Positions 1-64,000 of a stretch of DNA of 64,000 nucleotides are shown here, piece by piece. The translations under genes were made by a program, and so were the position numbers. Within the stretch, counting starts at the first letter, position 1; the number at the start of each line of letters is the position of its first letter. This DNA comes from Acidobacteriota bacterium (lineage in GTDB: Bacteria > Acidobacteriota > Aminicenantia > Aminicenantales > Saccharicenantaceae): the NCBI GenBank assembly GCA_039683095.1, contig JBDKSB010000007.1, positions 1 through 64,000 on the forward strand, in the 5' to 3' direction. The notes beneath the pieces are model-generated. The model was given only the letters and a program-made list of their open reading frames with translations, ran no database searches and was not told the DNA's origin.

Positions 1-134
1 TGCTGCGGTCGATCCCGCTGCTCGATCAGGCGGCCATCGACGCGGTCCGGCAGTGGGTTTACGAGCCCATGATCATCAACGGCCGGCCCCGGCCGGTCGT
101 CTTCACCGTGACCGTCCGGTTCCAGCTTAAGTAG
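1..134 (+). CDS. tonB: TonB family protein, C-terminal end (partial)
   Basis: The reading frame is open from the window edge to a TAG at 132-134. It encodes the last part of a TonB C-terminal domain: a helix ending DQAAIDAVRQW, the YEP motif, and the final strand with VVFTVTVRFQLK. TonB C-terminal domains contact the TonB box of outer-membrane receptors and pass on energy from the ExbB/ExbD motor. exbB and exbD homologues follow on the same strand after a 69-base gap, which supports an energy-transduction operon. The N-terminal anchor and proline-rich linker lie outside the window, so full length and start cannot be judged. Confidence 0.85.
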   Translation, partial: LRSIPLLDQAAIDAVRQWVYEPMIINGRPRPVVFTVTVRFQLK

Positions 135-203
135 CTCCGGCAAGGCTGAAGCAGCCAGTAAAGTCAGTCAATGGCTTTCGATATTCTACAGGAGGTATAA
201 CCC

Positions 204-881
204 ATGCAATTCGGTCTTCTCGAAATGTGGGCGGCCATGGGAGCAGTGGCCAAGCTTGTCGCGGTCATACTGATCGCGCTGTCCATCGTTACCATCTACA
301 TGCTCATCGAGCGGATGCTGGTCTTCTCCCGCGCGAAGAAGCAGTCCCTCGCGGCGGCCGGCAAGCTGGCCGACCTGCTCAAGAGCGGCAACCTCAAGGA
401 CGCGCTCGCCCTGGCGAACAAGAAGGACTATAAGGGCAGCCACCTGGCCCGGGTCACCGCCGGCAGCGTCCAGGCCATCATCGAGGGCAAGGAAGCCAAG
501 CTCGGTCTCGACGAGCAGCTCGAATCCGCCGCCCGCGGCGGCGAGCGGGCCAAGAGCCTGTTCAACCAGGAGCTCCGGCGCGGCCTGAGCATCCTGGCCA
601 CGGTCGCCACCTCGGCGCCCTTCATCGGCCTGTTCGGCACGATCTTCGGCATCATCAACGCCTTCCGCGGCATGCAGCTGACCGGCTCGGGCGGCATCGG
701 CGCGGTCGCCGGCGGCATCGCCGAGGCCCTGGTCACCACGGCCGTCGGGATCGCCGTCGCCGTCCTGGCTCTGTGGGTTTTCAATATCCTGAACACCCGC
801 ATCGAAGTCTTCGACGCTGAGATGGACAATACCCAGTCTCAGGTCCTCGACTTCTTCCTTAAGACCGGCGAGAGCCGCTAA
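204..881 (+). CDS. exbB: ExbB/TolQ/MotA-family proton channel
   Basis: This 225-residue inner-membrane protein has the ExbB/TolQ layout: one N-terminal membrane segment (about 15-36), a charged cytoplasmic loop, and two C-terminal segments (about 130-155 and 170-200). The conserved block around ATSAPFIGLFGTIFGI and the following glycine-rich stretch GSGGIGAVAGGIAEAL are typical of the family, which forms the pentameric channel energising TonB. AGGAGGT at 190-196 is well placed for ATG 204. It lies between tonB and exbD. TolQ is the alternative, but no tolA, tolB or pal neighbour is seen here. Confidence 0.92.
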   Translation: MQFGLLEMWAAMGAVAKLVAVILIALSIVTIYMLIERMLVFSRAKKQSLAAAGKLADLLKSGNLKDALALANKKDYKGSHLARVTAGSVQAIIEGKEAKLGLDEQLESAARGGERAKSLFNQELRRGLSILATVATSAPFIGLFGTIFGIINAFRGMQLTGSGGIGAVAGGIAEALVTTAVGIAVAVLALWVFNILNTRIEVFDAEMDNTQSQVLDFFLKTGESR

Positions 882-932
882 GGCGTTAGGCTCCGGTCCG
901 CCTGAGAGACCGGATTGAGAGAGAGGCATATT

Positions 933-1376
933 ATGGGATTTTCAGTATCGACAACCGGTAAAGAGAAAGTCCGTTCCGAACCGAATGTCGTCCCTCTCTG
1001 TGACGTCCTGCTCGTCCTCCTCATCATCTTCATGATCGTGACGCCCCTGATCCAGAAGGGCGTCGACGTCAAGCTTCCTCCGGCCCAGTTCACCATCAAC
1101 ATGCCGGAGAACCCCGACGTCGTCCTGGCGATCAAGAAGGACGCGCGCGACCCCAAGGGTTTCCTCCTTTATGTCAACCAGGACAAGGTGACGATGGATA
1201 CCTTGCAGAACGCGCTCGAAGAGGCTTTTCTGACGGTCGCCGACAAGAAGCTCTACCTCAAGGCTGATCAGGAACTCGAGTACGGCAACATCGTGGACCT
1301 CATCGACATCATCCGCGGGTCGGGCATCGAGATCGTCGGCATCATCACGGAGAAAAAGACGGAAAAGGGCGACTGA
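933..1376 (+). CDS. exbD: ExbD/TolR-family biopolymer transport protein
   Basis: ExbD partners ExbB in the proton-driven motor that energises TonB. The 147-residue product starts with a short cytoplasmic tail, then one membrane segment (about 22-42) with the family's conserved aspartate in VPLCDVLLVLLIIFM. A periplasmic domain ends in IDIIRGSGIEIVGIITE, a typical ExbD/TolR fold end. A TTG start 18 bases upstream is possible, but ATG 933 has the purine-rich GAGAGAGAGG at a better distance. It follows exbB by about 50 bases and ends before a strong terminator. Confidence 0.9.
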   Translation: MGFSVSTTGKEKVRSEPNVVPLCDVLLVLLIIFMIVTPLIQKGVDVKLPPAQFTINMPENPDVVLAIKKDARDPKGFLLYVNQDKVTMDTLQNALEEAFLTVADKKLYLKADQELEYGNIVDLIDIIRGSGIEIVGIITEKKTEKGD

Positions 1377-1423
1377 GCCGCGGCTCGTCCCCACGGTCAC
1401 CTTTCCAACAACCGCGAACCAGG

Positions 1424-1468
1424 CGGGGGAAGGGAGCGAGCGATCGCTTTCTTCCCCCGTTTTTTTTT
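1424..1468 (+). terminator. Rho-independent terminator after exbD
   Basis: A 9-bp perfect stem (CGGGGGAAG at 1424-1432 with CTTCCCCCG at 1451-1459) has a further small stem inside the loop and is followed directly by nine T residues. It ends the tonB-exbB-exbD transcript. The minus-strand direction has no T-run, so it does not obviously stop the convergent ispG operon. Confidence 0.9.
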
Positions 1469-1491
1469 GCCCCGAAGGGGCGATATGGATA

Positions 1492-2559
1492 TCAGCGGCG
1501 GGAGGAGGCGAGCTTTCTGACTTCGGCGATGAGCTCGTCGGCCATCCGGGACGCCGGGACCTTCCGGAGGACCTTCCCTCCCCTGAAGATCACCCCGCCG
1601 TCTCGGCCGCAGGCCAAGCCGATGTCGGCTTCCTTGGCCTCGCCCGGGCCGTTGACCGTGCAGCCCATGACCGCCACGGTCAGCGGCACGGAAAGCGCCA
1701 GGACGGCCTTCTCGACGCGCCCGGCCGCCTTCATCATGTCGGTCTCCGAGCGGCCGCAGGTCGGGCAGGAGACGAAGACCCCCCCCCTCTTCCGCAGGCC
1801 CAGGGTCTGGAGGATCTGCCAGGCCACAAAGACCTCTTTCTCCGGCGGGGCCGTCAGCGAGACCCGGATGGTGTCGGCCAGCCCCTCGGCCAGGAGAAGG
1901 GCCAGACCGGCCGAGGACTTGACGCTCCCGGCCAGCAGCCGGCCCGACTCGGTGATGCCGGCGTGGAAGGGGTAATCCACCTTGGCCGCCAGCAGCCGGT
2001 AGGCCTCGAGCGTCCGGGGGACGTCGGAGGCCTTGAGGGAGATCTTGATCAGGCGGAAATCCAGGTCCTCGAGCAGCCGCACGTGCCGCAGGGCGCTCTC
2101 GGCCATGGCCGCCGCGGTCGCGCCGCCGGCCCGGGCCAGGATGTCCTTCTCGAGCGAGCCGGAATTCACGCCGATCCGGATGGGCACGCCGCGCCCGGCC
2201 GCGGCCCGCACGACCTCGCGGACCTTGCCGGCCGAGCCGATGTTGCCCGGATTGAGGCGCAGGCCGTCGACGCCCGCGTCGAGAGCGGCCAGCGCCAGCC
2301 GGTGATCGAAGTGGATGTCGGCGACGAGGGGCGCGCGGACGCGCCGCCGTATCTCGCCCAGCGCGGCGGCCGCCGCCCGGTCGGGCACGGCCAGGCGGAC
2401 GATCTCGGCCCCGGCCTTCTCCAGCCGCTTGATCTGGGCGACCGTGGCCCGGACGTCCCGGGTGTCCGTTTTGGTCATGGCCTGGACGGCGACCGGAGCG
2501 CCGCCGCCGACGGCCACCGGACCGACCCTGATGAGGCGAGTCGTCCGCCGCGGGAACAT
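1492..2559 (-). CDS. ispG: 4-hydroxy-3-methylbut-2-enyl diphosphate synthase (flavodoxin type)
   Basis: IspG (GcpE) carries out the penultimate step of the MEP isoprenoid pathway, converting MEcPP to HMBPP with a [4Fe-4S] cluster. The 355-residue length fits the bacterial TIM-barrel plus cluster-domain form. The three cluster cysteines are visible: C265 and C268 in CPTCGR, and C300 in MGCTVNGPGE. VADIHFD and RLNPGNIG are barrel signatures. GGGAGGG lies just before ATG 2559. It is the last gene of the uppS-cdsA-dxr-rseP-ispG run, 16 bases after rseP, so two MEP enzymes share one transcript. Confidence 0.96.
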   Translation of the reverse strand: MFPRRTTRLIRVGPVAVGGGAPVAVQAMTKTDTRDVRATVAQIKRLEKAGAEIVRLAVPDRAAAAALGEIRRRVRAPLVADIHFDHRLALAALDAGVDGLRLNPGNIGSAGKVREVVRAAAGRGVPIRIGVNSGSLEKDILARAGGATAAAMAESALRHVRLLEDLDFRLIKISLKASDVPRTLEAYRLLAAKVDYPFHAGITESGRLLAGSVKSSAGLALLLAEGLADTIRVSLTAPPEKEVFVAWQILQTLGLRKRGGVFVSCPTCGRSETDMMKAAGRVEKAVLALSVPLTVAVMGCTVNGPGEAKEADIGLACGRDGGVIFRGGKVLRKVPASRMADELIAEVRKLASSRR

Positions 2560-2575
2560 CCGTCCCTCCCCCGCC

Positions 2576-3943
2576 CTAGAAGGGCAGCACGCTGCGCCAG
2601 CCCCGGGGCAGCTTCTTGGCGAAATCGTTGAGGATGACGAACGCGGTCAGGAGCAGCATCAGGACCCAGCCGATCGTCATCAGGACCATCCTGAACTTCG
2701 GTCCCAGGTCCTTGCGGAATACGGCCTCGAGGACCAGCACGGCCATCTGGAAGCCGTCGGCCACCGGGATCGGCAGAACGAGGTTGATGATCCCCAGTTG
2801 GAGGCTCAGCACGGCGATCCAGCCGAGCAGGGGCAGGAGGCCCAGCCGCAGGGCGGCGTAGGAGAAATCGGCGATGGCCACGGGCCCGCCGAGCTGGCTG
2901 GCCGGCGTCTCGCCGGTGAAAAGGCCGCGGATGACCCGGACGACCAGGGTCACGTTGCCCAGGTTCTCCTTGACCGAGGCCCCGATGGCCGCGAAGAAGG
3001 GGAATTTCTTGACCACGGACTTGGGCACCTGGGCGATGCCGATCTTGCCGATGTCGCCCTCGCGCCGCGGCGTGACCGGGATGGTCAGGGTCCGGCCGGC
3101 CCGCTCCACGGTGAAGGACAGCTCCTTGTCCGCGCTCTTCCGGATCAGGTCGAGGAACTGGTAGAAGTAGACCGGCCGGCCGTCGATGGCCGTGATGACG
3201 TCCCTGCCCTTCAGCCCGGCCTTCTCGGCCGGCGAGCCGGGGACGACCATCTGGACCTGGGTCAGGATCTTGGCCTGGAAGCCGGCGTAGCCCATCTTGT
3301 ATTCGCTCACCGACGCGGTCAGCAGGTCGACGGTCAGGGCCTGGCCGTCCCGCCGCACCTCGATCGAGATCTCGCGGTCGGGATTGGAGCCGACGGCGAT
3401 CTGGACGTCCGTCCAGGTCTTGACCTGGCGCCTGGCGACACGGACGATCTCGTCGTCGATCCTCAGCCCGGCCTTCTCGGCCGGCGAGCCGCTCTCGATC
3501 CAGCCGATGACCGGCTTCTCGTCGAGGTACTCGGCGACGTTGGTCCCGGCGATGTTGATGACGGCGACCAGGGCCACGGCCAGGAGGAGGTTCATGAACG
3601 GGCCCATGCCCATGATCAGGAAGCGCTGGCCGCGCGTCTTGGCCATCAGGTCGCCCGGGGCTAGGGCCCGGTCCTTCTCGAACATCCCCTCGCCCAGCAG
3701 CTTGACGTAGCAGATGATCGGCACCAGGCTGACCCGGTAATCGGTCCCCGGGCCTTCCGGCTCCTTGAAGAACGTGATCTTGCGGTTCTTGACGCCGAAG
3801 AGGCGGGGGCCGATGCCGAAAGAGAAGGCGTCGACCCGGACGCCGAAGCGCCGGGCCATGATGAAATGCCCGAACTCGTGGACGAAGGTGACCAGGAAAA
3901 AGACGATGACGAAGGCCAGGATCGTTCCCAGGAAGTTTGCCAT
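2576..3943 (-). CDS. rseP: RIP metalloprotease RseP (site-2 protease family)
   Basis: This M50 intramembrane zinc protease releases membrane-tethered regulators by regulated intramembrane proteolysis. The 455-residue product has HEFGH in its first membrane segment (HEXXH), two tandem PDZ domains each with a GSPAEKAGL carboxylate loop, and C-terminal membrane segments. The third metal ligand lies in LPIPVADGFQ. The aspartate is kept, but the usual LDGG is ADGF, which is unusual. The chosen ATG 3943 follows the dxr stop by 2 bases, and the upstream extension of the frame is a shadow of dxr. The context is the widely conserved uppS-cdsA-dxr-rseP order. Confidence 0.94.
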   Translation of the reverse strand: MANFLGTILAFVIVFFLVTFVHEFGHFIMARRFGVRVDAFSFGIGPRLFGVKNRKITFFKEPEGPGTDYRVSLVPIICYVKLLGEGMFEKDRALAPGDLMAKTRGQRFLIMGMGPFMNLLLAVALVAVINIAGTNVAEYLDEKPVIGWIESGSPAEKAGLRIDDEIVRVARRQVKTWTDVQIAVGSNPDREISIEVRRDGQALTVDLLTASVSEYKMGYAGFQAKILTQVQMVVPGSPAEKAGLKGRDVITAIDGRPVYFYQFLDLIRKSADKELSFTVERAGRTLTIPVTPRREGDIGKIGIAQVPKSVVKKFPFFAAIGASVKENLGNVTLVVRVIRGLFTGETPASQLGGPVAIADFSYAALRLGLLPLLGWIAVLSLQLGIINLVLPIPVADGFQMAVLVLEAVFRKDLGPKFRMVLMTIGWVLMLLLTAFVILNDFAKKLPRGWRSVLPF

Positions 3944-3945
3944 GT

Positions 3946-5115
3946 CTACCTCTGCGCGAGGCGGCGGCGGGCTTCGCGCCGCGCCTCCTGATCGATGTCG
4001 ATTATCTCCTCGACGGAATCGGCCGGGCGGGCCCGGTGCCCGTCCATGACGGCGCCGATGACGGCGGCGATCCCGCCGAAGAGGATCTTTTTCTCGAGGA
4101 AGGCCGCGACGGCGACCTCGTTGGCCGCGTTTAGGGCCACGGGCCAGCTCTCCCCCGCCTGGAGGGCCCGGCGGGCCAGCCCGAAGAGAGGGAAGCGGCG
4201 CTCGTCGACCCGCCTGAATTCCAGGCGCCCGACCGCGGCCAGGTCGAGCCCGGGCAGGCCGGAATCCAGCCGCCCGGGCCAGGTCAGGGCGTATTGGACG
4301 GGCAGGCGCATGTCCGTGGCCCCGAGCTGGGCCAGGACCGAGCCGTCCTTCATCTCCACCAGGGCATGGACCGCGCTCTGGGGGTGGATGAGGACGTCGA
4401 GCTCGGACGGGTCGAGGTCGAAGAGCCAGCGGGCCTCGATGAGCTCGAGCCCCTTGTTCATCAGCGTGGCCGAGTCGATCGTCACCTTCTTCCCCATGCG
4501 CCAGCGGGGGTGGCAGAGGGCCTCCTCGACGGTCTTCCGGCCGAGCCCGGCCAGGTTGGCCTTCAGGAACGGCCCGCCCGAGGCCGTCAGGATGACCCGG
4601 CGGACCTGGCGCCGCTTCGTCCCGGCCAGGCACTGGAAAACGCCGCTGTGCTCGCTGTCGACGGGGACGATCACCGCCCCCGAGCGCGCGGCTTCGCGCC
4701 GGATCACGGCGCCGCCGACGACCAGGGACTCCTTGTTGGCCAGGGCGACGCGGCGGCCGGCCCGGACCGCCGCGAGCGTCGGGCCGAAGCCGCTCATGCC
4801 GGTGATGGCCGAGACGACGATGTCGGCGCCCTCGGCCCGGGCGGCCTCGGCGGCCCCCTCCGGGCCGTGGACGACCTTCATCCGCCAGCGTCCCGCCGCC
4901 AGGGAGCGGATCGTCCCGGCGTCGCGCCGGTCCCCGACGGAAACAAGTGACGGGCGGTACTTTTCCACCTGGGCGGCCAGGCGGGGGATGTTGGCCCCGG
5001 CGGCCAGGGCGGCGATCCGGAAGCGGCCCTCCAGGCGGTCGACGACGTCGAGGACGGACGCGCCGATCGACCCGGTCGAGCCGAGCAGGGCGATGGCCTT
5101 GGTCGTCTGTCCCAA
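3946..5115 (-). CDS. dxr: 1-deoxy-D-xylulose 5-phosphate reductoisomerase
   Basis: Dxr (IspC) makes 2-C-methyl-D-erythritol 4-phosphate from DXP with NADPH, the committed MEP step. The 389-residue protein shows the NADPH loop GSTGSIG at residues 12-18, LANKES, the metal/substrate motif VPVDSEHS, and the HPRWRMGKKVTIDSATLMNK block cut by the family's flexible loop. The start appears to be TTG at 5115, four bases after the cdsA stop; no better in-frame ATG fits the N-terminal Rossmann strand. It is tightly spaced with cdsA and rseP, so co-expression is expected. Confidence 0.95.
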   Translation of the reverse strand: MGQTTKAIALLGSTGSIGASVLDVVDRLEGRFRIAALAAGANIPRLAAQVEKYRPSLVSVGDRRDAGTIRSLAAGRWRMKVVHGPEGAAEAARAEGADIVVSAITGMSGFGPTLAAVRAGRRVALANKESLVVGGAVIRREAARSGAVIVPVDSEHSGVFQCLAGTKRRQVRRVILTASGGPFLKANLAGLGRKTVEEALCHPRWRMGKKVTIDSATLMNKGLELIEARWLFDLDPSELDVLIHPQSAVHALVEMKDGSVLAQLGATDMRLPVQYALTWPGRLDSGLPGLDLAAVGRLEFRRVDERRFPLFGLARRALQAGESWPVALNAANEVAVAAFLEKKILFGGIAAVIGAVMDGHRARPADSVEEIIDIDQEARREARRRLAQR

Positions 5116-5119
5116 CGCC

Positions 5120-5926
5120 CTACTTCCAGAGGTAGCGGACGATGAAATAGAACAGCGGGCCGGCCAGGATCAGGCTGTCGATCCGGTCGAGGTAGCCGCC
5201 GTGGCCGGGCAAGCTGTTGGAGGAGTCCTTGACGCCGACGGCCCGCTTGAAGAGGGATTCGAGCGGGTCGCTGATCTGGGCCGCGGCGTCGACGGCGATG
5301 GCCGTCAGGATGGCGGTCGCCAGGGGGAGCTGGGGGAAAAGGATGTACCGGGCCACGATCGCCCCGGCCACGGCGAACAGGAATCCGCCGACGCACCCCT
5401 CCCAGCTCTTGTTGGGGCTGGCGGTCGGGGTCATCTTGTGCCGGCCGAAGGGCTTGCCGATGAAGAAGCCGCCTGAATCCCCGAGGAACACGACGGCGAA
5501 GAGGAAATAGAGATAGAACGGGCCCTGTTCCAGCCTGATCCGGAAGAGGAATCCCAGGGGAAAGGCGATGTAGAGGACGCCGGTCAGGGTCACGGCGAAC
5601 GAGGCGGGAAAGGCGCTCAGCTTTTCGGGGTCGTTGACCGTCGCCACGTAGTAGACGCCGGCCAGGAAGATGGCGGCGAACATGATGGCGTCGAGCGGAA
5701 TGGACCGGAAATAGAACGGCAGGAAGGCCAGGATGGCCAGGCACGTTCCCAGGATTTTCTTGGGCTGCAGGTCCTTCTTGCCGGTCAGGACGTAGAACTC
5801 GTGCACGGCGGCCGCGACGAAGGCGACGCCGAACAGGTAGAAGGCCCAATCCGGGGCGTACTGGATCATGACGAAGATGGCCCCGAGCAGCACGGCGGCG
5901 GTGAGGGTGCGCTTGATGAGGTTCAT
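5120..5926 (-). CDS. cdsA: Phosphatidate cytidylyltransferase
   Basis: CdsA makes CDP-diacylglycerol from phosphatidate and CTP in the inner membrane, the branch point of phospholipid synthesis. The 268-residue product is almost entirely hydrophobic helices. It ends in the CDS signature: SDPLESLFKRAVGVKDSS, then PGHGGYLDRIDS with the metal-binding aspartates. ATG 5926 overlaps the uppS stop by four bases (ATGA), giving translational coupling. The reading frame stays open further upstream, but that part is a shadow of uppS. Confidence 0.95.
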   Translation of the reverse strand: MNLIKRTLTAAVLLGAIFVMIQYAPDWAFYLFGVAFVAAAVHEFYVLTGKKDLQPKKILGTCLAILAFLPFYFRSIPLDAIMFAAIFLAGVYYVATVNDPEKLSAFPASFAVTLTGVLYIAFPLGFLFRIRLEQGPFYLYFLFAVVFLGDSGGFFIGKPFGRHKMTPTASPNKSWEGCVGGFLFAVAGAIVARYILFPQLPLATAILTAIAVDAAAQISDPLESLFKRAVGVKDSSNSLPGHGGYLDRIDSLILAGPLFYFIVRYLWK

Positions 5927-6726
5927 GCGGGCTTGGTCCTTTTGCCGGGCGGATTCCCGGGCGCGCCGACGTCCCCGAACCGGCGTTCCCTGCCCTGGTA
6001 ATCGAGCAGGGCCTCGAGAAGGTGTCCTTTGCGGAAATCCGGCCAGAGCACCGGGCTGACGTAAAGCTCCGTGTAGGCGATCTGCCAGAGGAGGAAGTTG
6101 GAGACGCGCTTCTCGCCGCTCGTCCTGATGAGGAGGTCCGGGTCGGGGATGCCCGCGGTCGAGAGATGGTCGCCGAACGCCTTCTCGTCGAGCTCGCCGG
6201 CCGCGATGCGCCCCTCGGCCATGATCCGGCGGGCCGCGTCGACGATATCGGCCCGGCCGCCGTAGTTGAGGGCGAAAACGACGGTCATGCGGCGGTTGTC
6301 TTTCGTCAGCTCCTCGACCTTCTCGACCTTCCTGAGGGCCGCGGCCGGGATGCCCTCGCGCCGGCCGATGACCCGGAGCCGGAGGTCGTTCCCGGCGAGA
6401 AGATCGAAGTCCCGGCCGAGATGCTCCCGGAGGAGGCGCCAGAGGCTGCCGACCTCCTGGCGGGGCCGCTTCCAGTTCTCGCTGGAAAAGGCGAACAGGG
6501 TCAGCCAGCCGACGCCCAGGCGGGCGCACGCTTCGGCGATCTCCTTGACGGAGGCCGCGCCGGCCTTGTGGCCCTCGACCCGGGCCAGGCCGCGCTGCCG
6601 GGCCCAGCGGCCGTTGCCGTCCATGATGACGGCGACATGGCGGGGCACGCGGGCGAGGTCGAGCTTGGCCAACAGGGCGTATTCGGGGGTCCCGGGCGGG
6701 AAATACTCCTCGAGATGCTTCTCCAT
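5923..6726 (-). CDS. uppS: Isoprenyl (undecaprenyl) diphosphate synthase
   Basis: This cis-prenyltransferase builds the C55 carrier lipid for peptidoglycan and polysaccharides. The 267-residue protein shows the diagnostic N-terminal motif HVAVIMDGNGRWAR with the catalytic aspartate, then GHKAGA, FAFSSENWKRP, and the C-terminal PDLLIRTSGEKRVSNFLLWQ blocks. It is the first gene of the envelope operon. The start codon lies 9 bases after an extended -10 box, so the message has almost no leader. The only ribosome-site-like feature is a G run directly upstream. Confidence 0.95.
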   Translation of the reverse strand: MEKHLEEYFPPGTPEYALLAKLDLARVPRHVAVIMDGNGRWARQRGLARVEGHKAGAASVKEIAEACARLGVGWLTLFAFSSENWKRPRQEVGSLWRLLREHLGRDFDLLAGNDLRLRVIGRREGIPAAALRKVEKVEELTKDNRRMTVVFALNYGGRADIVDAARRIMAEGRIAAGELDEKAFGDHLSTAGIPDPDLLIRTSGEKRVSNFLLWQIAYTELYVSPVLWPDFRKGHLLEALLDYQGRERRFGDVGAPGNPPGKRTKPA

Positions 6727-6735
6727 CGGCCCCCC

Positions 6736-6744
6736 ATTATAGCA
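6736..6744 (-). promoter_or_regulatory. Extended -10 promoter for the uppS operon
   Basis: On the minus strand the bases read TGCTATAAT, a perfect TATAAT with the TGn extension that can replace a -35 box; no -35 hexamer is seen at 15-19 bases. The box ends 9 bases before the uppS ATG, so the 5' leader would be only a few bases long. A possible hypC promoter lies on the opposite strand about 30 bases away. Confidence 0.6.
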
Positions 6745-6769
6745 TAAGGTGGACCGGGCCGGGCGATTC

Positions 6770-6778
6770 TGCTAAAGT
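6770..6778 (+). promoter_or_regulatory. Possible extended -10 promoter for hypCDE
   Basis: TGCTAAAGT has the TGn extension and a 4/6 match to TATAAT. It would start transcription near 6785, just before the GGAG that serves the hypC start at 6802. No -35 box is evident, so this is tentative. Confidence 0.35.
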
Positions 6779-6801
6779 GAATGACCTGGAGAAAATCGAT
6801 C

Positions 6802-7038
6802 ATGTGCCTCGCCGTGCCCGCCAAGATCACCCGGATCGAGGCCCCTGCCCAGGGGACGGCCAGCTATATGGGCAGCGAGGTCAAGGTCAATCTCTGCCTC
6901 GTCCCGCAGGCCCGGCGGGGCGACTGGGTCATCATCCACGCCGGCTTCGCGATCTCGGTCCTGGACGCGAAGGAGGCCCGCGAAACCCTCCGCCTCTTCA
7001 AGGAGCTGGCCGCGGCCTGCCCCGATGAAGGAGCTTAG
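6802..7038 (+). CDS. hypC: Hydrogenase maturation chaperone HypC/HybG
   Basis: HypC is the small chaperone that, with HypD, carries the Fe(CN)2CO unit to the large subunit of [NiFe] hydrogenase. Its essential cysteine is residue 2 after Met removal, and the protein begins MCLAVPAKI exactly as the family does. I therefore chose ATG 6802, not the in-frame ATG 6781, which would bury that cysteine. The 78-residue length is normal, and GGAG at 6788 is about ten bases upstream. It overlaps hypD by 14 bases. Confidence 0.94.
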   Translation: MCLAVPAKITRIEAPAQGTASYMGSEVKVNLCLVPQARRGDWVIIHAGFAISVLDAKEARETLRLFKELAAACPDEGA

Positions 7039-8143
7039 GAACCCTGCCGCCCTGAAAGCCCTGCTCGGGGACATCGGGGACAAGGCCCGCCTGCTGCCTA
7101 GGCCGCCGCGCCTGATGGAGGTCTGCGGCACCCACACGATGGCCCTCTTCAGGAGCGGCCTGACCCCCATGCTGGCCGAGGCGGGGGTAGAGATGGTCTC
7201 GGGGCCGGGCTGCCCCGTGTGCATCACCCCGAACGCGATCCACGAGGCGGCCATAGCCTTCGTAACGGGCATCGAGGGCGTCACCCTGGCCGCCTTCGGC
7301 GACATGACCCGCGTCCCGACCCGGAAGGGCCCGCTGCAGGCGGCGGTGCCGGCCCGCGGTTCGCGCCTGAGGATCGTCTACTCCCCCGAGGAGGCCCTGG
7401 AGGAGGCCCGGCGCGGCCCGGACCGGCCCGTGGTTTTCTACGGGGCCGGGTTCGAGACGACCATCCCCGCGATCGCCTACACGGTCCGGCAGGCCGCGGC
7501 CGAGGGGCTGAGGAACTACTCGGTGCTGCCGGCCCTGTGGCTCGTCCCGCCGGCCCTGAGGGCCATACTCGAGGCCGGCGACGCGGCCGTCGACGGGTTC
7601 ATCTACCCCGGCCACGTCAGCGCCGTCATCGGCGCCGGACCTTATGAGTTCGTGGCCCGCGAGTTCGGCATCCCGGGCGCCATCGCCGGGTTCGAGCCGG
7701 GCGACATCCTGCTGGCCATCCGCTCGGTCCTGGAGCAGGCCCTCGAGGGCCGGCCGCGCGTCGCCCTCGAGTATTCGCGGGCCATCGGCCGGGAGGGCAA
7801 CCCCGTGGCCCGGGCCCTGATGGCCGAGGTCTTTGAGCCGTACGACGCCTGTTGGCGCGGGCTGGGCCTGATCCCGTCGAGCGGCCTCCGCTTCCGGCCG
7901 GAATTCGCCGGCTTCGACGCCGGGCGCCGCTTCGGCCTGCGGACCGAGGCGCCGGACGGCGGGCTGGACCTGGCCGGGTGCCGGTGCGGGGACGTGCTGC
8001 GCGGCGTCATCCGGCCCGAGGGCTGCGGCTTGTTCGGAAAGAAGTGCCGGCCCGATTCCCCGCTGGGGCCGTGCATGGTGTCGTACGAGGGTTCCTGCCT
8101 CATCCACTACAAGTACGGTCCGGAGAGGAGGGGCGGCCGGTGA
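7025..8143 (+). CDS. hypD: Hydrogenase maturation protein HypD
   Basis: HypD is the [4Fe-4S] scaffold on which the Fe(CN)2CO group is assembled. The 372-residue protein shows the family cysteine motifs in order: MEVCGTHTMA near residue 35, SGPGCPVCITP near 60-70, and the C-terminal GCGLFGKKC cluster region followed by GPCMVSYEGSC. It overlaps hypC upstream and hypE downstream (GTGA), so the three are translationally coupled. Confidence 0.96.
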   Translation: MKELRNPAALKALLGDIGDKARLLPRPPRLMEVCGTHTMALFRSGLTPMLAEAGVEMVSGPGCPVCITPNAIHEAAIAFVTGIEGVTLAAFGDMTRVPTRKGPLQAAVPARGSRLRIVYSPEEALEEARRGPDRPVVFYGAGFETTIPAIAYTVRQAAAEGLRNYSVLPALWLVPPALRAILEAGDAAVDGFIYPGHVSAVIGAGPYEFVAREFGIPGAIAGFEPGDILLAIRSVLEQALEGRPRVALEYSRAIGREGNPVARALMAEVFEPYDACWRGLGLIPSSGLRFRPEFAGFDAGRRFGLRTEAPDGGLDLAGCRCGDVLRGVIRPEGCGLFGKKCRPDSPLGPCMVSYEGSCLIHYKYGPERRGGR

Positions 8144-9126
8144 CCAAGATCAGCCTGGAACTCGGCAGCGGCGGCCGGCTCATGCGGGAATTCATCGCCG
8201 GCAAGATCGTGCCGGCCTTCGCCGATCCCCTGCTCCGCGACCTCGGCGACGCGGCCCTGCTGCCCGGGGGCATCGCGTTCACAACGGACAGCTACGTCGT
8301 CGACCCGCTCTTCTTCCCCGGGGGGGACATAGGGCGGCTGGCCGTCAACGGCACGGTCAACGACCTCGTCGTGTCCGGCGCCGAGCCGCGATACCTGTCG
8401 CTGGCCTTCATCCTGGAAGAAGGGCTCGAAGCGGAAGTCCTCGACCGGGTCATCCGGTCCATCCGGGCCGCGGCCAGGGCGGCCGGCGTGCGGATCGTCA
8501 CCGGGGACACGAAGGTCGTCCGGCGAGGCCAGGGCGACAAGGTCTTCATCAACACGGCCGGGGTGGGCCGGTCGATCGCCCGGCCCAGGCCGGACAGGAT
8601 CCGGCGCGGGGACAAGATCATCCTGACCGGGACGCTGGGCGACCACAGCCTGGCCGTGACCATGGCCCGGGGGGAATTCGGCCTGAAGTCGAGCGTCCGG
8701 AGCGACTGCGCCCCGCTGCTCTTCCTGCTCCCGCTCTGGAAGCGGGGGGCCCTGTGGATGCGCGACGTCACCCGGGGCGGGCTGGCCACGGTGCTGTCCG
8801 AGCTGGCCGAGCGTCTCCCCTGTCCCGTCCTGATCGAAGAAGACAAGGTGCCGCTGTCGCGCCCGGTCCGGGCGGCCGCCGAGCTGCTGGGGATCGATCC
8901 CCTCTACATGGCCTGCGAAGGCAAGGCGGTCGTCGTGGCGCCGGCGGCGAAAGCCGGCGAGCTCCTGCGGCGGATGCGCGCCCATCCCCTCGGCCGGCGG
9001 GCGGCCGTCATCGGCGAGGTTCAGGCCGGCGTCGGCCGGCCCGGCGAACTTCTGCTGAGGACGACCGTCGGAGGGCTCCGCCTCCTCGAGCCCCTGACCT
9101 CCGAGCTCCTCCCCCGCATCTGTTAA
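8140..9126 (+). CDS. hypE: Hydrogenase maturation protein HypE
   Basis: HypE dehydrates a thiocarboxamide on its C-terminal cysteine to the thiocyanate that becomes the hydrogenase cyanide ligand. The 328-residue product has the PurM-like ATP fold (LGSGGRLM, DSYVVDPLFFPGGDIG, VNGTVNDLVVSGAEP, RDVTRGGLATVL) and ends in PRIC, the required cysteine. The start is GTG 8140 within the overlapping hypD stop. HypF, which supplies the carbamoyl group, and hypA/hypB are not in this window. Confidence 0.96.
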   Translation: MTKISLELGSGGRLMREFIAGKIVPAFADPLLRDLGDAALLPGGIAFTTDSYVVDPLFFPGGDIGRLAVNGTVNDLVVSGAEPRYLSLAFILEEGLEAEVLDRVIRSIRAAARAAGVRIVTGDTKVVRRGQGDKVFINTAGVGRSIARPRPDRIRRGDKIILTGTLGDHSLAVTMARGEFGLKSSVRSDCAPLLFLLPLWKRGALWMRDVTRGGLATVLSELAERLPCPVLIEEDKVPLSRPVRAAAELLGIDPLYMACEGKAVVVAPAAKAGELLRRMRAHPLGRRAAVIGEVQAGVGRPGELLLRTTVGGLRLLEPLTSELLPRIC

Positions 9127-9131
9127 ACGCC

Positions 9132-9166
9132 AAAAGGGACCGGATCCCCTCTTGCCGGTCCCTTTT
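9132..9166. terminator. Bidirectional terminator between hypE and a nucleotide-sugar dehydrogenase
   Basis: A perfect 12-bp stem (AAAAGGGACCGG with CCGGTCCCTTTT) has an 11-base loop. The A and T runs at its ends give a T-tract on each strand, fitting its place between two convergent genes. Confidence 0.85.
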
Positions 9167-9172
9167 AAGGGA

Positions 9173-10492
9173 TCAAGCTTTGACGACGTTCTTCCGCGGG
9201 CGCTTGATGGCGTTCCTGGTGTCGACGACGAGCGGCGCGTTCTTGACGACGGCGTCGTAGTCGTAGGCCGTGTGGTCGGTCGCGATGACGACGGCGTCGG
9301 CCTTCCTGAGCAGCGCCTTCGTCAGCGGCACGGAATCGAGCTCGAGGCCCGGGTATTCGCGGTGCCCGGCGACGCGCGGCACGTAAGGGTCGTTGTAGCA
9401 GACCTTGGCGCCGCGGCCCTTGAACAGGCTGATGATCTTCAGGGAGGGCGACTCGCGCGAATCGTCGATGTCCTTCTTGTAGGCCAGGCCGAGGACGACG
9501 ACCTTGGCGTTCCTGATCGCTTTTCCCCGGTCGTTCAGGGCGTCGACCGTCTTCTCGACCACGTAGTAGGGCATGAACGTGTTGATCTCGCCGGCGAGCT
9601 CGATGAACTTAGTCTGGTAATCGACCTCCTTGGCCTTCCAGGTCAGGTAGAAGGGGTCGATGGGGATGCAGTGCCCGCCCAGGCCCGGCCCGGGATAGAA
9701 GGGCATGAAGCCGAAGGGCTTGGAGGACGCCGCCCGGATGACCTCCCAGACGTCGATGCCCATGCGGTCGAAGATCATCTTGAGCTCGTTGACCAGGGCG
9801 ATGTTGACCGACCGGAAGATGTTCTCCAGGAGCTTCGTCGATTCGGCCGCCTTGGTCGAGGAGACGGGCACGGTCCTGATGATGATCTGGTCGTAGAGGG
9901 CCTTGGCCAGCTTCAGGCAGTCCGGGGTCAGGCCGCCGACGACCTTGGGCGTCGTGGCCGTGGAAAAGTTCTTGTTGCCCGGGTCCTCGCGCTCGGGCGA
10001 GAAGGCCAGGAAGAAGTCGCGGCCGCCCTTGAGCCCGCCGGCTTCCAGGATCGGCAGCATCTCCTCGTCGGTCGTGCCGGGGTAGGTCGTGCTCTCGAGG
10101 ACGACGAGCTGGCCCTTGCGGATGTTCTCGGCGACGGTGATGGTCGAGTTGAGGACGTAGGACAGGTCGGGCGCGCCATGGCCGTCGAGCGGCGTCGGCA
10201 CGCAGATCAGGATGGCATCGACCTCGCGGAGGCCGCGGAAGTCCGAGGTGGCCCGGAACATCTTCCGGCCGAGGAAGTCCTTGAGCTCGGCCGCCGAGAT
10301 GTGGCGGATGTAGGTCTTGCCGCGCATGAGCATGTCGACCTTCTTCTGGTCGAGGTCGAACCCGGTGACCCGGAAGCCCTTCTGGAGGAAGGTCTTGACC
10401 AGGGGCAGGCCGACGTAGCCGAGGCCGATGACGCCGATGCGGGCTTGCTTCGACCAGATCTTCCCGAGCAGCTTCGAAGCTTCAGGGTTCAT
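9173..10492 (-). CDS. Nucleotide-sugar dehydrogenase (UDP-N-acetylhexosamine 6-dehydrogenase type)
   Basis: This enzyme oxidises C6 of a UDP-sugar to a uronic acid in two NAD+-dependent steps. The 439-residue product has the N-terminal NAD loop GVIGLGYVGLPL, the middle helix with KLLENIFRSVNIALVNE, and the catalytic cysteine in GGHCIPIDPFYLTWKA. The GGHCIPIDP form is typical of the WbpA/WbpO (UDP-GlcNAc/UDP-ManNAc) branch rather than UDP-glucose dehydrogenase. ATG 10492 was chosen because AAGGAG lies 8 bases before it; the upstream in-frame extension has no such site. It sits 4 bases after the epimerase gene, so the two probably act in sequence on surface-polysaccharide precursors. Confidence 0.88.
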   Translation of the reverse strand: MNPEASKLLGKIWSKQARIGVIGLGYVGLPLVKTFLQKGFRVTGFDLDQKKVDMLMRGKTYIRHISAAELKDFLGRKMFRATSDFRGLREVDAILICVPTPLDGHGAPDLSYVLNSTITVAENIRKGQLVVLESTTYPGTTDEEMLPILEAGGLKGGRDFFLAFSPEREDPGNKNFSTATTPKVVGGLTPDCLKLAKALYDQIIIRTVPVSSTKAAESTKLLENIFRSVNIALVNELKMIFDRMGIDVWEVIRAASSKPFGFMPFYPGPGLGGHCIPIDPFYLTWKAKEVDYQTKFIELAGEINTFMPYYVVEKTVDALNDRGKAIRNAKVVVLGLAYKKDIDDSRESPSLKIISLFKGRGAKVCYNDPYVPRVAGHREYPGLELDSVPLTKALLRKADAVVIATDHTAYDYDAVVKNAPLVVDTRNAIKRPRKNVVKA

Positions 10493-10496
10493 GTTC

Positions 10497-11432
10497 TCAG
10501 CTCCTTTTCCTGTACCAGGCCACGGTCTCTTTGAGACCGTCGGCAAAGGACATGCCGGGCGCGAATCCCATGAGGCGCCCCGCCTTCGAGATATCGGCCG
10601 TCGAATGCAGGATATCGCCCGGCCGCGGCGGCGCGTAGGCCGCTTCGATCCGGGTGCCGAGGGCCCCGTTCAGGGCCGCCATGAGCCCGTTGACCGTGGT
10701 CCCGGCGCCGCAGGCCACGTTGATGGCCTGGCCGGCCGCGGCGGCCGAATCGGCCGCGGCCAGGTTGGCCCGGACGACGTCGCCGACATAGACGAAATCG
10801 CGGGACTGCTCGCCGTCGCCGTAGATCGTCGGGCGCTCGCCCCGGAGCATCCTGGCGATGAACAGCGGGATGACGGCCGAGTACTCGGAGTGCGGATCCT
10901 GGCGCGGCCCGAAGACATTGAAATAGCGCAGGGCGACGGCGTCGAGGCCGTGGAGAGCGTGAAAGACCTGGCCGTACTTCTCGCCGACGAGCTTGCTGAC
11001 CCCGTAGGGCGAGAGCGGCTTCCCCTCCCGGCCCTCGACCTTGGCCGTCGCCGGGTCGTCGCCATAGACGGCCGAGGACGAGGCCATGACGAAGCTGCGC
11101 ACGCCGGCGTCCTTCGCGGCGACCAGCATGTTCAGCGTGCCCCGGACATTGATGGCGTCGTTGAGGAGAGGGTCCGCGACCGAGCGCACAACGGAGACCA
11201 GGGCGGCTTCGTGGAAGACCGTCCGGACGCCGGCCGCGGCCCGGCGGCAGGCCGCGAGGTCCCGGATGTCGCCCTCGATGAACTCGATCCGCCCGGCGAC
11301 CGCCGCCAGGTTCTCCCTCTTGCCCGTCGAGAAATCGTCCAGGACGCGGACCTCGTCGCCTCTCATGACGAGGGCTTCGGCGATGTGCGAGCCGATGAAG
11401 CCCGCCCCGCCGGTGACCAGGTATTTAGCCAT
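10497..11432 (-). CDS. NAD-dependent sugar nucleotide epimerase (SDR family, WbpP/GalE-like)
   Basis: This is an extended short-chain dehydrogenase of 311 residues with the Rossmann motif GGAGFIGSHI at residues 8-17, the catalytic ASSSAVYGD serine, and the SPYGVSKLVGEKYG tyrosine-lysine pair. Such enzymes invert C4 of UDP-hexoses or UDP-N-acetylhexosamines. Being paired with a UDP-N-acetylhexosamine-type dehydrogenase favours a WbpP-like role, but the substrate cannot be read from sequence. A good sigma-70 promoter precedes it. Confidence 0.87.
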   Translation of the reverse strand: MAKYLVTGGAGFIGSHIAEALVMRGDEVRVLDDFSTGKRENLAAVAGRIEFIEGDIRDLAACRRAAAGVRTVFHEAALVSVVRSVADPLLNDAINVRGTLNMLVAAKDAGVRSFVMASSSAVYGDDPATAKVEGREGKPLSPYGVSKLVGEKYGQVFHALHGLDAVALRYFNVFGPRQDPHSEYSAVIPLFIARMLRGERPTIYGDGEQSRDFVYVGDVVRANLAAADSAAAAGQAINVACGAGTTVNGLMAALNGALGTRIEAAYAPPRPGDILHSTADISKAGRLMGFAPGMSFADGLKETVAWYRKRS

Positions 11433-11453
11433 CTTGAGTTCCCTAAAAGATTG

Positions 11454-11481
11454 ATTATATTGAACTAATTTAACCGGTCAA
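11454..11481 (-). promoter_or_regulatory. Sigma-70 promoter for the epimerase-dehydrogenase pair
   Basis: On the minus strand TTGACC (11476-11481) and a perfect TATAAT (11454-11459) are 16 bases apart. Transcription would start about 15 bases before the epimerase ATG, leaving room for the AGGGAA ribosome site. This separates the pair from the upstream cysC operon. Confidence 0.7.
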
Positions 11482-11540
11482 GTCCAATAATAAGGGAAGA
11501 CCTGGTCCCTTCCGGCGGGGTACAGCCGTGTTCCCACCGC

Positions 11541-12074
11541 CTATACCAGGCCGAGCTCGCCCAGCCGGCGCAGGACCTTCCGGACGCTCTCGTCCACCGT
11601 CTCCTTGTCCGTCTCGAGAACGATCTCGGCGTTGAGGGGCTCCTCGTACGGGTCGGAAACGCCGGTGAACTCCTTGATCTCGCCGCGGATGGCCTTCTGG
11701 TACATGCCCTTGACGTCGCGCTGGATGCAGACGTCGACCGGGCACTTGGCGTAGACCTCGACGAAGTTGGTCGTCTCCTTCCGGGCCCGGTCCCTCATCT
11801 CCCGGTAGGGCGAGATGAACGAGGTCAGGACGGCGACGCCGTTGCGCGACAGCAGCTTGGCCACGAACGTGACCCGGCGGATGTTCTCGTCCCGGTCCTT
11901 CTTGGAGAAGCCCAGGTCGCTGGTCAGGTCCCGGCGGACGACATCGCCGTCCAGGCGCTCGACCCGGCGCCCCTTCTCCTTCAGTATCTCGGCGACCCGG
12001 TCGCCGACGGCGGATTTCCCGGAGCACGGCAGCCCGGTGAACCAGAGCGTGAAGCCTTCATGTTCTTCGCACAT
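11541..12074 (-). CDS. cysC: Adenylylsulfate (APS) kinase
   Basis: CysC phosphorylates APS to PAPS, the donor for sulfotransferases. The 177-residue protein has the P-loop GLPCSGKSAVGD near residues 14-25, the RLDGDVVRRDL motif, the FISPYREMRDRAR block, and the lid region KGMYQKAIRGEIKEFTGVSDPYE. All are family hallmarks. It follows the phosphohydrolase and sat on the same strand within 27 bases. No PAPS reductase is next to it, so the PAPS may serve sulfation instead of cysteine synthesis. Confidence 0.95.
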   Translation of the reverse strand: MCEEHEGFTLWFTGLPCSGKSAVGDRVAEILKEKGRRVERLDGDVVRRDLTSDLGFSKKDRDENIRRVTFVAKLLSRNGVAVLTSFISPYREMRDRARKETTNFVEVYAKCPVDVCIQRDVKGMYQKAIRGEIKEFTGVSDPYEEPLNAEIVLETDKETVDESVRKVLRRLGELGLV

Positions 12075-12101
12075 TCGAACTTGTCCTTTCGTTCCGGCGG
12101 G

Positions 12102-13481
12102 TCAGGGCCTCAGGACCCGGCCCTTCAGTCCGTCGGGCCTGGCCAGGCCCATGATATCGAGGATGGTCGGGGCGATGTCGAGGATGTCGCCGTCGCGCCG
12201 TCCCGCCCGGCCGCTTTTCGGGTCGCTGAGGATGTACATCCCGTACTGGGCGTGCACGGCGTCGTCCGGGCCCGTGTCGTTCTCGGGGAGATACATCGTC
12301 CCGTAGCCGAGCGTCCCGGCCGACCGCCAGTAGAGGTCGTCGAAATAGACCATCAGGTCCGGATACTCGCCCTCGAGCTCCTCGTAATATTCCTGGGGCT
12401 TGATCACCTTGGTGGCCCAGCCCTCCCCTTTCGGGCCGCGGATCGCCTTGATCTCGCTCATCAGCTCGTCCCGGACCTTCTCGTAGTCCTCGGCCGGGAT
12501 GACGCCCTTCGGCTCCCGCCCCTCGACGTTGAGGAAGATCCGCGCGTAATAGCCGCCCCAGGCCCAGGCCCTGGTCTTGTCCCAGTCGATGGGCAGGTCG
12601 TCGAGGCTGGTCGGCTTCGCCGGCCGCTCCTTGACCGCGAGCCAGCCCTTGTCGATGAGCCACTCGTTGACGCAGAAGGCCCCCTTCATCCTCTTCGCGC
12701 CGTGGTCGGAGACGACCAGCACGGCCGTGTCGCCGCCCGCCTTCTCGATCAGCCAGCCGATCTTCTGGTCGAGGAACTTGTAGTAATCGATGATGGCGTT
12801 CTCGAAAGCGTTCCCCGGCTCGTAGAGATGGTGCTCGTGGTCCATGAACTTCCAGAAGGCATGGTGCATCCGGTCGACGCCGATCTCGACGAACCAGAAC
12901 AGGTTCCAGGGCTTGGCCTCGATCAGCCAGTTCATGACCTCGAAGCGCTTCTCGGTCATGGCGTAGATCTCGCGCAGGATCTGGGCCCGGTCCTCGGTCC
13001 GGAAGACGACGTCGAAGATGTACGGCCCGAAGCGCTCCTCGATCTCGGCCTTGAGCCCGGGCGGGAAGCTCGTCTCCTTGCCAGGGCCGGGCGGGGTGAT
13101 GAAGCAGGAAACGAGGTTCCCGGCCACCGGGTAGGGCGGGTAGCTCGGCGGCACGCTGACGAGCGTGCTATGCCCGCCGGCCTCGCCGATGTAATCCCAG
13201 ATCTTCTTGTCGCGGACGGCCCTGGAATTGGCGATCCACATCTGGTCGTAGGAATAGCCCTTGCGGTGGCGGAAGCCGTAGAGGCCCAGCCGCCCGGGGT
13301 CGAGCCCCGTGGCCATGACCATCCAGGCCGGGATGGTGATGGGCGGGTCCGAGCTACGGAGCCGGCCCCAGAGCCCCTTCTCCATCAGCCCCTTGAGGAC
13401 CGGCAGCTCATCGCGCCGGTCAAAGACGATCTCGGGCGGGGCGCAGTCGAGGCCGACGACGAGGACCCTGCGATCATTCAT
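12102..13481 (-). CDS. Alkaline-phosphatase-superfamily phosphohydrolase/nucleotide pyrophosphatase
   Basis: The 459-residue product belongs to the type I phosphodiesterase/nucleotide pyrophosphatase branch of the alkaline phosphatase superfamily. Metal-site motifs visible are VVGLDCAPP near the N-terminus, the nucleophile region PPITIPAWMVMATG, and VVSDHGAKRMKG with the paired Asp-His ligands. There is no signal peptide, so it is probably cytosolic. It lies between sat and cysC, overlapping sat by 8 bases. That suggests a role in handling APS, PAPS or PAP, or a sulfate ester, but the substrate is unknown. Confidence 0.82.
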   Translation of the reverse strand: MNDRRVLVVGLDCAPPEIVFDRRDELPVLKGLMEKGLWGRLRSSDPPITIPAWMVMATGLDPGRLGLYGFRHRKGYSYDQMWIANSRAVRDKKIWDYIGEAGGHSTLVSVPPSYPPYPVAGNLVSCFITPPGPGKETSFPPGLKAEIEERFGPYIFDVVFRTEDRAQILREIYAMTEKRFEVMNWLIEAKPWNLFWFVEIGVDRMHHAFWKFMDHEHHLYEPGNAFENAIIDYYKFLDQKIGWLIEKAGGDTAVLVVSDHGAKRMKGAFCVNEWLIDKGWLAVKERPAKPTSLDDLPIDWDKTRAWAWGGYYARIFLNVEGREPKGVIPAEDYEKVRDELMSEIKAIRGPKGEGWATKVIKPQEYYEELEGEYPDLMVYFDDLYWRSAGTLGYGTMYLPENDTGPDDAVHAQYGMYILSDPKSGRAGRRDGDILDIAPTILDIMGLARPDGLKGRVLRP

Positions 13482-14622
13482 TGAAGGGGTCCTTGAAGCG
13501 CATGATGACCTCGGCCACCTCGGGCCGCATCAGCTCGCGCGGCGGGCACTCGCCCCGGACCAGCAGGTCGCGTATCTTAGTGCCGCTGAACTGGATATGC
13601 TCTTCCGCCGGGTGCGGGCAGATCTTGTCGTTGACGACCGAGCCGCAGGTCCGGCAGTACGAGAACGACCGGAAGAACATCGGCTGGATCCCCAGGTCGG
13701 GGAAGTCCTCGAAGATGTCCTGGGCGGCGAACGGCGGGTAATATGAGCCGACGCCGGCGTGGTCCCGGCCGATGATGATATGGGTGCAGCCGAAGTTCTT
13801 GCGCAGGATGGCGTGGTGGATGGCCTCGCGCGGCCCGGCGTAGCGCATCTCCATCTGGAGGATGGCCAGGACCGTCCGCTCCCTGACATAGTAGCGGCGG
13901 ATGGCCTCCTCATAGGACGCCAGGATGACCTCGTCCTTGAAGTCGCCTTTCTTCTTTCGGCCGATCACCGGGTTGATGAACAGCCCGTCGGTGAAGGTCG
14001 CGGCCGCCTTCTGGACGTATTCGTGCCCCAGGTGCGGGGTGTTGCGGGTCTGGAAGGCGGCGATCGTCTTCCAGCCCTTGGACTCGAACAGGACGCGCGT
14101 CTCCTTGGGCGAGAGCTTCCAGCGGTCGAACGGCGTCGGCGTCATCTCGAGCAGGTCGATCGGCCCTCCCAGGAGGACATCCTTCTGGCCCAGGACCTTG
14201 GCCACGCCGGGGTGGGCCGGGTCGCGGGTCCCGAAGACCTTCTGGGCCGTCTCGCCCTTGTCGTAGCCGTACTTCTCCAGGAGATGGAGGATGGCCACGG
14301 GCCGGCCGTCCTCGGCCGCCAGGACGACATCCTGCCCGATCTTCAGGCCGTCGGCCGTCTCGGGGTCGGCGTCCAGAACGATGGGCACGGTCCAGGCGAC
14401 GTCCGAGGCCAGGCGCCTGGCCGCCAGCACGCTCTTGAAGTCCTTCTCCCCGAGGAAGCCCTCCAGGGGGCTGTAAACGCCGCTGCCGATGTTCTCGACG
14501 TCGGAGATGAGTTCGGCGTCGATCGTCAAACGGGGCGCCTTGGCGGCCCCGGCCAGGGCCTCGTCCTTCTTCTTGCCGGACAGGGCCCTTTCGACGAGCT
14601 TTCCGCCGTGCGGTTGGATCAT
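13474..14622 (-). CDS. sat: Sulfate adenylyltransferase (ATP sulfurylase)
   Basis: This enzyme makes APS from ATP and sulfate. The 382-residue single-domain form is recognised by the ATP-binding motif QTRNTPHLGHEY, the GRDHAGVGSYY loop, and an N-terminal PUA-like domain (SPLEGFLGEKDF). Near the C-terminus CRTCG and CPHP suggest a bound zinc, as in Sat enzymes of several thermophiles and sulfate reducers. AAGGAG lies 7 bases before ATG 14622. It heads the sat-phosphohydrolase-cysC run. Confidence 0.95.
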   Translation of the reverse strand: MIQPHGGKLVERALSGKKKDEALAGAAKAPRLTIDAELISDVENIGSGVYSPLEGFLGEKDFKSVLAARRLASDVAWTVPIVLDADPETADGLKIGQDVVLAAEDGRPVAILHLLEKYGYDKGETAQKVFGTRDPAHPGVAKVLGQKDVLLGGPIDLLEMTPTPFDRWKLSPKETRVLFESKGWKTIAAFQTRNTPHLGHEYVQKAAATFTDGLFINPVIGRKKKGDFKDEVILASYEEAIRRYYVRERTVLAILQMEMRYAGPREAIHHAILRKNFGCTHIIIGRDHAGVGSYYPPFAAQDIFEDFPDLGIQPMFFRSFSYCRTCGSVVNDKICPHPAEEHIQFSGTKIRDLLVRGECPPRELMRPEVAEVIMRFKDPFNE

Positions 14623-14677
14623 GGTTGCTCCTTTGCCCGGGACCGGGAAAAATGAGTGGATCGGACGGCCGGACGGT

Positions 14678-14893
14678 TTAGTCGATATAGCCCAGCGCTT
14701 TCAGGCGCTCCTTGACCTTCTCTTCCTCGTCCTTGCTGAAGACCTCGGTCTTCGGTTCATCCTTGGTCAGGCTCTCCCGGAGGACCTTGGCCGCGTAGCT
14801 CGAGACGGAGCGGCATTCGGTGCCCTTGATGAAGTCCTCGATCTTTTTATAGAGGGAGGTGGGTATCGTGACGGACGTAAACTCTTTGTCCAT
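14678..14893 (-). CDS. Small ribbon-helix-helix-like protein upstream of sat
   Basis: The 71-residue product begins with FTSVTIPTSLYKKIEDFIKG and SVSSYAAKVLRESL, which has the strand-helix-helix spacing of CopG/Arc-type DNA-binding proteins. A charged tail ends EEEKVKERLKALGYID. It may regulate the sulfate-activation genes 55 bases downstream, but this is inferred only from position and fold. The start codon lies directly after a well-spaced promoter, so the message could be leaderless. I do not recognise a named family. Confidence 0.65.
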   Translation of the reverse strand: MDKEFTSVTIPTSLYKKIEDFIKGTECRSVSSYAAKVLRESLTKDEPKTEVFSKDEEEKVKERLKALGYID

Positions 14894-14899
14894 AGGGGT

Positions 14900-14928
14900 T
14901 TTATATACCAGATGCCCGGGATTTTCAA
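14900..14928 (-). promoter_or_regulatory. Promoter of the small RHH gene and sat operon
   Basis: On the minus strand TTGAAA (14923-14928) and TATAAA (14900-14905) are 17 bases apart. The expected start of transcription falls on or next to the ATG at 14893, and no ribosome-binding site lies between. This points to a leaderless mRNA. Confidence 0.65.
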
Positions 14929-14950
14929 GACTGCCGGGGCGGGGGGACTC

Positions 14951-15058
14951 GAACCAGGGAAATGGGGAACACCGAACCAGGGAAATGGGGACACCGAACC
15001 GGGGAAATGGGGGACACGATCCCTTTTCGAGAGAAAAGGGTCATGTCCCCCATTTCCC
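14951..15058. repeat. REP-like repeat: three tandem units plus a long imperfect palindrome
   Basis: Three near-identical 22-23 base units starting GAACC(A/G)GGGAAATGGGG run from 14951 to 15017. The last one forms the left arm of an almost perfect 58-base hairpin (15001-15058), whose arms read GGGGAAATGGGGGACA and the reverse complement of this. The core GGGGACACGATCC recurs downstream of era (21205-21349), so this is a dispersed extragenic palindrome family. Confidence 0.8.
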
Positions 15059-15096
15059 CCATGCCCCCTATCTCGCCTGTCCGATCCCTGGCCAGC

Positions 15097-15127
15097 TTGA
15101 CAAGAGGCGCGGCAAAATGGTTATAAT
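15097..15127 (+). promoter_or_regulatory. Promoter of the phoH-era operon
   Basis: Perfect TTGACA (15097-15102) and TATAAT (15122-15127) hexamers are separated by 19 bases, slightly long. The start of transcription would fall near 15134-15137, on the ATG of a 12-codon reading frame that precedes phoH. Confidence 0.6.
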
Positions 15128-15136
15128 GCTCTGCAT

Positions 15137-15175
15137 ATGACCCAACCCGAAGCCCACCGGGCCTCCCGCCCCTGA
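15137..15175 (+). CDS. Possible 12-codon leader peptide before phoH
   Basis: ATG 15137 opens a frame of twelve codons ending in TGA at 15173-15175, one base before the phoH ATG. It starts where a leaderless transcript would begin. phoH has no visible Shine-Dalgarno sequence, so ribosomes ending here could re-initiate on phoH. This is only an inference from the layout; the peptide itself has no recognisable motif. Confidence 0.3.
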   Translation: MTQPEAHRASRP

Positions 15176-15176
15176 T

Positions 15177-16124
15177 ATGGAAAAGATAACCCTGCCCCTG
15201 GCGAACGATCCCGCCCTGTCCGGGATCCTGGACAAGACCATCAAGAGGCTGGCCCCCCGCCTGGGCGTCAGCCTGGCCCTGCGCGGCGACCAGCTGCTCG
15301 TCGACGGCGACTCCCAGCGCGTCGCCTTCGCCAGGAACTATTTCGACAGGCTCAACGAGCTCCGGGAGATGGGTCATCACATGCGGGAGGAGGATCTCCT
15401 GATCGTCCTGGACATGCTCGAGGAGAGCCCCTCGACCTCCCTGGAGGACTACTCCCCTTCCGAGTCCCTGAACCTGTCCCGCAAGTCCGTCAACCCCAAG
15501 AGCCTGAACCAGCGGGCCTACCTCGAGGCCATCAAGACCCGCGACCTTGTCTTCGGCATCGGGCCGGCCGGGACGGGCAAGACCTACCTGGCCATGGCCA
15601 TGGCCCTGGCCTTCCTCCAGAACAAGTCCGTCAGCCGCATCATCCTGACCCGCCCGGCCGTCGAGGCCGGGGAAAAGCTCGGCTTCCTCCCCGGGGACCT
15701 CATCCAGAAGATCAACCCCTACCTCCGGCCGCTCTACGACGCCCTGTTCGACCTGTCCCAGTACGACCAGGCCAACCGCCTGATCGAGCGCGGCGTCATC
15801 GAGATCGCCCCCCTGGCCTTCATGCGCGGCCGGACCCTCAACGGCGCCTTCATCATCCTCGACGAGGCCCAGAACACGACCCGGGAGCAGATGAAGATGA
15901 TCCTGACCCGGACCGGGTTCGACTCCAAGCTGGTCATCACGGCCGACATCACCCAGATCGACCTGCCCCAGCCCCGCAGGTCGGGCGTCCTCCACGCCAT
16001 GAAGATCCTGGCCAACCTCCCCGAGATCGCCTTCATCCGCTTCAGCGACAGGGACGTCGTCCGCCACCCCCTGGTCCAGAAGATCATCAAGGCCTACCAG
16101 AAGGCCGAGGCGAAGCAGGACTGA
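15177..16124 (+). CDS. phoH: PhoH-like ATPase
   Basis: PhoH-like proteins are cytosolic P-loop ATPases with proposed roles in RNA metabolism; in many bacteria they sit beside ybeY and era. The 315-residue product has an N-terminal KH-like segment (about 20-60), Walker A GPAGTGKTYLAMA near residue 127, ILTRPAVEAGEKLGFLPGD, and Walker B FIILDEAQNTT. The C-terminal VITADITQIDLP is also typical. The start has no ribosome site and directly follows a 12-codon frame. Confidence 0.93.
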   Translation: MEKITLPLANDPALSGILDKTIKRLAPRLGVSLALRGDQLLVDGDSQRVAFARNYFDRLNELREMGHHMREEDLLIVLDMLEESPSTSLEDYSPSESLNLSRKSVNPKSLNQRAYLEAIKTRDLVFGIGPAGTGKTYLAMAMALAFLQNKSVSRIILTRPAVEAGEKLGFLPGDLIQKINPYLRPLYDALFDLSQYDQANRLIERGVIEIAPLAFMRGRTLNGAFIILDEAQNTTREQMKMILTRTGFDSKLVITADITQIDLPQPRRSGVLHAMKILANLPEIAFIRFSDRDVVRHPLVQKIIKAYQKAEAKQD

Positions 16125-16128
16125 GGCC

Positions 16129-18570
16129 ATGGCCGCCACCTTCTTCGACAAGATCAAGCTGTTCAAGGCGGCCGAGATCCAGCCCGGGCACACTGGGTCC
16201 GAGACCCCCGAGGAAGAGTCCAAGCCTCCACTCGGACGGCGGCTCCTCCGGGAGCCCTGGCTGGTCCTGGTCCTGGCCTCGATCCTCATCGCCGTTCTCC
16301 TGACCCGCCTGCCCTCCGGGAAGCTGTCGAGCCTGGCCGCTGGCGAGGTGGCCCCGGCTGACATCGTCGCGCCTTTCGACCTGACCATCGAGGACGCCGC
16401 GGCGACGGCCCGGAAGCAGGCGGAAACCGAAGCGACGGTCCTGCCCATCTACAGCTTCGACGCCAACGTCTTCGCCAACACCGAGGACAAGATCCGGGCC
16501 CTCTTCGCCGAGGGCCGGGCCTGGGCGGCGAGGTACCCGGACGCCCCCCAGAGCGAGGCGTTCCGGAACAACCTCATCGACAAGCAGGGCATCGACCTCG
16601 AGCTGGCCGACGCCCAGACCCTTCTCCGCCTGAAGTTCCCCGTCAACCTCGAGGAGACGCTGATCGGCCTGACGGCCAAGTCCTTCAGCCAGGGCATCAT
16701 CGTCTCCAAGAACCTCTTCATCCACGGTGAAGAGGACCGTGGCCTGGTCCTCATCGACGTCCAGGGCCGGGAGCGGCCGGCCCGCGTGGCCGACCTCCTG
16801 GACCTCGCCGAAAGCGAGCGCCGCTTCAACGACGACCTGGCCCGGATCGAGATGCCGGCCCGGAGCCGGGCCGCGCTGGCCAACCTCGGCCAGATCTTCC
16901 TGACCGCCAACGTCTCCTACAACAAGATCGAGACCGAGAAGCGAAAGGCCGCGGCCCGGGCCGCGGCCGGCACGGTGACCCTGACCATCAAGAAGGACCG
17001 GGTCATCGTCCGCAAGGGCGACGAGGTCACGGCCGAAACGCTGATGATCCTCGACCAGTTCAACAAGAGGATGCGGCGGCAATCGAACTGGCCGCCGACG
17101 TTCGCCGGCACTCTCCTGCTCTACTTCTTCCTGTTCGCCACCCTGTTGGGCTACTCCCGCCGGGCCTTCAAGCCGAAGCAGGCGGAGAGGCAGTTCCGGA
17201 TGGCCGCCGCCGCCCTGATCGTCAGCCTTGTCTTCTACAAGATCTTCCTGGGCCTGGCCGGGATCGTCTCCGGGGCGCTGGCGGGCGGGGCCGTGTCCCG
17301 CATCGAGGCCTATTACGGGGCCTTCCCCTGGCAGGCGGCGACCCTGGTCTTCGCCTTCCTCATGCCCGATCCGGTGACGCTCATCTTCATCATCCTGAAC
17401 AGCCTGACCGCGGGGCTCCTGACCGGAGGCGACTTCATCGTGACCATCTTCGCCTTCATCGGCGGCCTGGCCGCCGTCTACGGCGTCAGGATCTACCGCA
17501 AGCGCTACCGGGCGGCCACCCTGCGGTCCGGCTTCATCGTCCTGCCCGCCGTCAACACCCTGCTCACCCTGGTCTTCCATCTGATCCTGAAGCGCTCGAG
17601 CTTCGAGGCCTTCCCCCTCGAGGTGGCCATGGGGGTCCTCGGCGGCATGACCAGCGCCGTCCTGGCCTATCTCCTCCTCCCGATCGTCGAATCGGCTTTC
17701 GGCTTCGTCACCGGCGCCAAGCTGCTGGAGCTGACCAACTCGGACCTGCCGATCTTCCGCGAGATGCAGGAGGAGGCGCCCGGCACGTACCACCACTCGC
17801 TCATCGTCGCCTCGCTCGCGGAGAAGGCCGCCGAGGAGCTGGGCCTCGACACCCAGCTGGCCAAGGCCGGCGCCCTCTACCACGACATCGGCAAAATGAA
17901 GATGCCCGAATACTTCATCGAGAACAGGACCAAGGAGTTCGACCTGCATAAGGACCTGACGCCCTCGATGAGCACGCTGGTCATCAAGAACCACGTCAAG
18001 GAAGGGGCCGAGCTGGCCCGCAAGCTCAAGCTGCCCCGGCCGCTGCGCGAGATCATCGAACAGCACCACGGCAACTCCCTGGTCAGGTACTTCTACGCCA
18101 AGGCCAAGCAGACCTACGATCCGCAGGAGCAGACCGTGGGCGAGGAATCGTTCCGCTACCCGGGGCCGGCGCCGCAGACGAAGGAGGCCGGCCTGGTCAT
18201 GCTGGCCGACTCGATCGAGGCCGCCTCGCGGAGCCTCAGGTCGCCAACCAAGAATAACCTCAAGCGGGTCATCACCGACATAATCAACGGCACTCTCCAG
18301 GACGGCCAGCTGGACGCCTGCGACTTCTCGCTGCGGGAGCTGCGGACGGTCGCCGCGGCCTTCCTGACCATCCTCTACGCCATCTATCACCCGCGCGTCG
18401 AGTACCCCGGCTTCAGCTTCGAGGGCCGGCCCAGGGACCGGAAGAAGCCGCCGCGGCCGAACGGCGGGAACGGCGGCAACGGCGGCCAGGCCGCCAGGAA
18501 CGGCACCGACACCCATGATCACGATCATCAACCGACAGACAAAGCAACCGATCCGGACAAAGGCGTTTGA
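16129..18570 (+). CDS. 7TM-HD membrane phosphohydrolase (PgpH/YqfF-like)
   Basis: The 813-residue protein has the PgpH layout. There is one N-terminal membrane segment (about 43-62) and a long extracytoplasmic 7TMR-HD domain up to about 320. A block of seven hydrophobic segments (about 325-535) follows, then a cytosolic HD domain with YHHSLIVASLAEKAAEE and ALYHDIGK. In Listeria the family breaks down cyclic di-AMP; whether that holds here is an inference. The tail is rich in Gly, Asn and His, and its last 56 bases overlap ybeY. It lies 4 bases after phoH. Confidence 0.88.
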   Translation: MAATFFDKIKLFKAAEIQPGHTGSETPEEESKPPLGRRLLREPWLVLVLASILIAVLLTRLPSGKLSSLAAGEVAPADIVAPFDLTIEDAAATARKQAETEATVLPIYSFDANVFANTEDKIRALFAEGRAWAARYPDAPQSEAFRNNLIDKQGIDLELADAQTLLRLKFPVNLEETLIGLTAKSFSQGIIVSKNLFIHGEEDRGLVLIDVQGRERPARVADLLDLAESERRFNDDLARIEMPARSRAALANLGQIFLTANVSYNKIETEKRKAAARAAAGTVTLTIKKDRVIVRKGDEVTAETLMILDQFNKRMRRQSNWPPTFAGTLLLYFFLFATLLGYSRRAFKPKQAERQFRMAAAALIVSLVFYKIFLGLAGIVSGALAGGAVSRIEAYYGAFPWQAATLVFAFLMPDPVTLIFIILNSLTAGLLTGGDFIVTIFAFIGGLAAVYGVRIYRKRYRAATLRSGFIVLPAVNTLLTLVFHLILKRSSFEAFPLEVAMGVLGGMTSAVLAYLLLPIVESAFGFVTGAKLLELTNSDLPIFREMQEEAPGTYHHSLIVASLAEKAAEELGLDTQLAKAGALYHDIGKMKMPEYFIENRTKEFDLHKDLTPSMSTLVIKNHVKEGAELARKLKLPRPLREIIEQHHGNSLVRYFYAKAKQTYDPQEQTVGEESFRYPGPAPQTKEAGLVMLADSIEAASRSLRSPTKNNLKRVITDIINGTLQDGQLDACDFSLRELRTVAAAFLTILYAIYHPRVEYPGFSFEGRPRDRKKPPRPNGGNGGNGGQAARNGTDTHDHDHQPTDKATDPDKGV

Positions 18571-18925
18571 GCGGCTCCTCGGCGAGCTGGCCCGGCGCTA
18601 CCGCCAGAGGGACCCCGAGGTCACCCTGGTCTTCGTCGGCGAGCGGGCCATCCGGACGCTCAACCGCAAGTGGATGAAGAAGGACCGGCCGACCGACGTC
18701 CTGAGCTTTCCGCTCGGCGAGAAGGCTCCCGACGGCAAGTACTACCTCGGGGACATCGTCGTCTCCGCGCCGGTCGCGGCCCGCCAGGCCCGGGCCAAGG
18801 GCTGGCCGCTCGAGCGCGAGCTCCGCATGCTGGTCATCCACGGCTTCCTCCATCTTCTCGGCTACGACCACTTCGCCGGGATCGAGGAGGAGGAGCGGAA
18901 GCTCCACCGGACCTACCTCGCATGA
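18515..18925 (+). CDS. ybeY: Endoribonuclease YbeY (rRNA maturation factor)
   Basis: YbeY is a zinc-dependent RNase involved in 16S rRNA 3' processing and ribosome quality control. The 136-residue product carries the zinc motif HGFLHLLGYDH near its C-terminus, and NRKWMKKDRPTDVLSFPL upstream, both diagnostic. It overlaps the HD-hydrolase gene by 56 bases in another frame and the next gene by four bases, so the operon is very compact. No strong ribosome site precedes ATG 18515, which fits coupled translation. Confidence 0.95.
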   Translation: MITIINRQTKQPIRTKAFERLLGELARRYRQRDPEVTLVFVGERAIRTLNRKWMKKDRPTDVLSFPLGEKAPDGKYYLGDIVVSAPVAARQARAKGWPLERELRMLVIHGFLHLLGYDHFAGIEEEERKLHRTYLA

Positions 18926-20148
18926 CCATGCCCCCCCTGGCCTGGATCGGGCTGGCCCTGGCCTTCGCGGCCGCCGTCGCCCTGTCGCTCTTCCACATCG
19001 CGCTGGGGTCCTATTCGAAGATCTCGCTCAGCCGCTTCCTCGAGGACCGGAAGCGGGCCAACCGGGCCGATGTCCTCAAGAACATCGAGGAGACGCGCCT
19101 GGCCGTCGAGTTCCTGCGCGCGGTCTTCGTTCTTGGCCTGGCCGTCCTGGGGCTCGCCGCCTTCAGCGCCGCCGGGATCAGGCCCCTGTGGCTGTTCCTG
19201 ATCGCCCTGGGCGTCTACGGCTTCCTCCTCGACCTCGGGCCGCGCCTGCTCGTCCACGCGGCCAAGCCCTATCTCCTGCGGGCCTTTCTGCCCGCCATCC
19301 CGCTCGTCCGCGCCCTGGCCTTCCCCGTCCTGGTCGTCTCCCGCGGCCTGATCGCCCGGGAAGAGCAGCGCGAGGACAAGGAGGAGGACCGCGAGGCCTC
19401 GGACGAGGAGATCGAGACCTTCATCGACGAGGCCACCGAGGAGGGCATCATCGACAAGGGCGAGGACGAGCTGCTCCGCAGCGTCGTCGAGTTCGGCGAC
19501 ACGGTCGTGCGCGAGGTCATGACGCCCCGGGTCAACATGGTCTGCATCCGCAAGGACGCGACCATCGACAGCCTCAAGGACCTGATCATCCGGGAGAAGT
19601 ATTCGCGGATCCCCGTCTACAAGGACCGGATCGACAGCGTCGAGGGGATCGTCATGGCCAAGGACATCATCGAGTACGCCGACGAGAAGCAGAAGTCCCT
19701 GCCCATCGAGCCCCTGATCCGGCCGGCCGCCTTCGTCCCCGAGTCGATGCCCGTCCAGGACCTCCTCCGCGAGTTCCAGAAGGTCAAGACCAAGATGGCC
19801 ATCGTCGTCGACGAGCACGGCGGCGTCTCGGGGCTGGTGACGATGGAGGACGTCGTCGAGGAGATCGTGGGCGAGATCCAGGACGAGTACGACACCGAGG
19901 AAGCCCAGATCGTCGAGAACGGCCCGCTCGACTTCACCGTCTCCGGCGCGACCGAGGTCGAGGAGCTCGAGGAGCTGTTCGACCTGGAACTGGCCGAGGA
20001 CGATTTCATCTCCGTCGGCGGACTGATCACGTCCTCGCTGGGACGGCTTCCCCACAAGGGCGAAACGCTCGTCATCAAGGGCCTGAGCATCGACGTCGTC
20101 GACGTCGACCAGAAGAAGGTCAAGAAGGTCCGGATCCGCAAGGCCTGA
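18922..20148 (+). CDS. CBS-domain hemolysin/CorC-family protein
   Basis: The 408-residue product starts with a hydrophobic region of three or four membrane segments (about 5-150, DUF21-like). It is followed by the acidic linker, two CBS domains (starting [14 protein letters not shown] and near [11 protein letters not shown]), and a C-terminal CorC/HlyC transporter-associated domain ([19 protein letters not shown]). Family members are tied to magnesium or cobalt efflux. ATG 18922 overlaps the ybeY stop (ATGA). The ybeY-corC-era order is widely conserved. Confidence 0.9.
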
Positions 20149-20171
20149 CGCGGTCCGAACAAGAGGGAACG

Positions 20172-21191
20172 ATGCCGAAGACAACCAAGACTGCCGATAA
20201 GAACGCCAAGGCGGCGGCCAAGGCCCCAGCCGGGACGAAGAGGGCGCCGCGGAAGAAGGCCCCGGCCAAACCGGCCTACCGGACCGGCTACGTGGCCCTG
20301 ATCGGGCGGCCGAACACGGGCAAATCGACGCTCCTCAACGCCCTGATCGGCCAGAAGGTGGCCATCGTCTCCGACAAGCCCCAGACGACGAGGATCAGCA
20401 TCCTGGGCATCAAGACGACTGAAAAGGGCCAGATCATCTTCGTCGACAACCCGGGCATCCACAAGCCGCTCCACACCCTCAACAAGAGGATGATGAACTT
20501 CGTCTATTCGGCCCTGGAGACGTCCGACGTCGTCTGCCTGCTCGTCGACGCCGCGCAGAAGTTCGGCCACGGCGACGAGTACGTCCTGGAAACCCTGCGC
20601 AAGGTCAAGACCCCCGTCTTCCTGCTCATCAACAAGGTCGACGCCGTCCGCAAGGACACGATCCTGCCGATCATCGACCGCTACAAGGACCTCTTCCCCT
20701 TCCGCGAGATCATCCCCATCTCGGCCCTCAAGGGCGTCAACCTCGACGTCCTGGAGAAGCTCCTCTGGGACCTGCTGCCCGAGTCGCCCAAGCTCTACTC
20801 GGACGACGAAATCTCGGACCAGAACGAGCGCTTCCTCTTCGCCGAGATCATCAGGGAGAAGATCCTCAAGCACGTGACCCAGGAGCTGCCCTTCGTCACG
20901 GCCGTCTACATCGAGTCGATCGAGAAGAAGGAGCAGGCGGACTGGAAGAAGCCCGGGGAGACGCGCCCGGTGACCTACATCCGGGCCTCGATCTTCGTCG
21001 AGAAGGACAGCCACCGCATCATCATCGTCGGCCGGCACGGCTCGCTCATCAAGGATATCGGCATCGAGGCCCGCCAGGAGATCGCCGAGTACATCGGCCA
21101 CAAGGTCTTCCTCGACCTCCAGGTCCGCGTCCGCGAGGGCTGGCGCGACTCCGAGGACGTCCTCGACCTCATCGAGGGCCAGAAGGGCTAA
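20172..21191 (+). CDS. era: GTPase Era
   Basis: Era binds the 3' end of 16S rRNA and acts in 30S assembly. The 339-residue protein has G1 GRPNTGKST, the switch region DKPQTTR, G3 DNPGIHKP, G4 NKVD, and a C-terminal KH domain with the loop [20 protein letters not shown]. It begins with an extra 38-residue lysine- and alanine-rich segment before the GTPase fold, longer than the usual few residues; the start at 20172 is the only good ATG, preceded by AGAGGGA. Confidence 0.96.
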
Positions 21192-21204
21192 AATCGGGGA
21201 CACC

Positions 21205-21349
21205 AAAAGGGGGACATGACCTTTTTCTCTTGAAAAAGGATCGTGTCCCCTTTTTGCGAAAACCGTGTCACGGAAAAATCGGGGCATGCCCCATCTCTCT
21301 TGAAATGGGATCGTGTCCCCCCTTTTCACGAAAACCGTGTCACGGAAAA
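21205..21349. repeat. REP-like palindromes downstream of era
   Basis: Two hairpins occur here. The first, 21205-21254, has arms AAAAGGGGGACATGACC and its near-complement ending in GTCCCCTTTT. The second, 21281-21320, has GGGGCATGCCCC pairing with a GTGTCCCC arm. Both share the loop TCTCTTGA. A 21-base direct repeat starting CGAAAACCGTGTCACGG occurs at 21257 and 21329. The GGGGACA core is shared with the element at 14951-15058. Confidence 0.75.
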
Positions 21350-21452
21350 GGTCCGTGTCCCTTATTTATCCCGATTTGCATTGTGTCTTCCCGTTCCCCC
21401 TCTTATTTGACTAGAATTTCCCGTAATGCGATAATCTATCGCCAACTCGGAC

Positions 21453-21526
21453 GGTGAGTGTAGCTCAACGGTTAGAGCATCGGACTGTGGATCCGAAGGT
21501 TGGGGGTTCGATTCCCCTCACTCACC
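21453..21526 (+). tRNA. tRNA-His (GTG anticodon)
   Basis: The 74-base gene folds into a full cloverleaf. The acceptor stem pairs GTGAGT/ACTCAC with the extra G(-1)-C73 pair found only in tRNA-His, the D arm is TAGCTCAACGGTTAGAGC, and the anticodon loop CTGTGGA has GTG at 21487-21489. The T arm has the TTCGATT loop. CCA is not encoded. The 3' part is repeated about 4.2 kb downstream, which marks it as an integration site. Confidence 0.95.
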
Positions 21527-21528
21527 CT
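21494..21528 (+). repeat. Left attachment-like repeat in the tRNA-His 3' end
   Basis: This 35-base segment covers the T arm and acceptor 3' side of tRNA-His. It recurs at 25676-25710 with 33 of 35 bases the same. The layout is that of an attL/attR pair left by integration into the tRNA gene, where the element restores the tRNA. Confidence 0.65.
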
Positions 21529-21733
21529 TGAGTTTTTCTTCCGATACCCGATTCATGCTGATGAGCATACCGAAAGGCTCGCGCCAGCTGACGTAGCTTT
21601 CGGTGGGCCGACACACGACCTTGTCTATGAGCACTGCCAGCAGGATTGCGCGCCTCCCATCAGTGTCAGCCGCGCTGTATTGAGCCTTGTCCCCCTTGAG
21701 CAGGTCTATCAGCACAACACCGGTGGTTTCCAA
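21518..21733 (-). pseudogene. Possible relic of a serine-recombinase C-terminus
   Basis: The 71-codon frame reads DTDGRRAILLAVLIDKVVC and then WREPFGML. This resembles the end of large serine recombinases, where RR-x-LL-x-x-hydrophobic is followed by a strand and a PF motif. No catalytic domain is present upstream, so at most a fragment remains. Its stop codon lies inside the tRNA-His 3' end, the position expected for an integrase gene next to its own attachment site. The match is by pattern only and could be chance. Confidence 0.35.
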
Positions 21734-22159
21734 CTAAGGGCATTCCATCCTACAGGCTGGATACGCGGTTTCCGTATCACTTAGTTATTACTCTGGTTCT
21801 CACTTTAGGGAGTTAGAGGGTCTTATGGAATTCTTATTCCATTCGCCGCCGACCGTTCCGGCTTCCTCGGGCAGCCACCAAAGCGATGGCGCGGCAAAGG
21901 CCGCACGAAGATTCCCTTCGGGAACCAGGAGGGGAGCAGCTCCCCTCCGGCCACCCCACGAAGAAAGACATCCCGTGGCCTCCGGCCACGCCGGGCCGCT
22001 GCCCGGACTTCGCAGGGGAATAATATTCATCCTCTGCACCACAGTCTCTTTCTAATGAACTTAGGAAATCGTACGCCGCGTATAAAAGTTTAAAAGAAAC
22101 TCCTTGACGCGAACCGGAGAAGCGGGGAGAATTTTGCTATCTGCTGAAAGGAGAAGATT
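21734..22159. other. Gene-free stretch with four consecutive hairpins
   Basis: No convincing gene is present. Between 21912 and 22006 there are four perfect inverted repeats in a row: TTCCC/GGGAA (21912-21924), GGAGGGGAGC/GCTCCCCTCC with a one-base centre (21928-21948), CGTGGCC/GGCCACG (21974-21990) and CCGGGC/GCCCGG (21991-22006). The GC content of this part is well above the surroundings. It may be a structured RNA or a recombination or replication site; no known family is recognised. Confidence 0.45.
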
Positions 22160-22594
22160 ATGGGCATCACAGATAAGGTTAAGTGGGCTTGGGACGCCGT
22201 CGCAGTGCTGACTGCCCTCTTGGACAAGTGGCGTCCGCGCAACTGCGAGACCGAAAAAGAATATGAAACTTCCCTCTACAACTTCCTTCATAAAGAACTC
22301 GAAGACCGCCAAATCACTAAGCAATCCGGCAAGGGTCGTTTCCATGCCGACCTGGTCGTTGATGACCAGTTTATTATCGAAATCAAGCTCAACCTTAATA
22401 CGACTGCGCAGTACCAGCGTCTCAAGGGCCAAGTGATGGAGTACAAAGAGTGGACAGGTAAGGTCATTTTGCTCTTGATAGGAAAGGCTGACCAAAATCT
22501 TAAAAAGGACCTAGCTTCGTTCCTGAAGAAAGAGGGTCTTCGCGATTCGTGGGACATGTCCGGCGATAAGGTCTTGGTTATATATAAATCGTAA
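22160..22594 (+). CDS. PD-(D/E)XK-nuclease-like protein of the island
   Basis: The 144-residue product contains RFHADLVVDDQFIIEIKLNL at about residues 66-85. This is the D...EIK layout of the PD-(D/E)XK nuclease fold (catalytic Asp, then Glu-x-Lys on the next strand), followed by a helix with QYQRLKGQVMEY. An N-terminal helical part contains CETEKEYETSLYNFLHKEL, often seen in small restriction-like nucleases of this fold. AAGGAGA precedes ATG 22160. Codon use is AT-richer than the core genome. Activity and target are unknown. Confidence 0.6.
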   Translation: MGITDKVKWAWDAVAVLTALLDKWRPRNCETEKEYETSLYNFLHKELEDRQITKQSGKGRFHADLVVDDQFIIEIKLNLNTTAQYQRLKGQVMEYKEWTGKVILLLIGKADQNLKKDLASFLKKEGLRDSWDMSGDKVLVIYKS

Positions 22595-22661
22595 AAGAAG
22601 GGAGCAGTGCGCCGCCTGAGGAGAGCGCCGACTTGAAAAAGCGAAGCGAAAGGGTGATGGG

Positions 22662-23291
22662 ATGAACTTGTGGAAAAAGATTCTGGGACTCTCCTGGAAG
22701 TTTTGCCTTGTTGTTCTGGGACTCTATGGGCTATTGAAACTTTTTCGGGAGACAAGACTTTTTGTTCTGAATATTCCCGATTGGATTTTCTTCATATGGG
22801 CAATATTTTTATCGATAATACTGGTGATTACTGTTGATTTTGTGAACAAGAACCGAGGAACACCAGTGGACGATGCTGGGCTTAAAAAAGAAATCGAAGA
22901 CTTGAAAAAGAGCTTGGAAGATACGAAAAGAGGGATTAATAATATTGAAATTGAATTTAGGGGAAAATTAAATGCCCAGGGTGAAACCATAGCTCGAATC
23001 CATAATGCACCGAAGGAATACCTTTTGGAATCAAGCAAGGAAGTCCTCTTCATCTTGGGAGTGCTTGCTAGAGTGGATTGTGAATACCTGAATAGAGGTG
23101 GCTTGCTGGTCAACTATGAACGACATTTCAAAGGGCAAGAACCGGATGAGTTTACTGCCGTTATACATGTTATGCGCGGTAATGGCCTAATCCGCTTTTA
23201 TGCCGACAATGAGGAACAAATCGCAATCACAACCAAAGGCAGTGCCTACTATCTCAAGTATAAAGAGCGGCCGAAGAAAGAGAATAAATAG
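22662..23291 (+). CDS. Membrane-anchored coiled-coil protein of unknown function
   Basis: The 209-residue protein has two N-terminal membrane segments (about 12-28 and 40-60) and a charged coiled-coil stretch (about 70-108, KKEIEDLKKSLEDTKRGI). A C-terminal globular part (about 118-200) is rich in short strands and could be a winged-helix-like domain. I do not recognise a family. It follows the nuclease-like gene by 67 bases on the same strand, and base composition is low in GC. It may be a membrane partner in the same accessory unit. Confidence 0.6.
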   Translation: MNLWKKILGLSWKFCLVVLGLYGLLKLFRETRLFVLNIPDWIFFIWAIFLSIILVITVDFVNKNRGTPVDDAGLKKEIEDLKKSLEDTKRGINNIEIEFRGKLNAQGETIARIHNAPKEYLLESSKEVLFILGVLARVDCEYLNRGGLLVNYERHFKGQEPDEFTAVIHVMRGNGLIRFYADNEEQIAITTKGSAYYLKYKERPKKENK

Positions 23292-23302
23292 AGGAGACGA
23301 CG

Positions 23303-23389
23303 ATGACCGACGAGGAAAAACTTAAGGCTTTGGGTCTGCGTGTGTCCGGGCAGGAAAAGGCTCTGGGAGAAGGAACAAAGTCGGAATAG
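23303..23389 (+). CDS. Small open reading frame (28 residues)
   Basis: ATG 23303 follows GAGGAGACGACG, a good ribosome site, 11 bases after the preceding stop. The product begins MTDEEKLKALGLRV and ends at TAG 23389. It may be a real short protein or the broken start of a longer gene, since no further coding signal continues after the stop. Confidence 0.3.
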   Translation: MTDEEKLKALGLRVSGQEKALGEGTKSE

Positions 23390-24040
23390 TTGACGTCAGC
23401 CGCTAAAATCCGGAAGTATCCAGAACTACATTTCTGGGAGCGTTATCTGGGCGACTATGGACCGGCCCTCTGCAGTGCTCAGTAGGGCGCATGGCCAGGC
23501 ATGGCCCGTCACGGCGCGGCAGCCATCTGCCTGGCCTTGGGGCTACCAACCAATGGGGAGCGCGGCCTAGCAGCCCTGGGCCAGTGTCCTGAGCGCCTGC
23601 GCCTGGGTAGAGTGGCTCAAAAAGGTAACCAACTCCTTTACTGAGGCACCCTGCCTGTTTCTTCCCATACGAACAGCAACTTATGAGTTGATTCTGTGTC
23701 CGAAATCGGTTGTTTCAGAATGGGCTATCTTAATCAATATAGCTTCATTTTTGGAAAGAAATACGGAAAGCCCCTTATCGCTCGATACATGCCAGTTCAA
23801 TACGCACTAAATAGGGCTGGGCGCCAGATAAAGTCCGCCGGCGATTCAGCAGCTGGATCCGCTCGAATGGCCACCGTTAGAACCGCCGTTATGTTGACAT
23901 CGCAGCTTGGACGGGGATATAGTCCAGGAAAATATATTTTGGGAAATTAGGTGTTACGAAGAGTGAACATAATGCCTAATGCAGGCATATTTCTGGAAAC
24001 CTCATCAATCGTCGAACGACCATAACACTCACACCGACCC
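23390..24040 (+). ncRNA. Candidate structured RNA upstream of the reverse transcriptase
   Basis: This 650-base gap before the reverse transcriptase holds no convincing gene (an 84-codon frame at 23696-23950 has no recognisable content). The first third is much richer in GC than its flanks and can fold: CCAGAA/TTCTGG around a 6-base loop near 23421-23438, and a nine-base pair GGCCAGGCA/TGCCTGGCC with nested pairs between about 23492 and 23547. Several bacterial defence reverse transcriptases use a non-coding RNA encoded just upstream, which is why this is proposed. It is not matched to any known RNA family. Confidence 0.35.
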
Positions 24041-25600
24041 ATGATCCAATGTGAAGCACATTTTAAAGAGACCGAAAAGCTCGCCAGACAGATAATCCCA
24101 GCCGATCTTGCTAAATGGCTCCTTTATCATGGATATTATCCCGAGCAATACGTTTTGCCTCCGCCTTTTACGATACAAAAGTTTGATTTATGTTCGGAGC
24201 CCTATTTTAAGGTATCACCGAAGAAGAAGAGTAAGTTCATTCCCGATATATCGGTACTTGAGACTATAGCATTCCCAAAATCCCCTCTTACGGTGAGAGC
24301 TTTTGGAATCATTGAACCCCACATCTACCACGACCTTACTTTTCATATAAGCCGTGAATGGCCGACAATCCTCGACTGCATCTTTAACAATAACCTTCGA
24401 ATCTATTCGTACAGCTTCCCCATACCAGTGACCAGGACGAAGCCCGGACGACTTGGGCGACTACGAGCAGGTCGGATGATTTATGAATTTATCGAGATGG
24501 CCGAGAATGACCTCGTAGGCGAAGCCCATAAATACAAGTATCTTTTTAAAACTGACGTTTCGAATTTCTATGCAACTATTTACACCCATAGCATAGCGTG
24601 GGCACTTCATGGTAAACAGCCCGCACGCGATGACCGTGGCTATTTCAGACTTCTGGGGTCCATAATTGACAAACTATTTCAGAGCGCAAACGATGGAAGG
24701 ACAAATGGCATCGCTGTAGGCCCAGCGATTTGCGACCTCATTTCGGAGGTGGTACTGGCGGCCATCGACAGGCGTTGCTCAGAGATCCTCACCCAACATA
24801 ATTTGGACTTCGTTGGAGCCAGATTCAAAGATGATTATCGTTTTCTATGCAGGTCAGAAGAAGATGTACAAATAATTGCCCGCGCGCTTCAGAAATCCCT
24901 CGGCGAATATAACCTTGCGATTAATGAGGGCAAGTCTGAAATCTCGAACCTTCCAGAAGGAATGTTCCGAGCATGGAAATCTTCCTACCAACATTGGTCT
25001 CTTAGGTACGAAAGAATCATCAATTATCGGTCCTTTGAAACTACTCTACTTTCTGTCCTGAGAATTGACGAACAGTATCCTGGTGGGGGAATTATTGACA
25101 GTTTCCTCAGTGAACTGACCACACGAAAATTTGGCCTTAAACTTGACCTTAACGAATCAGAAGCAAGAAAAGCCTATAGCCTCTTATTACTTCTCAAGCA
25201 GAGAAGAGCCAAGTCATTTCCTTCTATTCTTGCCATTGTCGAAGCCGTGCTCAACAATTACGGAAGCTATCATGTTTTTAGGGAGTATGTTGCCAATTCT
25301 CTCTCCGAGATGCTTGAACGATTATCAGGTGAGCCCGACGAAAACGAATACGACATTATTTGGACGTTCTACTTCTTGTCAGTGGTACTTGGCCGGGCCG
25401 ACACCAAGTTGCCGTCTTCAACAAACCAAGTTGTCCGCTCAATTCTTACGGGTTCGCAATGCTTCCATGACGGTCAGAAGGATTCTGTTCTGTTTAAAAT
25501 GATAACTCATCCTGCGCCAATGAATCACCTTCTCAAACATCTGGCCGTTTTCCATCGCAATAAGACTTCCGACGCGCAAGGCAATCCCGGCCAATGTTGA
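24041..25600 (+). CDS. Reverse transcriptase, Abi/unknown-group (defence) type
   Basis: The 519-residue protein shows the ordered RT motifs. Motif A is KTDVSNFYATIYTHSIAWAL (metal-binding D172), motif B is GIAVGPAICDLISEVVLA (about 223-240), motif C is RFKDDYRFL with the DD pair at 264-265 (FKDD instead of the common YADD), and motif D is LAINEGKSEI (about 292-301). No maturase, endonuclease or retron-type C-terminus is seen; residues 330-500 look all-helical, as in Abi and DRT proteins. The IYTHSI-x-WALHG stretch is, to my knowledge, typical of unknown-group RTs linked to phage defence. ATG 24041 has no Shine-Dalgarno sequence, and an in-frame stop lies just upstream. The gene is AT-richer than the core and lies inside a tRNA-bounded island. 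Confidence 0.8.
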   Translation: MIQCEAHFKETEKLARQIIPADLAKWLLYHGYYPEQYVLPPPFTIQKFDLCSEPYFKVSPKKKSKFIPDISVLETIAFPKSPLTVRAFGIIEPHIYHDLTFHISREWPTILDCIFNNNLRIYSYSFPIPVTRTKPGRLGRLRAGRMIYEFIEMAENDLVGEAHKYKYLFKTDVSNFYATIYTHSIAWALHGKQPARDDRGYFRLLGSIIDKLFQSANDGRTNGIAVGPAICDLISEVVLAAIDRRCSEILTQHNLDFVGARFKDDYRFLCRSEEDVQIIARALQKSLGEYNLAINEGKSEISNLPEGMFRAWKSSYQHWSLRYERIINYRSFETTLLSVLRIDEQYPGGGIIDSFLSELTTRKFGLKLDLNESEARKAYSLLLLLKQRRAKSFPSILAIVEAVLNNYGSYHVFREYVANSLSEMLERLSGEPDENEYDIIWTFYFLSVVLGRADTKLPSSTNQVVRSILTGSQCFHDGQKDSVLFKMITHPAPMNHLLKHLAVFHRNKTSDAQGNPGQC

Positions 25601-25675
25601 CCCTGTCAGATTCTCTCTCCCTCTTTCTGATGTAACATACTTCGGATTGACAAGCCAAGGTCGTTGGCTGTGTAT

Positions 25676-25710
25676 GCGAAGGTTGGGGCTTCGATTCCCC
25701 ACACTCACCC
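25676..25710 (+). repeat. Right attachment-like copy of the tRNA-His 3' end
   Basis: This 35-base copy differs from 21494-21528 at two positions only (25688 and 25700), both in the T-arm stem. No acceptor 5' half or anticodon arm precedes it, so it is not a second tRNA. A small hairpin AGCCAA/TTGGCT lies just before it. It marks the right end of a 4.2-kb integrated unit. Confidence 0.65.
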
Positions 25711-25774
25711 TACTCTGAAACATGCCAAGCCAAGGCTGGTGTAGGGTGGAGTTTGCAATTCGGCATAGGAGGTA

Positions 25775-27060
25775 GGGCCATCGTAAACTCTCTTCAAACG
25801 GCAATCCGAAAGAGAGGAGACGTTTTACTACGATGGCCCAGCCGCATTATAAGTCACCCCTCGAAAAGGCGCTATTGCAGTTCATCACGGAACCGGATCC
25901 GTACCCGGCCATGCTCAAGTGGGTCATGACCGAGATGATGAGGATCGAGGCGGAAGCCAAGGTCGGAGCGGCCAAGGGGAAGCACAGCTCCGAGCGCGCG
26001 ACCTACTTCTCCGGAGCTCGGGCCCGAAGGGTCGATACGAGGCTCGGGACGGTTTATCTTCCCGTCCCCAAGGTCCGGAAGGGCGGCTAGGTGCCGTTCT
26101 TCGTCTCGGAGCGGCGCCGGTCTGAACAAGCCCTGATCGCGGTCGTTCAGGAAGCCTTCGTCAACGGGGTTTCGACCCGGAAGATCGAGCGCCTGGCCGA
26201 CGCGATGGGCATCGAGAACGTCTCGGCTTCTCAGGTCTCGGAGTTCAACAAGGAACTCGATGCCCAAGTCGGGGACTTCAAGGCTCGCCCTCTGGCCGAG
26301 GAGTATCCCTTCCTCTGGATCGACGCCCTCTATCAGAAGGTCCGTGTTGAAGGCCGGGTCGTCTCGGTGGCCGTTATGATCGCCTGTGGGGTCAATCCGG
26401 CCGGTTCTCCAGAGATCCTGGCTGAGGAGCCCATGTTCGACGAATCGGAGGACTCGTGGCGAGTCTTCTTCCGGAAGCTCAAAGCCCGGGGCATGAAGAG
26501 GACAGCCCTGGTTATCTCCGACGCCCACGCCGGGATCCAGGCCGCGGCGCGGAAGGAGTGGCTGGGTGCCTCTTGGCAGCGCTGCAAGGTCCACTTCATG
26601 CGGAACATCCTGGCCAAGGTGCCGCATCGTGAGAAGGCCCGCTTCGCGGCCCATCTGAAGCAGATCTGGCTCGAGCCTGATAAAAAGAGCGCTCGGCGAG
26701 CTGCCGGGGCTCTCATCGACGACTACGGGAAGCGCTTCCCCGAGGCCATCCACTGTCTCGAAGAGGGTCTCGAGGACTCGCTCTCGCTCTATGACTTCCC
26801 GGAGGTCGACAAGAAACGCATCTCCTCGACCAACGGCCAGGAGCGGCTGAACATGGAGATCCGCCGGCGGAGCCGAGTCGTCGGCGTCTTCCCCTCGGTC
26901 GAGAGCTACGTCCGGCTGACGATCTGCTATCTCATCGAATACTCGGAAGACTGGGCGAGTGAACGCAGTTACATCCGGGAGGACAAGGTCCTTGGATCCC
27001 TGGATAGGCTCCATGAACTGACGGCTCAAGCGGCTAACTGAAGTGAGTGAGCGATGGCCC
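25775..27060 (+). mobile_element. IS256-family insertion sequence
   Basis: The 1286-base element is bounded by imperfect inverted repeats starting GGGCCATCG (25775-25783) and ending CGATGGCCC (27052-27060), with about 18 of 25 positions agreeing. Length and single transposase gene fit IS256. No 8-9 base target duplication is visible. Its right end abuts the leading part of an IS110-type element. Confidence 0.75.
25833..27041 (+). pseudogene. IS256-family transposase interrupted by an amber codon
   Basis: Mutator-type DDE transposases cut and paste DNA. The frame is open over 402 codons except for one TAG at 26088-26090 (residue 86), where related proteins usually have Tyr in a KVRKG-x-(Y)-P-F region. 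Downstream the DDE residues are present: D in LWIDALYQKV, D in VISDAHAG, and E in TNGQERLN. A GTG directly after the TAG could start a shorter protein lacking the N-terminal part. The single-base lesion suggests recent decay or a sequencing error. Confidence 0.85.
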
Positions 27061-27126
27061 CGAAGTTGGTAATATGAAAGCGCTGCTGCCTCGGAATGCG
27101 TAAGATAAGACGCAAGGAGGTGCAGC

Positions 27127-28213
27127 ATGAACCGGTACTTTGGGTGTGATGCCCACAAGAGGTATTCGATTTTCACTTCTGTTGACGAGACTGGCAATGT
27201 CGGGCCGTACGTTAGAGTTGAGAACCAACGGTCTTTGTTTCGCGGGTATCTTAAGGAGATCCCGCCACGGTCTCAGATCGCTGTGGAGACCGTGGGCAAC
27301 TGGTATTGGATGGTGGATGAGATGGAACAAGCCGGCCATATCCCGTTGCTGACGAACGCGGGGAAGGCCAAGGCCATGATGGGGCAGATCAACAAGACCG
27401 ATAAGCTCGATGCTAAGGGACTGGCTCTCTTGCTCCGGAATGGGACGCTTCCTTCGATCTGGATCCCACCCGGAGAGCTCCGCGACCAACGGGAACTGCC
27501 TCGGACGAGGATGACGCTCGTTCGGATACGGACGATGCTCAAGAACAGGATTCATGCAACCCTGTCCAAGTATGCGATTGAGATCGATGAGGTCTGTGAT
27601 GTGTTCGGGGTTACCGGACGCAGGCTCTTAGGGGAACGGATTCGGGAGCTTCCTCCCCAGACCCATCACTCCGTTGAGAAGCAGCTCGAGCTTCTCGATG
27701 ATGTCGAAGACCAGATTAAAGAGAGCGAACGACAGATCAAAGCGGTTGTTCAAGAGACTCCGGCGATCCAGCTTCTCATGTCGCTTCCCGGTGTGGGGAT
27801 GATCTTGGCCATCGTGATCGCTATGGAAGTCGGAGATGTGGCCAGGTTTTGCGGGCCCGATAGGCTGGCCAGTTATGCCGGCACAGTCCCGCGAGTTAAA
27901 GCAAGCGGGGGTAAGGTCTTCCTCGGCCGGGTGAGACCCGACGTCAATCGTTATCTCAAGTGGGCCTATATCGAGGCGGCTAACACCATCGTCCTCTTCC
28001 ACAAGCGTTGGACCGGCCGCCACGTCATCAGCCTTTATATGAGACTTCGGGAAAAGAGAGGCCATGCCAAGGCTGTTCGTCGCCGTGGCCAGACATCTCG
28101 CCGAAGCGACCTACTGGGTCCTGAAAAAAGGAGAGTCCTATAGAGAAAGAAACTTAGGAAGGCCTGTTTTCGTCCACCCGGGAGCAAGCGCGATAGTTCG
28201 CATGAGCCGATGA
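27127..28213 (+). pseudogene. IS110-family transposase with a late frameshift
   Basis: IS110 enzymes join a RuvC-like DEDD domain to a C-terminal serine domain and are guided by a bridge RNA. Visible are FGCDAHK (first Asp), IAVETVGNW (Glu), KTDKLDAKGLA (Asp pair), PGVGMILA and the serine motif SYAGTVPRVKASGG. As read, the protein stops at 28143 with an aberrant tail. Removing one C near 28079 restores the family ending VAVARHLAEATYWVLKKGESY and a stop at 28211-28213. A good AAGGAGG precedes the ATG. The left flank is only 66 bases before an IS256 copy, so any upstream bridge-RNA region was probably lost or split. Confidence 0.85.
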
Positions 28214-28252
28214 GTCTCGTAAATTGGATGCGACACTCACCGGGGGAGATGC
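28144..28252. other. Right flank of the IS110 element
   Basis: The first 70 bases complete the frame-restored transposase end. The rest (28214-28330 overall) contains short inverted repeats but no gene. In the IS1111 branch the bridge RNA lies downstream of the transposase, so this flank is a candidate, but I cannot define the element end. Confidence 0.3.
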
Positions 28253-28615
28253 TCATGCCGTTAAGACGGCGCATACATGCATCTGACGAAACGGGCTAAG
28301 AGCTCTGGACGAAACGAGTGCCTTTAAAAAGGAGGCAAGATAAAGAAAGTAACTCCCCGTTGACGCAGCGCTTTCATACATGCGAACATCAGTTGACACG
28401 GCCGTGGCTAGAGCCCAATGTTCCTTCTCTTGTGCCTTCAGGACGTAATCCACATAGCCTATGGTTAAAAGAATGCCCAGCAGGGTTGTGGTCAGGTTTA
28501 TGAACAATCCGCGCCAAGGAACCAAGATGGCCAAGACAAACGCGGCCGCAACCATGAGAGCAAGGGGCTTGATGAGTTTCTTCCATAAAGAATGGGGGAA
28601 CATTTTTATGGGCAT
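28253..28615 (-). pseudogene. Two-helix membrane protein, probably truncated by the IS110 insertion
   Basis: ATG 28615 is preceded by GGGAGGAGG. The 120-residue product has two adjacent membrane segments (about 16-35 and 38-58), then a short charged tail with VLKAQEKEHWALATAVSTDVRMYESA. The last 20-30 residues are read from sequence that looks like the IS110 right flank, so the original C-terminus seems replaced. The family is not recognised. It is the last gene of a minus-strand array of unknown genes. Confidence 0.45.
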
Positions 28616-28681
28616 CCCTTGCCTCCTCCCACTGAGACTCCCTTGCCCCTCCGAGCGCCTATCTCTACGAGGCGCGATCAT
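28616..28681 (-). repeat. Recurrent leader, copy A
   Basis: Read on the minus strand, this gap carries GATCGCGCCTCGTAGAGATA, then GGCGCTCGGAGGGGC and a purine-rich ribosome site. GCGCCT and AGGCGC can pair. Related leaders lie before the genes starting at 33351 and 32807. The gap runs from the stop of one gene to the start of the next. Confidence 0.5.
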
Positions 28682-28687
28682 CCGCCT

Positions 28688-29284
28688 TCACCGGCGTAAA
28701 AAGAAGCATCCGAGTCCAACAAAAAGCAGAATGATCCCGATCCCAACGATAGGTTTATATGGAATGTATGCCACGCGGTCCTGCATAACCCACACATCCT
28801 TCATCTCGTTCTTCTTAAGCTCCTCCAACAACTCCTCAATCTTCGACAAGTCTCGTATCTGCTCTTCATCAAGTAGGGCTTTAAGCGGATACGCATCTTC
28901 TAATTCTTGCAGAATTTCCCTCTCTCTCTTTTCTCCTTTCAAGGCTGAGATATACTCGTCATACGAAAGGTCAGAAAATTTCTTTTTCCAGTAATTGTAT
29001 GAATCTCGATTTGGTTCCATTTTAAAAAACGTCCTCGGACTAGCCGCGTAAGATCCCCGGACCAAAGGCGCACGTAGATATAGAATAAGATTACTTATTC
29101 TATCTCTGGGTATTGTTAGTTCATTAAGAATCCCAATTTCTTTGGAATTGAGTTTTCGCTCAACCTTCCTGATATGAAAGGCCAGCTTGATTTTTCCGTT
29201 TTCTTGAAAGAAATAGGTTGATAATGGCAGTCCAACACCGACCAGAATTATGAGCAGTCCGAGCCTTTTCTTGCCAGTCATCAT
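28688..29284 (-). CDS. Membrane protein of unknown function
   Basis: The 198-residue product has a membrane segment at each end (about 8-26 and 178-195). The mainly helical, highly charged middle includes a stretch of acidic repeats (EELLEELKKNE). GAGGAGGGT precedes two consecutive ATG codons (29284, 29281); either could serve. No family is recognised. It belongs to the minus-strand array and has its own leader, shared with the gene starting at 36252. Confidence 0.6.
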   Translation of the reverse strand: MMTGKKRLGLLIILVGVGLPLSTYFFQENGKIKLAFHIRKVERKLNSKEIGILNELTIPRDRISNLILYLRAPLVRGSYAASPRTFFKMEPNRDSYNYWKKKFSDLSYDEYISALKGEKREREILQELEDAYPLKALLDEEQIRDLSKIEELLEELKKNEMKDVWVMQDRVAYIPYKPIVGIGIILLFVGLGCFFLRR

Positions 29285-29303
29285 ACCCTCCTCGCCAACT
29301 CTA

Positions 29304-29357
29304 GCTAACTTTTATCCTAACAAAACAGGCACAACCTATGCAATCCACTTTTCCGCC
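29304..29357 (-). repeat. Recurrent leader of the second type, copy 1
   Basis: On the minus strand it begins GGCGGAAAAG and ends GTTTTGTTAGGATAAAAGTT, just before the ribosome site of the gene starting at 29284. A close relative (36265-36322) precedes an unrelated gene. The IS21 element is inserted 38 bases upstream. Confidence 0.5.
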
Positions 29358-29538
29358 GCCTCTGCTGGTCGATCTCGGGCCGAGTAAGGATTTGTGTCCA
29401 GAGGCGTGGTAATTTACGAGCGGATCGGCGCATAGATTTACGAGTTGGGCCAGCGGTCTTGGGCCGGCTTGAAGGTTCTCCGCAGGCCGGTGTTGTAGCA
29501 TCCTTCTCTTTCATCTTCGAGACGGAGAGGAGAGAGGG

Positions 29539-30785
29539 ATGGCGCAGAAGAGACTCACCCTCGACGAGGCGGACTTCATTATGAAGCTGGACGAAGTAGG
29601 ATTTTCCAACTCGGAGATCGCCCGTAAGCTCGGGGTGACGGAAGGAGCGATTCGGTACCGGATCAAGCGTCAAGCTTCCAGGGAGCCCGACGGCGGACGA
29701 GTAAGCCCTCGGATCTCGATCCCTTCCGGGAGTGGATCGGAGCCTGGATCGCGGATTATGAGGACAGCCGGCGCCGGCCGACACTTCGGCTCCTGGAGCA
29801 GATGCTGAGGGAGCATCACGGCTACCGGCGCTCCTATGACGCCCTACGGCGCTATGTCCGGAAGCGCTTCCCGGAGTTCTGGAAGAAGGGGGCCCGGGTG
29901 AGGCTGGAGACGCCGCCCGGCAAGCTTCTGTTCGTCGACTGGAAGGAAGACATCCAGGTCCAGCTCGGCGCGGCGGGCGCCTGGGCGCTGGTGCAGGCGC
30001 TGTGCTTCGTGCTGGGCTTCAGCCGGAAGACCGTGGTCTGGTTTTCGTTCCATAAGGACCTTTCGAGCTTCCTCACGGGTCATCAGGCGGCGTTCCGCGA
30101 GTACGGAGGACTGCCGGAGGCCATCCGCCCCGACTGTCTCCGTTCGGCAGTCCGGGTCTGGCGCGGCGCGGCTTCGGCCTTGAACGAACGCTACCGCAAG
30201 TACCTCGAGCCTCTTGGCGTGATCGTGCTCCCGGCCAGGCCCGGGGCTCCCGAGGATAAGGGCAAGATCGAGAAGCGGATCCTGGATCTGTTCTCGCTGC
30301 TGGATCTTCGCCATCGCGTTTATCGGGATCTGGATGATCTCCAAGCCCGGGCTGGTATGGTGCTGGCGGAGTCGGAGAGCACTTGGCGTTCCGGCGCGAC
30401 GGGCTTCTCGGTCGTCCGGAGCTTCGAGTACGAGACGGCCTATCTCCGGCCGCTGCCGGCGCACTTTCCGGCGCTTCCGGTCAAGGAGTCGCGGACCCGG
30501 GCCCGCCGAGACGGCACGGTCTTCTTTGACGGCAACTGGTACCAAGTCCCGGGTCTGTACCGTGACCGGGCGGTTCTCTGCCGGCACACGGGCCACGAGA
30601 TCCTCATCGATCACGAGGGCGCGGAGATCGGCCGGTTCGCAGCTCTGCCCCAAGCCCGGGGCATGGTCCGCCTCTCTGTCCAGGCGCTCGAGGACCCCGC
30701 CGTCCATCTGAGCGAGAGGGTCAGGATGTGGGGCCTCGAAGTAGCCCGGCGCCAGGTCCAGATCTATCACGAGGTGAGCCGATGA
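29539..30785 (+). pseudogene. istA: IS21 transposase IstA with a frameshift
   Basis: IstA is the DDE transposase of IS21. The N-terminal helix-turn-helix (MAQKRLTLDEADFIM then NSEIARKLGVTEGAIRYRI) is in one frame. The rest continues in the -1 frame: FREWIGAWIADYED, then LLFVDWKEDIQVQL with the first Asp, and PGAPEDKGKIEKRI with the Glu region. The shift falls between about 29690 and 29720 and no classical slippery heptamer is visible, so decay is more likely than programmed frameshifting. The gene end overlaps istB by four bases (ATGA). Confidence 0.85.
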
Positions 30786-31543
30786 AGCTTCAGGCGATCG
30801 AGCGGAACATGGAGATGCTGAAGCTGGTGCATACCCGGGGCTGTGTGGCCGAGCTTCTCGAGGAGGCCTCGCGGGAGAAGCGCGGCCCCTTGGAGTTTTT
30901 CGACAGGCTCCTGGCGATGGAGGTGGAAGCCAGGGAAGAGCGACGCATCGCCGCCTCGCTCAAGGTCTCGGGCCTGCCGCGGGGGATGCGCCTCGAGTCG
31001 TTCGACTATCTCTTCCAGCCGGCAGTCGAGAAGGCCCGAGTGGAGTTCCTGGGGACGAGCGACTATATCCGGCGGGCGGAGAACGTCCTGCTGTTCGGGC
31101 CGCCGGGCGTGCGCAAGTCGCATCTGGCGGTCGGGCTGGGCGTCCGGGCCGTCGAGCACGGCTTCAGCGTCATCTACTACACCGTCGAGGAACTTCTCCA
31201 GCAGCTGAAGCGCCGAGCCGAGATCCCCGTGGCCAAGCAGCGGGGTCGGGCCTATGTTAAGTGCAGCCTGGTCGTGGTCGACGAGCTCGGCTATCAGACG
31301 CTCGACCGGACGGAAACGCATCTGTTCTTCCAGTTCATCTCGGTCCGGTACATGAAGGGCTCGACGATCATCACCTCGAACCGCTCGGTCAAGGACTGGG
31401 TCCAGATCTTCGCCGGTGACGAGATGGCCGCGACCGCCATCCTGGACCGCCTCTTCCACAAGGCCCACATCTTCAACATCGACGGGCACAGCTACCGGCT
31501 GAAGGACTTCAACCAGGCTTTGAAGGGAGCGCCCCTGGAATGA
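30782..31543 (+). CDS. istB: IS21 helper ATPase IstB (Walker A altered)
   Basis: IstB is a DnaC-like AAA+ ATPase that chooses target DNA and activates IstA. The 253-residue product has the Walker A region at 106-113 reading GPPGVRKS, where the family has GxGKS. The glycine before lysine is Arg111, explained by one G-to-C change. Walker B LVVVDELGYQTLD and the sensor region STIITSNRSVKDW are intact. The Arg replacement should disturb the P-loop, so this copy may be inactive. Confidence 0.9.
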   Translation: MKLQAIERNMEMLKLVHTRGCVAELLEEASREKRGPLEFFDRLLAMEVEAREERRIAASLKVSGLPRGMRLESFDYLFQPAVEKARVEFLGTSDYIRRAENVLLFGPPGVRKSHLAVGLGVRAVEHGFSVIYYTVEELLQQLKRRAEIPVAKQRGRAYVKCSLVVVDELGYQTLDRTETHLFFQFISVRYMKGSTIITSNRSVKDWVQIFAGDEMAATAILDRLFHKAHIFNIDGHSYRLKDFNQALKGAPLE

Positions 31544-31617
31544 GCTGGTTCCAGTGCCCCCAAGGCCTCGTAAAAGTAAGCGCCGATTTACCTCGTAAAT
31601 CTACACGCCGATTGACA

Positions 31618-31913
31618 ATACTTTAATAAAAAAAGAATGATGGTAAGTGACTGTCCCGCCTGATGTTACGGCGACTCGGCAGGGTCAGTCATGGAGTTAT
31701 TAATGATCAGAGGCAGGGGCCTGGGAGTAGCGGGCTGGGAACGGGAGTGCGTGCCCCATAGGCGGATTCAACACCGCCTCGATTACCGCCCGTTTCTTGC
31801 TATCGGATTCTCTCCACACACAGTTCCCCGCTCGGATCGCGTTCCCAAGTTCCGGCAGGATGGTCAGCTGAAACCAGCAGTATTGTTTTCCTATTGCTCT
31901 TTGCTGACTAGTA
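31618..31913. other. Gene-poor stretch right of IS21
   Basis: I see no supported gene in these 296 bases. A 102-codon plus-strand frame crossing the region (31691-31999) has no ribosome site, an unlikely composition and overlaps a better minus-strand gene. No clear repeat or terminator was found. Confidence 0.4.
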
Positions 31914-32234
31914 TTACCTCAAACTCAAGAAGAACCCTATTAGCATCAAAAGAATTGCGAGGATTGGTAAGTCCCCTACTACCCTGCGACGCCACTTAGC
32001 ACGGTTTTCCATGAGCTTCCAGAACACAGGGTCCTTTTGCATCCTGTTAACAATCTCAAGTTCTTTCGCTCTGGCTTCGAAATCAAACAGCTTCTTTCCT
32101 CCCGTCAGTTTATAGAAGAATCTCTGCTCCGGAGGCAGTCCTTTCCAATCGCTGACATACTTTCCCCAAAACACGTTGACGCTCAGCAGGATTGATCCAG
32201 CAGTTAAGCAGAGTAGTCCTATGTTCTGACGCAA
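31914..32234 (-). CDS. Small two-helix membrane protein
   Basis: The 106-residue product has membrane segments at about 5-23 and 86-104 with a charged middle (FEARAKELEIVNRMQKDPVF). It starts with TTG at 32234, directly after the stop of the preceding gene, so translation is probably coupled. The helix-middle-helix layout resembles the 198-residue protein at 28688-29284, though no sequence similarity is obvious. The function is unknown. Confidence 0.5.
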   Translation of the reverse strand: MRQNIGLLCLTAGSILLSVNVFWGKYVSDWKGLPPEQRFFYKLTGGKKLFDFEARAKELEIVNRMQKDPVFWKLMENRAKWRRRVVGDLPILAILLMLIGFFLSLR

Positions 32235-32807
32235 TTACTTTTCCTTATTATGCGTCAGCAGTGCTACCGCAACTGGCATTTCGTCTTTTGCCAGTTCTAT
32301 TAGAGGATTACCTATTCCTTCTTTTCTATTACCTTCTCTCATCTTCACCAAGAGAAGTTGGCACATAGTTTTTGCCTTCCCGTCTGGCATTTCGCCAATT
32401 ATTTTTTCGATATACTTGGTCTCCGATACAGGATAGAACAGTTGTATTAGCAGAGTGGTAAGATCATCTTCCATCTTCTTGATCTCGCCAATACTAACCA
32501 GTATACGTCTTGTCTCGCCGACACTCATTCCGCTCAACTTTTCTATCGAAGCCTGTATTTCATTCGTGGCCTTCTCTCTATATTCGTAAAACTGGCTCTT
32601 CTCGAAATCTAGCCGGGCCTTTTCTTCTCCCATCTTTGAAAATGATTTTATTTTGTCCGGGTCATAAACTGAGAGAAGGGCGCAAGCGCGGTCAAAATCT
32701 CCTTTAAGGTTTCCGATCTTAGACCTCTGATGAAAGTAAATGACAATAAGGCCGATAAGATAGAGGATCGGAAAGACGATATTACCGAGTATGACTGATA
32801 AACTCAT
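32235..32807 (-). CDS. Membrane-anchored helical protein of unknown function
   Basis: The 190-residue protein has one N-terminal membrane segment (about 5-25) and then a long helical, charged cytosolic part with coiled-coil character (EKARLDFEKSQFYEYREKA). GGGGAGG lies about 9 bases before ATG 32807, at the end of a recurrent leader. It is followed without a gap by the gene at 31914. No family is recognised. Confidence 0.6.
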   Translation of the reverse strand: MSLSVILGNIVFPILYLIGLIVIYFHQRSKIGNLKGDFDRACALLSVYDPDKIKSFSKMGEEKARLDFEKSQFYEYREKATNEIQASIEKLSGMSVGETRRILVSIGEIKKMEDDLTTLLIQLFYPVSETKYIEKIIGEMPDGKAKTMCQLLLVKMREGNRKEGIGNPLIELAKDEMPVAVALLTHNKEK

Positions 32808-32880
32808 CTAGCTACCTCCCCTAATGAGAATCCCACGCCTCCCGAAACGTCTATCTAAGTGAGTCACGATTAATGACCGA
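32808..32880 (-). repeat. Recurrent leader, copy C (diverged)
   Basis: Minus-strand sequence with TTAGATAGACGTTTCGGGAG followed by GCGTGG and AGGGGAGG aligns with copies A and B over its length but with more changes. It occupies the whole gap between the genes at 32887 and 32807. Confidence 0.4.
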
Positions 32881-32886
32881 TCCACT

Positions 32887-33351
32887 CTATTCCATAACCT
32901 CCGGTGTCCACTGCATGATCGGCTTCATCGCCAAATAACGTGCTTCACCTCTCAGGTCTGGCCTATGCGCGTTATCAGTAAGCAATTCAAAAGCCCCTTT
33001 TGGGCAAAGCATAAAGCAGAACCTAGGCATCATTCTAGAAAACAATCGCGCATACCCCTTGAGGTGCTTCTTGTTCCAAAACATCAACACCTCTGTGTCC
33101 TCGCTAAGCGACTTTGCCTTCATTGCTTCGCAAAGGTTCTTAAAGTCGAGCTTGTGGCAAATGAACCCTTCAACTTGCTGTGGCATCTTTGAACATTCGA
33201 ACGTAACTGCCGCGTACGGCATGGTCCTGTTCGGGGCGTGGACTCTGCCGCTCTTAATCTCTGCCATCGGTGTACAGTCCTTTACTCTACACGCATCTCC
33301 CTCTATTACTTGCCAGTCGATATCTCTAAGCATTGTTGTTTGACCAGCCAT
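32887..33351 (-). CDS. Hypothetical protein of the accessory array
   Basis: The 154-residue product is soluble. It contains seven cysteines, among them FECSKMPQQVEGFICHKLDF and FCFMLCPKG, but no regular zinc-finger spacing. GGGAGGA precedes ATG 33351. It is flanked on both sides by the recurrent leader. No family is recognised. Confidence 0.55.
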   Translation of the reverse strand: MAGQTTMLRDIDWQVIEGDACRVKDCTPMAEIKSGRVHAPNRTMPYAAVTFECSKMPQQVEGFICHKLDFKNLCEAMKAKSLSEDTEVLMFWNKKHLKGYARLFSRMMPRFCFMLCPKGAFELLTDNAHRPDLRGEARYLAMKPIMQWTPEVME

Positions 33352-33420
33352 TTCAATCCTCCCTTGTGAGGCTTCGACGCCTCTTCGAGCATCTATTTCT
33401 ACGAGGCGTGATCCTAAAGA
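33352..33420 (-). repeat. Recurrent leader, copy B
   Basis: On the minus strand GATCACGCCTCGTAGAAATA is followed by GATGCTCGAAGAGGCGTCG and a ribosome site. ACGCCTC and GAGGCGT can pair around an 18-base loop. It matches copy A closely over about 35 bases although the genes that follow are unrelated. Confidence 0.5.
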
Positions 33421-33442
33421 AGAGAAAGCGGGTCTTGGTGAA

Positions 33443-34228
33443 CTAGCTGATCTGCGTGCTTGCCTTTGCTTTTAAGATCTCCTCGGCTTCCTTCAGGCCC
33501 GGCGCGAGAATACGCAACCGATCATTCCCGTCATTGTCTACAACTGATAAAATCCTCTGCACTGCCATTCGCGCGTTATCTGGCGTGAACTGATTTCGCG
33601 TGATGGTATCAATGAGGTCTTGTTTAGATAATCTCCGCGGATGATAGTGAGCCAAAGCCAAGAGCGCTACGTCTCTTGCAGTCTTCTTTCTGAGGTGGAA
33701 ATAGACGCGGCCATCAATTTCTTCTATAGAGGGATACTTCTTAGCAGTCAGAGAATCAACTAGTGCTTTTGCCTCTTCGGTATGCATGACGCCCTTTTGG
33801 GAAAGGCGCATCAACTCAGCAAGAACCCACGAGCATGTAGGCACTGCGACACCAGCGTCCATTTCGTTCGGATCAATGTCCCCGGGATCATGTCGGCCTC
33901 CACGGTTACTTGCAATATCATAAATGAACCGGCAGGCTCGGGGGGTCAAGACTCTAATACTGTCGTCGTACGTTCCACGAGGTAGGTTCTCTAGCCCATT
34001 AATGATCGTATCCGCACTAAATCCTCTTCCTGAGGGCAGGGTGTTTCCTACATGAATACATAGGGCCTTCAATACGGCCTCGACAAACTTCCCTACTTTA
34101 AAGAGACAGTTTTCCCACCTGCCAGCCTGGAACTCACTAACAAGAATGGTATAGTGGCGAAACGCGGCCGAAATGTTTTTCTTGGGAAAATGGGGAACTA
34201 GGAGCTCTTGTATACGTATCTTAGCCAT
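33443..34228 (-). CDS. Abi_C/HEPN-like protein with a C-terminal winged-helix-like domain
   Basis: The 261-residue product has a helical N-terminal half containing SEFQAGRWENCLFKVGKFVE and SNRGGRHDPGDIDPNEMDAG. This resembles the abortive-infection C-terminal (Abi_C/HEPN-like) fold, where an Arg...His pair sits before a helix. Residues 185-260 look like a winged helix (LSKQDLIDTITRNQFTPDNARMA region). Its start overlaps the upstream gene's stop by 8 bases. The three genes 34989-33443 form a tight operon. A toxin or RNase role is inferred only from the weak HEPN resemblance. Confidence 0.5.
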   Translation of the reverse strand: MAKIRIQELLVPHFPKKNISAAFRHYTILVSEFQAGRWENCLFKVGKFVEAVLKALCIHVGNTLPSGRGFSADTIINGLENLPRGTYDDSIRVLTPRACRFIYDIASNRGGRHDPGDIDPNEMDAGVAVPTCSWVLAELMRLSQKGVMHTEEAKALVDSLTAKKYPSIEEIDGRVYFHLRKKTARDVALLALAHYHPRRLSKQDLIDTITRNQFTPDNARMAVQRILSVVDNDGNDRLRILAPGLKEAEEILKAKASTQIS

Positions 34229-34664
34229 TGGCCTTAGGGAATATCTTTTTCCAATTTGGCCGCAGGAAGTAGACGCCCTTTTTCTTGGAATTGACCCAAT
34301 CGTTTTCTATTGCCCGCCCAGGGTAACTGGGATGAAACGCCATGCCCAATAGGGTGGCCGACTTCATTTTGCTCCACTGTTTTTCAATGTCCTTGGAAGC
34401 GACCTCCGCCTTTTCATCACCCTTTGCGAGGTAGCTAAGAAGAAGGGCGAACTTTGCTGGACCGCCCATTCCTTTGGCGTAACTCTTGATGAACGCTCGT
34501 ATCGGCTTGCCAAAATCGGGACTCAGTTCCTTCGGTTTCTGATCATGGGGTACATTTCTTTTTGTTGAGCGGTGCGCTGGCGCCGAGTCCTCCACGCTCT
34601 TGAGACACTTATCAGCAAGAGCCTTGATCTGCTGGAGATAAGATACAAACTCGTCTTTATCCAT
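34221..34664 (-). CDS. Hypothetical protein, middle gene of a three-gene operon
   Basis: The 147-residue product is helical and basic, with FIKSYAKGMGGPAKFALLLSYLAKG in the middle (cut here into the KSYAKGMGGPAKFALL core). It ends in a strand-rich WVNSKKKGVYFLRPNWKKIF that looks like the wing of a winged helix. ATG 34664 follows the previous stop by 4 bases, with AGGAGG about 11 bases upstream; an in-frame start at 34685 would overlap that gene. The function is unknown; tight spacing suggests a complex with its neighbours. Confidence 0.55.
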   Translation of the reverse strand: MDKDEFVSYLQQIKALADKCLKSVEDSAPAHRSTKRNVPHDQKPKELSPDFGKPIRAFIKSYAKGMGGPAKFALLLSYLAKGDEKAEVASKDIEKQWSKMKSATLLGMAFHPSYPGRAIENDWVNSKKKGVYFLRPNWKKIFPKANG

Positions 34665-34668
34665 ATAT

Positions 34669-34989
34669 TCACTTCCTCCTAACAAATACGTTTCGTCCGC
34701 CTTCCTTTAGTAACACGAGTGGACCTCGACGTGTTGAAAGTCCCTTAAGGGCCATATCAACAGCCTGTCTGCTCCAATGGTAACCATTCTTGGTAAGAGC
34801 ATCCCAGACTTCACCGAGTTTTCTTTTTTCGCTGAAAAATCCCTTGGAAATAAGGAAGCGTACTCCCCCCGTGGCTCCACTATAGCTCTCCGCTTTCTTA
34901 TCGGGATTCGGCTTCGCTTTCCTAACGAATACTGCGTCTTCAAGACGAGCTATCCGCGCCTCAAGAGCCTTTATTGCTTCGTCTGACAT
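34669..34989 (-). CDS. Small coiled-coil and winged-helix protein
   Basis: The 106-residue product has a short N-terminal coiled coil (IKALEARIARLEDAV). It is followed by a winged-helix-like domain with GGVRFLISKGFF, KLGEVWDALTKNGYHWSRQA and a hairpin ending GGRNVFVRRK. Similar domains are common next to unknown genes in mobile regions of bacteria and archaea. CTAAGGAGG precedes ATG 34989. It is the first gene of the operon and may be its DNA-binding regulator. Confidence 0.55.
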   Translation of the reverse strand: MSDEAIKALEARIARLEDAVFVRKAKPNPDKKAESYSGATGGVRFLISKGFFSEKRKLGEVWDALTKNGYHWSRQAVDMALKGLSTRRGPLVLLKEGGRNVFVRRK

Positions 34990-35155
34990 CCCCAGGCACC
35001 TCCTTAGAGATGAACTATTGATGAAAGCGTACTGCTAACTTATTGTTAATTCAAGCCTTTTTTGGCTCTCCCCGCCCGTATGCTGGTAGAACAGAGGCAG
35101 GGCTGGTATTAGGGGTGGTTCGCCAATAGCCAGCCTCGGCGCTGGCGGCATGTAG

Positions 35156-35827
35156 TTAACGAATTATCTCACCCATCATGGACATTATTTCTTCAGAATA
35201 TATGCCAAAAAGGAACTCTTCAATTTCCCGGTCGGTCAGGTTGGCACTCTCAGGGTCGTTTCTCGTCTTGACCCAAGCAGCACGGTAAGTTTCCGTCTTT
35301 TTAAATAGCTCGAATTGGGCTTTGCGAAATTTGTTGAACGCCCGCCTGCTACCCCGCCATTCCTTTATAATCTCCCCCTTGCTAACCCAGAGTATCCAAT
35401 AGCTCGAATATTCGGAGGCATACCCCATCATCACTCGCTTAACTAATTTGCCCGTTGGCACAATGATGTGGCCGCTAAACCATTCGGCAAAGACTTCACG
35501 TTGTCCTGGGAATATTTCACTCAGGACGGAACGCCACCTATTCTCTTCCGGCCCCTCCATTGAGGCGAGAATTCGAATATCGGTAATGACAAGTTTCTTA
35601 TTCTTGAACTCCCAAGATGCAACATATCCGCGCCATAAGCCGGTCGAATGAATCCGAGATCTCGGGCGGCTGTCGGGATGCTGTTCGAGGTAACGCTCAA
35701 GAGGATTAGTTTGGATTTTGTACTTCTTTCCCTCGTGAGTTAGTATGTCGCCTTGCTGCGCAGTCCCAAAAACGAACTGACCGCAGATCCCCACGAATAA
35801 CAGAAGTGTGAGTAGAATGCGCCGCAC
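35156..35827 (-). CDS. Exported protein of unknown function
   Basis: The 223-residue product starts with GTG at 35827 after GGGAGGAG and has a clear signal peptide (RRILLTLLLFVGICGQFVFG). The mature part contains EGKKYKIQTNPLERYLEQHP, LWRGYVASWEF, LFP-like SEIFPGQREVFAEWFSG and MMGYAS. I recall this pattern in a family of uncharacterised periplasmic proteins found in many Gram-negatives. Function unknown. It is 29 bases downstream of the next array gene. Confidence 0.65.
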   Translation of the reverse strand: MRRILLTLLLFVGICGQFVFGTAQQGDILTHEGKKYKIQTNPLERYLEQHPDSRPRSRIHSTGLWRGYVASWEFKNKKLVITDIRILASMEGPEENRWRSVLSEIFPGQREVFAEWFSGHIIVPTGKLVKRVMMGYASEYSSYWILWVSKGEIIKEWRGSRRAFNKFRKAQFELFKKTETYRAAWVKTRNDPESANLTDREIEEFLFGIYSEEIMSMMGEIIR

Positions 35828-35856
35828 GTTACTCCTCCCTTTATTGAGCTAAGGAA

Positions 35857-36252
35857 CTACCTAGCCTTGCCATCCTTCCTGGCCACCAATGGGATTAGTG
35901 CAAGCCTTGGCCGATTCCTTTCCTTATCCCACGAAATCGTGATGGTGTATTGCTTCAACGTAGTCCTGACATAGCGGTTTTGCTTCGCCGTCCTGTAAAG
36001 TGTCAGCTGCGCTTGAAGTTCATCTCCCGGCTCATATAGATCGGGTCGGGTAGATTTGGGTGTGATCTTCACTATCTTGCCTTCGGCAATCAACTTCGTT
36101 ATCTCCGCCAGTGAATAAAGCCGGTATCCCAGCCCTGGCTCCCTCTTAATTCGATAGCCATACTTCCTCAGCTGGATCGGAGTGAAGAGCTCTTCGTCTT
36201 CGAAGAATACATTAGGGAACGGCGGATAGTCATTCTCCTTCTTTTCGGTCAT
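35857..36252 (-). CDS. Hypothetical protein with a MerR-like N-terminal motif
   Basis: The 131-residue product has FTPIQLRKYGYRIKREPGLG, then YRLYSLAEITKLIAEGKIV. This recalls a short helix-turn-helix or MerR-type recognition region, followed by a basic strand-rich C-terminus. I chose ATG 36252 because GGAGG lies 6 bases before it; the frame extends 37 codons further upstream over the recurrent leader. The function is unknown. Confidence 0.5.
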   Translation of the reverse strand: MTEKKENDYPPFPNVFFEDEELFTPIQLRKYGYRIKREPGLGYRLYSLAEITKLIAEGKIVKITPKSTRPDLYEPGDELQAQLTLYRTAKQNRYVRTTLKQYTITISWDKERNRPRLALIPLVARKDGKAR

Positions 36253-36264
36253 GCTTTCCTCCCG

Positions 36265-36322
36265 GCTAACTCTGATCCTAACAAAACCGGCCCGGCCATT
36301 ACAATCAGACCCCTTTTCCGCC
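36265..36322 (-). repeat. Recurrent leader of the second type, copy 2
   Basis: On the minus strand it begins GGCGGAAAAGGGG and ends GGTTTTGTTAGGATCAGAGT, matching 29304-29357 although the genes that follow are unrelated. Just upstream, GATCACG and GCGAGCGGAGGGGGC resemble the first-type leaders. Confidence 0.5.
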
Positions 36323-36680
36323 CCCTCCGCTCGCCTCAGCGACGTGATCTCCCGCCTAACCATATCCTAAGACTGGTTTAGAATCGTTCGCCTCGTATAC
36401 GCGATCCTGCGAAAGCCGACGCCTCCTCCTCCGTCGCGCCTGCGGCGCTCCGTCGTCCTCGGCATCGACTTTCTCCGGACGACAGTGCAAGAACAGACGC
36501 TTCTTCTGGCCTGATCAGATTCTTTTTCACTGCCCGCTTCGGGCAGTCATCCGCCGCTTCGGCGGATGTGCCATCCTCTCCCGGCATGGACGTTTCTTAT
36601 CCGTCCTGCCCGAGTTAATATCTATTTAATATATTACCCTCCCTGCATCTCATTGACTATGAACACGCTTACAGTGATTT
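36323..36680. other. Gene-free stretch with twin GC hairpins and an AT-rich patch
   Basis: Two perfect 8-bp hairpins with the same CTT loop follow each other: ACTGCCCG/CGGGCAGT (36529-36547) and ATCCGCCG/CGGCGGAT (36549-36566). An AT-only stretch of about 20 bases lies at 36618-36638. A minus-strand 69-codon frame here (36378-36587) has no ribosome site and is not supported. With the nearby direct repeats this could be a replication or transfer origin. Confidence 0.4.
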
Positions 36681-36733
36681 GACTCAGTAAGAATGAAAAG
36701 TCAGAGCCAAAAACTCAGTAAAAACGAAAAGTC
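36681..36733. repeat. Two iteron-like direct repeats
   Basis: ACTCAGTAAGAATGAAAAGTC (36682-36702) and ACTCAGTAAAAACGAAAAGTC (36713-36733) differ at two positions and are 31 bases apart, three helical turns. They lie about 35 bases downstream of the stop of the putative initiator gene. Initiator-binding iterons have this size and spacing, but two copies are few. Confidence 0.5.
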
Positions 36734-36767
36734 GCTTGATCGGTCTGCTAATCCGATAGAATCGTGA

Positions 36768-37847
36768 TTAGTGTGACTGAGCCGCTCGAACCTTTTCCTG
36801 GCGGAAGTGACTCATGAGAAGACGTTTGATCTCTTTCTTGCTGGCCTTCAGGACCCAGATCCGCTCCTGTCCCACGCCCCCACGAAGCCGCTCGGTCGTC
36901 TTGTCGCGTCGCCAGTCCACGGCGGTCGTGATCTCAGAAAGATACTTCTCGATGTACTCGGGCTGGAACTTGACGGGCGTCTCAGAATAGCCGAGCACCC
37001 GGCAAGCCACCGGGTAGGTCAGCCACCAGCCTCCCCTCCTGAGCACAAAAGGAAGACCCTGGCGGTATAACAGCTGAGCCCCTTTGGACATTTTATATGC
37101 AATCTTTGCGATCTCAAGGAGCCGATGGTAGGACTGGTTGTTCAGGATGAGTTCGGAGAATCTAGGTGCCAATCGGCCCGAGAAGATCAGATCCTCCCTG
37201 CCACTTTCTTTTCCGGGTCGTCCACGGCGCTTCACTATCTGCACGTCCCAGTCCATGATAAACTGCGTTCCTCGGATGGTAACGACCTTCTTCCAACCCT
37301 TCTTCTTATCCTTCTCCTCCCAAACGTGATACTGACTCAACGTCCAATTCAGCAAGCATGCGAAGGCTTGGATCAATTCTGAGAAGCTGACCTTGCGTCC
37401 GGTGGCCTTTCTGACCTCAGACATAGAGAGCTCGAACTTCAGGATGTGCTCCTCCCCCCCCGGCGAAATGATCACCTTGTCGGCGATGTGCCGTTTTGGG
37501 TTCCTTATAATCGGATTTAGTAGGGCTTCCAGGAACCAGATCGCCGTCAACGGCAGTGCCTGAGGATTCACGTTGCCCGTTTCCGGGTTAACCGGCAAGT
37601 GAGCCCAGTGGAGGGACTGGTCCTTCAAGAGCGGCCTGTTCTCCCTCTCCTCTTTAAGACGTCGCTCCTCCTCCTGTAATCTCACTAATTGCCGCGTGTA
37701 CCAGGAGAGGATGTCCAGCGGTTTGCTGCCAGGAGTCGGCCGGGATAGCCACATTTGAATGTAGCCCCAGTAGGCCTTGTCCTCTAATGCTTCCTCGGTC
37801 AGGTAGGGCCAAAGTTGAATTGCCCTTCCCTTACTTACGTCGATCAT
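36768..37847 (-). CDS. Putative plasmid-type replication initiator (winged-helix protein)
   Basis: The 359-residue product is basic and soluble. It has two regions that look like winged helices: LKFELSMSEVRKATGRKVSF (about 150-170), and a later part with SKGAQLLYRQGLP, GGWWLTYPVACRVLGYSE and KYLSEI (about 260-330). The layout of a strand, helix and LYR motif followed by a second winged domain recalls Rep_3/TrfA-type initiators. The match is by pattern only. GGCAGGAG precedes ATG 37847; an upstream start in the same frame lacks a ribosome site. Two iteron-like repeats lie just beyond its stop. Confidence 0.4.
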   Translation of the reverse strand: MIDVSKGRAIQLWPYLTEEALEDKAYWGYIQMWLSRPTPGSKPLDILSWYTRQLVRLQEEERRLKEERENRPLLKDQSLHWAHLPVNPETGNVNPQALPLTAIWFLEALLNPIIRNPKRHIADKVIISPGGEEHILKFELSMSEVRKATGRKVSFSELIQAFACLLNWTLSQYHVWEEKDKKKGWKKVVTIRGTQFIMDWDVQIVKRRGRPGKESGREDLIFSGRLAPRFSELILNNQSYHRLLEIAKIAYKMSKGAQLLYRQGLPFVLRRGGWWLTYPVACRVLGYSETPVKFQPEYIEKYLSEITTAVDWRRDKTTERLRGGVGQERIWVLKASKKEIKRLLMSHFRQEKVRAAQSH

Positions 37848-38308
37848 CCTACGCTCCTGCCGGGCACAAACTAGGGTCATACACCCTGATTAGTCGCCCG
37901 AGAGATTGGATGTGGAGTGTCAGGTCAAGATGCCTGATCACATTTAGATAAGCTAATAGTTTGGGACCCCACTGTTTTTCCCGTCTTTCCCTGGCAAGTC
38001 AGCAGATTACGGTCGTCTGCTGGCACACCGTTCGTCAGACCTAAGCGAGATTGGGCACAATTGCCGGCTCATTAGACGAACTGCTCTTTGACAACAGAGG
38101 CGCTTCCCCCACCGAGGCGGCCAGGTTGCTCATCCCATTCTCTTGTTGCATAATCATGGTTAGGGCGAAACGTAATGAAGATAGCCGAACACAGGGCATC
38201 CTCAGTAAGGGTCCGTTTCCCTTATCGGCTGAGTGGCAACGGACCTGCGCGGACGTCGAGAAGGCCATCGGCTAAGCGGACTGGCTTCATGGGGTTCACC
38301 GGCTCGAC
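37848..38308. other. Right border region of the accessory segment
   Basis: No supported gene is present; frames of about 75 codons on both strands (38041-38275) lack ribosome sites and recognisable content. A hairpin CAGCAGA/TCTGCTG lies at 38000-38022. Base composition returns to the core level around 38250, so the accessory region probably ends here. No copy of the tRNA-His 3' end was found at this border. Confidence 0.4.
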
Positions 38309-39439
38309 ATGAAACGAACTGCCGCCGCTCTCTCGATCCTTTTCTGCCTGGGAGGGGTGCAAGCTCAGGAAACCGAAACCTACGTATTGCGCCAGGCCGT
38401 CTCGAATCGCGAGACGATCGTCTACACGCGCGTCATCCGCTTCGACGACCAGAAGCATCTGTTCCACGTTCGGGACTACTACGAGGACGGACAAATCCAG
38501 ATGGACGCCTTCTACTCCTCCTTCGACAAACTGGTGAAGGAGGACTATCAGTGCAACTACCGCTCGAACACCAAGGAAGGGCCGTATAAGGAATGGCACA
38601 GGAACGGGCGCGCGAGATTCAAGGGCCATTTCACGCGGGGAAGGCTGAACGGCGCGAGCACCGACTGGTACGAGAGCGGGCGGAAGGAGGCGGAGCAGAA
38701 CTGGCTCAGCGGACAGTTGCACGGCCGGGTCAGATATTGGTCCGAGAAAGGAGACCTGCAGTTCGATTCGACGTTCGAGCACGGCATGAACCAGCATCGC
38801 AGGAACGTCAGCTATCGATACCTGTCCTACCTCCCCAAGGGCTATGAGGCGGACGCCGTCAGGAAGTGGCCGCTCGTAATCTACCTGCACGGAGGTTCGG
38901 ATAGAGGGACCGATCTGAAGAAGCTGTACTCATCCGGGATCCCCGATCAGGTGTACAGGGGACGGGAGTTCCAGTTCATCATGCTCGCCCCGCAATGTCC
39001 CGAGCATCTCAGGTGGTCGACCGATGACTGGTTCGGGAACTTCTACAAGGAAGTGACCGCCCGGTACAGGATCGACGCCGACAGGGTCTATCTGACCGGG
39101 CCGAGCCTGGGCGGTTCGGGCACCTGGTACATCGCCGCCCGTTATCCCGAGGCGTTCGCGGCCATCGCGCCGATCAGCGGCTTCACGAGCCATCTCGATT
39201 ACATCGACAAGAACATCGACAAGCTGCTCGACATGCCTGTCTGGGCCTTCCACGGGAAGCTGGATACGGTCGTGCCTTTCGAAGAAACGGAGCGGATTGT
39301 CAGGAGGCTGGAGGGGAAGAATCAGAACCTGAGATTTTCTGCCGAACCGGATCTCGGCCACTGGATCCACTGGCAGGTCTATCCGGGCCAGGAGATCTAC
39401 GACTGGCTCCTGCGCTACGACAGAAGATCGAGAAAGTGA
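38309..39439 (+). CDS. Exported esterase with N-terminal MORN-like repeats
   Basis: The 376-residue product has a signal peptide (first about 20 residues). Three or four MORN-like repeats follow (about 60-150: KEGPYKEWHRNGRARFKGHF, then DWYESG and RYWSEKG), and then an alpha/beta-hydrolase domain. The catalytic residues are seen: oxyanion region YLHGGSDRG, nucleophile serine in TGPSLGGSGTW, Asp in GKLDTVVPFEE and His in DLGHWIHW. It resembles phospholipase/carboxylesterase-type polysaccharide or ester hydrolases. The repeat-plus-esterase fusion is uncommon. No strong ribosome site precedes the ATG. Confidence 0.8.
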   Translation: MKRTAAALSILFCLGGVQAQETETYVLRQAVSNRETIVYTRVIRFDDQKHLFHVRDYYEDGQIQMDAFYSSFDKLVKEDYQCNYRSNTKEGPYKEWHRNGRARFKGHFTRGRLNGASTDWYESGRKEAEQNWLSGQLHGRVRYWSEKGDLQFDSTFEHGMNQHRRNVSYRYLSYLPKGYEADAVRKWPLVIYLHGGSDRGTDLKKLYSSGIPDQVYRGREFQFIMLAPQCPEHLRWSTDDWFGNFYKEVTARYRIDADRVYLTGPSLGGSGTWYIAARYPEAFAAIAPISGFTSHLDYIDKNIDKLLDMPVWAFHGKLDTVVPFEETERIVRRLEGKNQNLRFSAEPDLGHWIHWQVYPGQEIYDWLLRYDRRSRK

Positions 39440-39502
39440 CGGCCCTTGCGCCAGTAAGCCAGACCGGGCAAGAAGCGGATGGTTGCCGGGGGGCTGATCG
39501 GT

Positions 39503-39892
39503 CTACCGCCTCTCGGACAGTTCCTGAAGATTATTCCTGATCCACGTATCGGCTTGCGCGGCAATGGCGCTCAATTTATCCATGAGCGCAATGACTTCAT
39601 TGATATAGAGCTTGTTCTTCTCTGAATACGTACGATGGTTTTCCAGTTTTTCCTTGTCCCCGTTTAATGTGGTCTGATAGAGATCCCTCATCGCTTCAAT
39701 TTGCCCGCGGGGAGGCATCCTTTTCCTGGCCAAATAGCCAAGCGTTCCCGCTATAAGATCATCATCGAGGTCGAGACTATCCATGATGTCCGATAAGAAC
39801 TCATCCTTGTCAAGCGGCTCCATGCGGGGCCATGTTATTTTTTCCAGCTGCACCAATAGGCTTCGGGGATCCGCAGCCGTAATTGAGCTCAT
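39503..39892 (-). CDS. Hypothetical helical protein
   Basis: The 129-residue product is soluble, acidic and mainly helical (LSDIMDSLDLDDDLIAGTLG, KRMPPRGQIEAMRDLYQ). I chose ATG 39892 because GGAGAGACGGGA lies before it; an ATG 18 bases upstream is possible. No family is recognised and neighbours give no clue. Confidence 0.5.
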   Translation of the reverse strand: MSSITAADPRSLLVQLEKITWPRMEPLDKDEFLSDIMDSLDLDDDLIAGTLGYLARKRMPPRGQIEAMRDLYQTTLNGDKEKLENHRTYSEKNKLYINEVIALMDKLSAIAAQADTWIRNNLQELSERR

Positions 39893-39971
39893 TCCCGTCT
39901 CTCCATTCATGGCTCATCCGGTCGCGCGGACCGCGACCGGACTCCGGCGATCTCGCCGGGAGATCCCGGCG

Positions 39972-40411
39972 CTAGTTGCCCCGGCTCGGCAGCCGCCAGA
40001 ACCGCCCGGCGTCGGTCGTGTGGATCGCCTCGCCAGTGTCCGGCTTCCACTCCGCGCCCGCCGGCTCGAGGCAGATCCGCAGGGTGACCGGCTTCGACTC
40101 GTAGCCGAATTCGCTGGCCGCGGGCGAGCTGAAGCGGTAGAGGTTCTTGCTCATGTAATGCAGGTACTCTGCCGGGTCGTTCGGCTGCCCGTTCCAGTTG
40201 GTCTCCTTGTTGAGGACGATCTTCTCGTTCCGGACGATGGCTTCGCGCACCTCGGCGATGCTCAGAAGGTCGCCCCGCTCGTTCCGCCAGTAGGCTTCGA
40301 ACGATGGGTCCATGTAGAGCCACTTGCCCTGGCTCGGCGCATAGACGATGTTGATCACGTGGCAGTCGGGATCGTCCGCGTACTTCGGCAGGCAGGTGAT
40401 ATGGCGGCCAC
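39972..40411 (-). pseudogene. C-terminal remnant of a transglutaminase-like protein
   Basis: The frame reads RHITCLPKYADDPDCHVINI and then VYAPSQGKWLYMDPSFEAYW. This has the His and Asp part of a transglutaminase-like catalytic triad (H in CHVINI and D in MDPSF). The upstream part with the catalytic cysteine is missing; the coding signal fades at about 40410-40440. The remaining C-terminal region lacks other features. It is most likely a truncated pseudogene. Confidence 0.55.
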
Positions 40412-40480
40412 GACTGCCTCGCCCTTCTCCTCTCTCTCCTCGGCCTGAGTAGCCCGACCGCGACGCGCCGTCGGCGCCGC

Positions 40481-41896
40481 CTAGCTCCCCTTCGACTTGA
40501 AGACCGTCCAGGGCCGGGCCGGGCGGCTCTTGAGGTAGCCCTTCAGGTAGTCGTACTGGCGGTGGGCCTTGAGGAACGCCTCGGCGTCGAAGGGGATATC
40601 ACAGGAGCTCCCCCACTTCCCCCAGAAGGTCATGGCCAGGGCCATCTTGGCGTCCACGACCTTGCCGTCCAGCGCGCCGCCCGGGTAATAGGGCTTGACC
40701 CAGCTGTCCGCGGCCGGCCCGGCCGGGTCGGGATCGAGCTCCCAATGCCCGCAGATCGTCCGCGCCCCGGGCTGCTCCTTTCCCAGGTAGACATCGTAAT
40801 GGTCGGCCAGCATCAGCTTGGCTCGCTCGGCGTCGACCTTCCCCGTCCACTGGTCGAACAGGTCGAGCCAGCGTACGCGGCGGGCGATGTCGGCCCGCTT
40901 GATGTTGTCGAAATCCGCCTCCGTCTCGTCGCGCAGGAGCGGGATGTTCTCGGTGATGTTCGACCCGGCGTAGAAGCCGTCACGCGTCCGCTCGATCGAA
41001 TGGTGCTTGAGGCCGAGCTCGAGCCTGGCGATCTCGTTCGTCCGCGCGTCGCCGAGGAGCCAGGTGTTGGCGTAGCCGCCGTTGTTGCCCTCGATGAGGA
41101 CCTTCATGAACTCGTCGAGGCTCGGGGCATACTGCATGGCCTTGCGGATGCGGACGAACTCCGGCAGGCCGTCCGGGTCGAAGCCACGGAAATAGTCGAT
41201 GGTCGTCTCCGCGCCGACGATCCCCGACGAGCAGACGAAGAAGTCCGTGCCGCTGTGGATCGCGGCCGGGTAAGCCTGCATCAGCATGCGGAAGCCCTTT
41301 TCGGGGACGAGGTCGATGACGATGTTCGCCCGGTCCGTGACGTAGGAGGTCCAGGTATTGTGGGCCAGGACGAGGCGCCCGTCGGCCGTGGCCTTGCCTG
41401 TGGCGATGAAGGAGCTGCAGCCGCCCCCCTTCTGGGGCGCCGCCGTGCTCTTCTGGGACCAGGGATACCAGTAGCTGAAGATCTCGGAGGAGGCGTTGAG
41501 CAGGACGATATCGCCGTAGGTCACGTCGACCCCGGCCTTTCGCGCCCCGGCCACGATGCCGTCCATCTCTTCGCGGAATTCGGAGTCGATCCTGGGCGCG
41601 AACAGCTTGAGCGTCGCATCGACGAAGTACGACCAATCCTTGGCCGTGTCCCACCAGGTCACGCGCTTCTCGACCCGCAGGCTCTCCTCGATCTCCCTGG
41701 CCAGGAGGTAGCCGTGCTGGAAGCCGCGGGCGAAGGGCCGGCCCTCGATGTGGATGCAGACCCAGCCGTTCGCCTCCTCGCGGGAGGCCTTGGCCAGCCA
41801 GGCCCGCTCCTCGGTCGTCAGGTCGGCGGCGCGGGCCAGGCCGGCGCCGGCGCAAACGGCGAGCAAGATGATCGCGATCGTCTTGGGCATGCGCAT
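40481..41896 (-). CDS. Exported C45/phospholipase B-like Ntn hydrolase
   Basis: The 471-residue product has a signal peptide (first 23 residues) and then the layout of C45 acyltransferase/phospholipase B-like amidases. The predicted nucleophile is the cysteine in GGGCSSFIATGKATADG, followed by LVLAHNTWTSY, with asparagine and aromatic residues typical of the oxyanion hole. Such Ntn hydrolases mature by self-cleavage before that cysteine. NNGGYANTWLLGDA and a C-terminal GHWELDP region agree. The substrate is unknown. AGGAGG is 6 bases before ATG 41896. Confidence 0.82.
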   Translation of the reverse strand: MRMPKTIAIILLAVCAGAGLARAADLTTEERAWLAKASREEANGWVCIHIEGRPFARGFQHGYLLAREIEESLRVEKRVTWWDTAKDWSYFVDATLKLFAPRIDSEFREEMDGIVAGARKAGVDVTYGDIVLLNASSEIFSYWYPWSQKSTAAPQKGGGCSSFIATGKATADGRLVLAHNTWTSYVTDRANIVIDLVPEKGFRMLMQAYPAAIHSGTDFFVCSSGIVGAETTIDYFRGFDPDGLPEFVRIRKAMQYAPSLDEFMKVLIEGNNGGYANTWLLGDARTNEIARLELGLKHHSIERTRDGFYAGSNITENIPLLRDETEADFDNIKRADIARRVRWLDLFDQWTGKVDAERAKLMLADHYDVYLGKEQPGARTICGHWELDPDPAGPAADSWVKPYYPGGALDGKVVDAKMALAMTFWGKWGSSCDIPFDAEAFLKAHRQYDYLKGYLKSRPARPWTVFKSKGS

Positions 41897-42082
41897 CGGT
41901 ATCCTCCTTTTGGTGCCTTAGGAAGCCGATGATATGCCCGGCCGCGAGCCGGCGTCAAATCCGCAGCCGCCGGGATACGGTCCGACGTTGGCCGTCGTCG
42001 GACATCCCGATAACGTCAACGGGCGGCCCTGATCCCCTGACGGCCGGGGTGATATGGATGATATAATGGACGAGAGGGCAAA

Positions 42083-42973
42083 ATGAGAAGATACGCCGCC
42101 TGGTTGCTGCCGGTCCTGATTTTCGTCGCTTTGGGCGCCGCCTGGGGCCAGGACGCCAAGGGCCTTGTCGCCGCGAAGTACGCCGCGCCGCTGAAAAAGA
42201 TCTTCGACTACCAGGCCGTGTTCGCCCCGCTCGACCCGGCCCTGGCCAAGGTCTATCCGGTGGCCATCGTCGAGAACAAGACGTTCTATGTCTTCGAGCC
42301 GGTCCCCGGCGAGAAAGCCTACCGCCTGGCGGCGAGCGCCCCGGATGCCTACGGCGTCCCGGCCGGCGTCCGGGCGGCCATGCCCCTGGGATTCTGGGAG
42401 GACCGCATGGCCTGCGTCGTGACCCCCGACGTCTTCGACCGGCCCGAAGGCTATGTCATCATCTTCCATGAATTCGTCCACTGCGCCCAGTGGGAGGGCG
42501 GCGAGCGGGAGTTCAAACAGGGCCTCTCGATCTATCAAAAGGCGATGAGCAAGAAGGATTATATGTGGGAGCTCCAATACCCGTTCCCCTATGCGAAACC
42601 GGCGTTCGTCGACACCTATCGCGCGCTCCTCGAGGCCTGGGAGAGCGGCGACACGGCGGCGGCCGCCTCACTGAGGGCGGACCTCGCCAAGATCCTCACC
42701 CCCGAGGAATGGGAGTACATGACTTGGCAGGAGTGGAAAGAGGGGCTGGCCCGGAACCTCGAGAACCGCATGCGCTACGCCGCCGGCCTACCTGAAAACG
42801 GCGGCGGGGCGAATCCGCCATACGACCGGGTCACCTTCTATGTCGGCGGGGACAAGTTCATCCGCTTCCTCGGGAAGGTCGAGCGGGGGGCCGCCGGCGA
42901 CCTCGGGGCGCTCTATCGGAAGATCAAGGCCAAGCCGGACCGCCGACCGTTACCCTCGCAAATCCCCATTTAG
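42083..42973 (+). CDS. Exported protein with an HEXXH motif, putative metallopeptidase
   Basis: The 296-residue product has a signal peptide (first 22 residues, ending AWGQ) and the motif VIIFHEFVHCAQWEGGE near residues 133-148, a classic HEXXH zinc site. A glutamate in WKEGLARNLENRMR, about 85 residues later, may be the third ligand. No named peptidase family is recognised. It stands alone between a C45-like gene and a VWA gene, in a run of exported hydrolases. Confidence 0.65.
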   Translation: MRRYAAWLLPVLIFVALGAAWGQDAKGLVAAKYAAPLKKIFDYQAVFAPLDPALAKVYPVAIVENKTFYVFEPVPGEKAYRLAASAPDAYGVPAGVRAAMPLGFWEDRMACVVTPDVFDRPEGYVIIFHEFVHCAQWEGGEREFKQGLSIYQKAMSKKDYMWELQYPFPYAKPAFVDTYRALLEAWESGDTAAAASLRADLAKILTPEEWEYMTWQEWKEGLARNLENRMRYAAGLPENGGGANPPYDRVTFYVGGDKFIRFLGKVERGAAGDLGALYRKIKAKPDRRPLPSQIPI

Positions 42974-43658
42974 GGGGATTCCCCGGGCCCCGGCCCGTGC
43001 GAGAATGACGGCGTCATGCGTCCTGGAGCTGAAGCCCCCGGCGGCGGAAAAAGCCGGCCACAACATTTAGGGCAGCCCGCAGCCGGGAGCCCATTTTGTG
43101 GCGCCGGCAAGTCAATCCGGAACATATTGATAACAAACGACTTGACAGACACGCCAAGATTTGAAATAGTCAAGGTCATGAAAAAGATCAGCGGGGCTTC
43201 GTGAAAGGGATGGGCAGATAGCTGACGATCATCATCGCGGTCTTTTTCTGTTCCCTCGTGATCTCCGTGTATTTCCTGTGCTTGCTGGCCGACGGCCGCA
43301 AGCTCGAGGAACGGCTCCTCCGCGCCAGGGTCCCGTCCGGCGCCGATGAGGGCGAGCGCGAACTCCCGCTCATCGCCGCCGAGTACGCCGCGTGGACCGC
43401 GCATCCGCTCAGCGGAAGCAAAACCCCGGCCTCCCTTGGGCTGACCGATGCCCGGGGATCCGGCACGGACGGGGCCTTCAGCTGATCTTGCCGGCGGGAC
43501 GGGGATCGCCCCGGCGCGTCCCGGCCGCGGTCGCTGTTTCCCCAAGTCCCGCCCCTCGCCCGACAAATATCGAGATGAGAACCGCGCCGCTTCGTGCCCG
43601 CCGCCTTGATTTCGCCAGGGCCGAATGGTATTTTGGAAGCCAAGTCCCCGCGAGAACC
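42974..43658. other. 685-base stretch without a supported gene
   Basis: No gene is clear. A plus-strand frame around 43222-43485 would start with a hydrophobic segment (VFFCSLVISVYFLCLLADG) followed by a charged tail, but its only starts are GTG or weaker and there is no ribosome site. A TTGACA at 43142-43147 is 17 bases from AATAGT at 43165-43170, a possible plus-strand promoter. Confidence 0.35.
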
Positions 43659-44594
43659 ATGAAAAGCAGAGCTTTGGTGGTGTTCATCCTTGCCTTGCTG
43701 GCCGTCGGCCGGCCGGCCGGGCAGGCGTCCGCCCAGGTCAAGGACCAGGCGGCCCACGAGTACGTCGTCCGGGCCATCACCCTGGCCGTCACGGTCCAGG
43801 ATTCCAAGGGCCGTTACGTCAACAACCTGGCCGAAAAAGACTTCACGATCTTCGAGAACAACAAGAAGAAGCCGATCACCTACTTCATGCACGACTTCGC
43901 GGCCCCCCTCAGCCTGACCGTCCTCCTCGACGTCAGCGGCAGCATGGCCCTGGAGAACAAGCTGGCCGACTGCAAGGTCGTGCTCCGCGACCTGGCCGCC
44001 CGGCTCCTCCGGCCCCGCGACGAGATCGGCCTCCTCCTCTTCGCCGACGGCGAGGTCGAGGTGGCGGCCAAGCACGCGACGGACAAGACGCAGTTCCTGG
44101 CCGAGCTCGACAAGGCCGCGGCCTACGGCCAGACCGCGCTCAACGACGCCGTGGCCGTTTCGCCTGAGTACGCGACCCGGGCCGCGAACGAAAAGAGGGC
44201 CCTCCTGCTGATCACCGACGGCATCGAGAACGACAGTCAATCGACGCCCGAGCAGGCCCTGGAGATCGCCCGCCGGGTCGACGTCCCCATCTACGTCATC
44301 GGCTACAAGATCCCCCGGAACGAGCAGCTCGCCGCCCACAAGCGGGCGGCCGGACTGACCTCGGCCGGCATCGTGGCCACCTTGGAGAAGTTCTCCCAGG
44401 CCACGGGCGGCAAAGCCTGGTTCCTGAACGAGCCGACCGACCTCGCCGACGTGGTCCAGGAGATCCGGAACGAGCAGGCCCACCAGTACATGATCGGCTA
44501 CACCTCCTACCAGGACACGGCCGACCTGTACCGCTGGATCCGGGTGCAGGCCTCCAATTACAAATACAAGATCCGCACCCGCCAGGGCTATTGA
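43659..44594 (+). CDS. Exported VWFA-domain protein (acidobacterial type)
   Basis: The 311-residue product has a signal peptide (first about 26 residues) and an N-terminal strand-rich domain (VTVQDSKGRYVNNLAEKDFT, then FTIFENNKKKPI) typical of the VWFA-related proteins abundant in Acidobacteriota. The von Willebrand A domain has the MIDAS motif in LLDVSGSM, with further metal ligands at TALNDAV and ITDGIEN. The protein probably mediates metal-dependent contacts at the cell surface. ATG 43659 was chosen because it starts the signal peptide; the frame is open upstream without coding character. Confidence 0.82.
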   Translation: MKSRALVVFILALLAVGRPAGQASAQVKDQAAHEYVVRAITLAVTVQDSKGRYVNNLAEKDFTIFENNKKKPITYFMHDFAAPLSLTVLLDVSGSMALENKLADCKVVLRDLAARLLRPRDEIGLLLFADGEVEVAAKHATDKTQFLAELDKAAAYGQTALNDAVAVSPEYATRAANEKRALLLITDGIENDSQSTPEQALEIARRVDVPIYVIGYKIPRNEQLAAHKRAAGLTSAGIVATLEKFSQATGGKAWFLNEPTDLADVVQEIRNEQAHQYMIGYTSYQDTADLYRWIRVQASNYKYKIRTRQGY

Positions 44595-44637
44595 CGCCCC
44601 CCTCCGGAAAATCGGGGGAACCGCGGGTTTCACCGTT

Positions 44638-44672
44638 AAGGGGCATTTTGCTCCTGGAGCCCTTTATTTTTT
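44638..44672 (+). terminator. Probable terminator after the VWFA gene
   Basis: AAGGGGC (44638-44644) pairs with GCCCTT (44659-44664) with one bulged G, and a T-rich tract (TTTATTTTTT) follows. The downstream GCCCTTT...AAAGGGC arm could form an alternative hairpin. Confidence 0.5.
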
Positions 44673-44763
44673 CCATGAAAGGGCTTAATATTGTCGCATG
44701 CGGGGTGTGGGAGCGCCGGCGGCGTCCTGCCGCCCGCCAAAACTCATTTTGCAGGAGGTTCTC

Positions 44764-45399
44764 ATGAAGGACAGGAGACTTATCTTTCTCGCCGGTTTCG
44801 TGCTCCTGGCGGCCCTCATCACCGGGCCGGCCTGCGCGACGAAGAAGTTCGTCAAGACCGAGAACGCCACTCTGGACCAGAAGATCGCCCAGGTCTCGAC
44901 CGAGGTCGAAGCGAGCCAGAAGCGCCTCTCGGACCATGACGAGAAGCTGGCCACGATCGGCTCGCTCATCAGCCAGCACGACAACCAGTTCAAGACCGTC
45001 GAGGGCGAGATCGGCGAGGTCAAGACGCTCATCAAGGGCAACCTCGTCATGACGGCCACGCTAAAGAACTCCGACGCCAAGTTCGCGTTCGACAGCGCGG
45101 CGCTCAACGACGCGGCCAAGGGCGTCCTCGATGCCTTCGTCCAGAAGCTCGTCACCGAGAACAAGGGCGTCTACATCGAGATCCAGGGGCACACCGACAA
45201 CACGGGCTCCGACGAGATCAACCAGGCGCTCGGCCAGAAGCGGGCCGAAGCGGTGCTGATGTACCTGTACAAGCAGTACAAGATCCCGATGCACCGCATG
45301 TCCGCCGTCAGCCTGGGCAGCTCCATGCCCATCGCCGACAACGGCACGCGGGAAGGCCGGAGCCAGAACCGGCGTGTCGAGATCCTCGTTTACGAATAA
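44764..45399 (+). CDS. OmpA-family peptidoglycan-associated protein
   Basis: The 211-residue product has a signal sequence ending in GPACATKKF, where the cysteine may be lipidated although the lipobox is not ideal. It continues into a coiled-coil segment (about 35-95), then the OmpA C-terminal domain with SAALNDAAKGVLD, IEIQGHTDNTGSDEINQALG, and GREGRSQNRRVEI-like ending REGRSQNRRVEILV. The domain binds peptidoglycan, tethering it to the outer membrane. AGGAGG is 6 bases before ATG 44764. Confidence 0.9.
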   Translation: MKDRRLIFLAGFVLLAALITGPACATKKFVKTENATLDQKIAQVSTEVEASQKRLSDHDEKLATIGSLISQHDNQFKTVEGEIGEVKTLIKGNLVMTATLKNSDAKFAFDSAALNDAAKGVLDAFVQKLVTENKGVYIEIQGHTDNTGSDEINQALGQKRAEAVLMYLYKQYKIPMHRMSAVSLGSSMPIADNGTREGRSQNRRVEILVYE

Positions 45400-45460
45400 G
45401 AGCCCGAAGCGCTGACATCACGGTCCCGGGGCGGGGCCGGCTCCGGCCCTGCCCCGGCGA

Positions 45461-47461
45461 TCATCTCGCCGTGACCCTGGCGGCGATCCCCTCCCGATCG
45501 GAGGCCCCGACCGCAACCACCTCGTAGGTGTAGGCCTGCGCGCGGTCGATCCTGCGGTGGAGGTAGCGGTAGACGGTGTTGCCCGCGGCCTTGGTCACCT
45601 CGGCGACGAGGGACCGCCCCCCTTCCGTGATCCGGTAGATCCGGTATTTCGTCACGCCCGAATTCCTGGAGTTGTCCGCCCAGGTCAGCACGTTGACGTA
45701 TTCCCGCAGCAGAAGGCTGCGGTTGATCATCCGCGAGGCCTTGAGGTTGACCGGGGGGAAGATGTTGGCCAGGATCACGTTGACGCTCGCGCTCCCGGTC
45801 AGGCCGAGCCCGTCGTAGGCCACGGCCCGGACCGTCAGCGCCCCGTTCGAGAACTGGGTCGTATCGAGGGAGAAAGAGTACGGCGCCGAGGTCAGCGTCT
45901 GGACCAGAGTGGAGTCGCCGTAGAGCTCGACCCGCTCGATGCCGTGGTCGTCGTCCGCCGTCACCTCGACTCCGACCGTCCCGTAAACGGTCGCCCCCGC
46001 CGCCAGGTTGGTGATGGACGCCGTCGGCGGGGCGTCGCTGCCGCTGATGATCGCGCTCATCGGCGTCGTCGTCCCCGTGATGCCCGAGACGACCATCGAC
46101 GTCGCGGCGCCGTCGTAGCGCGACGAGTTCGGCGCGGTCAGCGGGCCGAAGGTCATGCCGGCCTTGTAATAATCCCCGGCGTCAGCGGAAGACGCCCAGG
46201 TCTCGATCTCCTCGAGGCCGTCGGCCTCCATCAGGCGGACGAGCTTGTGCGCCGCGTAGGAATTGTCGTAGAGGAAGTCGGTGTTATAGGAGTTCAGGCG
46301 GGAATCGATGTGCCAGATGACGAGGCCGTCCGAGCCGGTGAAGAGGTTCGTGTCGTTGCCGGCGCGGTCCCGGTTCTGGACCATGAAGTATTCGCCGTAG
46401 ATGCCGCCCGTGGCCCCGGGCATGAACAGGGCGGCGTCGGGATAGAGCCCCGAGGCCCGCAGTGTGACCGTCTGCGACCCGGACGAGACGACGGTCGGCG
46501 TGAGCCAGTCGAACATGAACTTGGTGAAGCAGTTGTGGTCGCCCGTGCCGTCCATGATGTCCAGGCCGCCGACGCCGCCGCGCGGGCCGACGGCGTCGTC
46601 ATAGTCGTAGAGGTCCGGGGCGCCCAGGGCGTGGCCCGTCTCGTGGACGATCGTGGACGGGCTGAACGAGCCGCTCGGATAGTCGTACAGCTCCCACTGC
46701 CAGGAGTAGTTCGTCAGCCGCTTGCCGTCGAGGCGGTAGGCCGAGTCGCCGAACCAGGTGTAGTAGCCCCACCAGAACTCGGCCCAATCCTCGTGCGGGC
46801 CGGCCCAGAAGACGCAGAAATAATCGATGGTGCCGTCGCCGTCGTTATCGTACTGCGAGAAGTCGTGGCCCTGGGCCTCGTAGTAGTTCAGGGCTTCCTC
46901 GATCAAGTTCTGCCGCCCGGCATCGGTCTCGGCGACGGTGCTCCGGGCGTAGGTGGTCTGGTACCAGCCGAGGACGTCGCCCGTGATGGTCAGCTGGTCG
47001 TACGAGGAGCGCTGGTAGAAGTTCTTCAGGCTGTCGAAGGGCGCGCTCCCGGAGCCTGACCCGAACAGCCGCGACTCGAAGGTGGCGACGGGGGTCGTCC
47101 CCGCATAATCAGAAAAGGAGATGAGCAGGGCCAGGATCTTGACCGTCCCCGTCGTCGGCATGCCCCGCCAGGCCGGGGGCGGGGCGAGAACGGAGCCAGC
47201 GGCGGGAACGGCCGCGGCGGCGCCCCGGCCGCCCGCCAGCCGGGCCAGCTTGGCGTTCAGCCGCTCCCGGACCTGCTGGGGTATCTTGTTGTTGCCGAGG
47301 GCCTTGGCCCGGGCGATCCGCGCCGGCAGCGTGCCGTCCAGCTTGTAGCGCGCGATCTGCTCCTTGGTCGGCGGCTCGAGCGCCAGGACCGGCAGGATAC
47401 CCGATATGAACAACGCGGCGGCCAGCGCGGCGATGGCGCGCGGCTTGAATGATCTGGTCAT
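45461..47461 (-). CDS. Secreted M6-family metalloprotease with Ig-like and FN3-like C-terminal domains
   Basis: The 666-residue product has a signal peptide and propeptide (to about 95). The M6 (immune inhibitor A-like) catalytic domain has the extended zinc motif HETGHALGAPD, followed by a downstream GGLDIMDG with a Met-turn. The C-terminal part has an Ig-like domain (DAPPTASITNLAAGATVYG, then GVEVTADDDHGIERVELY) and a fibronectin III-like end (PPVNLKAS, YRIYRITEGG). ATG 47461 gives a good signal peptide and has GGGAG before it; an in-frame start 25 codons upstream is less likely. Confidence 0.92.
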   Translation of the reverse strand: MTRSFKPRAIAALAAALFISGILPVLALEPPTKEQIARYKLDGTLPARIARAKALGNNKIPQQVRERLNAKLARLAGGRGAAAAVPAAGSVLAPPPAWRGMPTTGTVKILALLISFSDYAGTTPVATFESRLFGSGSGSAPFDSLKNFYQRSSYDQLTITGDVLGWYQTTYARSTVAETDAGRQNLIEEALNYYEAQGHDFSQYDNDGDGTIDYFCVFWAGPHEDWAEFWWGYYTWFGDSAYRLDGKRLTNYSWQWELYDYPSGSFSPSTIVHETGHALGAPDLYDYDDAVGPRGGVGGLDIMDGTGDHNCFTKFMFDWLTPTVVSSGSQTVTLRASGLYPDAALFMPGATGGIYGEYFMVQNRDRAGNDTNLFTGSDGLVIWHIDSRLNSYNTDFLYDNSYAAHKLVRLMEADGLEEIETWASSADAGDYYKAGMTFGPLTAPNSSRYDGAATSMVVSGITGTTTPMSAIISGSDAPPTASITNLAAGATVYGTVGVEVTADDDHGIERVELYGDSTLVQTLTSAPYSFSLDTTQFSNGALTVRAVAYDGLGLTGSASVNVILANIFPPVNLKASRMINRSLLLREYVNVLTWADNSRNSGVTKYRIYRITEGGRSLVAEVTKAAGNTVYRYLHRRIDRAQAYTYEVVAVGASDREGIAARVTAR

Positions 47462-47549
47462 CGGCTTGCTCCCTTCCCGCTCACTATAGGCCCACCCTCC
47501 CGGCCGAGTCAAACCCCGGGACGGGCGCGTCGCCAAAGCCGGCCCGATC

Positions 47550-48542
47550 TCAGCGGACGCCGAAGTTGACGCCCGTCCGCTCCTCGCTGCGGTCCGTGGC
47601 CGGGGCCGGCTCGGGCGACAGGGCGGAGATCTCGGCCCTCAGCTCCGGGGTCATCGGGATGTCGGCGGCGGCCAGCAGGGGCGCCAGCTGGGCCGTATCA
47701 CGGGCGCCGACGAGCGGGGCCGTGACCGCGGGATGGGAAGCCGCCCAGGCCACCGCCAGGGAAGCCGGGTGGAAGCCGCGCTCCCGGGCGAAGGCCGCGA
47801 AGCGATCGGCCACCTCGTAGTTCAGGGCCTCGCCGTAGCGGGTGGCGTAGATCTTGTTGGAGACAAGCCGCCCCGTCTCGGGTCTGCGGCCGGCGCCGTA
47901 CTTGCCGCTGAGCAGGCCGCCGCCGAGCGGGCTGTAGGGAAAGACGCCGAGCCCCTCGGACAGGGCCAGGGGCAGGATCTCGGACTCGGCCTGGCGCTTG
48001 ACCAGGTTGTACATCGGCTGGATGCAGGCGAACGGCGCCAAGCCCTCCCTGGCCGAGATGCCCAGGGCCTTGGCGACCTGCCAGGCGGCGAAGTTGCTGG
48101 CCCCGAGATAGACCGCCTTCCCGGCCCGGACGAGGTCGTCGAGGGCCCGCAGCGTCTCCTCGAGCGGCGTCCGGTCGTCGAAGCGGTGGACATAGTAGAT
48201 GTCGATGCGGTCCGTCTGGAGCCGGCGCAGGCTGGCCTCGACGGCGTACTGGATATGGCGGCGCGAGGCGCCCATGGCGTTGACGTCCTTCGAGGTCGCG
48301 AAGTAGGCCTTGCTGGTGATGAGCACCTCTTCGCGGCAGTCCTTGACCAGCCGGCCCAGGATCTCCTCGGCCCGGCCCGCGCCGTACATATCGGCGCAGT
48401 CGAAATGGTTGACCCCGGCGGCCCGGCAGGCCTCGAACAGGGCCTTTGCCCCGGCCTCGTCGGCGTCGCCGCCGAAGGACATCGTCCCGTAGGCGATCGT
48501 CGAGACCTTGACCCCCGTCTTGCCCAGGAATTTGTAGTTCAT
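47550..48542 (-). CDS. Aldo/keto reductase
   Basis: The 330-residue TIM-barrel NAD(P)H oxidoreductase shows the family tetrad: Asp in NHFDCADMYGAG with the Tyr, Lys in ITSKAYF, and His in YVHRFDDRTP. The cofactor region is PYSPLGGGLLSGKYG. Substrate is unknown; the YajO/Tas-like subgroup is likely. It overlaps the start of its own operon partner GH3 by four bases (ATGA), with GH3 being upstream. Confidence 0.9.
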   Translation of the reverse strand: MNYKFLGKTGVKVSTIAYGTMSFGGDADEAGAKALFEACRAAGVNHFDCADMYGAGRAEEILGRLVKDCREEVLITSKAYFATSKDVNAMGASRRHIQYAVEASLRRLQTDRIDIYYVHRFDDRTPLEETLRALDDLVRAGKAVYLGASNFAAWQVAKALGISAREGLAPFACIQPMYNLVKRQAESEILPLALSEGLGVFPYSPLGGGLLSGKYGAGRRPETGRLVSNKIYATRYGEALNYEVADRFAAFARERGFHPASLAVAWAASHPAVTAPLVGARDTAQLAPLLAAADIPMTPELRAEISALSPEPAPATDRSEERTGVNFGVR

Positions 48543-50311
48543 GGCGTCCTCCTCTTCAATGCGAGACCGTGGCCGACCGGATAGAGGCCGGGGATCGAGA
48601 CGGGCAGCTTGCCGTTGATGTCCATCTCGGCGCAGACGGCCCGGGCGCCGGCGGCCTGGGTCTCCGCGGTGTCCTTGTACAGGCAGAGATAGGCGTCGAC
48701 ATCCGGGAAATGCCGCAGCAGATAAGGGCTGCCGAAGGACAGGACGACGACCTTCGGCCCGTCCGGCAGGGCGGCCAGGCGGCCGATGAGGTCGATGTGC
48801 CGCGGCTCGAGGCCGACCGTCCCCTTCGTATCGGCCAGCCGCGAGAACAGGGCCACGACCACGATATCCGCCCGGGCGGCCGCGGCGCAGGCCTCGTCCA
48901 GCCGGTCCTGGCCGGTGTCCGCGTCGGCGTAGAAAGCGGCCGCCTGCGGGAAGCGCGAGCTCATCGCGCCGACGAAAGACTGGCCGGCGAAGTAGTCGCC
49001 GAAGTCGCTGCTGAGAGACAGGACGGCCAGCTGGCCGAGCCCGGCGGCGAGGGGCAGCACATCGCCTTCGTTCTTGACCAGTGTCACCGAGCTCTCCAGC
49101 ACCTTCTCCGCCAGGTCGAGGGACGCCTGCGGGGCGACGCGGCGCCGCAGCGCGTCGACGTCGACGAAGCGGTTCCGGTTCAGGCCGACCGCGGCCTTGG
49201 CTTCGAGGATGCGGCGCACGGATTCGTCGATCCGGGCGAGCGGGATCCGGCCATCGCGGACGGCCGCCGCGAGATAGGCGATGACCCTGGCCGGCTCGGG
49301 CGGCAGGAGGAGCTGGTCGGCGCCGGCCAGGACGGCCCGCAGGGCCGCTTCCTCGGTCGAGAAGCCGGCCGCCACGCCGCGCATCTCGAGCGCGTCGGTG
49401 ACGATGAGCCCCTTGAAGCCCATCTTCCCCCTCAGGACTCCGGTCAGGATGGGGGCCGAGAGCGTCGCCGGCAGGCCGGGCGTCGGGTCGAGGGCCGGCA
49501 CGGCCAGGTGGGCGGTCATGACCGACCTGACGCCGGCGGCGATGGCCGACTGGAACGGGAAGAGCTCGACCTTCTCCAGCCGGTCCAGGCCGGCGGTGAT
49601 GGTCGGCATCATGCTGTGGGAGTCCTGGGACGTGTCGCCGTGGCCCGGGAAATGCTTGGCCGTGGCGATCATGCCGTTGTCCTGGACGCCGCGGATGAAG
49701 GCGTCGGCCAGCCGGGCGACCAGGGCCGGGTCGGCGCCGATCGAGCGGGTGTTGATGATCGGGTTGTCGGGATTGATGTTGACGTCGACGACCGGGGCGT
49801 AGGCCACGTGGACGCCCATGGCCCGGCCCTCCAGGGCGGTCGTCCGGCCCATGGCGTAGGCGAGCTCCTCGGAGCCGGTCGCGCCGAGGGCCATGAACGG
49901 CGGGAAGAGGGTGGCGGCCGTGACCCGGTTGGCCGCCCCGCGCTCGAAATCGGAGGCCACGAGCAGGGGGACCTTGGCCAGCTTCTGGAAGGAGTTGACG
50001 AGCTCGGCCGTCTCGTAGACCCGGGCCGGGGCGAAGAGGACCAGCCCGCCGATCCCCGACTTCGCGACGAGCGATTCGAGCTCCCTGATATAGGCGCTGT
50101 CGGCGTTGCGGAACTCGCCGGCGAACCGGCAGGCGATCATCTGGCCGACCTTCTCCTCGACGGTCAACTTCTTGAGGGTCCGGGCGACCCAGCCGCCGTC
50201 GGGGGCGGCCAGGCGCGGAACGGCGGCCGGAGCCGGCACGCGGGCGCAGCCGGCCGCGCCGAGGACGATCAGGAGCGCCGCGGCGAGGGGCGCGGCTTGC
50301 CGTCTCTTCAT
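48539..50311 (-). CDS. Glycoside hydrolase family 3 lipoprotein (NagZ/beta-glucosidase-like)
   Basis: The 590-residue product has a lipoprotein signal (LIVLGAAGC, Cys 22) and a GH3 N-terminal barrel. The NagZ-type motif KHFPGHGDTSQDSHS carries the acid/base His-Asp dyad, followed by VTDALEMRGV with the nucleophile Asp. A C-terminal GH3 domain follows (from about 400). The motif suggests beta-N-acetylhexosaminidase activity, perhaps on cell-wall or chitin fragments. It is unusual to have both the NagZ motif and the C-terminal domain, though known in some families. Confidence 0.88.
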   Translation of the reverse strand: MKRRQAAPLAAALLIVLGAAGCARVPAPAAVPRLAAPDGGWVARTLKKLTVEEKVGQMIACRFAGEFRNADSAYIRELESLVAKSGIGGLVLFAPARVYETAELVNSFQKLAKVPLLVASDFERGAANRVTAATLFPPFMALGATGSEELAYAMGRTTALEGRAMGVHVAYAPVVDVNINPDNPIINTRSIGADPALVARLADAFIRGVQDNGMIATAKHFPGHGDTSQDSHSMMPTITAGLDRLEKVELFPFQSAIAAGVRSVMTAHLAVPALDPTPGLPATLSAPILTGVLRGKMGFKGLIVTDALEMRGVAAGFSTEEAALRAVLAGADQLLLPPEPARVIAYLAAAVRDGRIPLARIDESVRRILEAKAAVGLNRNRFVDVDALRRRVAPQASLDLAEKVLESSVTLVKNEGDVLPLAAGLGQLAVLSLSSDFGDYFAGQSFVGAMSSRFPQAAAFYADADTGQDRLDEACAAAARADIVVVALFSRLADTKGTVGLEPRHIDLIGRLAALPDGPKVVVLSFGSPYLLRHFPDVDAYLCLYKDTAETQAAGARAVCAEMDINGKLPVSIPGLYPVGHGLALKRRTP

Positions 50312-50348
50312 GTTTCCCTTCCCTTCAGGCCGGAACGCGGAGCGGGGG

Positions 50349-51674
50349 TCACTTGAGCGCGTATCTCAGGACGAACAGCCCGGCAAAGGCGTAAATCAGC
50401 CAATGGACCCGGCGCCCCTGTCCGGCCGCGACCTTGAGCAGGACGTAGGCTATGAAGCCGAAGGAGATGCCCTCGGTGATGCTCATGGTCAGCGGCATGA
50501 CGATGATGCTCAGGAAGGCCGGGAGGGCCTCGGTCAGGTCGTCCCAATCGATGGCCTTGACGCCCTTCATCATCATGGACCCCACGACGATCAGGGCCGG
50601 GGCGATGACCGGCCGCAGGACCATCCCGCCGTAATCGACCTCGCCGCTGATCATCTGGGCGATGGGGCTGAAGAACAGGGCGACGAGGAACAGGGCCGAG
50701 GTGACGATGTTGGCCAGCCCCGTCCGGGCTCCCTGGGCGATGCCGGTGACGCTCTCGATGTAGCTCGAGACCGTCGAGGTCCCGAGCAGGACGCCGCCGA
50801 CGGTGCCGGCCGCGTCGGCCAGCATGGCCTGGTCGGCCCGGGGCAGGCGGCCGTCCTTCAGGAAGTTGCCGGCGCTGCCAACGCCGATGAGCGTCCCGAT
50901 GGCGTCGAAGACGTCGAGCAGGAAGAACACGAAAACCACGGAGACGAGCCCCGAGCTGATCGCCCCGGCGATGTCGAGCTTGAGGAAGGTCGGGGCCAGG
51001 CTCGGCACGGGGGCCGTGACGCCGTGGAACCTGACGATCCCGAACGGGATGCCGGCCAGGGCCGTGGCCAGGATGCCGGCCAGGATGGCGCCGGGGAAGC
51101 GGACGACCATCAGCACGGCCGTCAGGGCCAGGCCGGCGAGGACGAGCAGCACGGGCGGGCTGCCGAGGTCGCCCAAGCCGACGAGGACGCCCGGCCGGCC
51201 GACGACGATCCCCCCGTATTCCAGCCCGACCAGGGCGATGAGCAGGCCGATGCCCACGGAGATGCCGTACTTGAGGCCGTCCGGGACGGCGGCCACGACC
51301 TTGCCCCAGACGCCGACGAGGGCCAGGACGACGAAGACCAGGCCGGAGATGAAATTGGCGCCCAGGGCGACCTGCCAGGTATAGCCCATGGTGCCGCAGA
51401 CGACCACGGCGAAGAAGACGTTGTGGCCCATGGCCGGGGCCTGGGCGATCGGATAGCGGGCGAGCAAGCCCGTGAGGAGCGTCGCCAGGGCGCTGGCCAG
51501 GCACGTGGCCACCATGACCGCGCCCTTGTCCATGCCCGCCGTGCCGAGGATGGCCGGCTGGACGAAGATGATGTAGGACATGGTCATGAAGGTCGTCGCG
51601 CCGCCGAGGACCTCGCGGCGGACGGTCGTGCCGTTCTCGGCCAGACGGAATGTCCTCTCGAGGAACGCCTTCAC
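50349..51674 (-). CDS. Adenine/guanine/hypoxanthine permease (AzgA-like NCS2 transporter)
   Basis: The 441-residue membrane protein has about 12-14 hydrophobic segments. AzgA-type signatures are present: RREVLGGATTFMTMSYIIFVQ, the QAPAMGHNVFF (usually APGMGLNA) segment, and FFLLDVFDAIGTLIGVG. The start is GTG 51674 with GGGGAGAG before it, 47 bases after apt. Pairing with adenine phosphoribosyltransferase supports purine uptake and salvage. Confidence 0.88.
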   Translation of the reverse strand: MKAFLERTFRLAENGTTVRREVLGGATTFMTMSYIIFVQPAILGTAGMDKGAVMVATCLASALATLLTGLLARYPIAQAPAMGHNVFFAVVVCGTMGYTWQVALGANFISGLVFVVLALVGVWGKVVAAVPDGLKYGISVGIGLLIALVGLEYGGIVVGRPGVLVGLGDLGSPPVLLVLAGLALTAVLMVVRFPGAILAGILATALAGIPFGIVRFHGVTAPVPSLAPTFLKLDIAGAISSGLVSVVFVFFLLDVFDAIGTLIGVGSAGNFLKDGRLPRADQAMLADAAGTVGGVLLGTSTVSSYIESVTGIAQGARTGLANIVTSALFLVALFFSPIAQMISGEVDYGGMVLRPVIAPALIVVGSMMMKGVKAIDWDDLTEALPAFLSIIVMPLTMSITEGISFGFIAYVLLKVAAGQGRRVHWLIYAFAGLFVLRYALK

Positions 51675-51721
51675 GCCTCTCCCCTGCCCCGTTCCGGTCC
51701 TTGGCCCGCCGGACGCCCCGG

Positions 51722-52252
51722 TCAATAGCGGACGAGGGCCCGGACCTCGACCTCCGGATGGGCCGCGCGGATGTTCTCGACGCCGTGCAGGAACGACAGC
51801 TCGACGACGGCCCCGAAGCCGACGACCTCGCCGTTGAGCTTCTTGACCAGGTTGATGGCGCTGACCGAAGAGGACCCGGTGGCGATGAGGTCGTCGATGA
51901 TGATGACGCGCTGGCCGCGGGCCATGGCGTCCTCGTGCATCTCGAAATACTCGACCGCGTACTCGTTCGGGGCCTCGATCGAAGCGCATTTGCGGGGCAG
52001 CTTGCCCTTCTTGCGGATGACGGTCAGGCCCAGCCGGAGGTCCCGGGCCAGGGCCGCGGCGAAAATGAAGCCCCGGGACTCGATGCCGACGATGAGATCC
52101 GGCTTCTTGGTCCGGGCCCAGGCCGTCAGCTGGTCGATGGCGGCGTTGAAGGCCTCGGCGCTCTGGACGACCGGGGTGATATCCTTGAAGACAACGCCCG
52201 GTTTGGGAAAGTCGGGGACATCGAGGATGTAATCTTTGAGATCGATCTTCAT
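51722..52252 (-). CDS. apt: Adenine phosphoribosyltransferase
   Basis: Apt salvages adenine to AMP using PRPP. The 176-residue product matches the family length, with the start region DVPDFPKPGVVFKDITPV, VGIESRGFIFAAALA, RKKGKLPRK, and the PRPP loop VIIIDDLIATGSS. It lies directly upstream of a purine permease, forming a two-gene salvage operon. A possible TTGACT box lies upstream on this strand, but the -10 is weak. Confidence 0.96.
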   Translation of the reverse strand: MKIDLKDYILDVPDFPKPGVVFKDITPVVQSAEAFNAAIDQLTAWARTKKPDLIVGIESRGFIFAAALARDLRLGLTVIRKKGKLPRKCASIEAPNEYAVEYFEMHEDAMARGQRVIIIDDLIATGSSSVSAINLVKKLNGEVVGFGAVVELSFLHGVENIRAAHPEVEVRALVRY

Positions 52253-52311
52253 GGCAGCCTTACTTTATTAATATTACCCCCGCGAAGTCAATCCGCCGCC
52301 CGCTTAATGAC

Positions 52312-52363
52312 GGGGTCAAACCCGCTTTTTGCTCATTTTCGCGTAAAAGGCAGGTTTGACCCC
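52312..52363. repeat. Palindromic repeat between apt and thiE
   Basis: Perfect 11-bp arms GGGGTCAAACC and GGTTTGACCCC flank a 30-base centre that can pair further. The type differs from the GGGGACA family elsewhere in the window. The right arm lies about where a -35 box for thiE would be. Confidence 0.7.
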
Positions 52364-52375
52364 TTCTCGATTTGT

Positions 52376-52381
52376 TATACT
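52376..52381 (+). promoter_or_regulatory. -10 box of a probable leaderless thiE promoter
   Basis: TATACT ends 7 bases before the thiE ATG, so transcription would start at or next to the start codon. A TTGACC 14 bases upstream falls in the palindromic repeat and is too close for a standard -35. Confidence 0.45.
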
Positions 52382-52388
52382 GTAAGCG

Positions 52389-53033
52389 ATGGCCATCGAT
52401 TATTCGCTCTATCTCGTCGCCGACGCCGAGTACGCCCGGGGGCGGGACCTGGCCGGCCTCGTCGAAGCGGCCGTCGACGGCGGCGTGACCGTCGTCCAGC
52501 TCCGGGCCAAACTGCTCGGCGGGGCGGCCTTCGCCGCCCTGGCCTCGGACCTCGCCTCCCGGCTGGCGCGGCGGGGTGTGCCCCTGCTCGTCAACGACCG
52601 GGTCGACATCGCCCTGGCCTGCGGCGCGGCCGGCGTCCACCTCGGCCAGGAGGACGTGCCCGTCGCCGTCGCCCGCCGCCTCCTCGGAACCCGGGCGGTC
52701 ATCGGCGTTTCGGTCAATACGCCCGGGCAGGCCCGGCAGGCGGAACGGGACGGCGCCGATTACGTCGGGGCCGGCCCGGCCTACGCGACGAGCACGAAGG
52801 AAACCCCGCTGGCCGTCCTGGGCCCGGCCGGCATCGGGCTCGTCCGGCGGGCGACCCGCCTGCCGGTCGTGGCCATCGGCGGGATCGCCGCGGCCAACGC
52901 GGCGGACATGGCTTCGGCCGGGGCCGACGGCATCGCCGTCGTCTCGGCCGTCCTCGGCGCCCCGGACGCCCGGCGCGCCGCCGAAGAGCTGAAACAGGCC
53001 TTCACGGGAATTCCCAAAAGGAGGGATCGATGA
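52389..53033 (+). CDS. thiE: Thiamine-phosphate synthase
   Basis: ThiE joins HMP-pyrophosphate and HET-phosphate into thiamine phosphate. The 214-residue TIM barrel shows VQLRAKLLGG (usual QLRxK), LLVNDRVDIALACGAAGVHLGQED, GVSVNTPGQA, YVGAGPAYATSTK and the phosphate-binding VAIGGIAAANA. No ribosome site lies before ATG 52389, in line with a leaderless transcript. Its stop overlaps the next gene by four bases. Confidence 0.96.
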   Translation: MAIDYSLYLVADAEYARGRDLAGLVEAAVDGGVTVVQLRAKLLGGAAFAALASDLASRLARRGVPLLVNDRVDIALACGAAGVHLGQEDVPVAVARRLLGTRAVIGVSVNTPGQARQAERDGADYVGAGPAYATSTKETPLAVLGPAGIGLVRRATRLPVVAIGGIAAANAADMASAGADGIAVVSAVLGAPDARRAAEELKQAFTGIPKRRDR

Positions 53034-53755
53034 GGATCAGGGATTGGGCGATCGGGCTGATCGCGCTGGCGCTGGCGCTTTCGCCGGCCCTGGCCGCGGC
53101 CGGGGCCGGGGACGGGCGCGGACAGGCCGCGGGCAAGAGCGCGGCCGCCGGCCAGATCGAAAAGATCGACGAGGCCGTGCGCGTTCTCAACGAGATGATG
53201 AAGGAATCGGACAAGAGCATCCCGGAGTCGCTCATCCGGAACTGCGCCGGGATCGCCATCATCCCGGACGTCATCCGGGCGGGGCTCGTCATCGGCGGAC
53301 GCCACGGCAGGGGCGTGGTGCTCGTCCGGACCGGGGACCGGGGCTGGAGCGACCCGGCCTTCATCGAGATCACGGGCGGGAGCGTCGGCTGGCAGGCCGG
53401 CGTCCAGTCGGCGGACATCATCCTGGTCTTCCGCACGCCCCGGAGCGTCGAGCACCTGGCCGAAAACAAGTTCACGCTGGGGGCCGACGTCGGCGTCGCC
53501 GCCGGCCCGCTGGGCCGCACGGCCGAGGCCTCCACGGACGCGGCGCTCAAGGCCGAGATCCTGTCCTACTCCCGCAGCCGCGGCCTTTACGCCGGGCTGA
53601 CCGTGCAGGGCTCGTCCATCCAGGAGGACCGCAAGGCCAACCGGAATTTCTACGGCGCCGACGTTTCGCCGAAGGACATCTTCAACGGGAAGGCCCCGGC
53701 GTCGCCGGCGGCCGCGGGCAAGCTCAGGACGGCGCTCGCGGAGCTGTTAAAGTGA
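53030..53755 (+). CDS. SYLF-domain (YSC84-like) lipid-binding protein
   Basis: The 241-residue product has a signal peptide (first about 26 residues). It then carries a SYLF/DUF500 domain with PESLIRNCAGIAIIPDVIR, VIGGRHGRGVVLVR, VGWQAGVQSADIILVF and LGADVGVAAGPLGR. SYLF domains bind phosphoinositides in eukaryotes; the bacterial role is unclear. AAGGAGGG precedes ATG 53030, which overlaps the thiE stop. Its 3' end overlaps the convergent tsaE by 9 bases. Confidence 0.88.
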   Translation: MRIRDWAIGLIALALALSPALAAAGAGDGRGQAAGKSAAAGQIEKIDEAVRVLNEMMKESDKSIPESLIRNCAGIAIIPDVIRAGLVIGGRHGRGVVLVRTGDRGWSDPAFIEITGGSVGWQAGVQSADIILVFRTPRSVEHLAENKFTLGADVGVAAGPLGRTAEASTDAALKAEILSYSRSRGLYAGLTVQGSSIQEDRKANRNFYGADVSPKDIFNGKAPASPAAAGKLRTALAELLK

Positions 53756-54175
53756 CCTGTCTTCGATCGTGATCCGGCGCTCGTCGTCGCCGGCAGGCTC
53801 TATCCGAACCCGGATGCCCTCGACCGGGAAGGTCAGCTTCTCGGCCCACTCGACGATGACGATCCCCTGTCCGAGCATATCCTCCCAGCCGAGGTCGGCG
53901 ATCTCGGACGCCCGCTCGAGCCGGTACAGGTCGATGTGGAAGACCCGGTTCCGGCCTTCGTAGACGTTGACCAGGGTGAACGACGGGCTGGAGACCCGGT
54001 TGGGGTCGGCCACTCCGGCCCCGGCGGCCAGGCCCTTGGCGAAGACCGTCTTCCCGGCCCCCAGCTCGCCGATGAGCAGGACCACCTCCGTCCCGGCGAA
54101 GCCGGCGGCCATCCCCCGGGCCAGCTCGAAGGTCTCCTGGCCGGACCGCGTCGTGACCGTCCTCGGCCAACTCAT
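53747..54175 (-). CDS. tsaE: tRNA t6A synthesis ATPase TsaE
   Basis: TsaE is the ATPase of the TsaBDE complex that makes t6A37 in tRNAs reading ANN codons. The 142-residue product has Walker A IGELGAGKTVFAKG near residue 36, the SPSFTLVNVY block, FHIDLYRLE, and VIVEWAEKL. The start at 54175 overlaps the nnr stop by four bases (ATGA). The nnr-tsaE order is common in bacteria. Confidence 0.94.
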   Translation of the reverse strand: MSWPRTVTTRSGQETFELARGMAAGFAGTEVVLLIGELGAGKTVFAKGLAAGAGVADPNRVSSPSFTLVNVYEGRNRVFHIDLYRLERASEIADLGWEDMLGQGIVIVEWAEKLTFPVEGIRVRIEPAGDDERRITIEDRSL

Positions 54176-55725
54176 TCGCCGGCCAGCGCTTTCAGGGCCG
54201 GCGGCAGGTAGCGGATGATGTCGCCGGCGATGAGGGCCCGCTCGCCCAGCCGGTCCGCCGCGATGTCCCCGGCCAGGCCGTGGGCGTAAACGGCCGAGAT
54301 CGCGGCCCCGGGCAGGTCCGCTTTCTGCCCGATCTGGGCGGCGATCATTCCCCCGAGCACGTCGCCCGATCCGCCGGTGGCCATGCCCGGGTTCCCCGTC
54401 GGGTTGACGAAGACGCGCCCGTCCGGCGCGGCCACGAGCGTCCGGTAGCCCTTGAGGACGACCGTGACCTTGTGCCTGGCCGCGAACTCCGGCGCCAGCT
54501 CCAGGCGATGGCGCTGGACCTCTTCGCTCGTCCGTCCGGCCAGGCGGGAGAATTCGCCGGGATGGGGCGTCAGCACAACCGGCCCGCGCATCCGGTCCAG
54601 GACCTCCGGCGCCTTCGAGACGATGTTCAGGCCGTCGGCGTCGATGACGCACGGGGCCTTGATCCGAGGCAGGAGGCCGAGCACGAACTCTGCGGTCGCG
54701 GGGTTCGTGGAGAGCCCCGGGCCGACGAGCACGACGCTCTTGCCCCCGAGCAGGGCCAGGGCCCGGGAGAGCGCCGCCGCGTCGATCGTTCCTGCCGGCG
54801 TCTCGGCCAGCGGCTCGGTCATCAGCTCGGCCATGCCCCTCGCCAGCGACGGCAGGGCCCGGGCGGCCGTGGCCACCGTGACCAGGCCCGCGCCCGTCCG
54901 CAGCGCGGCCCGGCCGGCCAGCGCGGCCGCGCCCGACTTCCCCAGCGACCCGGCGAAGATCAGGACGTGGCCGTACGTTCCCTTGTGGGTGTCTTTCTTG
55001 CGCCGGGCGAAGAAGGGCGCTACGGCCTCCTCTTCGACCAGCTCCAGCTTGAGCTCGTCCTTATTGAGGAGCGCGGACGGCAGGCCGATCGGGGCCACGA
55101 CGAGCTCGCCGACCCTGTCCGCGGCCGGCGGAAAGATGTGGGCGACCTTGGGAGCGGCCAGGGTGACCGTCAGGTCGGCCGCGACGCAAGGCCCGATCGT
55201 CTCGAACGTGTCGGAGGACAGACCGGAGGGGATGTCGACGGCGACCTTGAACGCCTTGGACCTGTTGATGTCCCCGGCCGCCGCGGCGAAAAGGCCCTCG
55301 AGCGGCTTGATCAGCCCGGTCCCGAACATGGCGTCCACGACGACGGAGGCGTGAAAGACCGCGGTCCGCTCCTTCTTCCAGGCCGCCGCGTCCCGGACCT
55401 CGGTCACCGGCAGGCCCATTTTCAGGGCCACGGCCAGGTTGACCGCGGCGTCGCCCTTGACCTCGTCCCCGGCCGCCAGGAGCAGGATCTCGGGCCGGGC
55501 ACCGGCATTGGCGAGGTGGCGGGCGGCCACGAATCCGTCCCCGCCGTTGTTGCCCTTCCCCGCCACGATCACGACGCGCTCGCAGGCGATGTCCGGGAAG
55601 CGGTGCCGGATGGCCCGGGCGATCCGCAGGCCGGCGTTCTCCATGAGCACGACGCCGGGGATGCCGATGTCCTCGATCGCGGTCCGGTCGATCTCCCGCA
55701 TCTCCGCCGAGGTCAGGATCTTCAT
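54172..55725 (-). CDS. nnr: Bifunctional NAD(P)H-hydrate epimerase/dehydratase
   Basis: Nnr repairs damaged NAD(P)H hydrates. The 517-residue protein has the epimerase domain (about 1-210) with VIVAGKGNNGGDGFVAARHL, then the ADP-dependent dehydratase domain with HKGTYGHVLIFAGS, VLTPHPGEFSRL, and NPGMATGGSGDVLGG carrying the catalytic Asp. ATG 55725 was chosen because GGAGGG lies 6 bases before it. Confidence 0.95.
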   Translation of the reverse strand: MKILTSAEMREIDRTAIEDIGIPGVVLMENAGLRIARAIRHRFPDIACERVVIVAGKGNNGGDGFVAARHLANAGARPEILLLAAGDEVKGDAAVNLAVALKMGLPVTEVRDAAAWKKERTAVFHASVVVDAMFGTGLIKPLEGLFAAAAGDINRSKAFKVAVDIPSGLSSDTFETIGPCVAADLTVTLAAPKVAHIFPPAADRVGELVVAPIGLPSALLNKDELKLELVEEEAVAPFFARRKKDTHKGTYGHVLIFAGSLGKSGAAALAGRAALRTGAGLVTVATAARALPSLARGMAELMTEPLAETPAGTIDAAALSRALALLGGKSVVLVGPGLSTNPATAEFVLGLLPRIKAPCVIDADGLNIVSKAPEVLDRMRGPVVLTPHPGEFSRLAGRTSEEVQRHRLELAPEFAARHKVTVVLKGYRTLVAAPDGRVFVNPTGNPGMATGGSGDVLGGMIAAQIGQKADLPGAAISAVYAHGLAGDIAADRLGERALIAGDIIRYLPPALKALAGE

Positions 55726-55747
55726 GAATCCCTCCGATACCATGGGG

Positions 55748-55756
55748 ATTTTAGCA
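55748..55756 (-). promoter_or_regulatory. Extended -10 promoter of nnr-tsaE
   Basis: The minus strand reads TGCTAAAAT, a TGn-extended -10 with 5/6 match to TATAAT, 22 bases before the nnr start. It resembles the uppS promoter (TGCTATAAT). No clear -35 is seen. Confidence 0.5.
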
Positions 55757-55937
55757 TATTTCCGGGACGTTCGGGCCGCAGGCCGAAGGACGCCACCCGC
55801 TCGTCGGGAACGGTCCGGGCGCTCGGACCCCGCGATCTTCCGGCCCCGAAATTATTGACACCCCCCCCGGCCCTGTGTTAAGGATTAGCGAAAACGCAGG
55901 CCGTCGAACGACTAAACCTGCATACCGGAGGGTTGCG

Positions 55938-58256
55938 TTGAACGAAATGAAAGAGCGCCGTCCTATATCCCGGAAAATCCCCTGGCAGCTCGCAGTCGTC
56001 TTCGTTCTCCTGGCGGCCGGGCTGTCCGCGCTCTCCCAGGTCTTCTACACCACGCAGATCAGGCACGCCCGCGCCTTCATGGAAAGCGAGCTGGCCACGG
56101 TGGCCGGCCTCAAGGCCCATCAGATCAGGGAATGGCTCGAGCAGAAGCTGGCCTTCGCCGCCGCCCTCCAGGGGAACCGCTCGAACGCCGCGGCCGCCGA
56201 GGCGCTGGCCGGGAGGCCCGGCCTCGAACCGGACCGGACCGGGTTCCTGGCCGGCCTGGCGGGGCTCCAGAAAAGCATTCCCTTCACCAAGGTCGAACTC
56301 TCCATGCCCCACGGCGAGATCCTCTTGGACTATCCCGAAGGCTCGGCCTTCGCCTCTACGCCCGCCACCCTGGACGCGATCCACGAGGCCTGGCAGGACG
56401 GCAAGCCCCGGCTTGGCGCCATCGACCTGGACGAGAAGACCGGCCGGCGCTCCATCGACCTGATGATCCCCCTGCTCACGGGCGAAGGCCCCGGGAAGCC
56501 CGCGGCCCTTCTCCGGCTGTCGTTCGACGCCGCCTCGGAGATCGATCCCCTGCTCAACGACTGGCCGAACCGCCGCGACTCCGCCGAGGCCATCCTGCTG
56601 CGGATCGAGGCCGGGAACTTCGTCCGCCTCAGCCTGCCTCGCCTCTATGACGCCAAGGCCAAGACGCCTCCCCCGCCCGTCCCCGTGGCCAGCTTCCGCC
56701 GGCCGGCCCCCAACGAGGCCCTGGGCGAGGAAGGGTTCGTCGAGGGCAAGGATTACCGGGGCCGCCAGGTCCTCGAGTATCTCCGGGCCGTCCCCGGCAC
56801 GGCCTGGCTCGTCGCCGTCAAGACGGACCTGGCCGACCTGACCGCCGGGATGACCGGCCGGAACGCGGGCATCGTGGCCGTGACCGGCGCCCTCATCCTC
56901 GTCTGCGGCGCGCTCCTCTATGTCTTCTGGCGGCGGAGCCTGGCCGCCGAGGAAGCGGCCGAGCGGTCCAAGTGGGACCTGGCCAACAAGACCATGTCCG
57001 ACTTCATGCAGATCATGATCGACATCATGCCAAATCCCGCCTTCTTCAAGGACAAGGAGGGCCGCTACCAGGGCAGCAACGCCGCGTTCGAGAGACTCCT
57101 CGGCCACGGCAAAAGCGAGATCATCGGCCACACCATCGCCGACCTCGCGTCGCCGGACATCGTCAAGAAGCACCAGGAACACGACCAGGCCCTGCTGACC
57201 GAGCCGGGGCACCAGGTCTACGAGGCCCCGCTCCAGGCCTGGGACGGCGAACATCACGTCATCTTCATCAAGACGACCTACCAGCGGCCGGACGGCGCGA
57301 TCGGCGGCATCCTGGGCATCCTCAAGGACATCACCCAGCGTCTCCGCTCCGAGGAGGAGCTCGAACAGCTGCGCCGTTTCAGCGACAGCACGGTCCAGAC
57401 CATGACCGAGGGGCTTGTCCTGACCGACGCGGACGGCCGGCTCACGTTCGTCAACCCGGCCGCGGCCCGGATGCTGGGCTACGCGGCGAGCGAGATGATC
57501 GACCAGCCCGTCACCGCCTTCGTCCCCAAGGACAATCACGACATCGTCCGGCGGGCCGACGAGAAGCGTCTCAAGGGCATCTCCGACCGCTACGAGCTCG
57601 ACTTCCTCCACCGCAACGGCAGCCGCCGGACCTTCCTGGTCAGCGGCGGGCCGCGCATCCAGGCCGCCCGATTCGGCGGGACCATGGCCGTCCTGACCGA
57701 CATCTCCGACCGCAAGCGCATGGAAGAGGAGATCCGGGCCCTGTCCCTGCACGACGAGCTGACCGGCCTCTGCAACCGGCGCGGCTTCCTGACCCTGTCC
57801 GAGCTGGCCATCAAGACGGCCACCCGGCTGAAGAAGCCGATCGCGCTGATCTACATCGACGTGGACGACCTCAAGACGATCAACGACTCGGGCGGCCACA
57901 AGATGGGCGACCGGGCCCTGGTCGAGATCGCTTTCACCCTGAGGAAGAGCTTCCGCGAGTCGGACGTCATCGGCCGGCTCGGCGGGGACGAGTTTGCGGT
58001 CCTGGCCATGCAGACGAACCCCATGGACAGCAGCCTCCTGACCCTCCGTCTCCTGGAACGGTTGGACCTCTTCAACAGCCGGTCGGCGGCCGAAGCCGGG
58101 TTCCGCCTGTCGGTCAGCTACGGCGTATCGAACCGCGAGCCCGACAGCCCGGGGACCGTCGACGAGTTGCTGAGCCAGGCCGACCTCCAGATGTATGAGC
58201 AGAAGCGGGCCAAGAAGAGCAGCACGCCGGGCAGGCTTCCGGGCCTGTCCGCTTAG
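55938..58256 (+). CDS. Membrane PAS-GGDEF diguanylate cyclase
   Basis: The 772-residue sensor has an N-terminal membrane segment (about 15-35), an extracytoplasmic sensing domain up to about 300, and a second membrane segment (about 310-330). Two PAS domains follow (DIMPNPAFFKDKEGRYQGSN and the later TEGLVLTDADGRLTFVN), and then a GGDEF domain. The catalytic motif GRLGGDEFAVLA is intact, preceded by LHDELTGLCNRRGF, so it should make c-di-GMP. GGAGGG is 5-6 bases before TTG 55938; an ATG at 55947 is the alternative. No EAL domain. Confidence 0.9.
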   Translation: MNEMKERRPISRKIPWQLAVVFVLLAAGLSALSQVFYTTQIRHARAFMESELATVAGLKAHQIREWLEQKLAFAAALQGNRSNAAAAEALAGRPGLEPDRTGFLAGLAGLQKSIPFTKVELSMPHGEILLDYPEGSAFASTPATLDAIHEAWQDGKPRLGAIDLDEKTGRRSIDLMIPLLTGEGPGKPAALLRLSFDAASEIDPLLNDWPNRRDSAEAILLRIEAGNFVRLSLPRLYDAKAKTPPPPVPVASFRRPAPNEALGEEGFVEGKDYRGRQVLEYLRAVPGTAWLVAVKTDLADLTAGMTGRNAGIVAVTGALILVCGALLYVFWRRSLAAEEAAERSKWDLANKTMSDFMQIMIDIMPNPAFFKDKEGRYQGSNAAFERLLGHGKSEIIGHTIADLASPDIVKKHQEHDQALLTEPGHQVYEAPLQAWDGEHHVIFIKTTYQRPDGAIGGILGILKDITQRLRSEEELEQLRRFSDSTVQTMTEGLVLTDADGRLTFVNPAAARMLGYAASEMIDQPVTAFVPKDNHDIVRRADEKRLKGISDRYELDFLHRNGSRRTFLVSGGPRIQAARFGGTMAVLTDISDRKRMEEEIRALSLHDELTGLCNRRGFLTLSELAIKTATRLKKPIALIYIDVDDLKTINDSGGHKMGDRALVEIAFTLRKSFRESDVIGRLGGDEFAVLAMQTNPMDSSLLTLRLLERLDLFNSRSAAEAGFRLSVSYGVSNREPDSPGTVDELLSQADLQMYEQKRAKKSSTPGRLPGLSA

Positions 58257-58284
58257 GCTTCGGGCGTCCCCCGCGGCCTTGTAA

Positions 58285-59346
<1,062 letters not shown>

Positions 59347-59353
59347 GGCGGGC

Positions 59354-60532
59354 ATGAAATTCGTCACCGACCTGGACGTCAAGGGCAAGCTCGTCTTCCT
59401 GCGCGTCGACTTCAACGTCCCGCTGGACGACAAGGGGCAGATCCGCGACGACACCCGGATCCGTGCCTCGCTGCCCACCATCAACTGGCTCCTCGAGCAC
59501 GGCGCCCGGCTGGTCATCGCCTCGCACCTGGGACGGCCCAAGGGCAAGCCCGAGCCCTCCATGAGCCTGAAGCCGGCCGCGAGACGGCTGGCCGAGATCA
59601 TCCCGAACAAGGTCCTCATGGCCCCCGACGCCGTCGGCGACGAGGTCGAGAGGATGAAGAAGGGCCTGGGCGAGGGCCAGGCGCTGGTCCTCGAGAACGT
59701 CCGCTTCCACAAGGAAGAGGAGAAGAACGATCCGGAGTTCTCCCGCAAGCTGGCCCAGGGCATCGACATCTTCGTCAACGACGCCTTCGGCTCGAGCCAC
59801 CGGGCCCACGCTTCGGTCGTCGGCATCGCCGGCTTCGTACCGGTCAAGGCGGCCGGGTTCCTGATGAAGAAGGAGGTCGATTACCTCCAGAAGGCGGTCC
59901 ACTCGCCGGTCAAGCCCTACGTCGCCATCCTGGGCGGGGCCAAGGTCTCGGACAAGATCGAGATCATCGAGAGCCTGCTCGGCAAGGCCGACCACATCCT
60001 GATCGGCGGCGCCATGGCCTATACCTTCCTGAAAGCCCAGGGCCTCGGCGTGGGCAAGTCGCTCGTCGAGGACGACCAGATCGAGGTCGCCCTGGCCATC
60101 CTGGACAAGGCCCGGGCCGGCAAGGTCGGCTTCCATCTGCCGCAAGACCATGTCCTGGCCAAGGCGCCGCAGGCGGGGACGGAAACGAGGACCGTCGAGA
60201 CCCTGCCCTTCCCCGACGACATGATGGGCGTCGATATCGGCCCCAAGACCGTGGCCGCCTACGCGGCGGTCATAGCCACGGCCAAGACGATCTTCTGGAA
60301 CGGCCCCATGGGCATCTTCGAGATCGACGAGTTCGCCAAGGGCACCATCGGGGTGGCCAAGGCCGTGGCGGCCTCGGGCGCGCTCTCCATCGTCGGGGGC
60401 GGGGACTCCGTCGCCGCCGTGAAGAAGGCCGGTGTCAGGGACAAGATCAGCTACATCTCGACCGGCGGCGGGGCTTCGCTCGAATACGTCGCCTATGAAA
60501 CGTTGCCTGGCATCACGGCCCTGGAGAAGTAG
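59354..60532 (+). CDS. pgk: Phosphoglycerate kinase
   Basis: Pgk transfers phosphate from 1,3-bisphosphoglycerate to ADP. The 392-residue product has the N-terminal substrate motif FLRVDFNVPLDDKG, SHLGRPKG, LENVRFHKEEEKND, VNDAFGSSHRAHAS, AILGGAKVSDKI, and the C-terminal nucleotide loop SIVGGGDSVAAV with the final STGGGASLEYV. ATG 59354 is 7 bases after the gapA stop. Confidence 0.97.
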   Translation: MKFVTDLDVKGKLVFLRVDFNVPLDDKGQIRDDTRIRASLPTINWLLEHGARLVIASHLGRPKGKPEPSMSLKPAARRLAEIIPNKVLMAPDAVGDEVERMKKGLGEGQALVLENVRFHKEEEKNDPEFSRKLAQGIDIFVNDAFGSSHRAHASVVGIAGFVPVKAAGFLMKKEVDYLQKAVHSPVKPYVAILGGAKVSDKIEIIESLLGKADHILIGGAMAYTFLKAQGLGVGKSLVEDDQIEVALAILDKARAGKVGFHLPQDHVLAKAPQAGTETRTVETLPFPDDMMGVDIGPKTVAAYAAVIATAKTIFWNGPMGIFEIDEFAKGTIGVAKAVAASGALSIVGGGDSVAAVKKAGVRDKISYISTGGGASLEYVAYETLPGITALEK

Positions 60533-61321
60533 ATGACCAGGCGCCGTCGCGGCCCGTTCGTCGCGGGCAACTGGAAAATGAACCTGGGCCTCCGGGAGGC
60601 CTCGGATCTGGCCCGGAAGATCGTCGACGCCCGGGGCGGGCTTCCCGAAGCCGCCCTGGTGCTGATCCCGCCGTTCACCGCCCTGGCCGCGGTCGCCGGC
60701 GCCATCGCCGGCGAGGACGTCGGGCTCGGCGCCCAGGACCTATATTGGGAGAAGCAGGGCGCTTTCACCGGCGAGGTTTCGGGTCCCATGCTCAAGGACG
60801 CCGGCTGCGGCTATGTCCTGGTCGGGCACTCGGAAAGGCGCCAGCTCTTCGGCGAGACGGACGAAACCGTCAGCCGCAAGGCCCGGGCCGCCCTCGAGGC
60901 CGGGCTTACGCCCATCGTCTGCGTCGGCGAGGTCCTGGAAGAGCGGGACGGGGGCCGGGCGCTCGCGCGGATCGGCGAGCAACTGTTCAAGGGCCTGGGA
61001 GGGCTCTCCAAGGGAGACATCGGGCGCATCATCATCGCCTACGAGCCCGTCTGGGCCATCGGGACGGGGCGGACGGCCACCCCGGCCCAGGCGGAGGAGG
61101 TCCACTCCCACATCCGGCAGCTGATCGCAGATTCCTATGGAAATGAGGCCGCCGCCTGTGCTATAATCCTCTACGGCGGCTCCGTCAAGCCGGCCAATGC
61201 TTATCCGTTGTTCCGGGAGAAGGATATCGACGGATTTTTGGTCGGAGGCGCCTCTCTCGACGCCGGCGGTTTCATCGGCATCGTCGGGGAGGCCCTTCGG
61301 GCCTACAGGGAAGAAAAGTGA
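60533..61321 (+). CDS. tpiA: Triosephosphate isomerase
   Basis: The 262-residue TIM barrel begins with [11 protein letters not shown] (substrate Lys) after five extra residues, [12 protein letters not shown] (catalytic His), and [14 protein letters not shown] (catalytic Glu and loop 6), with the phosphate-binding [10 protein letters not shown]. The ATG directly follows the pgk stop with no gap, so translation is coupled. Confidence 0.97.
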
Positions 61322-61719
61322 GCACGTTAATCATCATCCTGCACGTTATCGTTTGCCTGTTCCTGATCCTCGTGGTCCTGCTCCAGTCGGGCAAGGCCGC
61401 GGACCTGGCCGGAGCCTTCGGCGGCGGCGGAAGCCAGACCGCCTACGGCGGCAGAGGCAGCCAGAGCCTGCTCTCCAAGCTGACCACGGCGTCGGCCGTC
61501 ATCTTCATGCTGACGTCGCTCGGCCTGTGGATCGTTTCGGGCAAAAACACCTCCTCGGTCGTCGGCGGCGAGAAGGCGCCGGCCGCGGCGACCGTCCCGG
61601 CGGCCAAGCCCGGGGACCAATCGACGGCGACCAACCCGGCCGCAACGCCGGCTGCTCAGCCCGAGCAGAAGCCCGCGGCGCCGGCCCCGGCCTCCCCGGC
61701 CCCGGCCGAGAAGAAGTAG
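61318..61719 (+). CDS. secG: Preprotein translocase subunit SecG
   Basis: SecG helps SecYE in protein export. The 133-residue product has two membrane segments (about 3-22 and 53-72) joined by the family loop LLQSGKAADLAGAFGGGGSQ, and then a long Ala/Pro-rich tail (about 80-133) not needed for the core fold. The start is GTG 61318 overlapping the tpiA stop. The tpiA-secG-tRNA-Leu order is common in bacteria. Confidence 0.92.
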   Translation: MSTLIIILHVIVCLFLILVVLLQSGKAADLAGAFGGGGSQTAYGGRGSQSLLSKLTTASAVIFMLTSLGLWIVSGKNTSSVVGGEKAPAAATVPAAKPGDQSTATNPAATPAAQPEQKPAAPAPASPAPAEKK

Positions 61720-61730
61720 ACCTCGTTCGT

Positions 61731-61814
61731 GCCGAAGTGGTGGAATTGGCAGACACGCTAGCTTGAGGGGTTAGTGCCCGCAAGGGTATGGGGGTTCGAG
61801 TCCCCCCTTCGGCA
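61731..61814 (+). tRNA. tRNA-Leu (GAG anticodon)
   Basis: The 84-base gene has acceptor arms GCCGAAG/CTTCGGC with discriminator A, a D arm with GGTGGAATTGGCAGAC, the anticodon loop TTGAGGG (GAG at 61765-61767), a long class II variable arm, and a T arm with GTTCGAGTC. CCA is not encoded. It follows secG by 11 bases. Confidence 0.95.
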
Positions 61815-61928
61815 TTCCATCCAACCTTATCCCGGACCTGTGCCGGTCTTCGTCAATCGGGAATCCGCTTGCTCGGATACTTCCCAGCGCCGCCCCTCCG
61901 AGTCGCTCCGGGTCGGCGCGGCCCGCGT

Positions 61929-62372
61929 CTAGGTCAAGCGGGCGGCCCAGAGGGCGAAATCGCTTTCCTCGGCCGCGCCGACCGTCCTCCCCCGCTCCGC
62001 GCCTTTGTGGACCACGACGAAGGTCGGCACGCCCTGGACCCTAAACTCCCTGGCCAGCTCCGGGCAGGTCTCCACGTTGATCCGGGCAACGACGACCTGT
62101 CCGGCCCGGCGGGCGGCCAGGCGTTCGAGGATGGGGTGCATCATGAAGCAGGGGCCGCAGGTCGTCGAATAGAAGTCGGCCAGCACCGGCAGCGTCGAGT
62201 TCTGGAACAGGTTCAAGATGCCGTCGAGGCCGGGCTCGAGGATCTCCCCCGGCTCGGGCAGGCGCGACTTGCAGCGGCCGCAGCGGACGGTCTTGCCCCG
62301 CGCCGCGACGGGGAAATTGTTCGTCGTCCCGCAGACGGGACAGCTGACCTGCACTTTTTCTTCATCGGTCAT
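61929..62372 (-). CDS. Zinc-ribbon thioredoxin (TrxC-like)
   Basis: The 147-residue protein has an N-terminal zinc ribbon (SCPVCGTTN and VRCGRCKSR), as in thioredoxin 2. The thioredoxin fold follows, with the active site STTCGPCFMM and the cis-proline segment VQGVPTFVVV. The Trp normally before CGPC is replaced by Thr, which should alter redox potential or partner choice. The gene lies alone on the minus strand. Confidence 0.9.
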   Translation of the reverse strand: MTDEEKVQVSCPVCGTTNNFPVAARGKTVRCGRCKSRLPEPGEILEPGLDGILNLFQNSTLPVLADFYSTTCGPCFMMHPILERLAARRAGQVVVARINVETCPELAREFRVQGVPTFVVVHKGAERGRTVGAAEESDFALWAARLT

Positions 62373-62451
62373 CGGTCCTCCTGACGGCCCCTTCGGTTCT
62401 TGACCGAGCGCGGCGGGAGGGGCGGCGCCTCGCCGGCCCGCGCGCCCGGGA

Positions 62452-63198
62452 TCATTTCCGCTTGGTATCCAGCAAAACGGCCTGGCGCTTGGCTTCCGGA
62501 AAGCGCTCGATGGCGTAGCGCAGGGTCGTCCGCGGGATGGCCGGACCGTGAGCCCGGAGGAACTTCTCCAGCCGGGCCGGGTCGGCCTTGCCAGCCTCGC
62601 GAAGGAGCCAGCCGTTGGCCTTGTGGATCAGGTCGTCCTCGTCCCCAAAGATCGAGGCCGAGATCTCGTAGATCGCCGGCTGGAACTCGGCCTTCCGGGC
62701 CAGCTTGATGAAGGAGACGAGCGAGGCCCGCCGGACCCAGCGGTTCGAATGGCCGGCCCAGGGCTTGATCTTCTCGACATAGGCCGGGTAGCGCTCGAGA
62801 AACGCGCCCAGGCAATTGGGGGCGAAGACGTCGACCGAGGCCCAGCCAGGCAGCCGGTCGGCCGCCAGCCAGTTCTTGGCCCTGGCGAATAACGAGGGCG
62901 GGAACGACGCCTTGAAGCGGCCGAGGACCAGGGACCCGACGGCCTTGGGCTCGAGCTCCGGCTCGTCGAAAAGGACGTCGCAGAGGCCCATGGCCTCCTC
63001 GACCGTCCAATCCGCCTTGATCCGGTCATAGAGGGCCCGTCCCAGGGCATGGACCTCGGCCGCGGCCACGCTGTAGGACTTGACCTCTTCCTTGAAGTAG
63101 CGCTGGGCGCCCAGCGCCTTGACCGGGTCCCCCTTGGCGGCCAGCTCCCGCTTGACCTCCCGGGCCGCCGCCGCGGGGCCGAAGCTCTTCAGCGTCAT
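62452..63198 (-). CDS. AlkD-like DNA alkylation repair protein
   Basis: The 248-residue helical protein fits the AlkD/HEAT-like DNA glycosylase family. It has an N-terminal AAREVKRELAAKGDP, the repeat region with WASVDVFAPNCLG, and KPWAGHSNRWVRRASLVSF, and ends with TTLRYAIERFPEAKR. These HEAT-like repeats hold alkylated DNA without base flipping. ATG 63198 has GGAGGAGAG about 8 bases upstream; the in-frame ATG 63258 lacks coding support. Confidence 0.87.
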   Translation of the reverse strand: MTLKSFGPAAAAREVKRELAAKGDPVKALGAQRYFKEEVKSYSVAAAEVHALGRALYDRIKADWTVEEAMGLCDVLFDEPELEPKAVGSLVLGRFKASFPPSLFARAKNWLAADRLPGWASVDVFAPNCLGAFLERYPAYVEKIKPWAGHSNRWVRRASLVSFIKLARKAEFQPAIYEISASIFGDEDDLIHKANGWLLREAGKADPARLEKFLRAHGPAIPRTTLRYAIERFPEAKRQAVLLDTKRK

Positions 63199-63333
63199 AT
63201 CCGGCTCTCCTCCTCTGTCCGCTTTTTTGATTCTATTCCGCCGGCCCGGCAAAATCAAACCAGACGCGGAGCCCGGGAAGGGAGCCCGACGGGGTCAAGC
63301 CTACCCGGAGGGGCCCCCTGTCGGGGCCGTCCC

Positions 63334-64000
63334 TTAAATGAAGCGGGACAGGATGGCGTTGGAGACGAGGAGCTTGTCGGCCGGGATCCAGAGGCGCGAG
63401 CCGGCCTGTACGAGCAGGCCCTCCGAGGCCAATTCATCGATCTCCCGGGCATAGAGCGAGAAGACGCTGACCCCGGTCCGCTCCTGGACCTCGGCGGCGT
63501 CCACGCCGCGGACGAGCCTCAGCCCGAAAACCAGCGCCTCACGGGCGGCAGCGGCCGGGGTGAGCTCGACGACCTCGGCCCGGGCCGACTCCCCGCTTGT
63601 CAGAGCTTCGGACCAGCCATCCAGGGAGGCCAGGTTGGTCCAGCGGAAGCCCTGGAGATGGGACGACGCGGACGGGCCCAGGCCCAGGAACGGCTCGTAG
63701 CGCCAGTACTTGAGATTGTGCCGGCACTCGTGGCCCGGCTTGGCGAAATTCGAGATCTCGTAGCGGGCCAGGCCGGCCTTCTCCAGGGCCTCCCGGACCC
63801 TCTCGTAGGAATCGACGGCGGCGTCCTCGTCGACCGGGCGGCGGGCCAGGTCCTCGGCGATCGGCAGCCCTTCCACGTTCTCCAGGAAATACGCGGAGAC
63901 ATGGTCCGGCGCCAGCCCGATGAGGGCCTCGAGCGTGCGATCGACGGCCTCGGGCGTCTCGCCGGGGACGCCGATCATGAGGTCGACGGCGAGCGAGTCG
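63334..64000 (-). CDS. hemW: HemW-like radical SAM protein (C-terminal part, runs off the window)
   Basis: The frame is open from the window edge to a stop at 63334 and gives over 220 residues of a HemW/HemN-like protein. Recognisable parts are DLMIGVPGETPEAV (end of the SAM barrel), VSAYFLENVEG, ARYEISNFAKPGHECRHNLKYW (a strongly conserved block) and FLGLGPSASS. The rest is the C-terminal winged-helix HemN_C domain. The N-terminal CxxxCxxC cluster lies outside. HemW handles heme and was long annotated as coproporphyrinogen oxidase. Confidence 0.9.
   Translation of the reverse strand, partial: DSLAVDLMIGVPGETPEAVDRTLEALIGLAPDHVSAYFLENVEGLPIAEDLARRPVDEDAAVDSYERVREALEKAGLARYEISNFAKPGHECRHNLKYWRYEPFLGLGPSASSHLQGFRWTNLASLDGWSEALTSGESARAEVVELTPAAAAREALVFGLRLVRGVDAAEVQERTGVSVFSLYAREIDELASEGLLVQAGSRLWIPADKLLVSNAILSRFI

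Follow-up and report, generated by a model that had tools for sequence, protein, structure and literature searches.

The DNA between the tRNA-His gene and a second copy of its 3' half (positions 21528-25711 of the window, i.e., of the whole stretch of 64,000 nucleotides that was analyzed) is a decayed mobile element with one intact recognisable defence gene, which encodes a reverse transcriptase (RT) of group UG14. The analysis supported the reading of this region as a horizontally acquired tRNA-His island with an RT of the Abi/unknown-group (UG) type, probably anti-phage. We consider it likely that the island is the remnant of a serine-recombinase element inserted in tRNA-His, and that its UG14 RT stands alone and acts like DRT4, DRT6, Abi-P2, and AbiK. 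The features of the region are collected in Table 1.

Table 1. Features of the tRNA-His island and its borders (window positions).
Feature	Position	Strand	Remarks
tRNA-His (GTG), integration target	21454..21527	+	ARAGORN
Proximal repeat (tRNA-His 3' half, anticodon loop to 3' end)	21485..21528	+	
C-terminal stub of large serine recombinase	21521..21733	-	3' end converges on tRNA 3' end; W-x-E-P-F motif
PD-(D/E)XK-like protein, 144 aa	22160..22594	+	D64, E74-x-K76, Q86/Q91
Membrane coiled-coil protein, 209 aa	22662..23291	+	ORF list
Truncated third ORF, same operon	23304..23390	+	28 aa behind good ribosome-binding site; read from sequence
44-nt patch	23727..23770	+	86% identical to left end of G002 tyrosine-integrase island
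UG14 reverse-transcriptase-like polymerase, 519 aa, intact	24041..25600	+	catalytic D172, D264, D265; candidate priming Tyr37
Distal repeat of tRNA-His 3' half	25668..25711	+	
IS256-type element, directly outside distal repeat	25735..27041	+	left end repeated elsewhere in genome; Pfam + NCBIfam

The two repeats spanned 44 nt and were 91% identical. In the best register of their 35-nt core (21494-21528 vs. 25677-25711), 33 of 35 positions matched, in agreement with an earlier note on this DNA, which had placed the second copy one base off, at 25676-25710. When the downstream 22 kb was shuffled ten times, the best match was 21/35, and no further copy of the core above 22/35 was present in the window. 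The lower GC that the note had seen was also found (0.41-0.58 between the repeats vs. 0.62-0.70 in the core DNA on either side). Low-GC, IS-rich accessory DNA ran past 25711 to ~39.95 kb, where DNA common to the closest relative resumes. The proposed island in tRNA-His stood; the 4.2-kb stretch is thus a single layer within a larger plastic zone that extends downstream from this gene. The IS256-type element, whose transposase is interrupted by an in-frame TAG at 26088, began ~23 bases beyond the distal repeat.

The presumed recombinase relic at the left end was identified, by homologous stubs and intact homologues, as the C-terminal remnant of a large serine recombinase that targets tRNA genes; nothing else was left of the integrase gene of the island. 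Intact recombinases of the same genome shared the terminal motif of the stub and ended inside tRNA-Pro and tRNA-Arg, and homologous stubs lay beside the tRNA-His repeat in the related genome G002 (L103/L050) and beside tRNA-Glu in G000:C6. In the same genome, an 18.4-kb element located in tRNA-Arg (L115) displayed the same anatomy, with a recombinase converging on the tRNA and, at the opposite end, a 48-nt repeat of the 3' half of the tRNA; it differed from the island in that its recombinase is intact, in carrying terminase and head protease genes and in having no RT among its ORFs of at least 200 aa. Elements of this kind, serine-recombinase-borne and with 3'-half repeats of the targeted tRNA, thus recur in this lineage. 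Integration into the 3' end of tRNA-His would most likely have been the work of the element's own large serine recombinase, now reduced to the stub.

The 44-nt repeat could stem from a tyrosine integrase instead, as in G002. Insertion of the island by such an enzyme, since lost, with the stub as a leftover of an earlier element, appears rather unlikely, yet it is the alternative that fared best. In G002, tRNA-His and a 46/46 repeat enclose an island of 9.4 kb whose tyrosine integrase and excisionase are intact, a serine-recombinase stub lies farther out, and a 44-nt piece of the left end of that island recurs at 23727 of the window. The stub of the window, in contrast, lies inside the repeats and directly at the tRNA, like the intact recombinase of the element in tRNA-Arg, which favors the serine recombinase.

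Inter-repeat DNA was not core in relatives. In 60 related genomes no DNA homologous to 21528-22160 was found, and 23290-24045 gave a single match, the 44-nt patch, in one genome. In tblastx comparisons, high-GC DNA yielded largely background, and strong long blocks alone were counted. On sequence likeness, the patch is likely a trace of another tRNA-His element. Since the 750 nt upstream of the RT hold both decayed sequence and this trace, the island may be composite. An exact empty site was sought in the relatives and none was found: behind tRNA-His, each relative read either continues with different DNA or reaches the end of its contig, and, as the IS256-type element in addition abuts the distal repeat and tRNA-His is a hotspot, the empty site could not be confirmed.

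The RT matched the PADLOC model RT_UG14 (PDLC03751) with an E-value of 1.3e-183 and 609 bits over model positions 3-492 of 493, the next family being Drt6 with 219 bits. This profile search against reference HMMs bore out the Abi/unknown-group type proposed in the earlier note and, at the same time, did away with the label "uncharacterised," in the sense that the protein belongs to a named group. A group II intron or diversity-generating (DGR) origin found no support: the NCBIfam group II RT model, whose cut-off is 300 bits, gave no more than 35, no Rfam intron occurred in 21300-26000, and in Foldseek comparisons group II, retron, and DGR RTs ranked far below DRT4, DRT6, and Abi RTs, in agreement with a further profile search. 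Thirteen full-length relatives (39-50% identity) were retrieved from Bacteroidota, Pseudomonadota, Cyanobacteriota, Chloroflexota, and Planctomycetota, whereas 396 genomes of its own phylum contained no other strong UG14 match; this distribution indicated horizontal transfer. No UG14 was detected in viral contigs, and the RTs retrieved from plasmids and phages were all distant (identity no higher than 25-34%). In the tree, the 14 UG14 proteins fell on one side of a branch with support 63/92, but the outgroups were few, distant, and only partly recovered, so that the tree carries little weight.

The AlphaFold model of the RT, built from 14 sequences only, reached a pLDDT of 86 and a pTM of 0.88, and presented a C-terminal helical (alpha-Rep) domain (helices 329-449). 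Its best PDB matches in Foldseek were DRT4/UG15, DRT6, Abi-P2, and AbiK, over 447-542 alignment columns that included this domain. The catalytic D172, D264, and D265 were invariant across the 14 aligned proteins. UG RTs of class 1 that possess a helical domain carry out untemplated, protein-primed DNA synthesis (PMC13174585; PMC9508834); DRT4, to which DRT6 is related, is a single-gene system that makes random ssDNA (PMC13213688). In AbiK and Abi-P2, the tyrosine that primes synthesis (Y44 and Y61, respectively) sits in the alpha2-alpha3 loop (PMC9508834), and the matching UG14 loop (30-92) contained one invariant tyrosine, Tyr37.

In the literature searched, neither a report on UG14, which is known from the PADLOC listing, nor activity data were found, and its function therefore rests on homology. 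On these grounds, the UG14 RT is most likely a DNA polymerase of the DRT4/Abi type that is encoded by a single gene, primed by protein, and independent of a template. By homology, we infer an oligomeric RT-fold polymerase in which the C-terminal helical domain would take the place of a template. DNA would be begun on a tyrosine of the enzyme itself, with Tyr37, between fingers helices 2 and 3, as candidate, and would then be extended without an RNA template. Upon phage infection this DNA may be stabilised or accumulate, and growth would stop (abortive infection). A point against this reading is that no ribosome-binding site was evident before 24041.

We would give a lower chance to UG14 being a distinct single-gene DNA-writing defence, with a product (patterned, homopolymeric, or base-biased) or a trigger unlike those of DRT4 and Abi RTs. 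Somewhat more doubtful is an ordered, protein-templated product instead of random DNA. DRT3b, also a class 1 enzyme, synthesises poly(CA) with no nucleic acid as template (PMC13174585), and random and patterned outputs are indistinguishable by sequence alone; however, the nearest enzymes by fold and profile were DRT6 and DRT4/UG15, maker of random ssDNA, and not DRT3b.

It is improbable that the RT is itself decaying and non-functional. The window protein formed the longest end branch of the UG14 group (0.98 vs. about 0.4) and carried NFYATIY in motif A where the consensus reads NFYPSIY, as might be expected if selection were relaxed while the island decays; its surroundings are decayed. Against this, the reading frame was open over 519 codons with no frameshift, and all invariant catalytic residues were present.

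The surroundings of the UG14 loci pointed to an enzyme that works alone. No partner gene or conserved flank was found, even between RTs 75-88% identical, the only common flank being the neighbouring gene of two Pseudanabaena loci; several loci adjoined type I R-M, UvrD-type helicase, toxin-like, or DUF3644 genes. It is thus very unlikely that the RT, like class 2 DRTs, depends on a template or cofactor RNA encoded in its vicinity: the GC-rich upstream stretch 23390-23700 folded slightly better than shuffles (z -1.7, not convincing), whereas the loci lacked common upstream or downstream DNA, the fold was that of helical-domain class 1, and the tRNA was the sole Rfam match.

The other two genes of the island are probably passengers. 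The PD-(D/E)XK-like protein stayed under the Pfam gathering cut-off for PDDEXK_3 (E 0.015; 16 bits vs. 22), and its single-sequence model was poor (pLDDT 47). Its only close homologue found (57-60%, in G019) was solitary, flanked by lpdA-like and malic-enzyme-like genes, and none occurred in viral contigs or plasmids. The membrane coiled-coil protein had no homologue in the family genomes or plasmids and no Pfam match over the cut-off. The new nuclease-membrane-RT anti-phage unit suggested earlier was therefore not supported, no gene or flanking RNA travelling with UG14, and, although the three genes share one strand, one 4.2-kb island, and a low GC, we regard such a multi-gene system as highly improbable: neither neighbour adjoined the RT at any of 14 UG14 loci on genome contigs (0/14), the nuclease homologue of G019 stands alone among metabolic genes, and between the membrane gene and the RT lie ~750 nt of decayed sequence and a truncated ORF.

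Taken together, the alignment, the fold match, and the lack of partners predict that one gene suffices, and single out D264/D265 and Tyr37 as candidate key residues. UG14 could help in judging how general template-independent DNA synthesis from a single gene is among class 1 UG enzymes. Within the RT_UG14 group, the window RT is a member with no structural difference, set apart by its long branch and as the only strong match in the phylum sample. It is not a DRT4 (148 bits vs. the NCBIfam Drt4 cut-off of 450). With DRT4 (UG15) and DRT6 it shares the single-gene organisation, the catalytic motifs, the helical C-terminal domain, and a full-length fold match (TM 0.63-0.65), but only 21% identity. 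Similarly, Abi-P2 and AbiK are 16-20% identical to it, and their priming tyrosines have a counterpart in UG14 that is a candidate only, whereas the fold (TM 0.54-0.65), motif A (DxxNFY..IYTHS) and xxDDY, and the topology of the priming loop are alike.

Among PADLOC families, the reverse transcriptase (RT) scored highest for RT_UG14 (609 bits, a full-length match), Drt6 being next (219), and its AlphaFold model (pLDDT 86, pTM 0.88) displayed full-length matches, including the helical C-terminal domain, to DRT4/UG15, DRT6, Abi-P2, and AbiK. In this fold comparison, retron enzymes and those of the group II and DGR classes, the two placements that the earlier note had held to speak against its reading of the island, were far behind, and a PDB-sequence profile search ranked the matches in the same order. 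Drt4 and group II identities were also rejected by the NCBIfam cut-offs, below which the RT fell. The catalytic-motif aspartates (D172, D264, and D265) were invariant in the alignment. Genome searches gave fourteen relatives; the 13 that were clear and covered the full length (39-50% identity) came from Bacteroidota, Pseudomonadota, Cyanobacteriota, Chloroflexota, and Planctomycetota. No second strong UG14 was found among 396 genomes of the window's own phylum. The Abi/unknown-group type is thus borne out, whereas "uncharacterised" holds for function only: the RT adds a member to an RT group that is known but unstudied in function.

The proposal that the nuclease-like, membrane, and RT genes form a new anti-phage unit falls. 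Neither neighbor was near any other UG14 RT among the loci compared, and both belong, with a truncated third ORF, to a small operon of their own, with about 750 nt of decayed DNA between it and the RT. The PD-(D/E)XK-like protein had one close homologue, alone between two metabolic genes in genome G019, and the membrane coiled-coil protein none in its family of genomes. UG14 loci had no flanking DNA in common even with RTs 75-88% identical, which disfavors a conserved flanking ncRNA; the exception was two Pseudanabaena loci sharing one neighboring gene. Their varied neighbors, among them type I R-M genes, UvrD-type helicases, a Gp49-like (toxin-like) protein, and DUF3644, are fitting for mobile or defence contexts.

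Class 1 UG RTs have a helical-repeat domain and need no nucleic-acid template for DNA synthesis, some being primed by the protein's own tyrosine (PMC13174585; PMC9508834), which in AbiK and Abi-P2 lies in the fingers, in the loop linking helices 2 and 3 (PMC9508834). DRT4 is a single-gene enzyme whose random ssDNA becomes toxic once a phage protein protects it, and DRT6 is similar (PMC13213688). In the UG14 model this loop spans approximately residues 30-92, and Tyr37 was its sole tyrosine conserved in 14/14 UG14 proteins. By homology, we infer that a UG14 RT would act alone, as a single gene, its protein-primed, untemplated DNA synthesis leading to abortive infection; the worth of the finding is this testable prediction for UG14. 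No literature mention of UG14 RTs was found in a search that lacked the survey defining the groups, so that this absence is not proof. The window RT itself may have lost its function, given its long branch, its motif A variant (NFYATIY vs. NFYPSIY), the decayed island, and no obvious ribosome-binding site for its ORF.

Features of the tRNA-His island and of the loci compared with it
Feature	Position	Details
tRNA-His	21454-21527	
Direct repeat, tRNA-His 3' half (anticodon loop to 3' end)	21485-21528 / 25668-25711	44 nt, 91%
Serine-recombinase C-terminal stub	21521-21733	minus strand; its end is the tRNA-His 3' end
PD-(D/E)XK-like ORF	22160-22594	
Membrane coiled-coil ORF	22662-23291	
UG14 RT	24041-25600	519 aa; full-length PADLOC RT_UG14 match
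IS256-type element	from ~25735	left end repeated elsewhere in genome
Serine-recombinase C-terminal stub, own genome	L105 4915-5130	abuts tRNA-Glu 5131-5206
Intact serine recombinase, own genome	L107 496-2310	frame overlaps tRNA-Pro (520-594) and tRNA-Arg (618-694)
Intact tRNA-Arg element, own genome	L115 943-19358 (G000:C12:297942-316357)	18.4 kb; serine recombinase overlapping tRNA
Tyrosine-integrase island, closest relative (G002)	L050 5413-14975	between tRNA-His and exact 46-nt repeat

The island is a real, ordinary-looking decayed tRNA island. The 35-nt core of its repeat matched at 33/35 as first described, with the second copy at 25677-25711 rather than 25676-25710; the next best site in the window reached 22/35, and ten shuffles of the downstream DNA at most 21/35. 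GC was lower between the copies (0.41-0.58) than in the flanking core (0.62-0.70), as the earlier note had stated. Homologous DNA in 60 relatives was absent for 21528-22160 and limited to a 44-nt patch in G002 for 23290-24045, indicating an accessory region and not, as that note had weighed, constant core. tRNA-His is a hotspot: wherever it was read in a relative, the DNA directly 3' of it differed or the contig stopped, and no clean empty site was found among these relatives. Upstream, a dispersed repeat (GGGGACA...CCGTGTCACGG) with many further sites in the own genome and the genus stands at 21205-21349 as a tandem pair. Between recombinase stub and nuclease operon, 21834-22020 is GC-rich with several short inverted repeats, and matched neither an Rfam family nor any DNA of the 60 relatives.

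Accessory low-GC DNA continued past 25711, and DNA common to G002 returned only at about 39950; the plastic zone is therefore larger than the 4.2-kb unit, which forms one of its layers. The IS256-type transposase (25833-27041) is one frame interrupted by an in-frame TAG (26088-26090), and an IS110 transposase follows, just upstream of the low-GC zone 28253-39950. This zone contains a Mu-like/IS21-like transposase (29802-30785) and, on the minus strand, at least seven proteins without PADLOC matches or Pfam matches over cut-off, one weakly HEPN-like (33443-34228).

The possible recombinase relic of the earlier note was corroborated by homologous stubs just past the tRNA-His repeat of G002 and abutting tRNA-Glu in the own genome. 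A tyrosine-integrase origin has to be taken seriously as a rival: the tRNA-His of G002 carries such an island, with a 46/46 repeat and an excisionase, and the 44-nt patch, at 23727 inside the window island, matches part of its left end. That island also encodes a primase-helicase-like protein and three cargo proteins without PADLOC matches. For a serine-recombinase origin, the frames of two intact large serine recombinases in the own genome extend into tRNA-Pro and tRNA-Arg, and both proteins have near their C-termini the W-N-x-P-F type motif seen in the window stub. The intact tRNA-Arg element ends in a repeat of the tRNA-Arg 3' half (48 nt, 96%), carries terminase (large subunit) and head protease genes, and resembles a prophage or phage satellite. 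The window island shares this anatomy, but only the C-terminus of its recombinase is left, whereas that of the tRNA-Arg element is intact.
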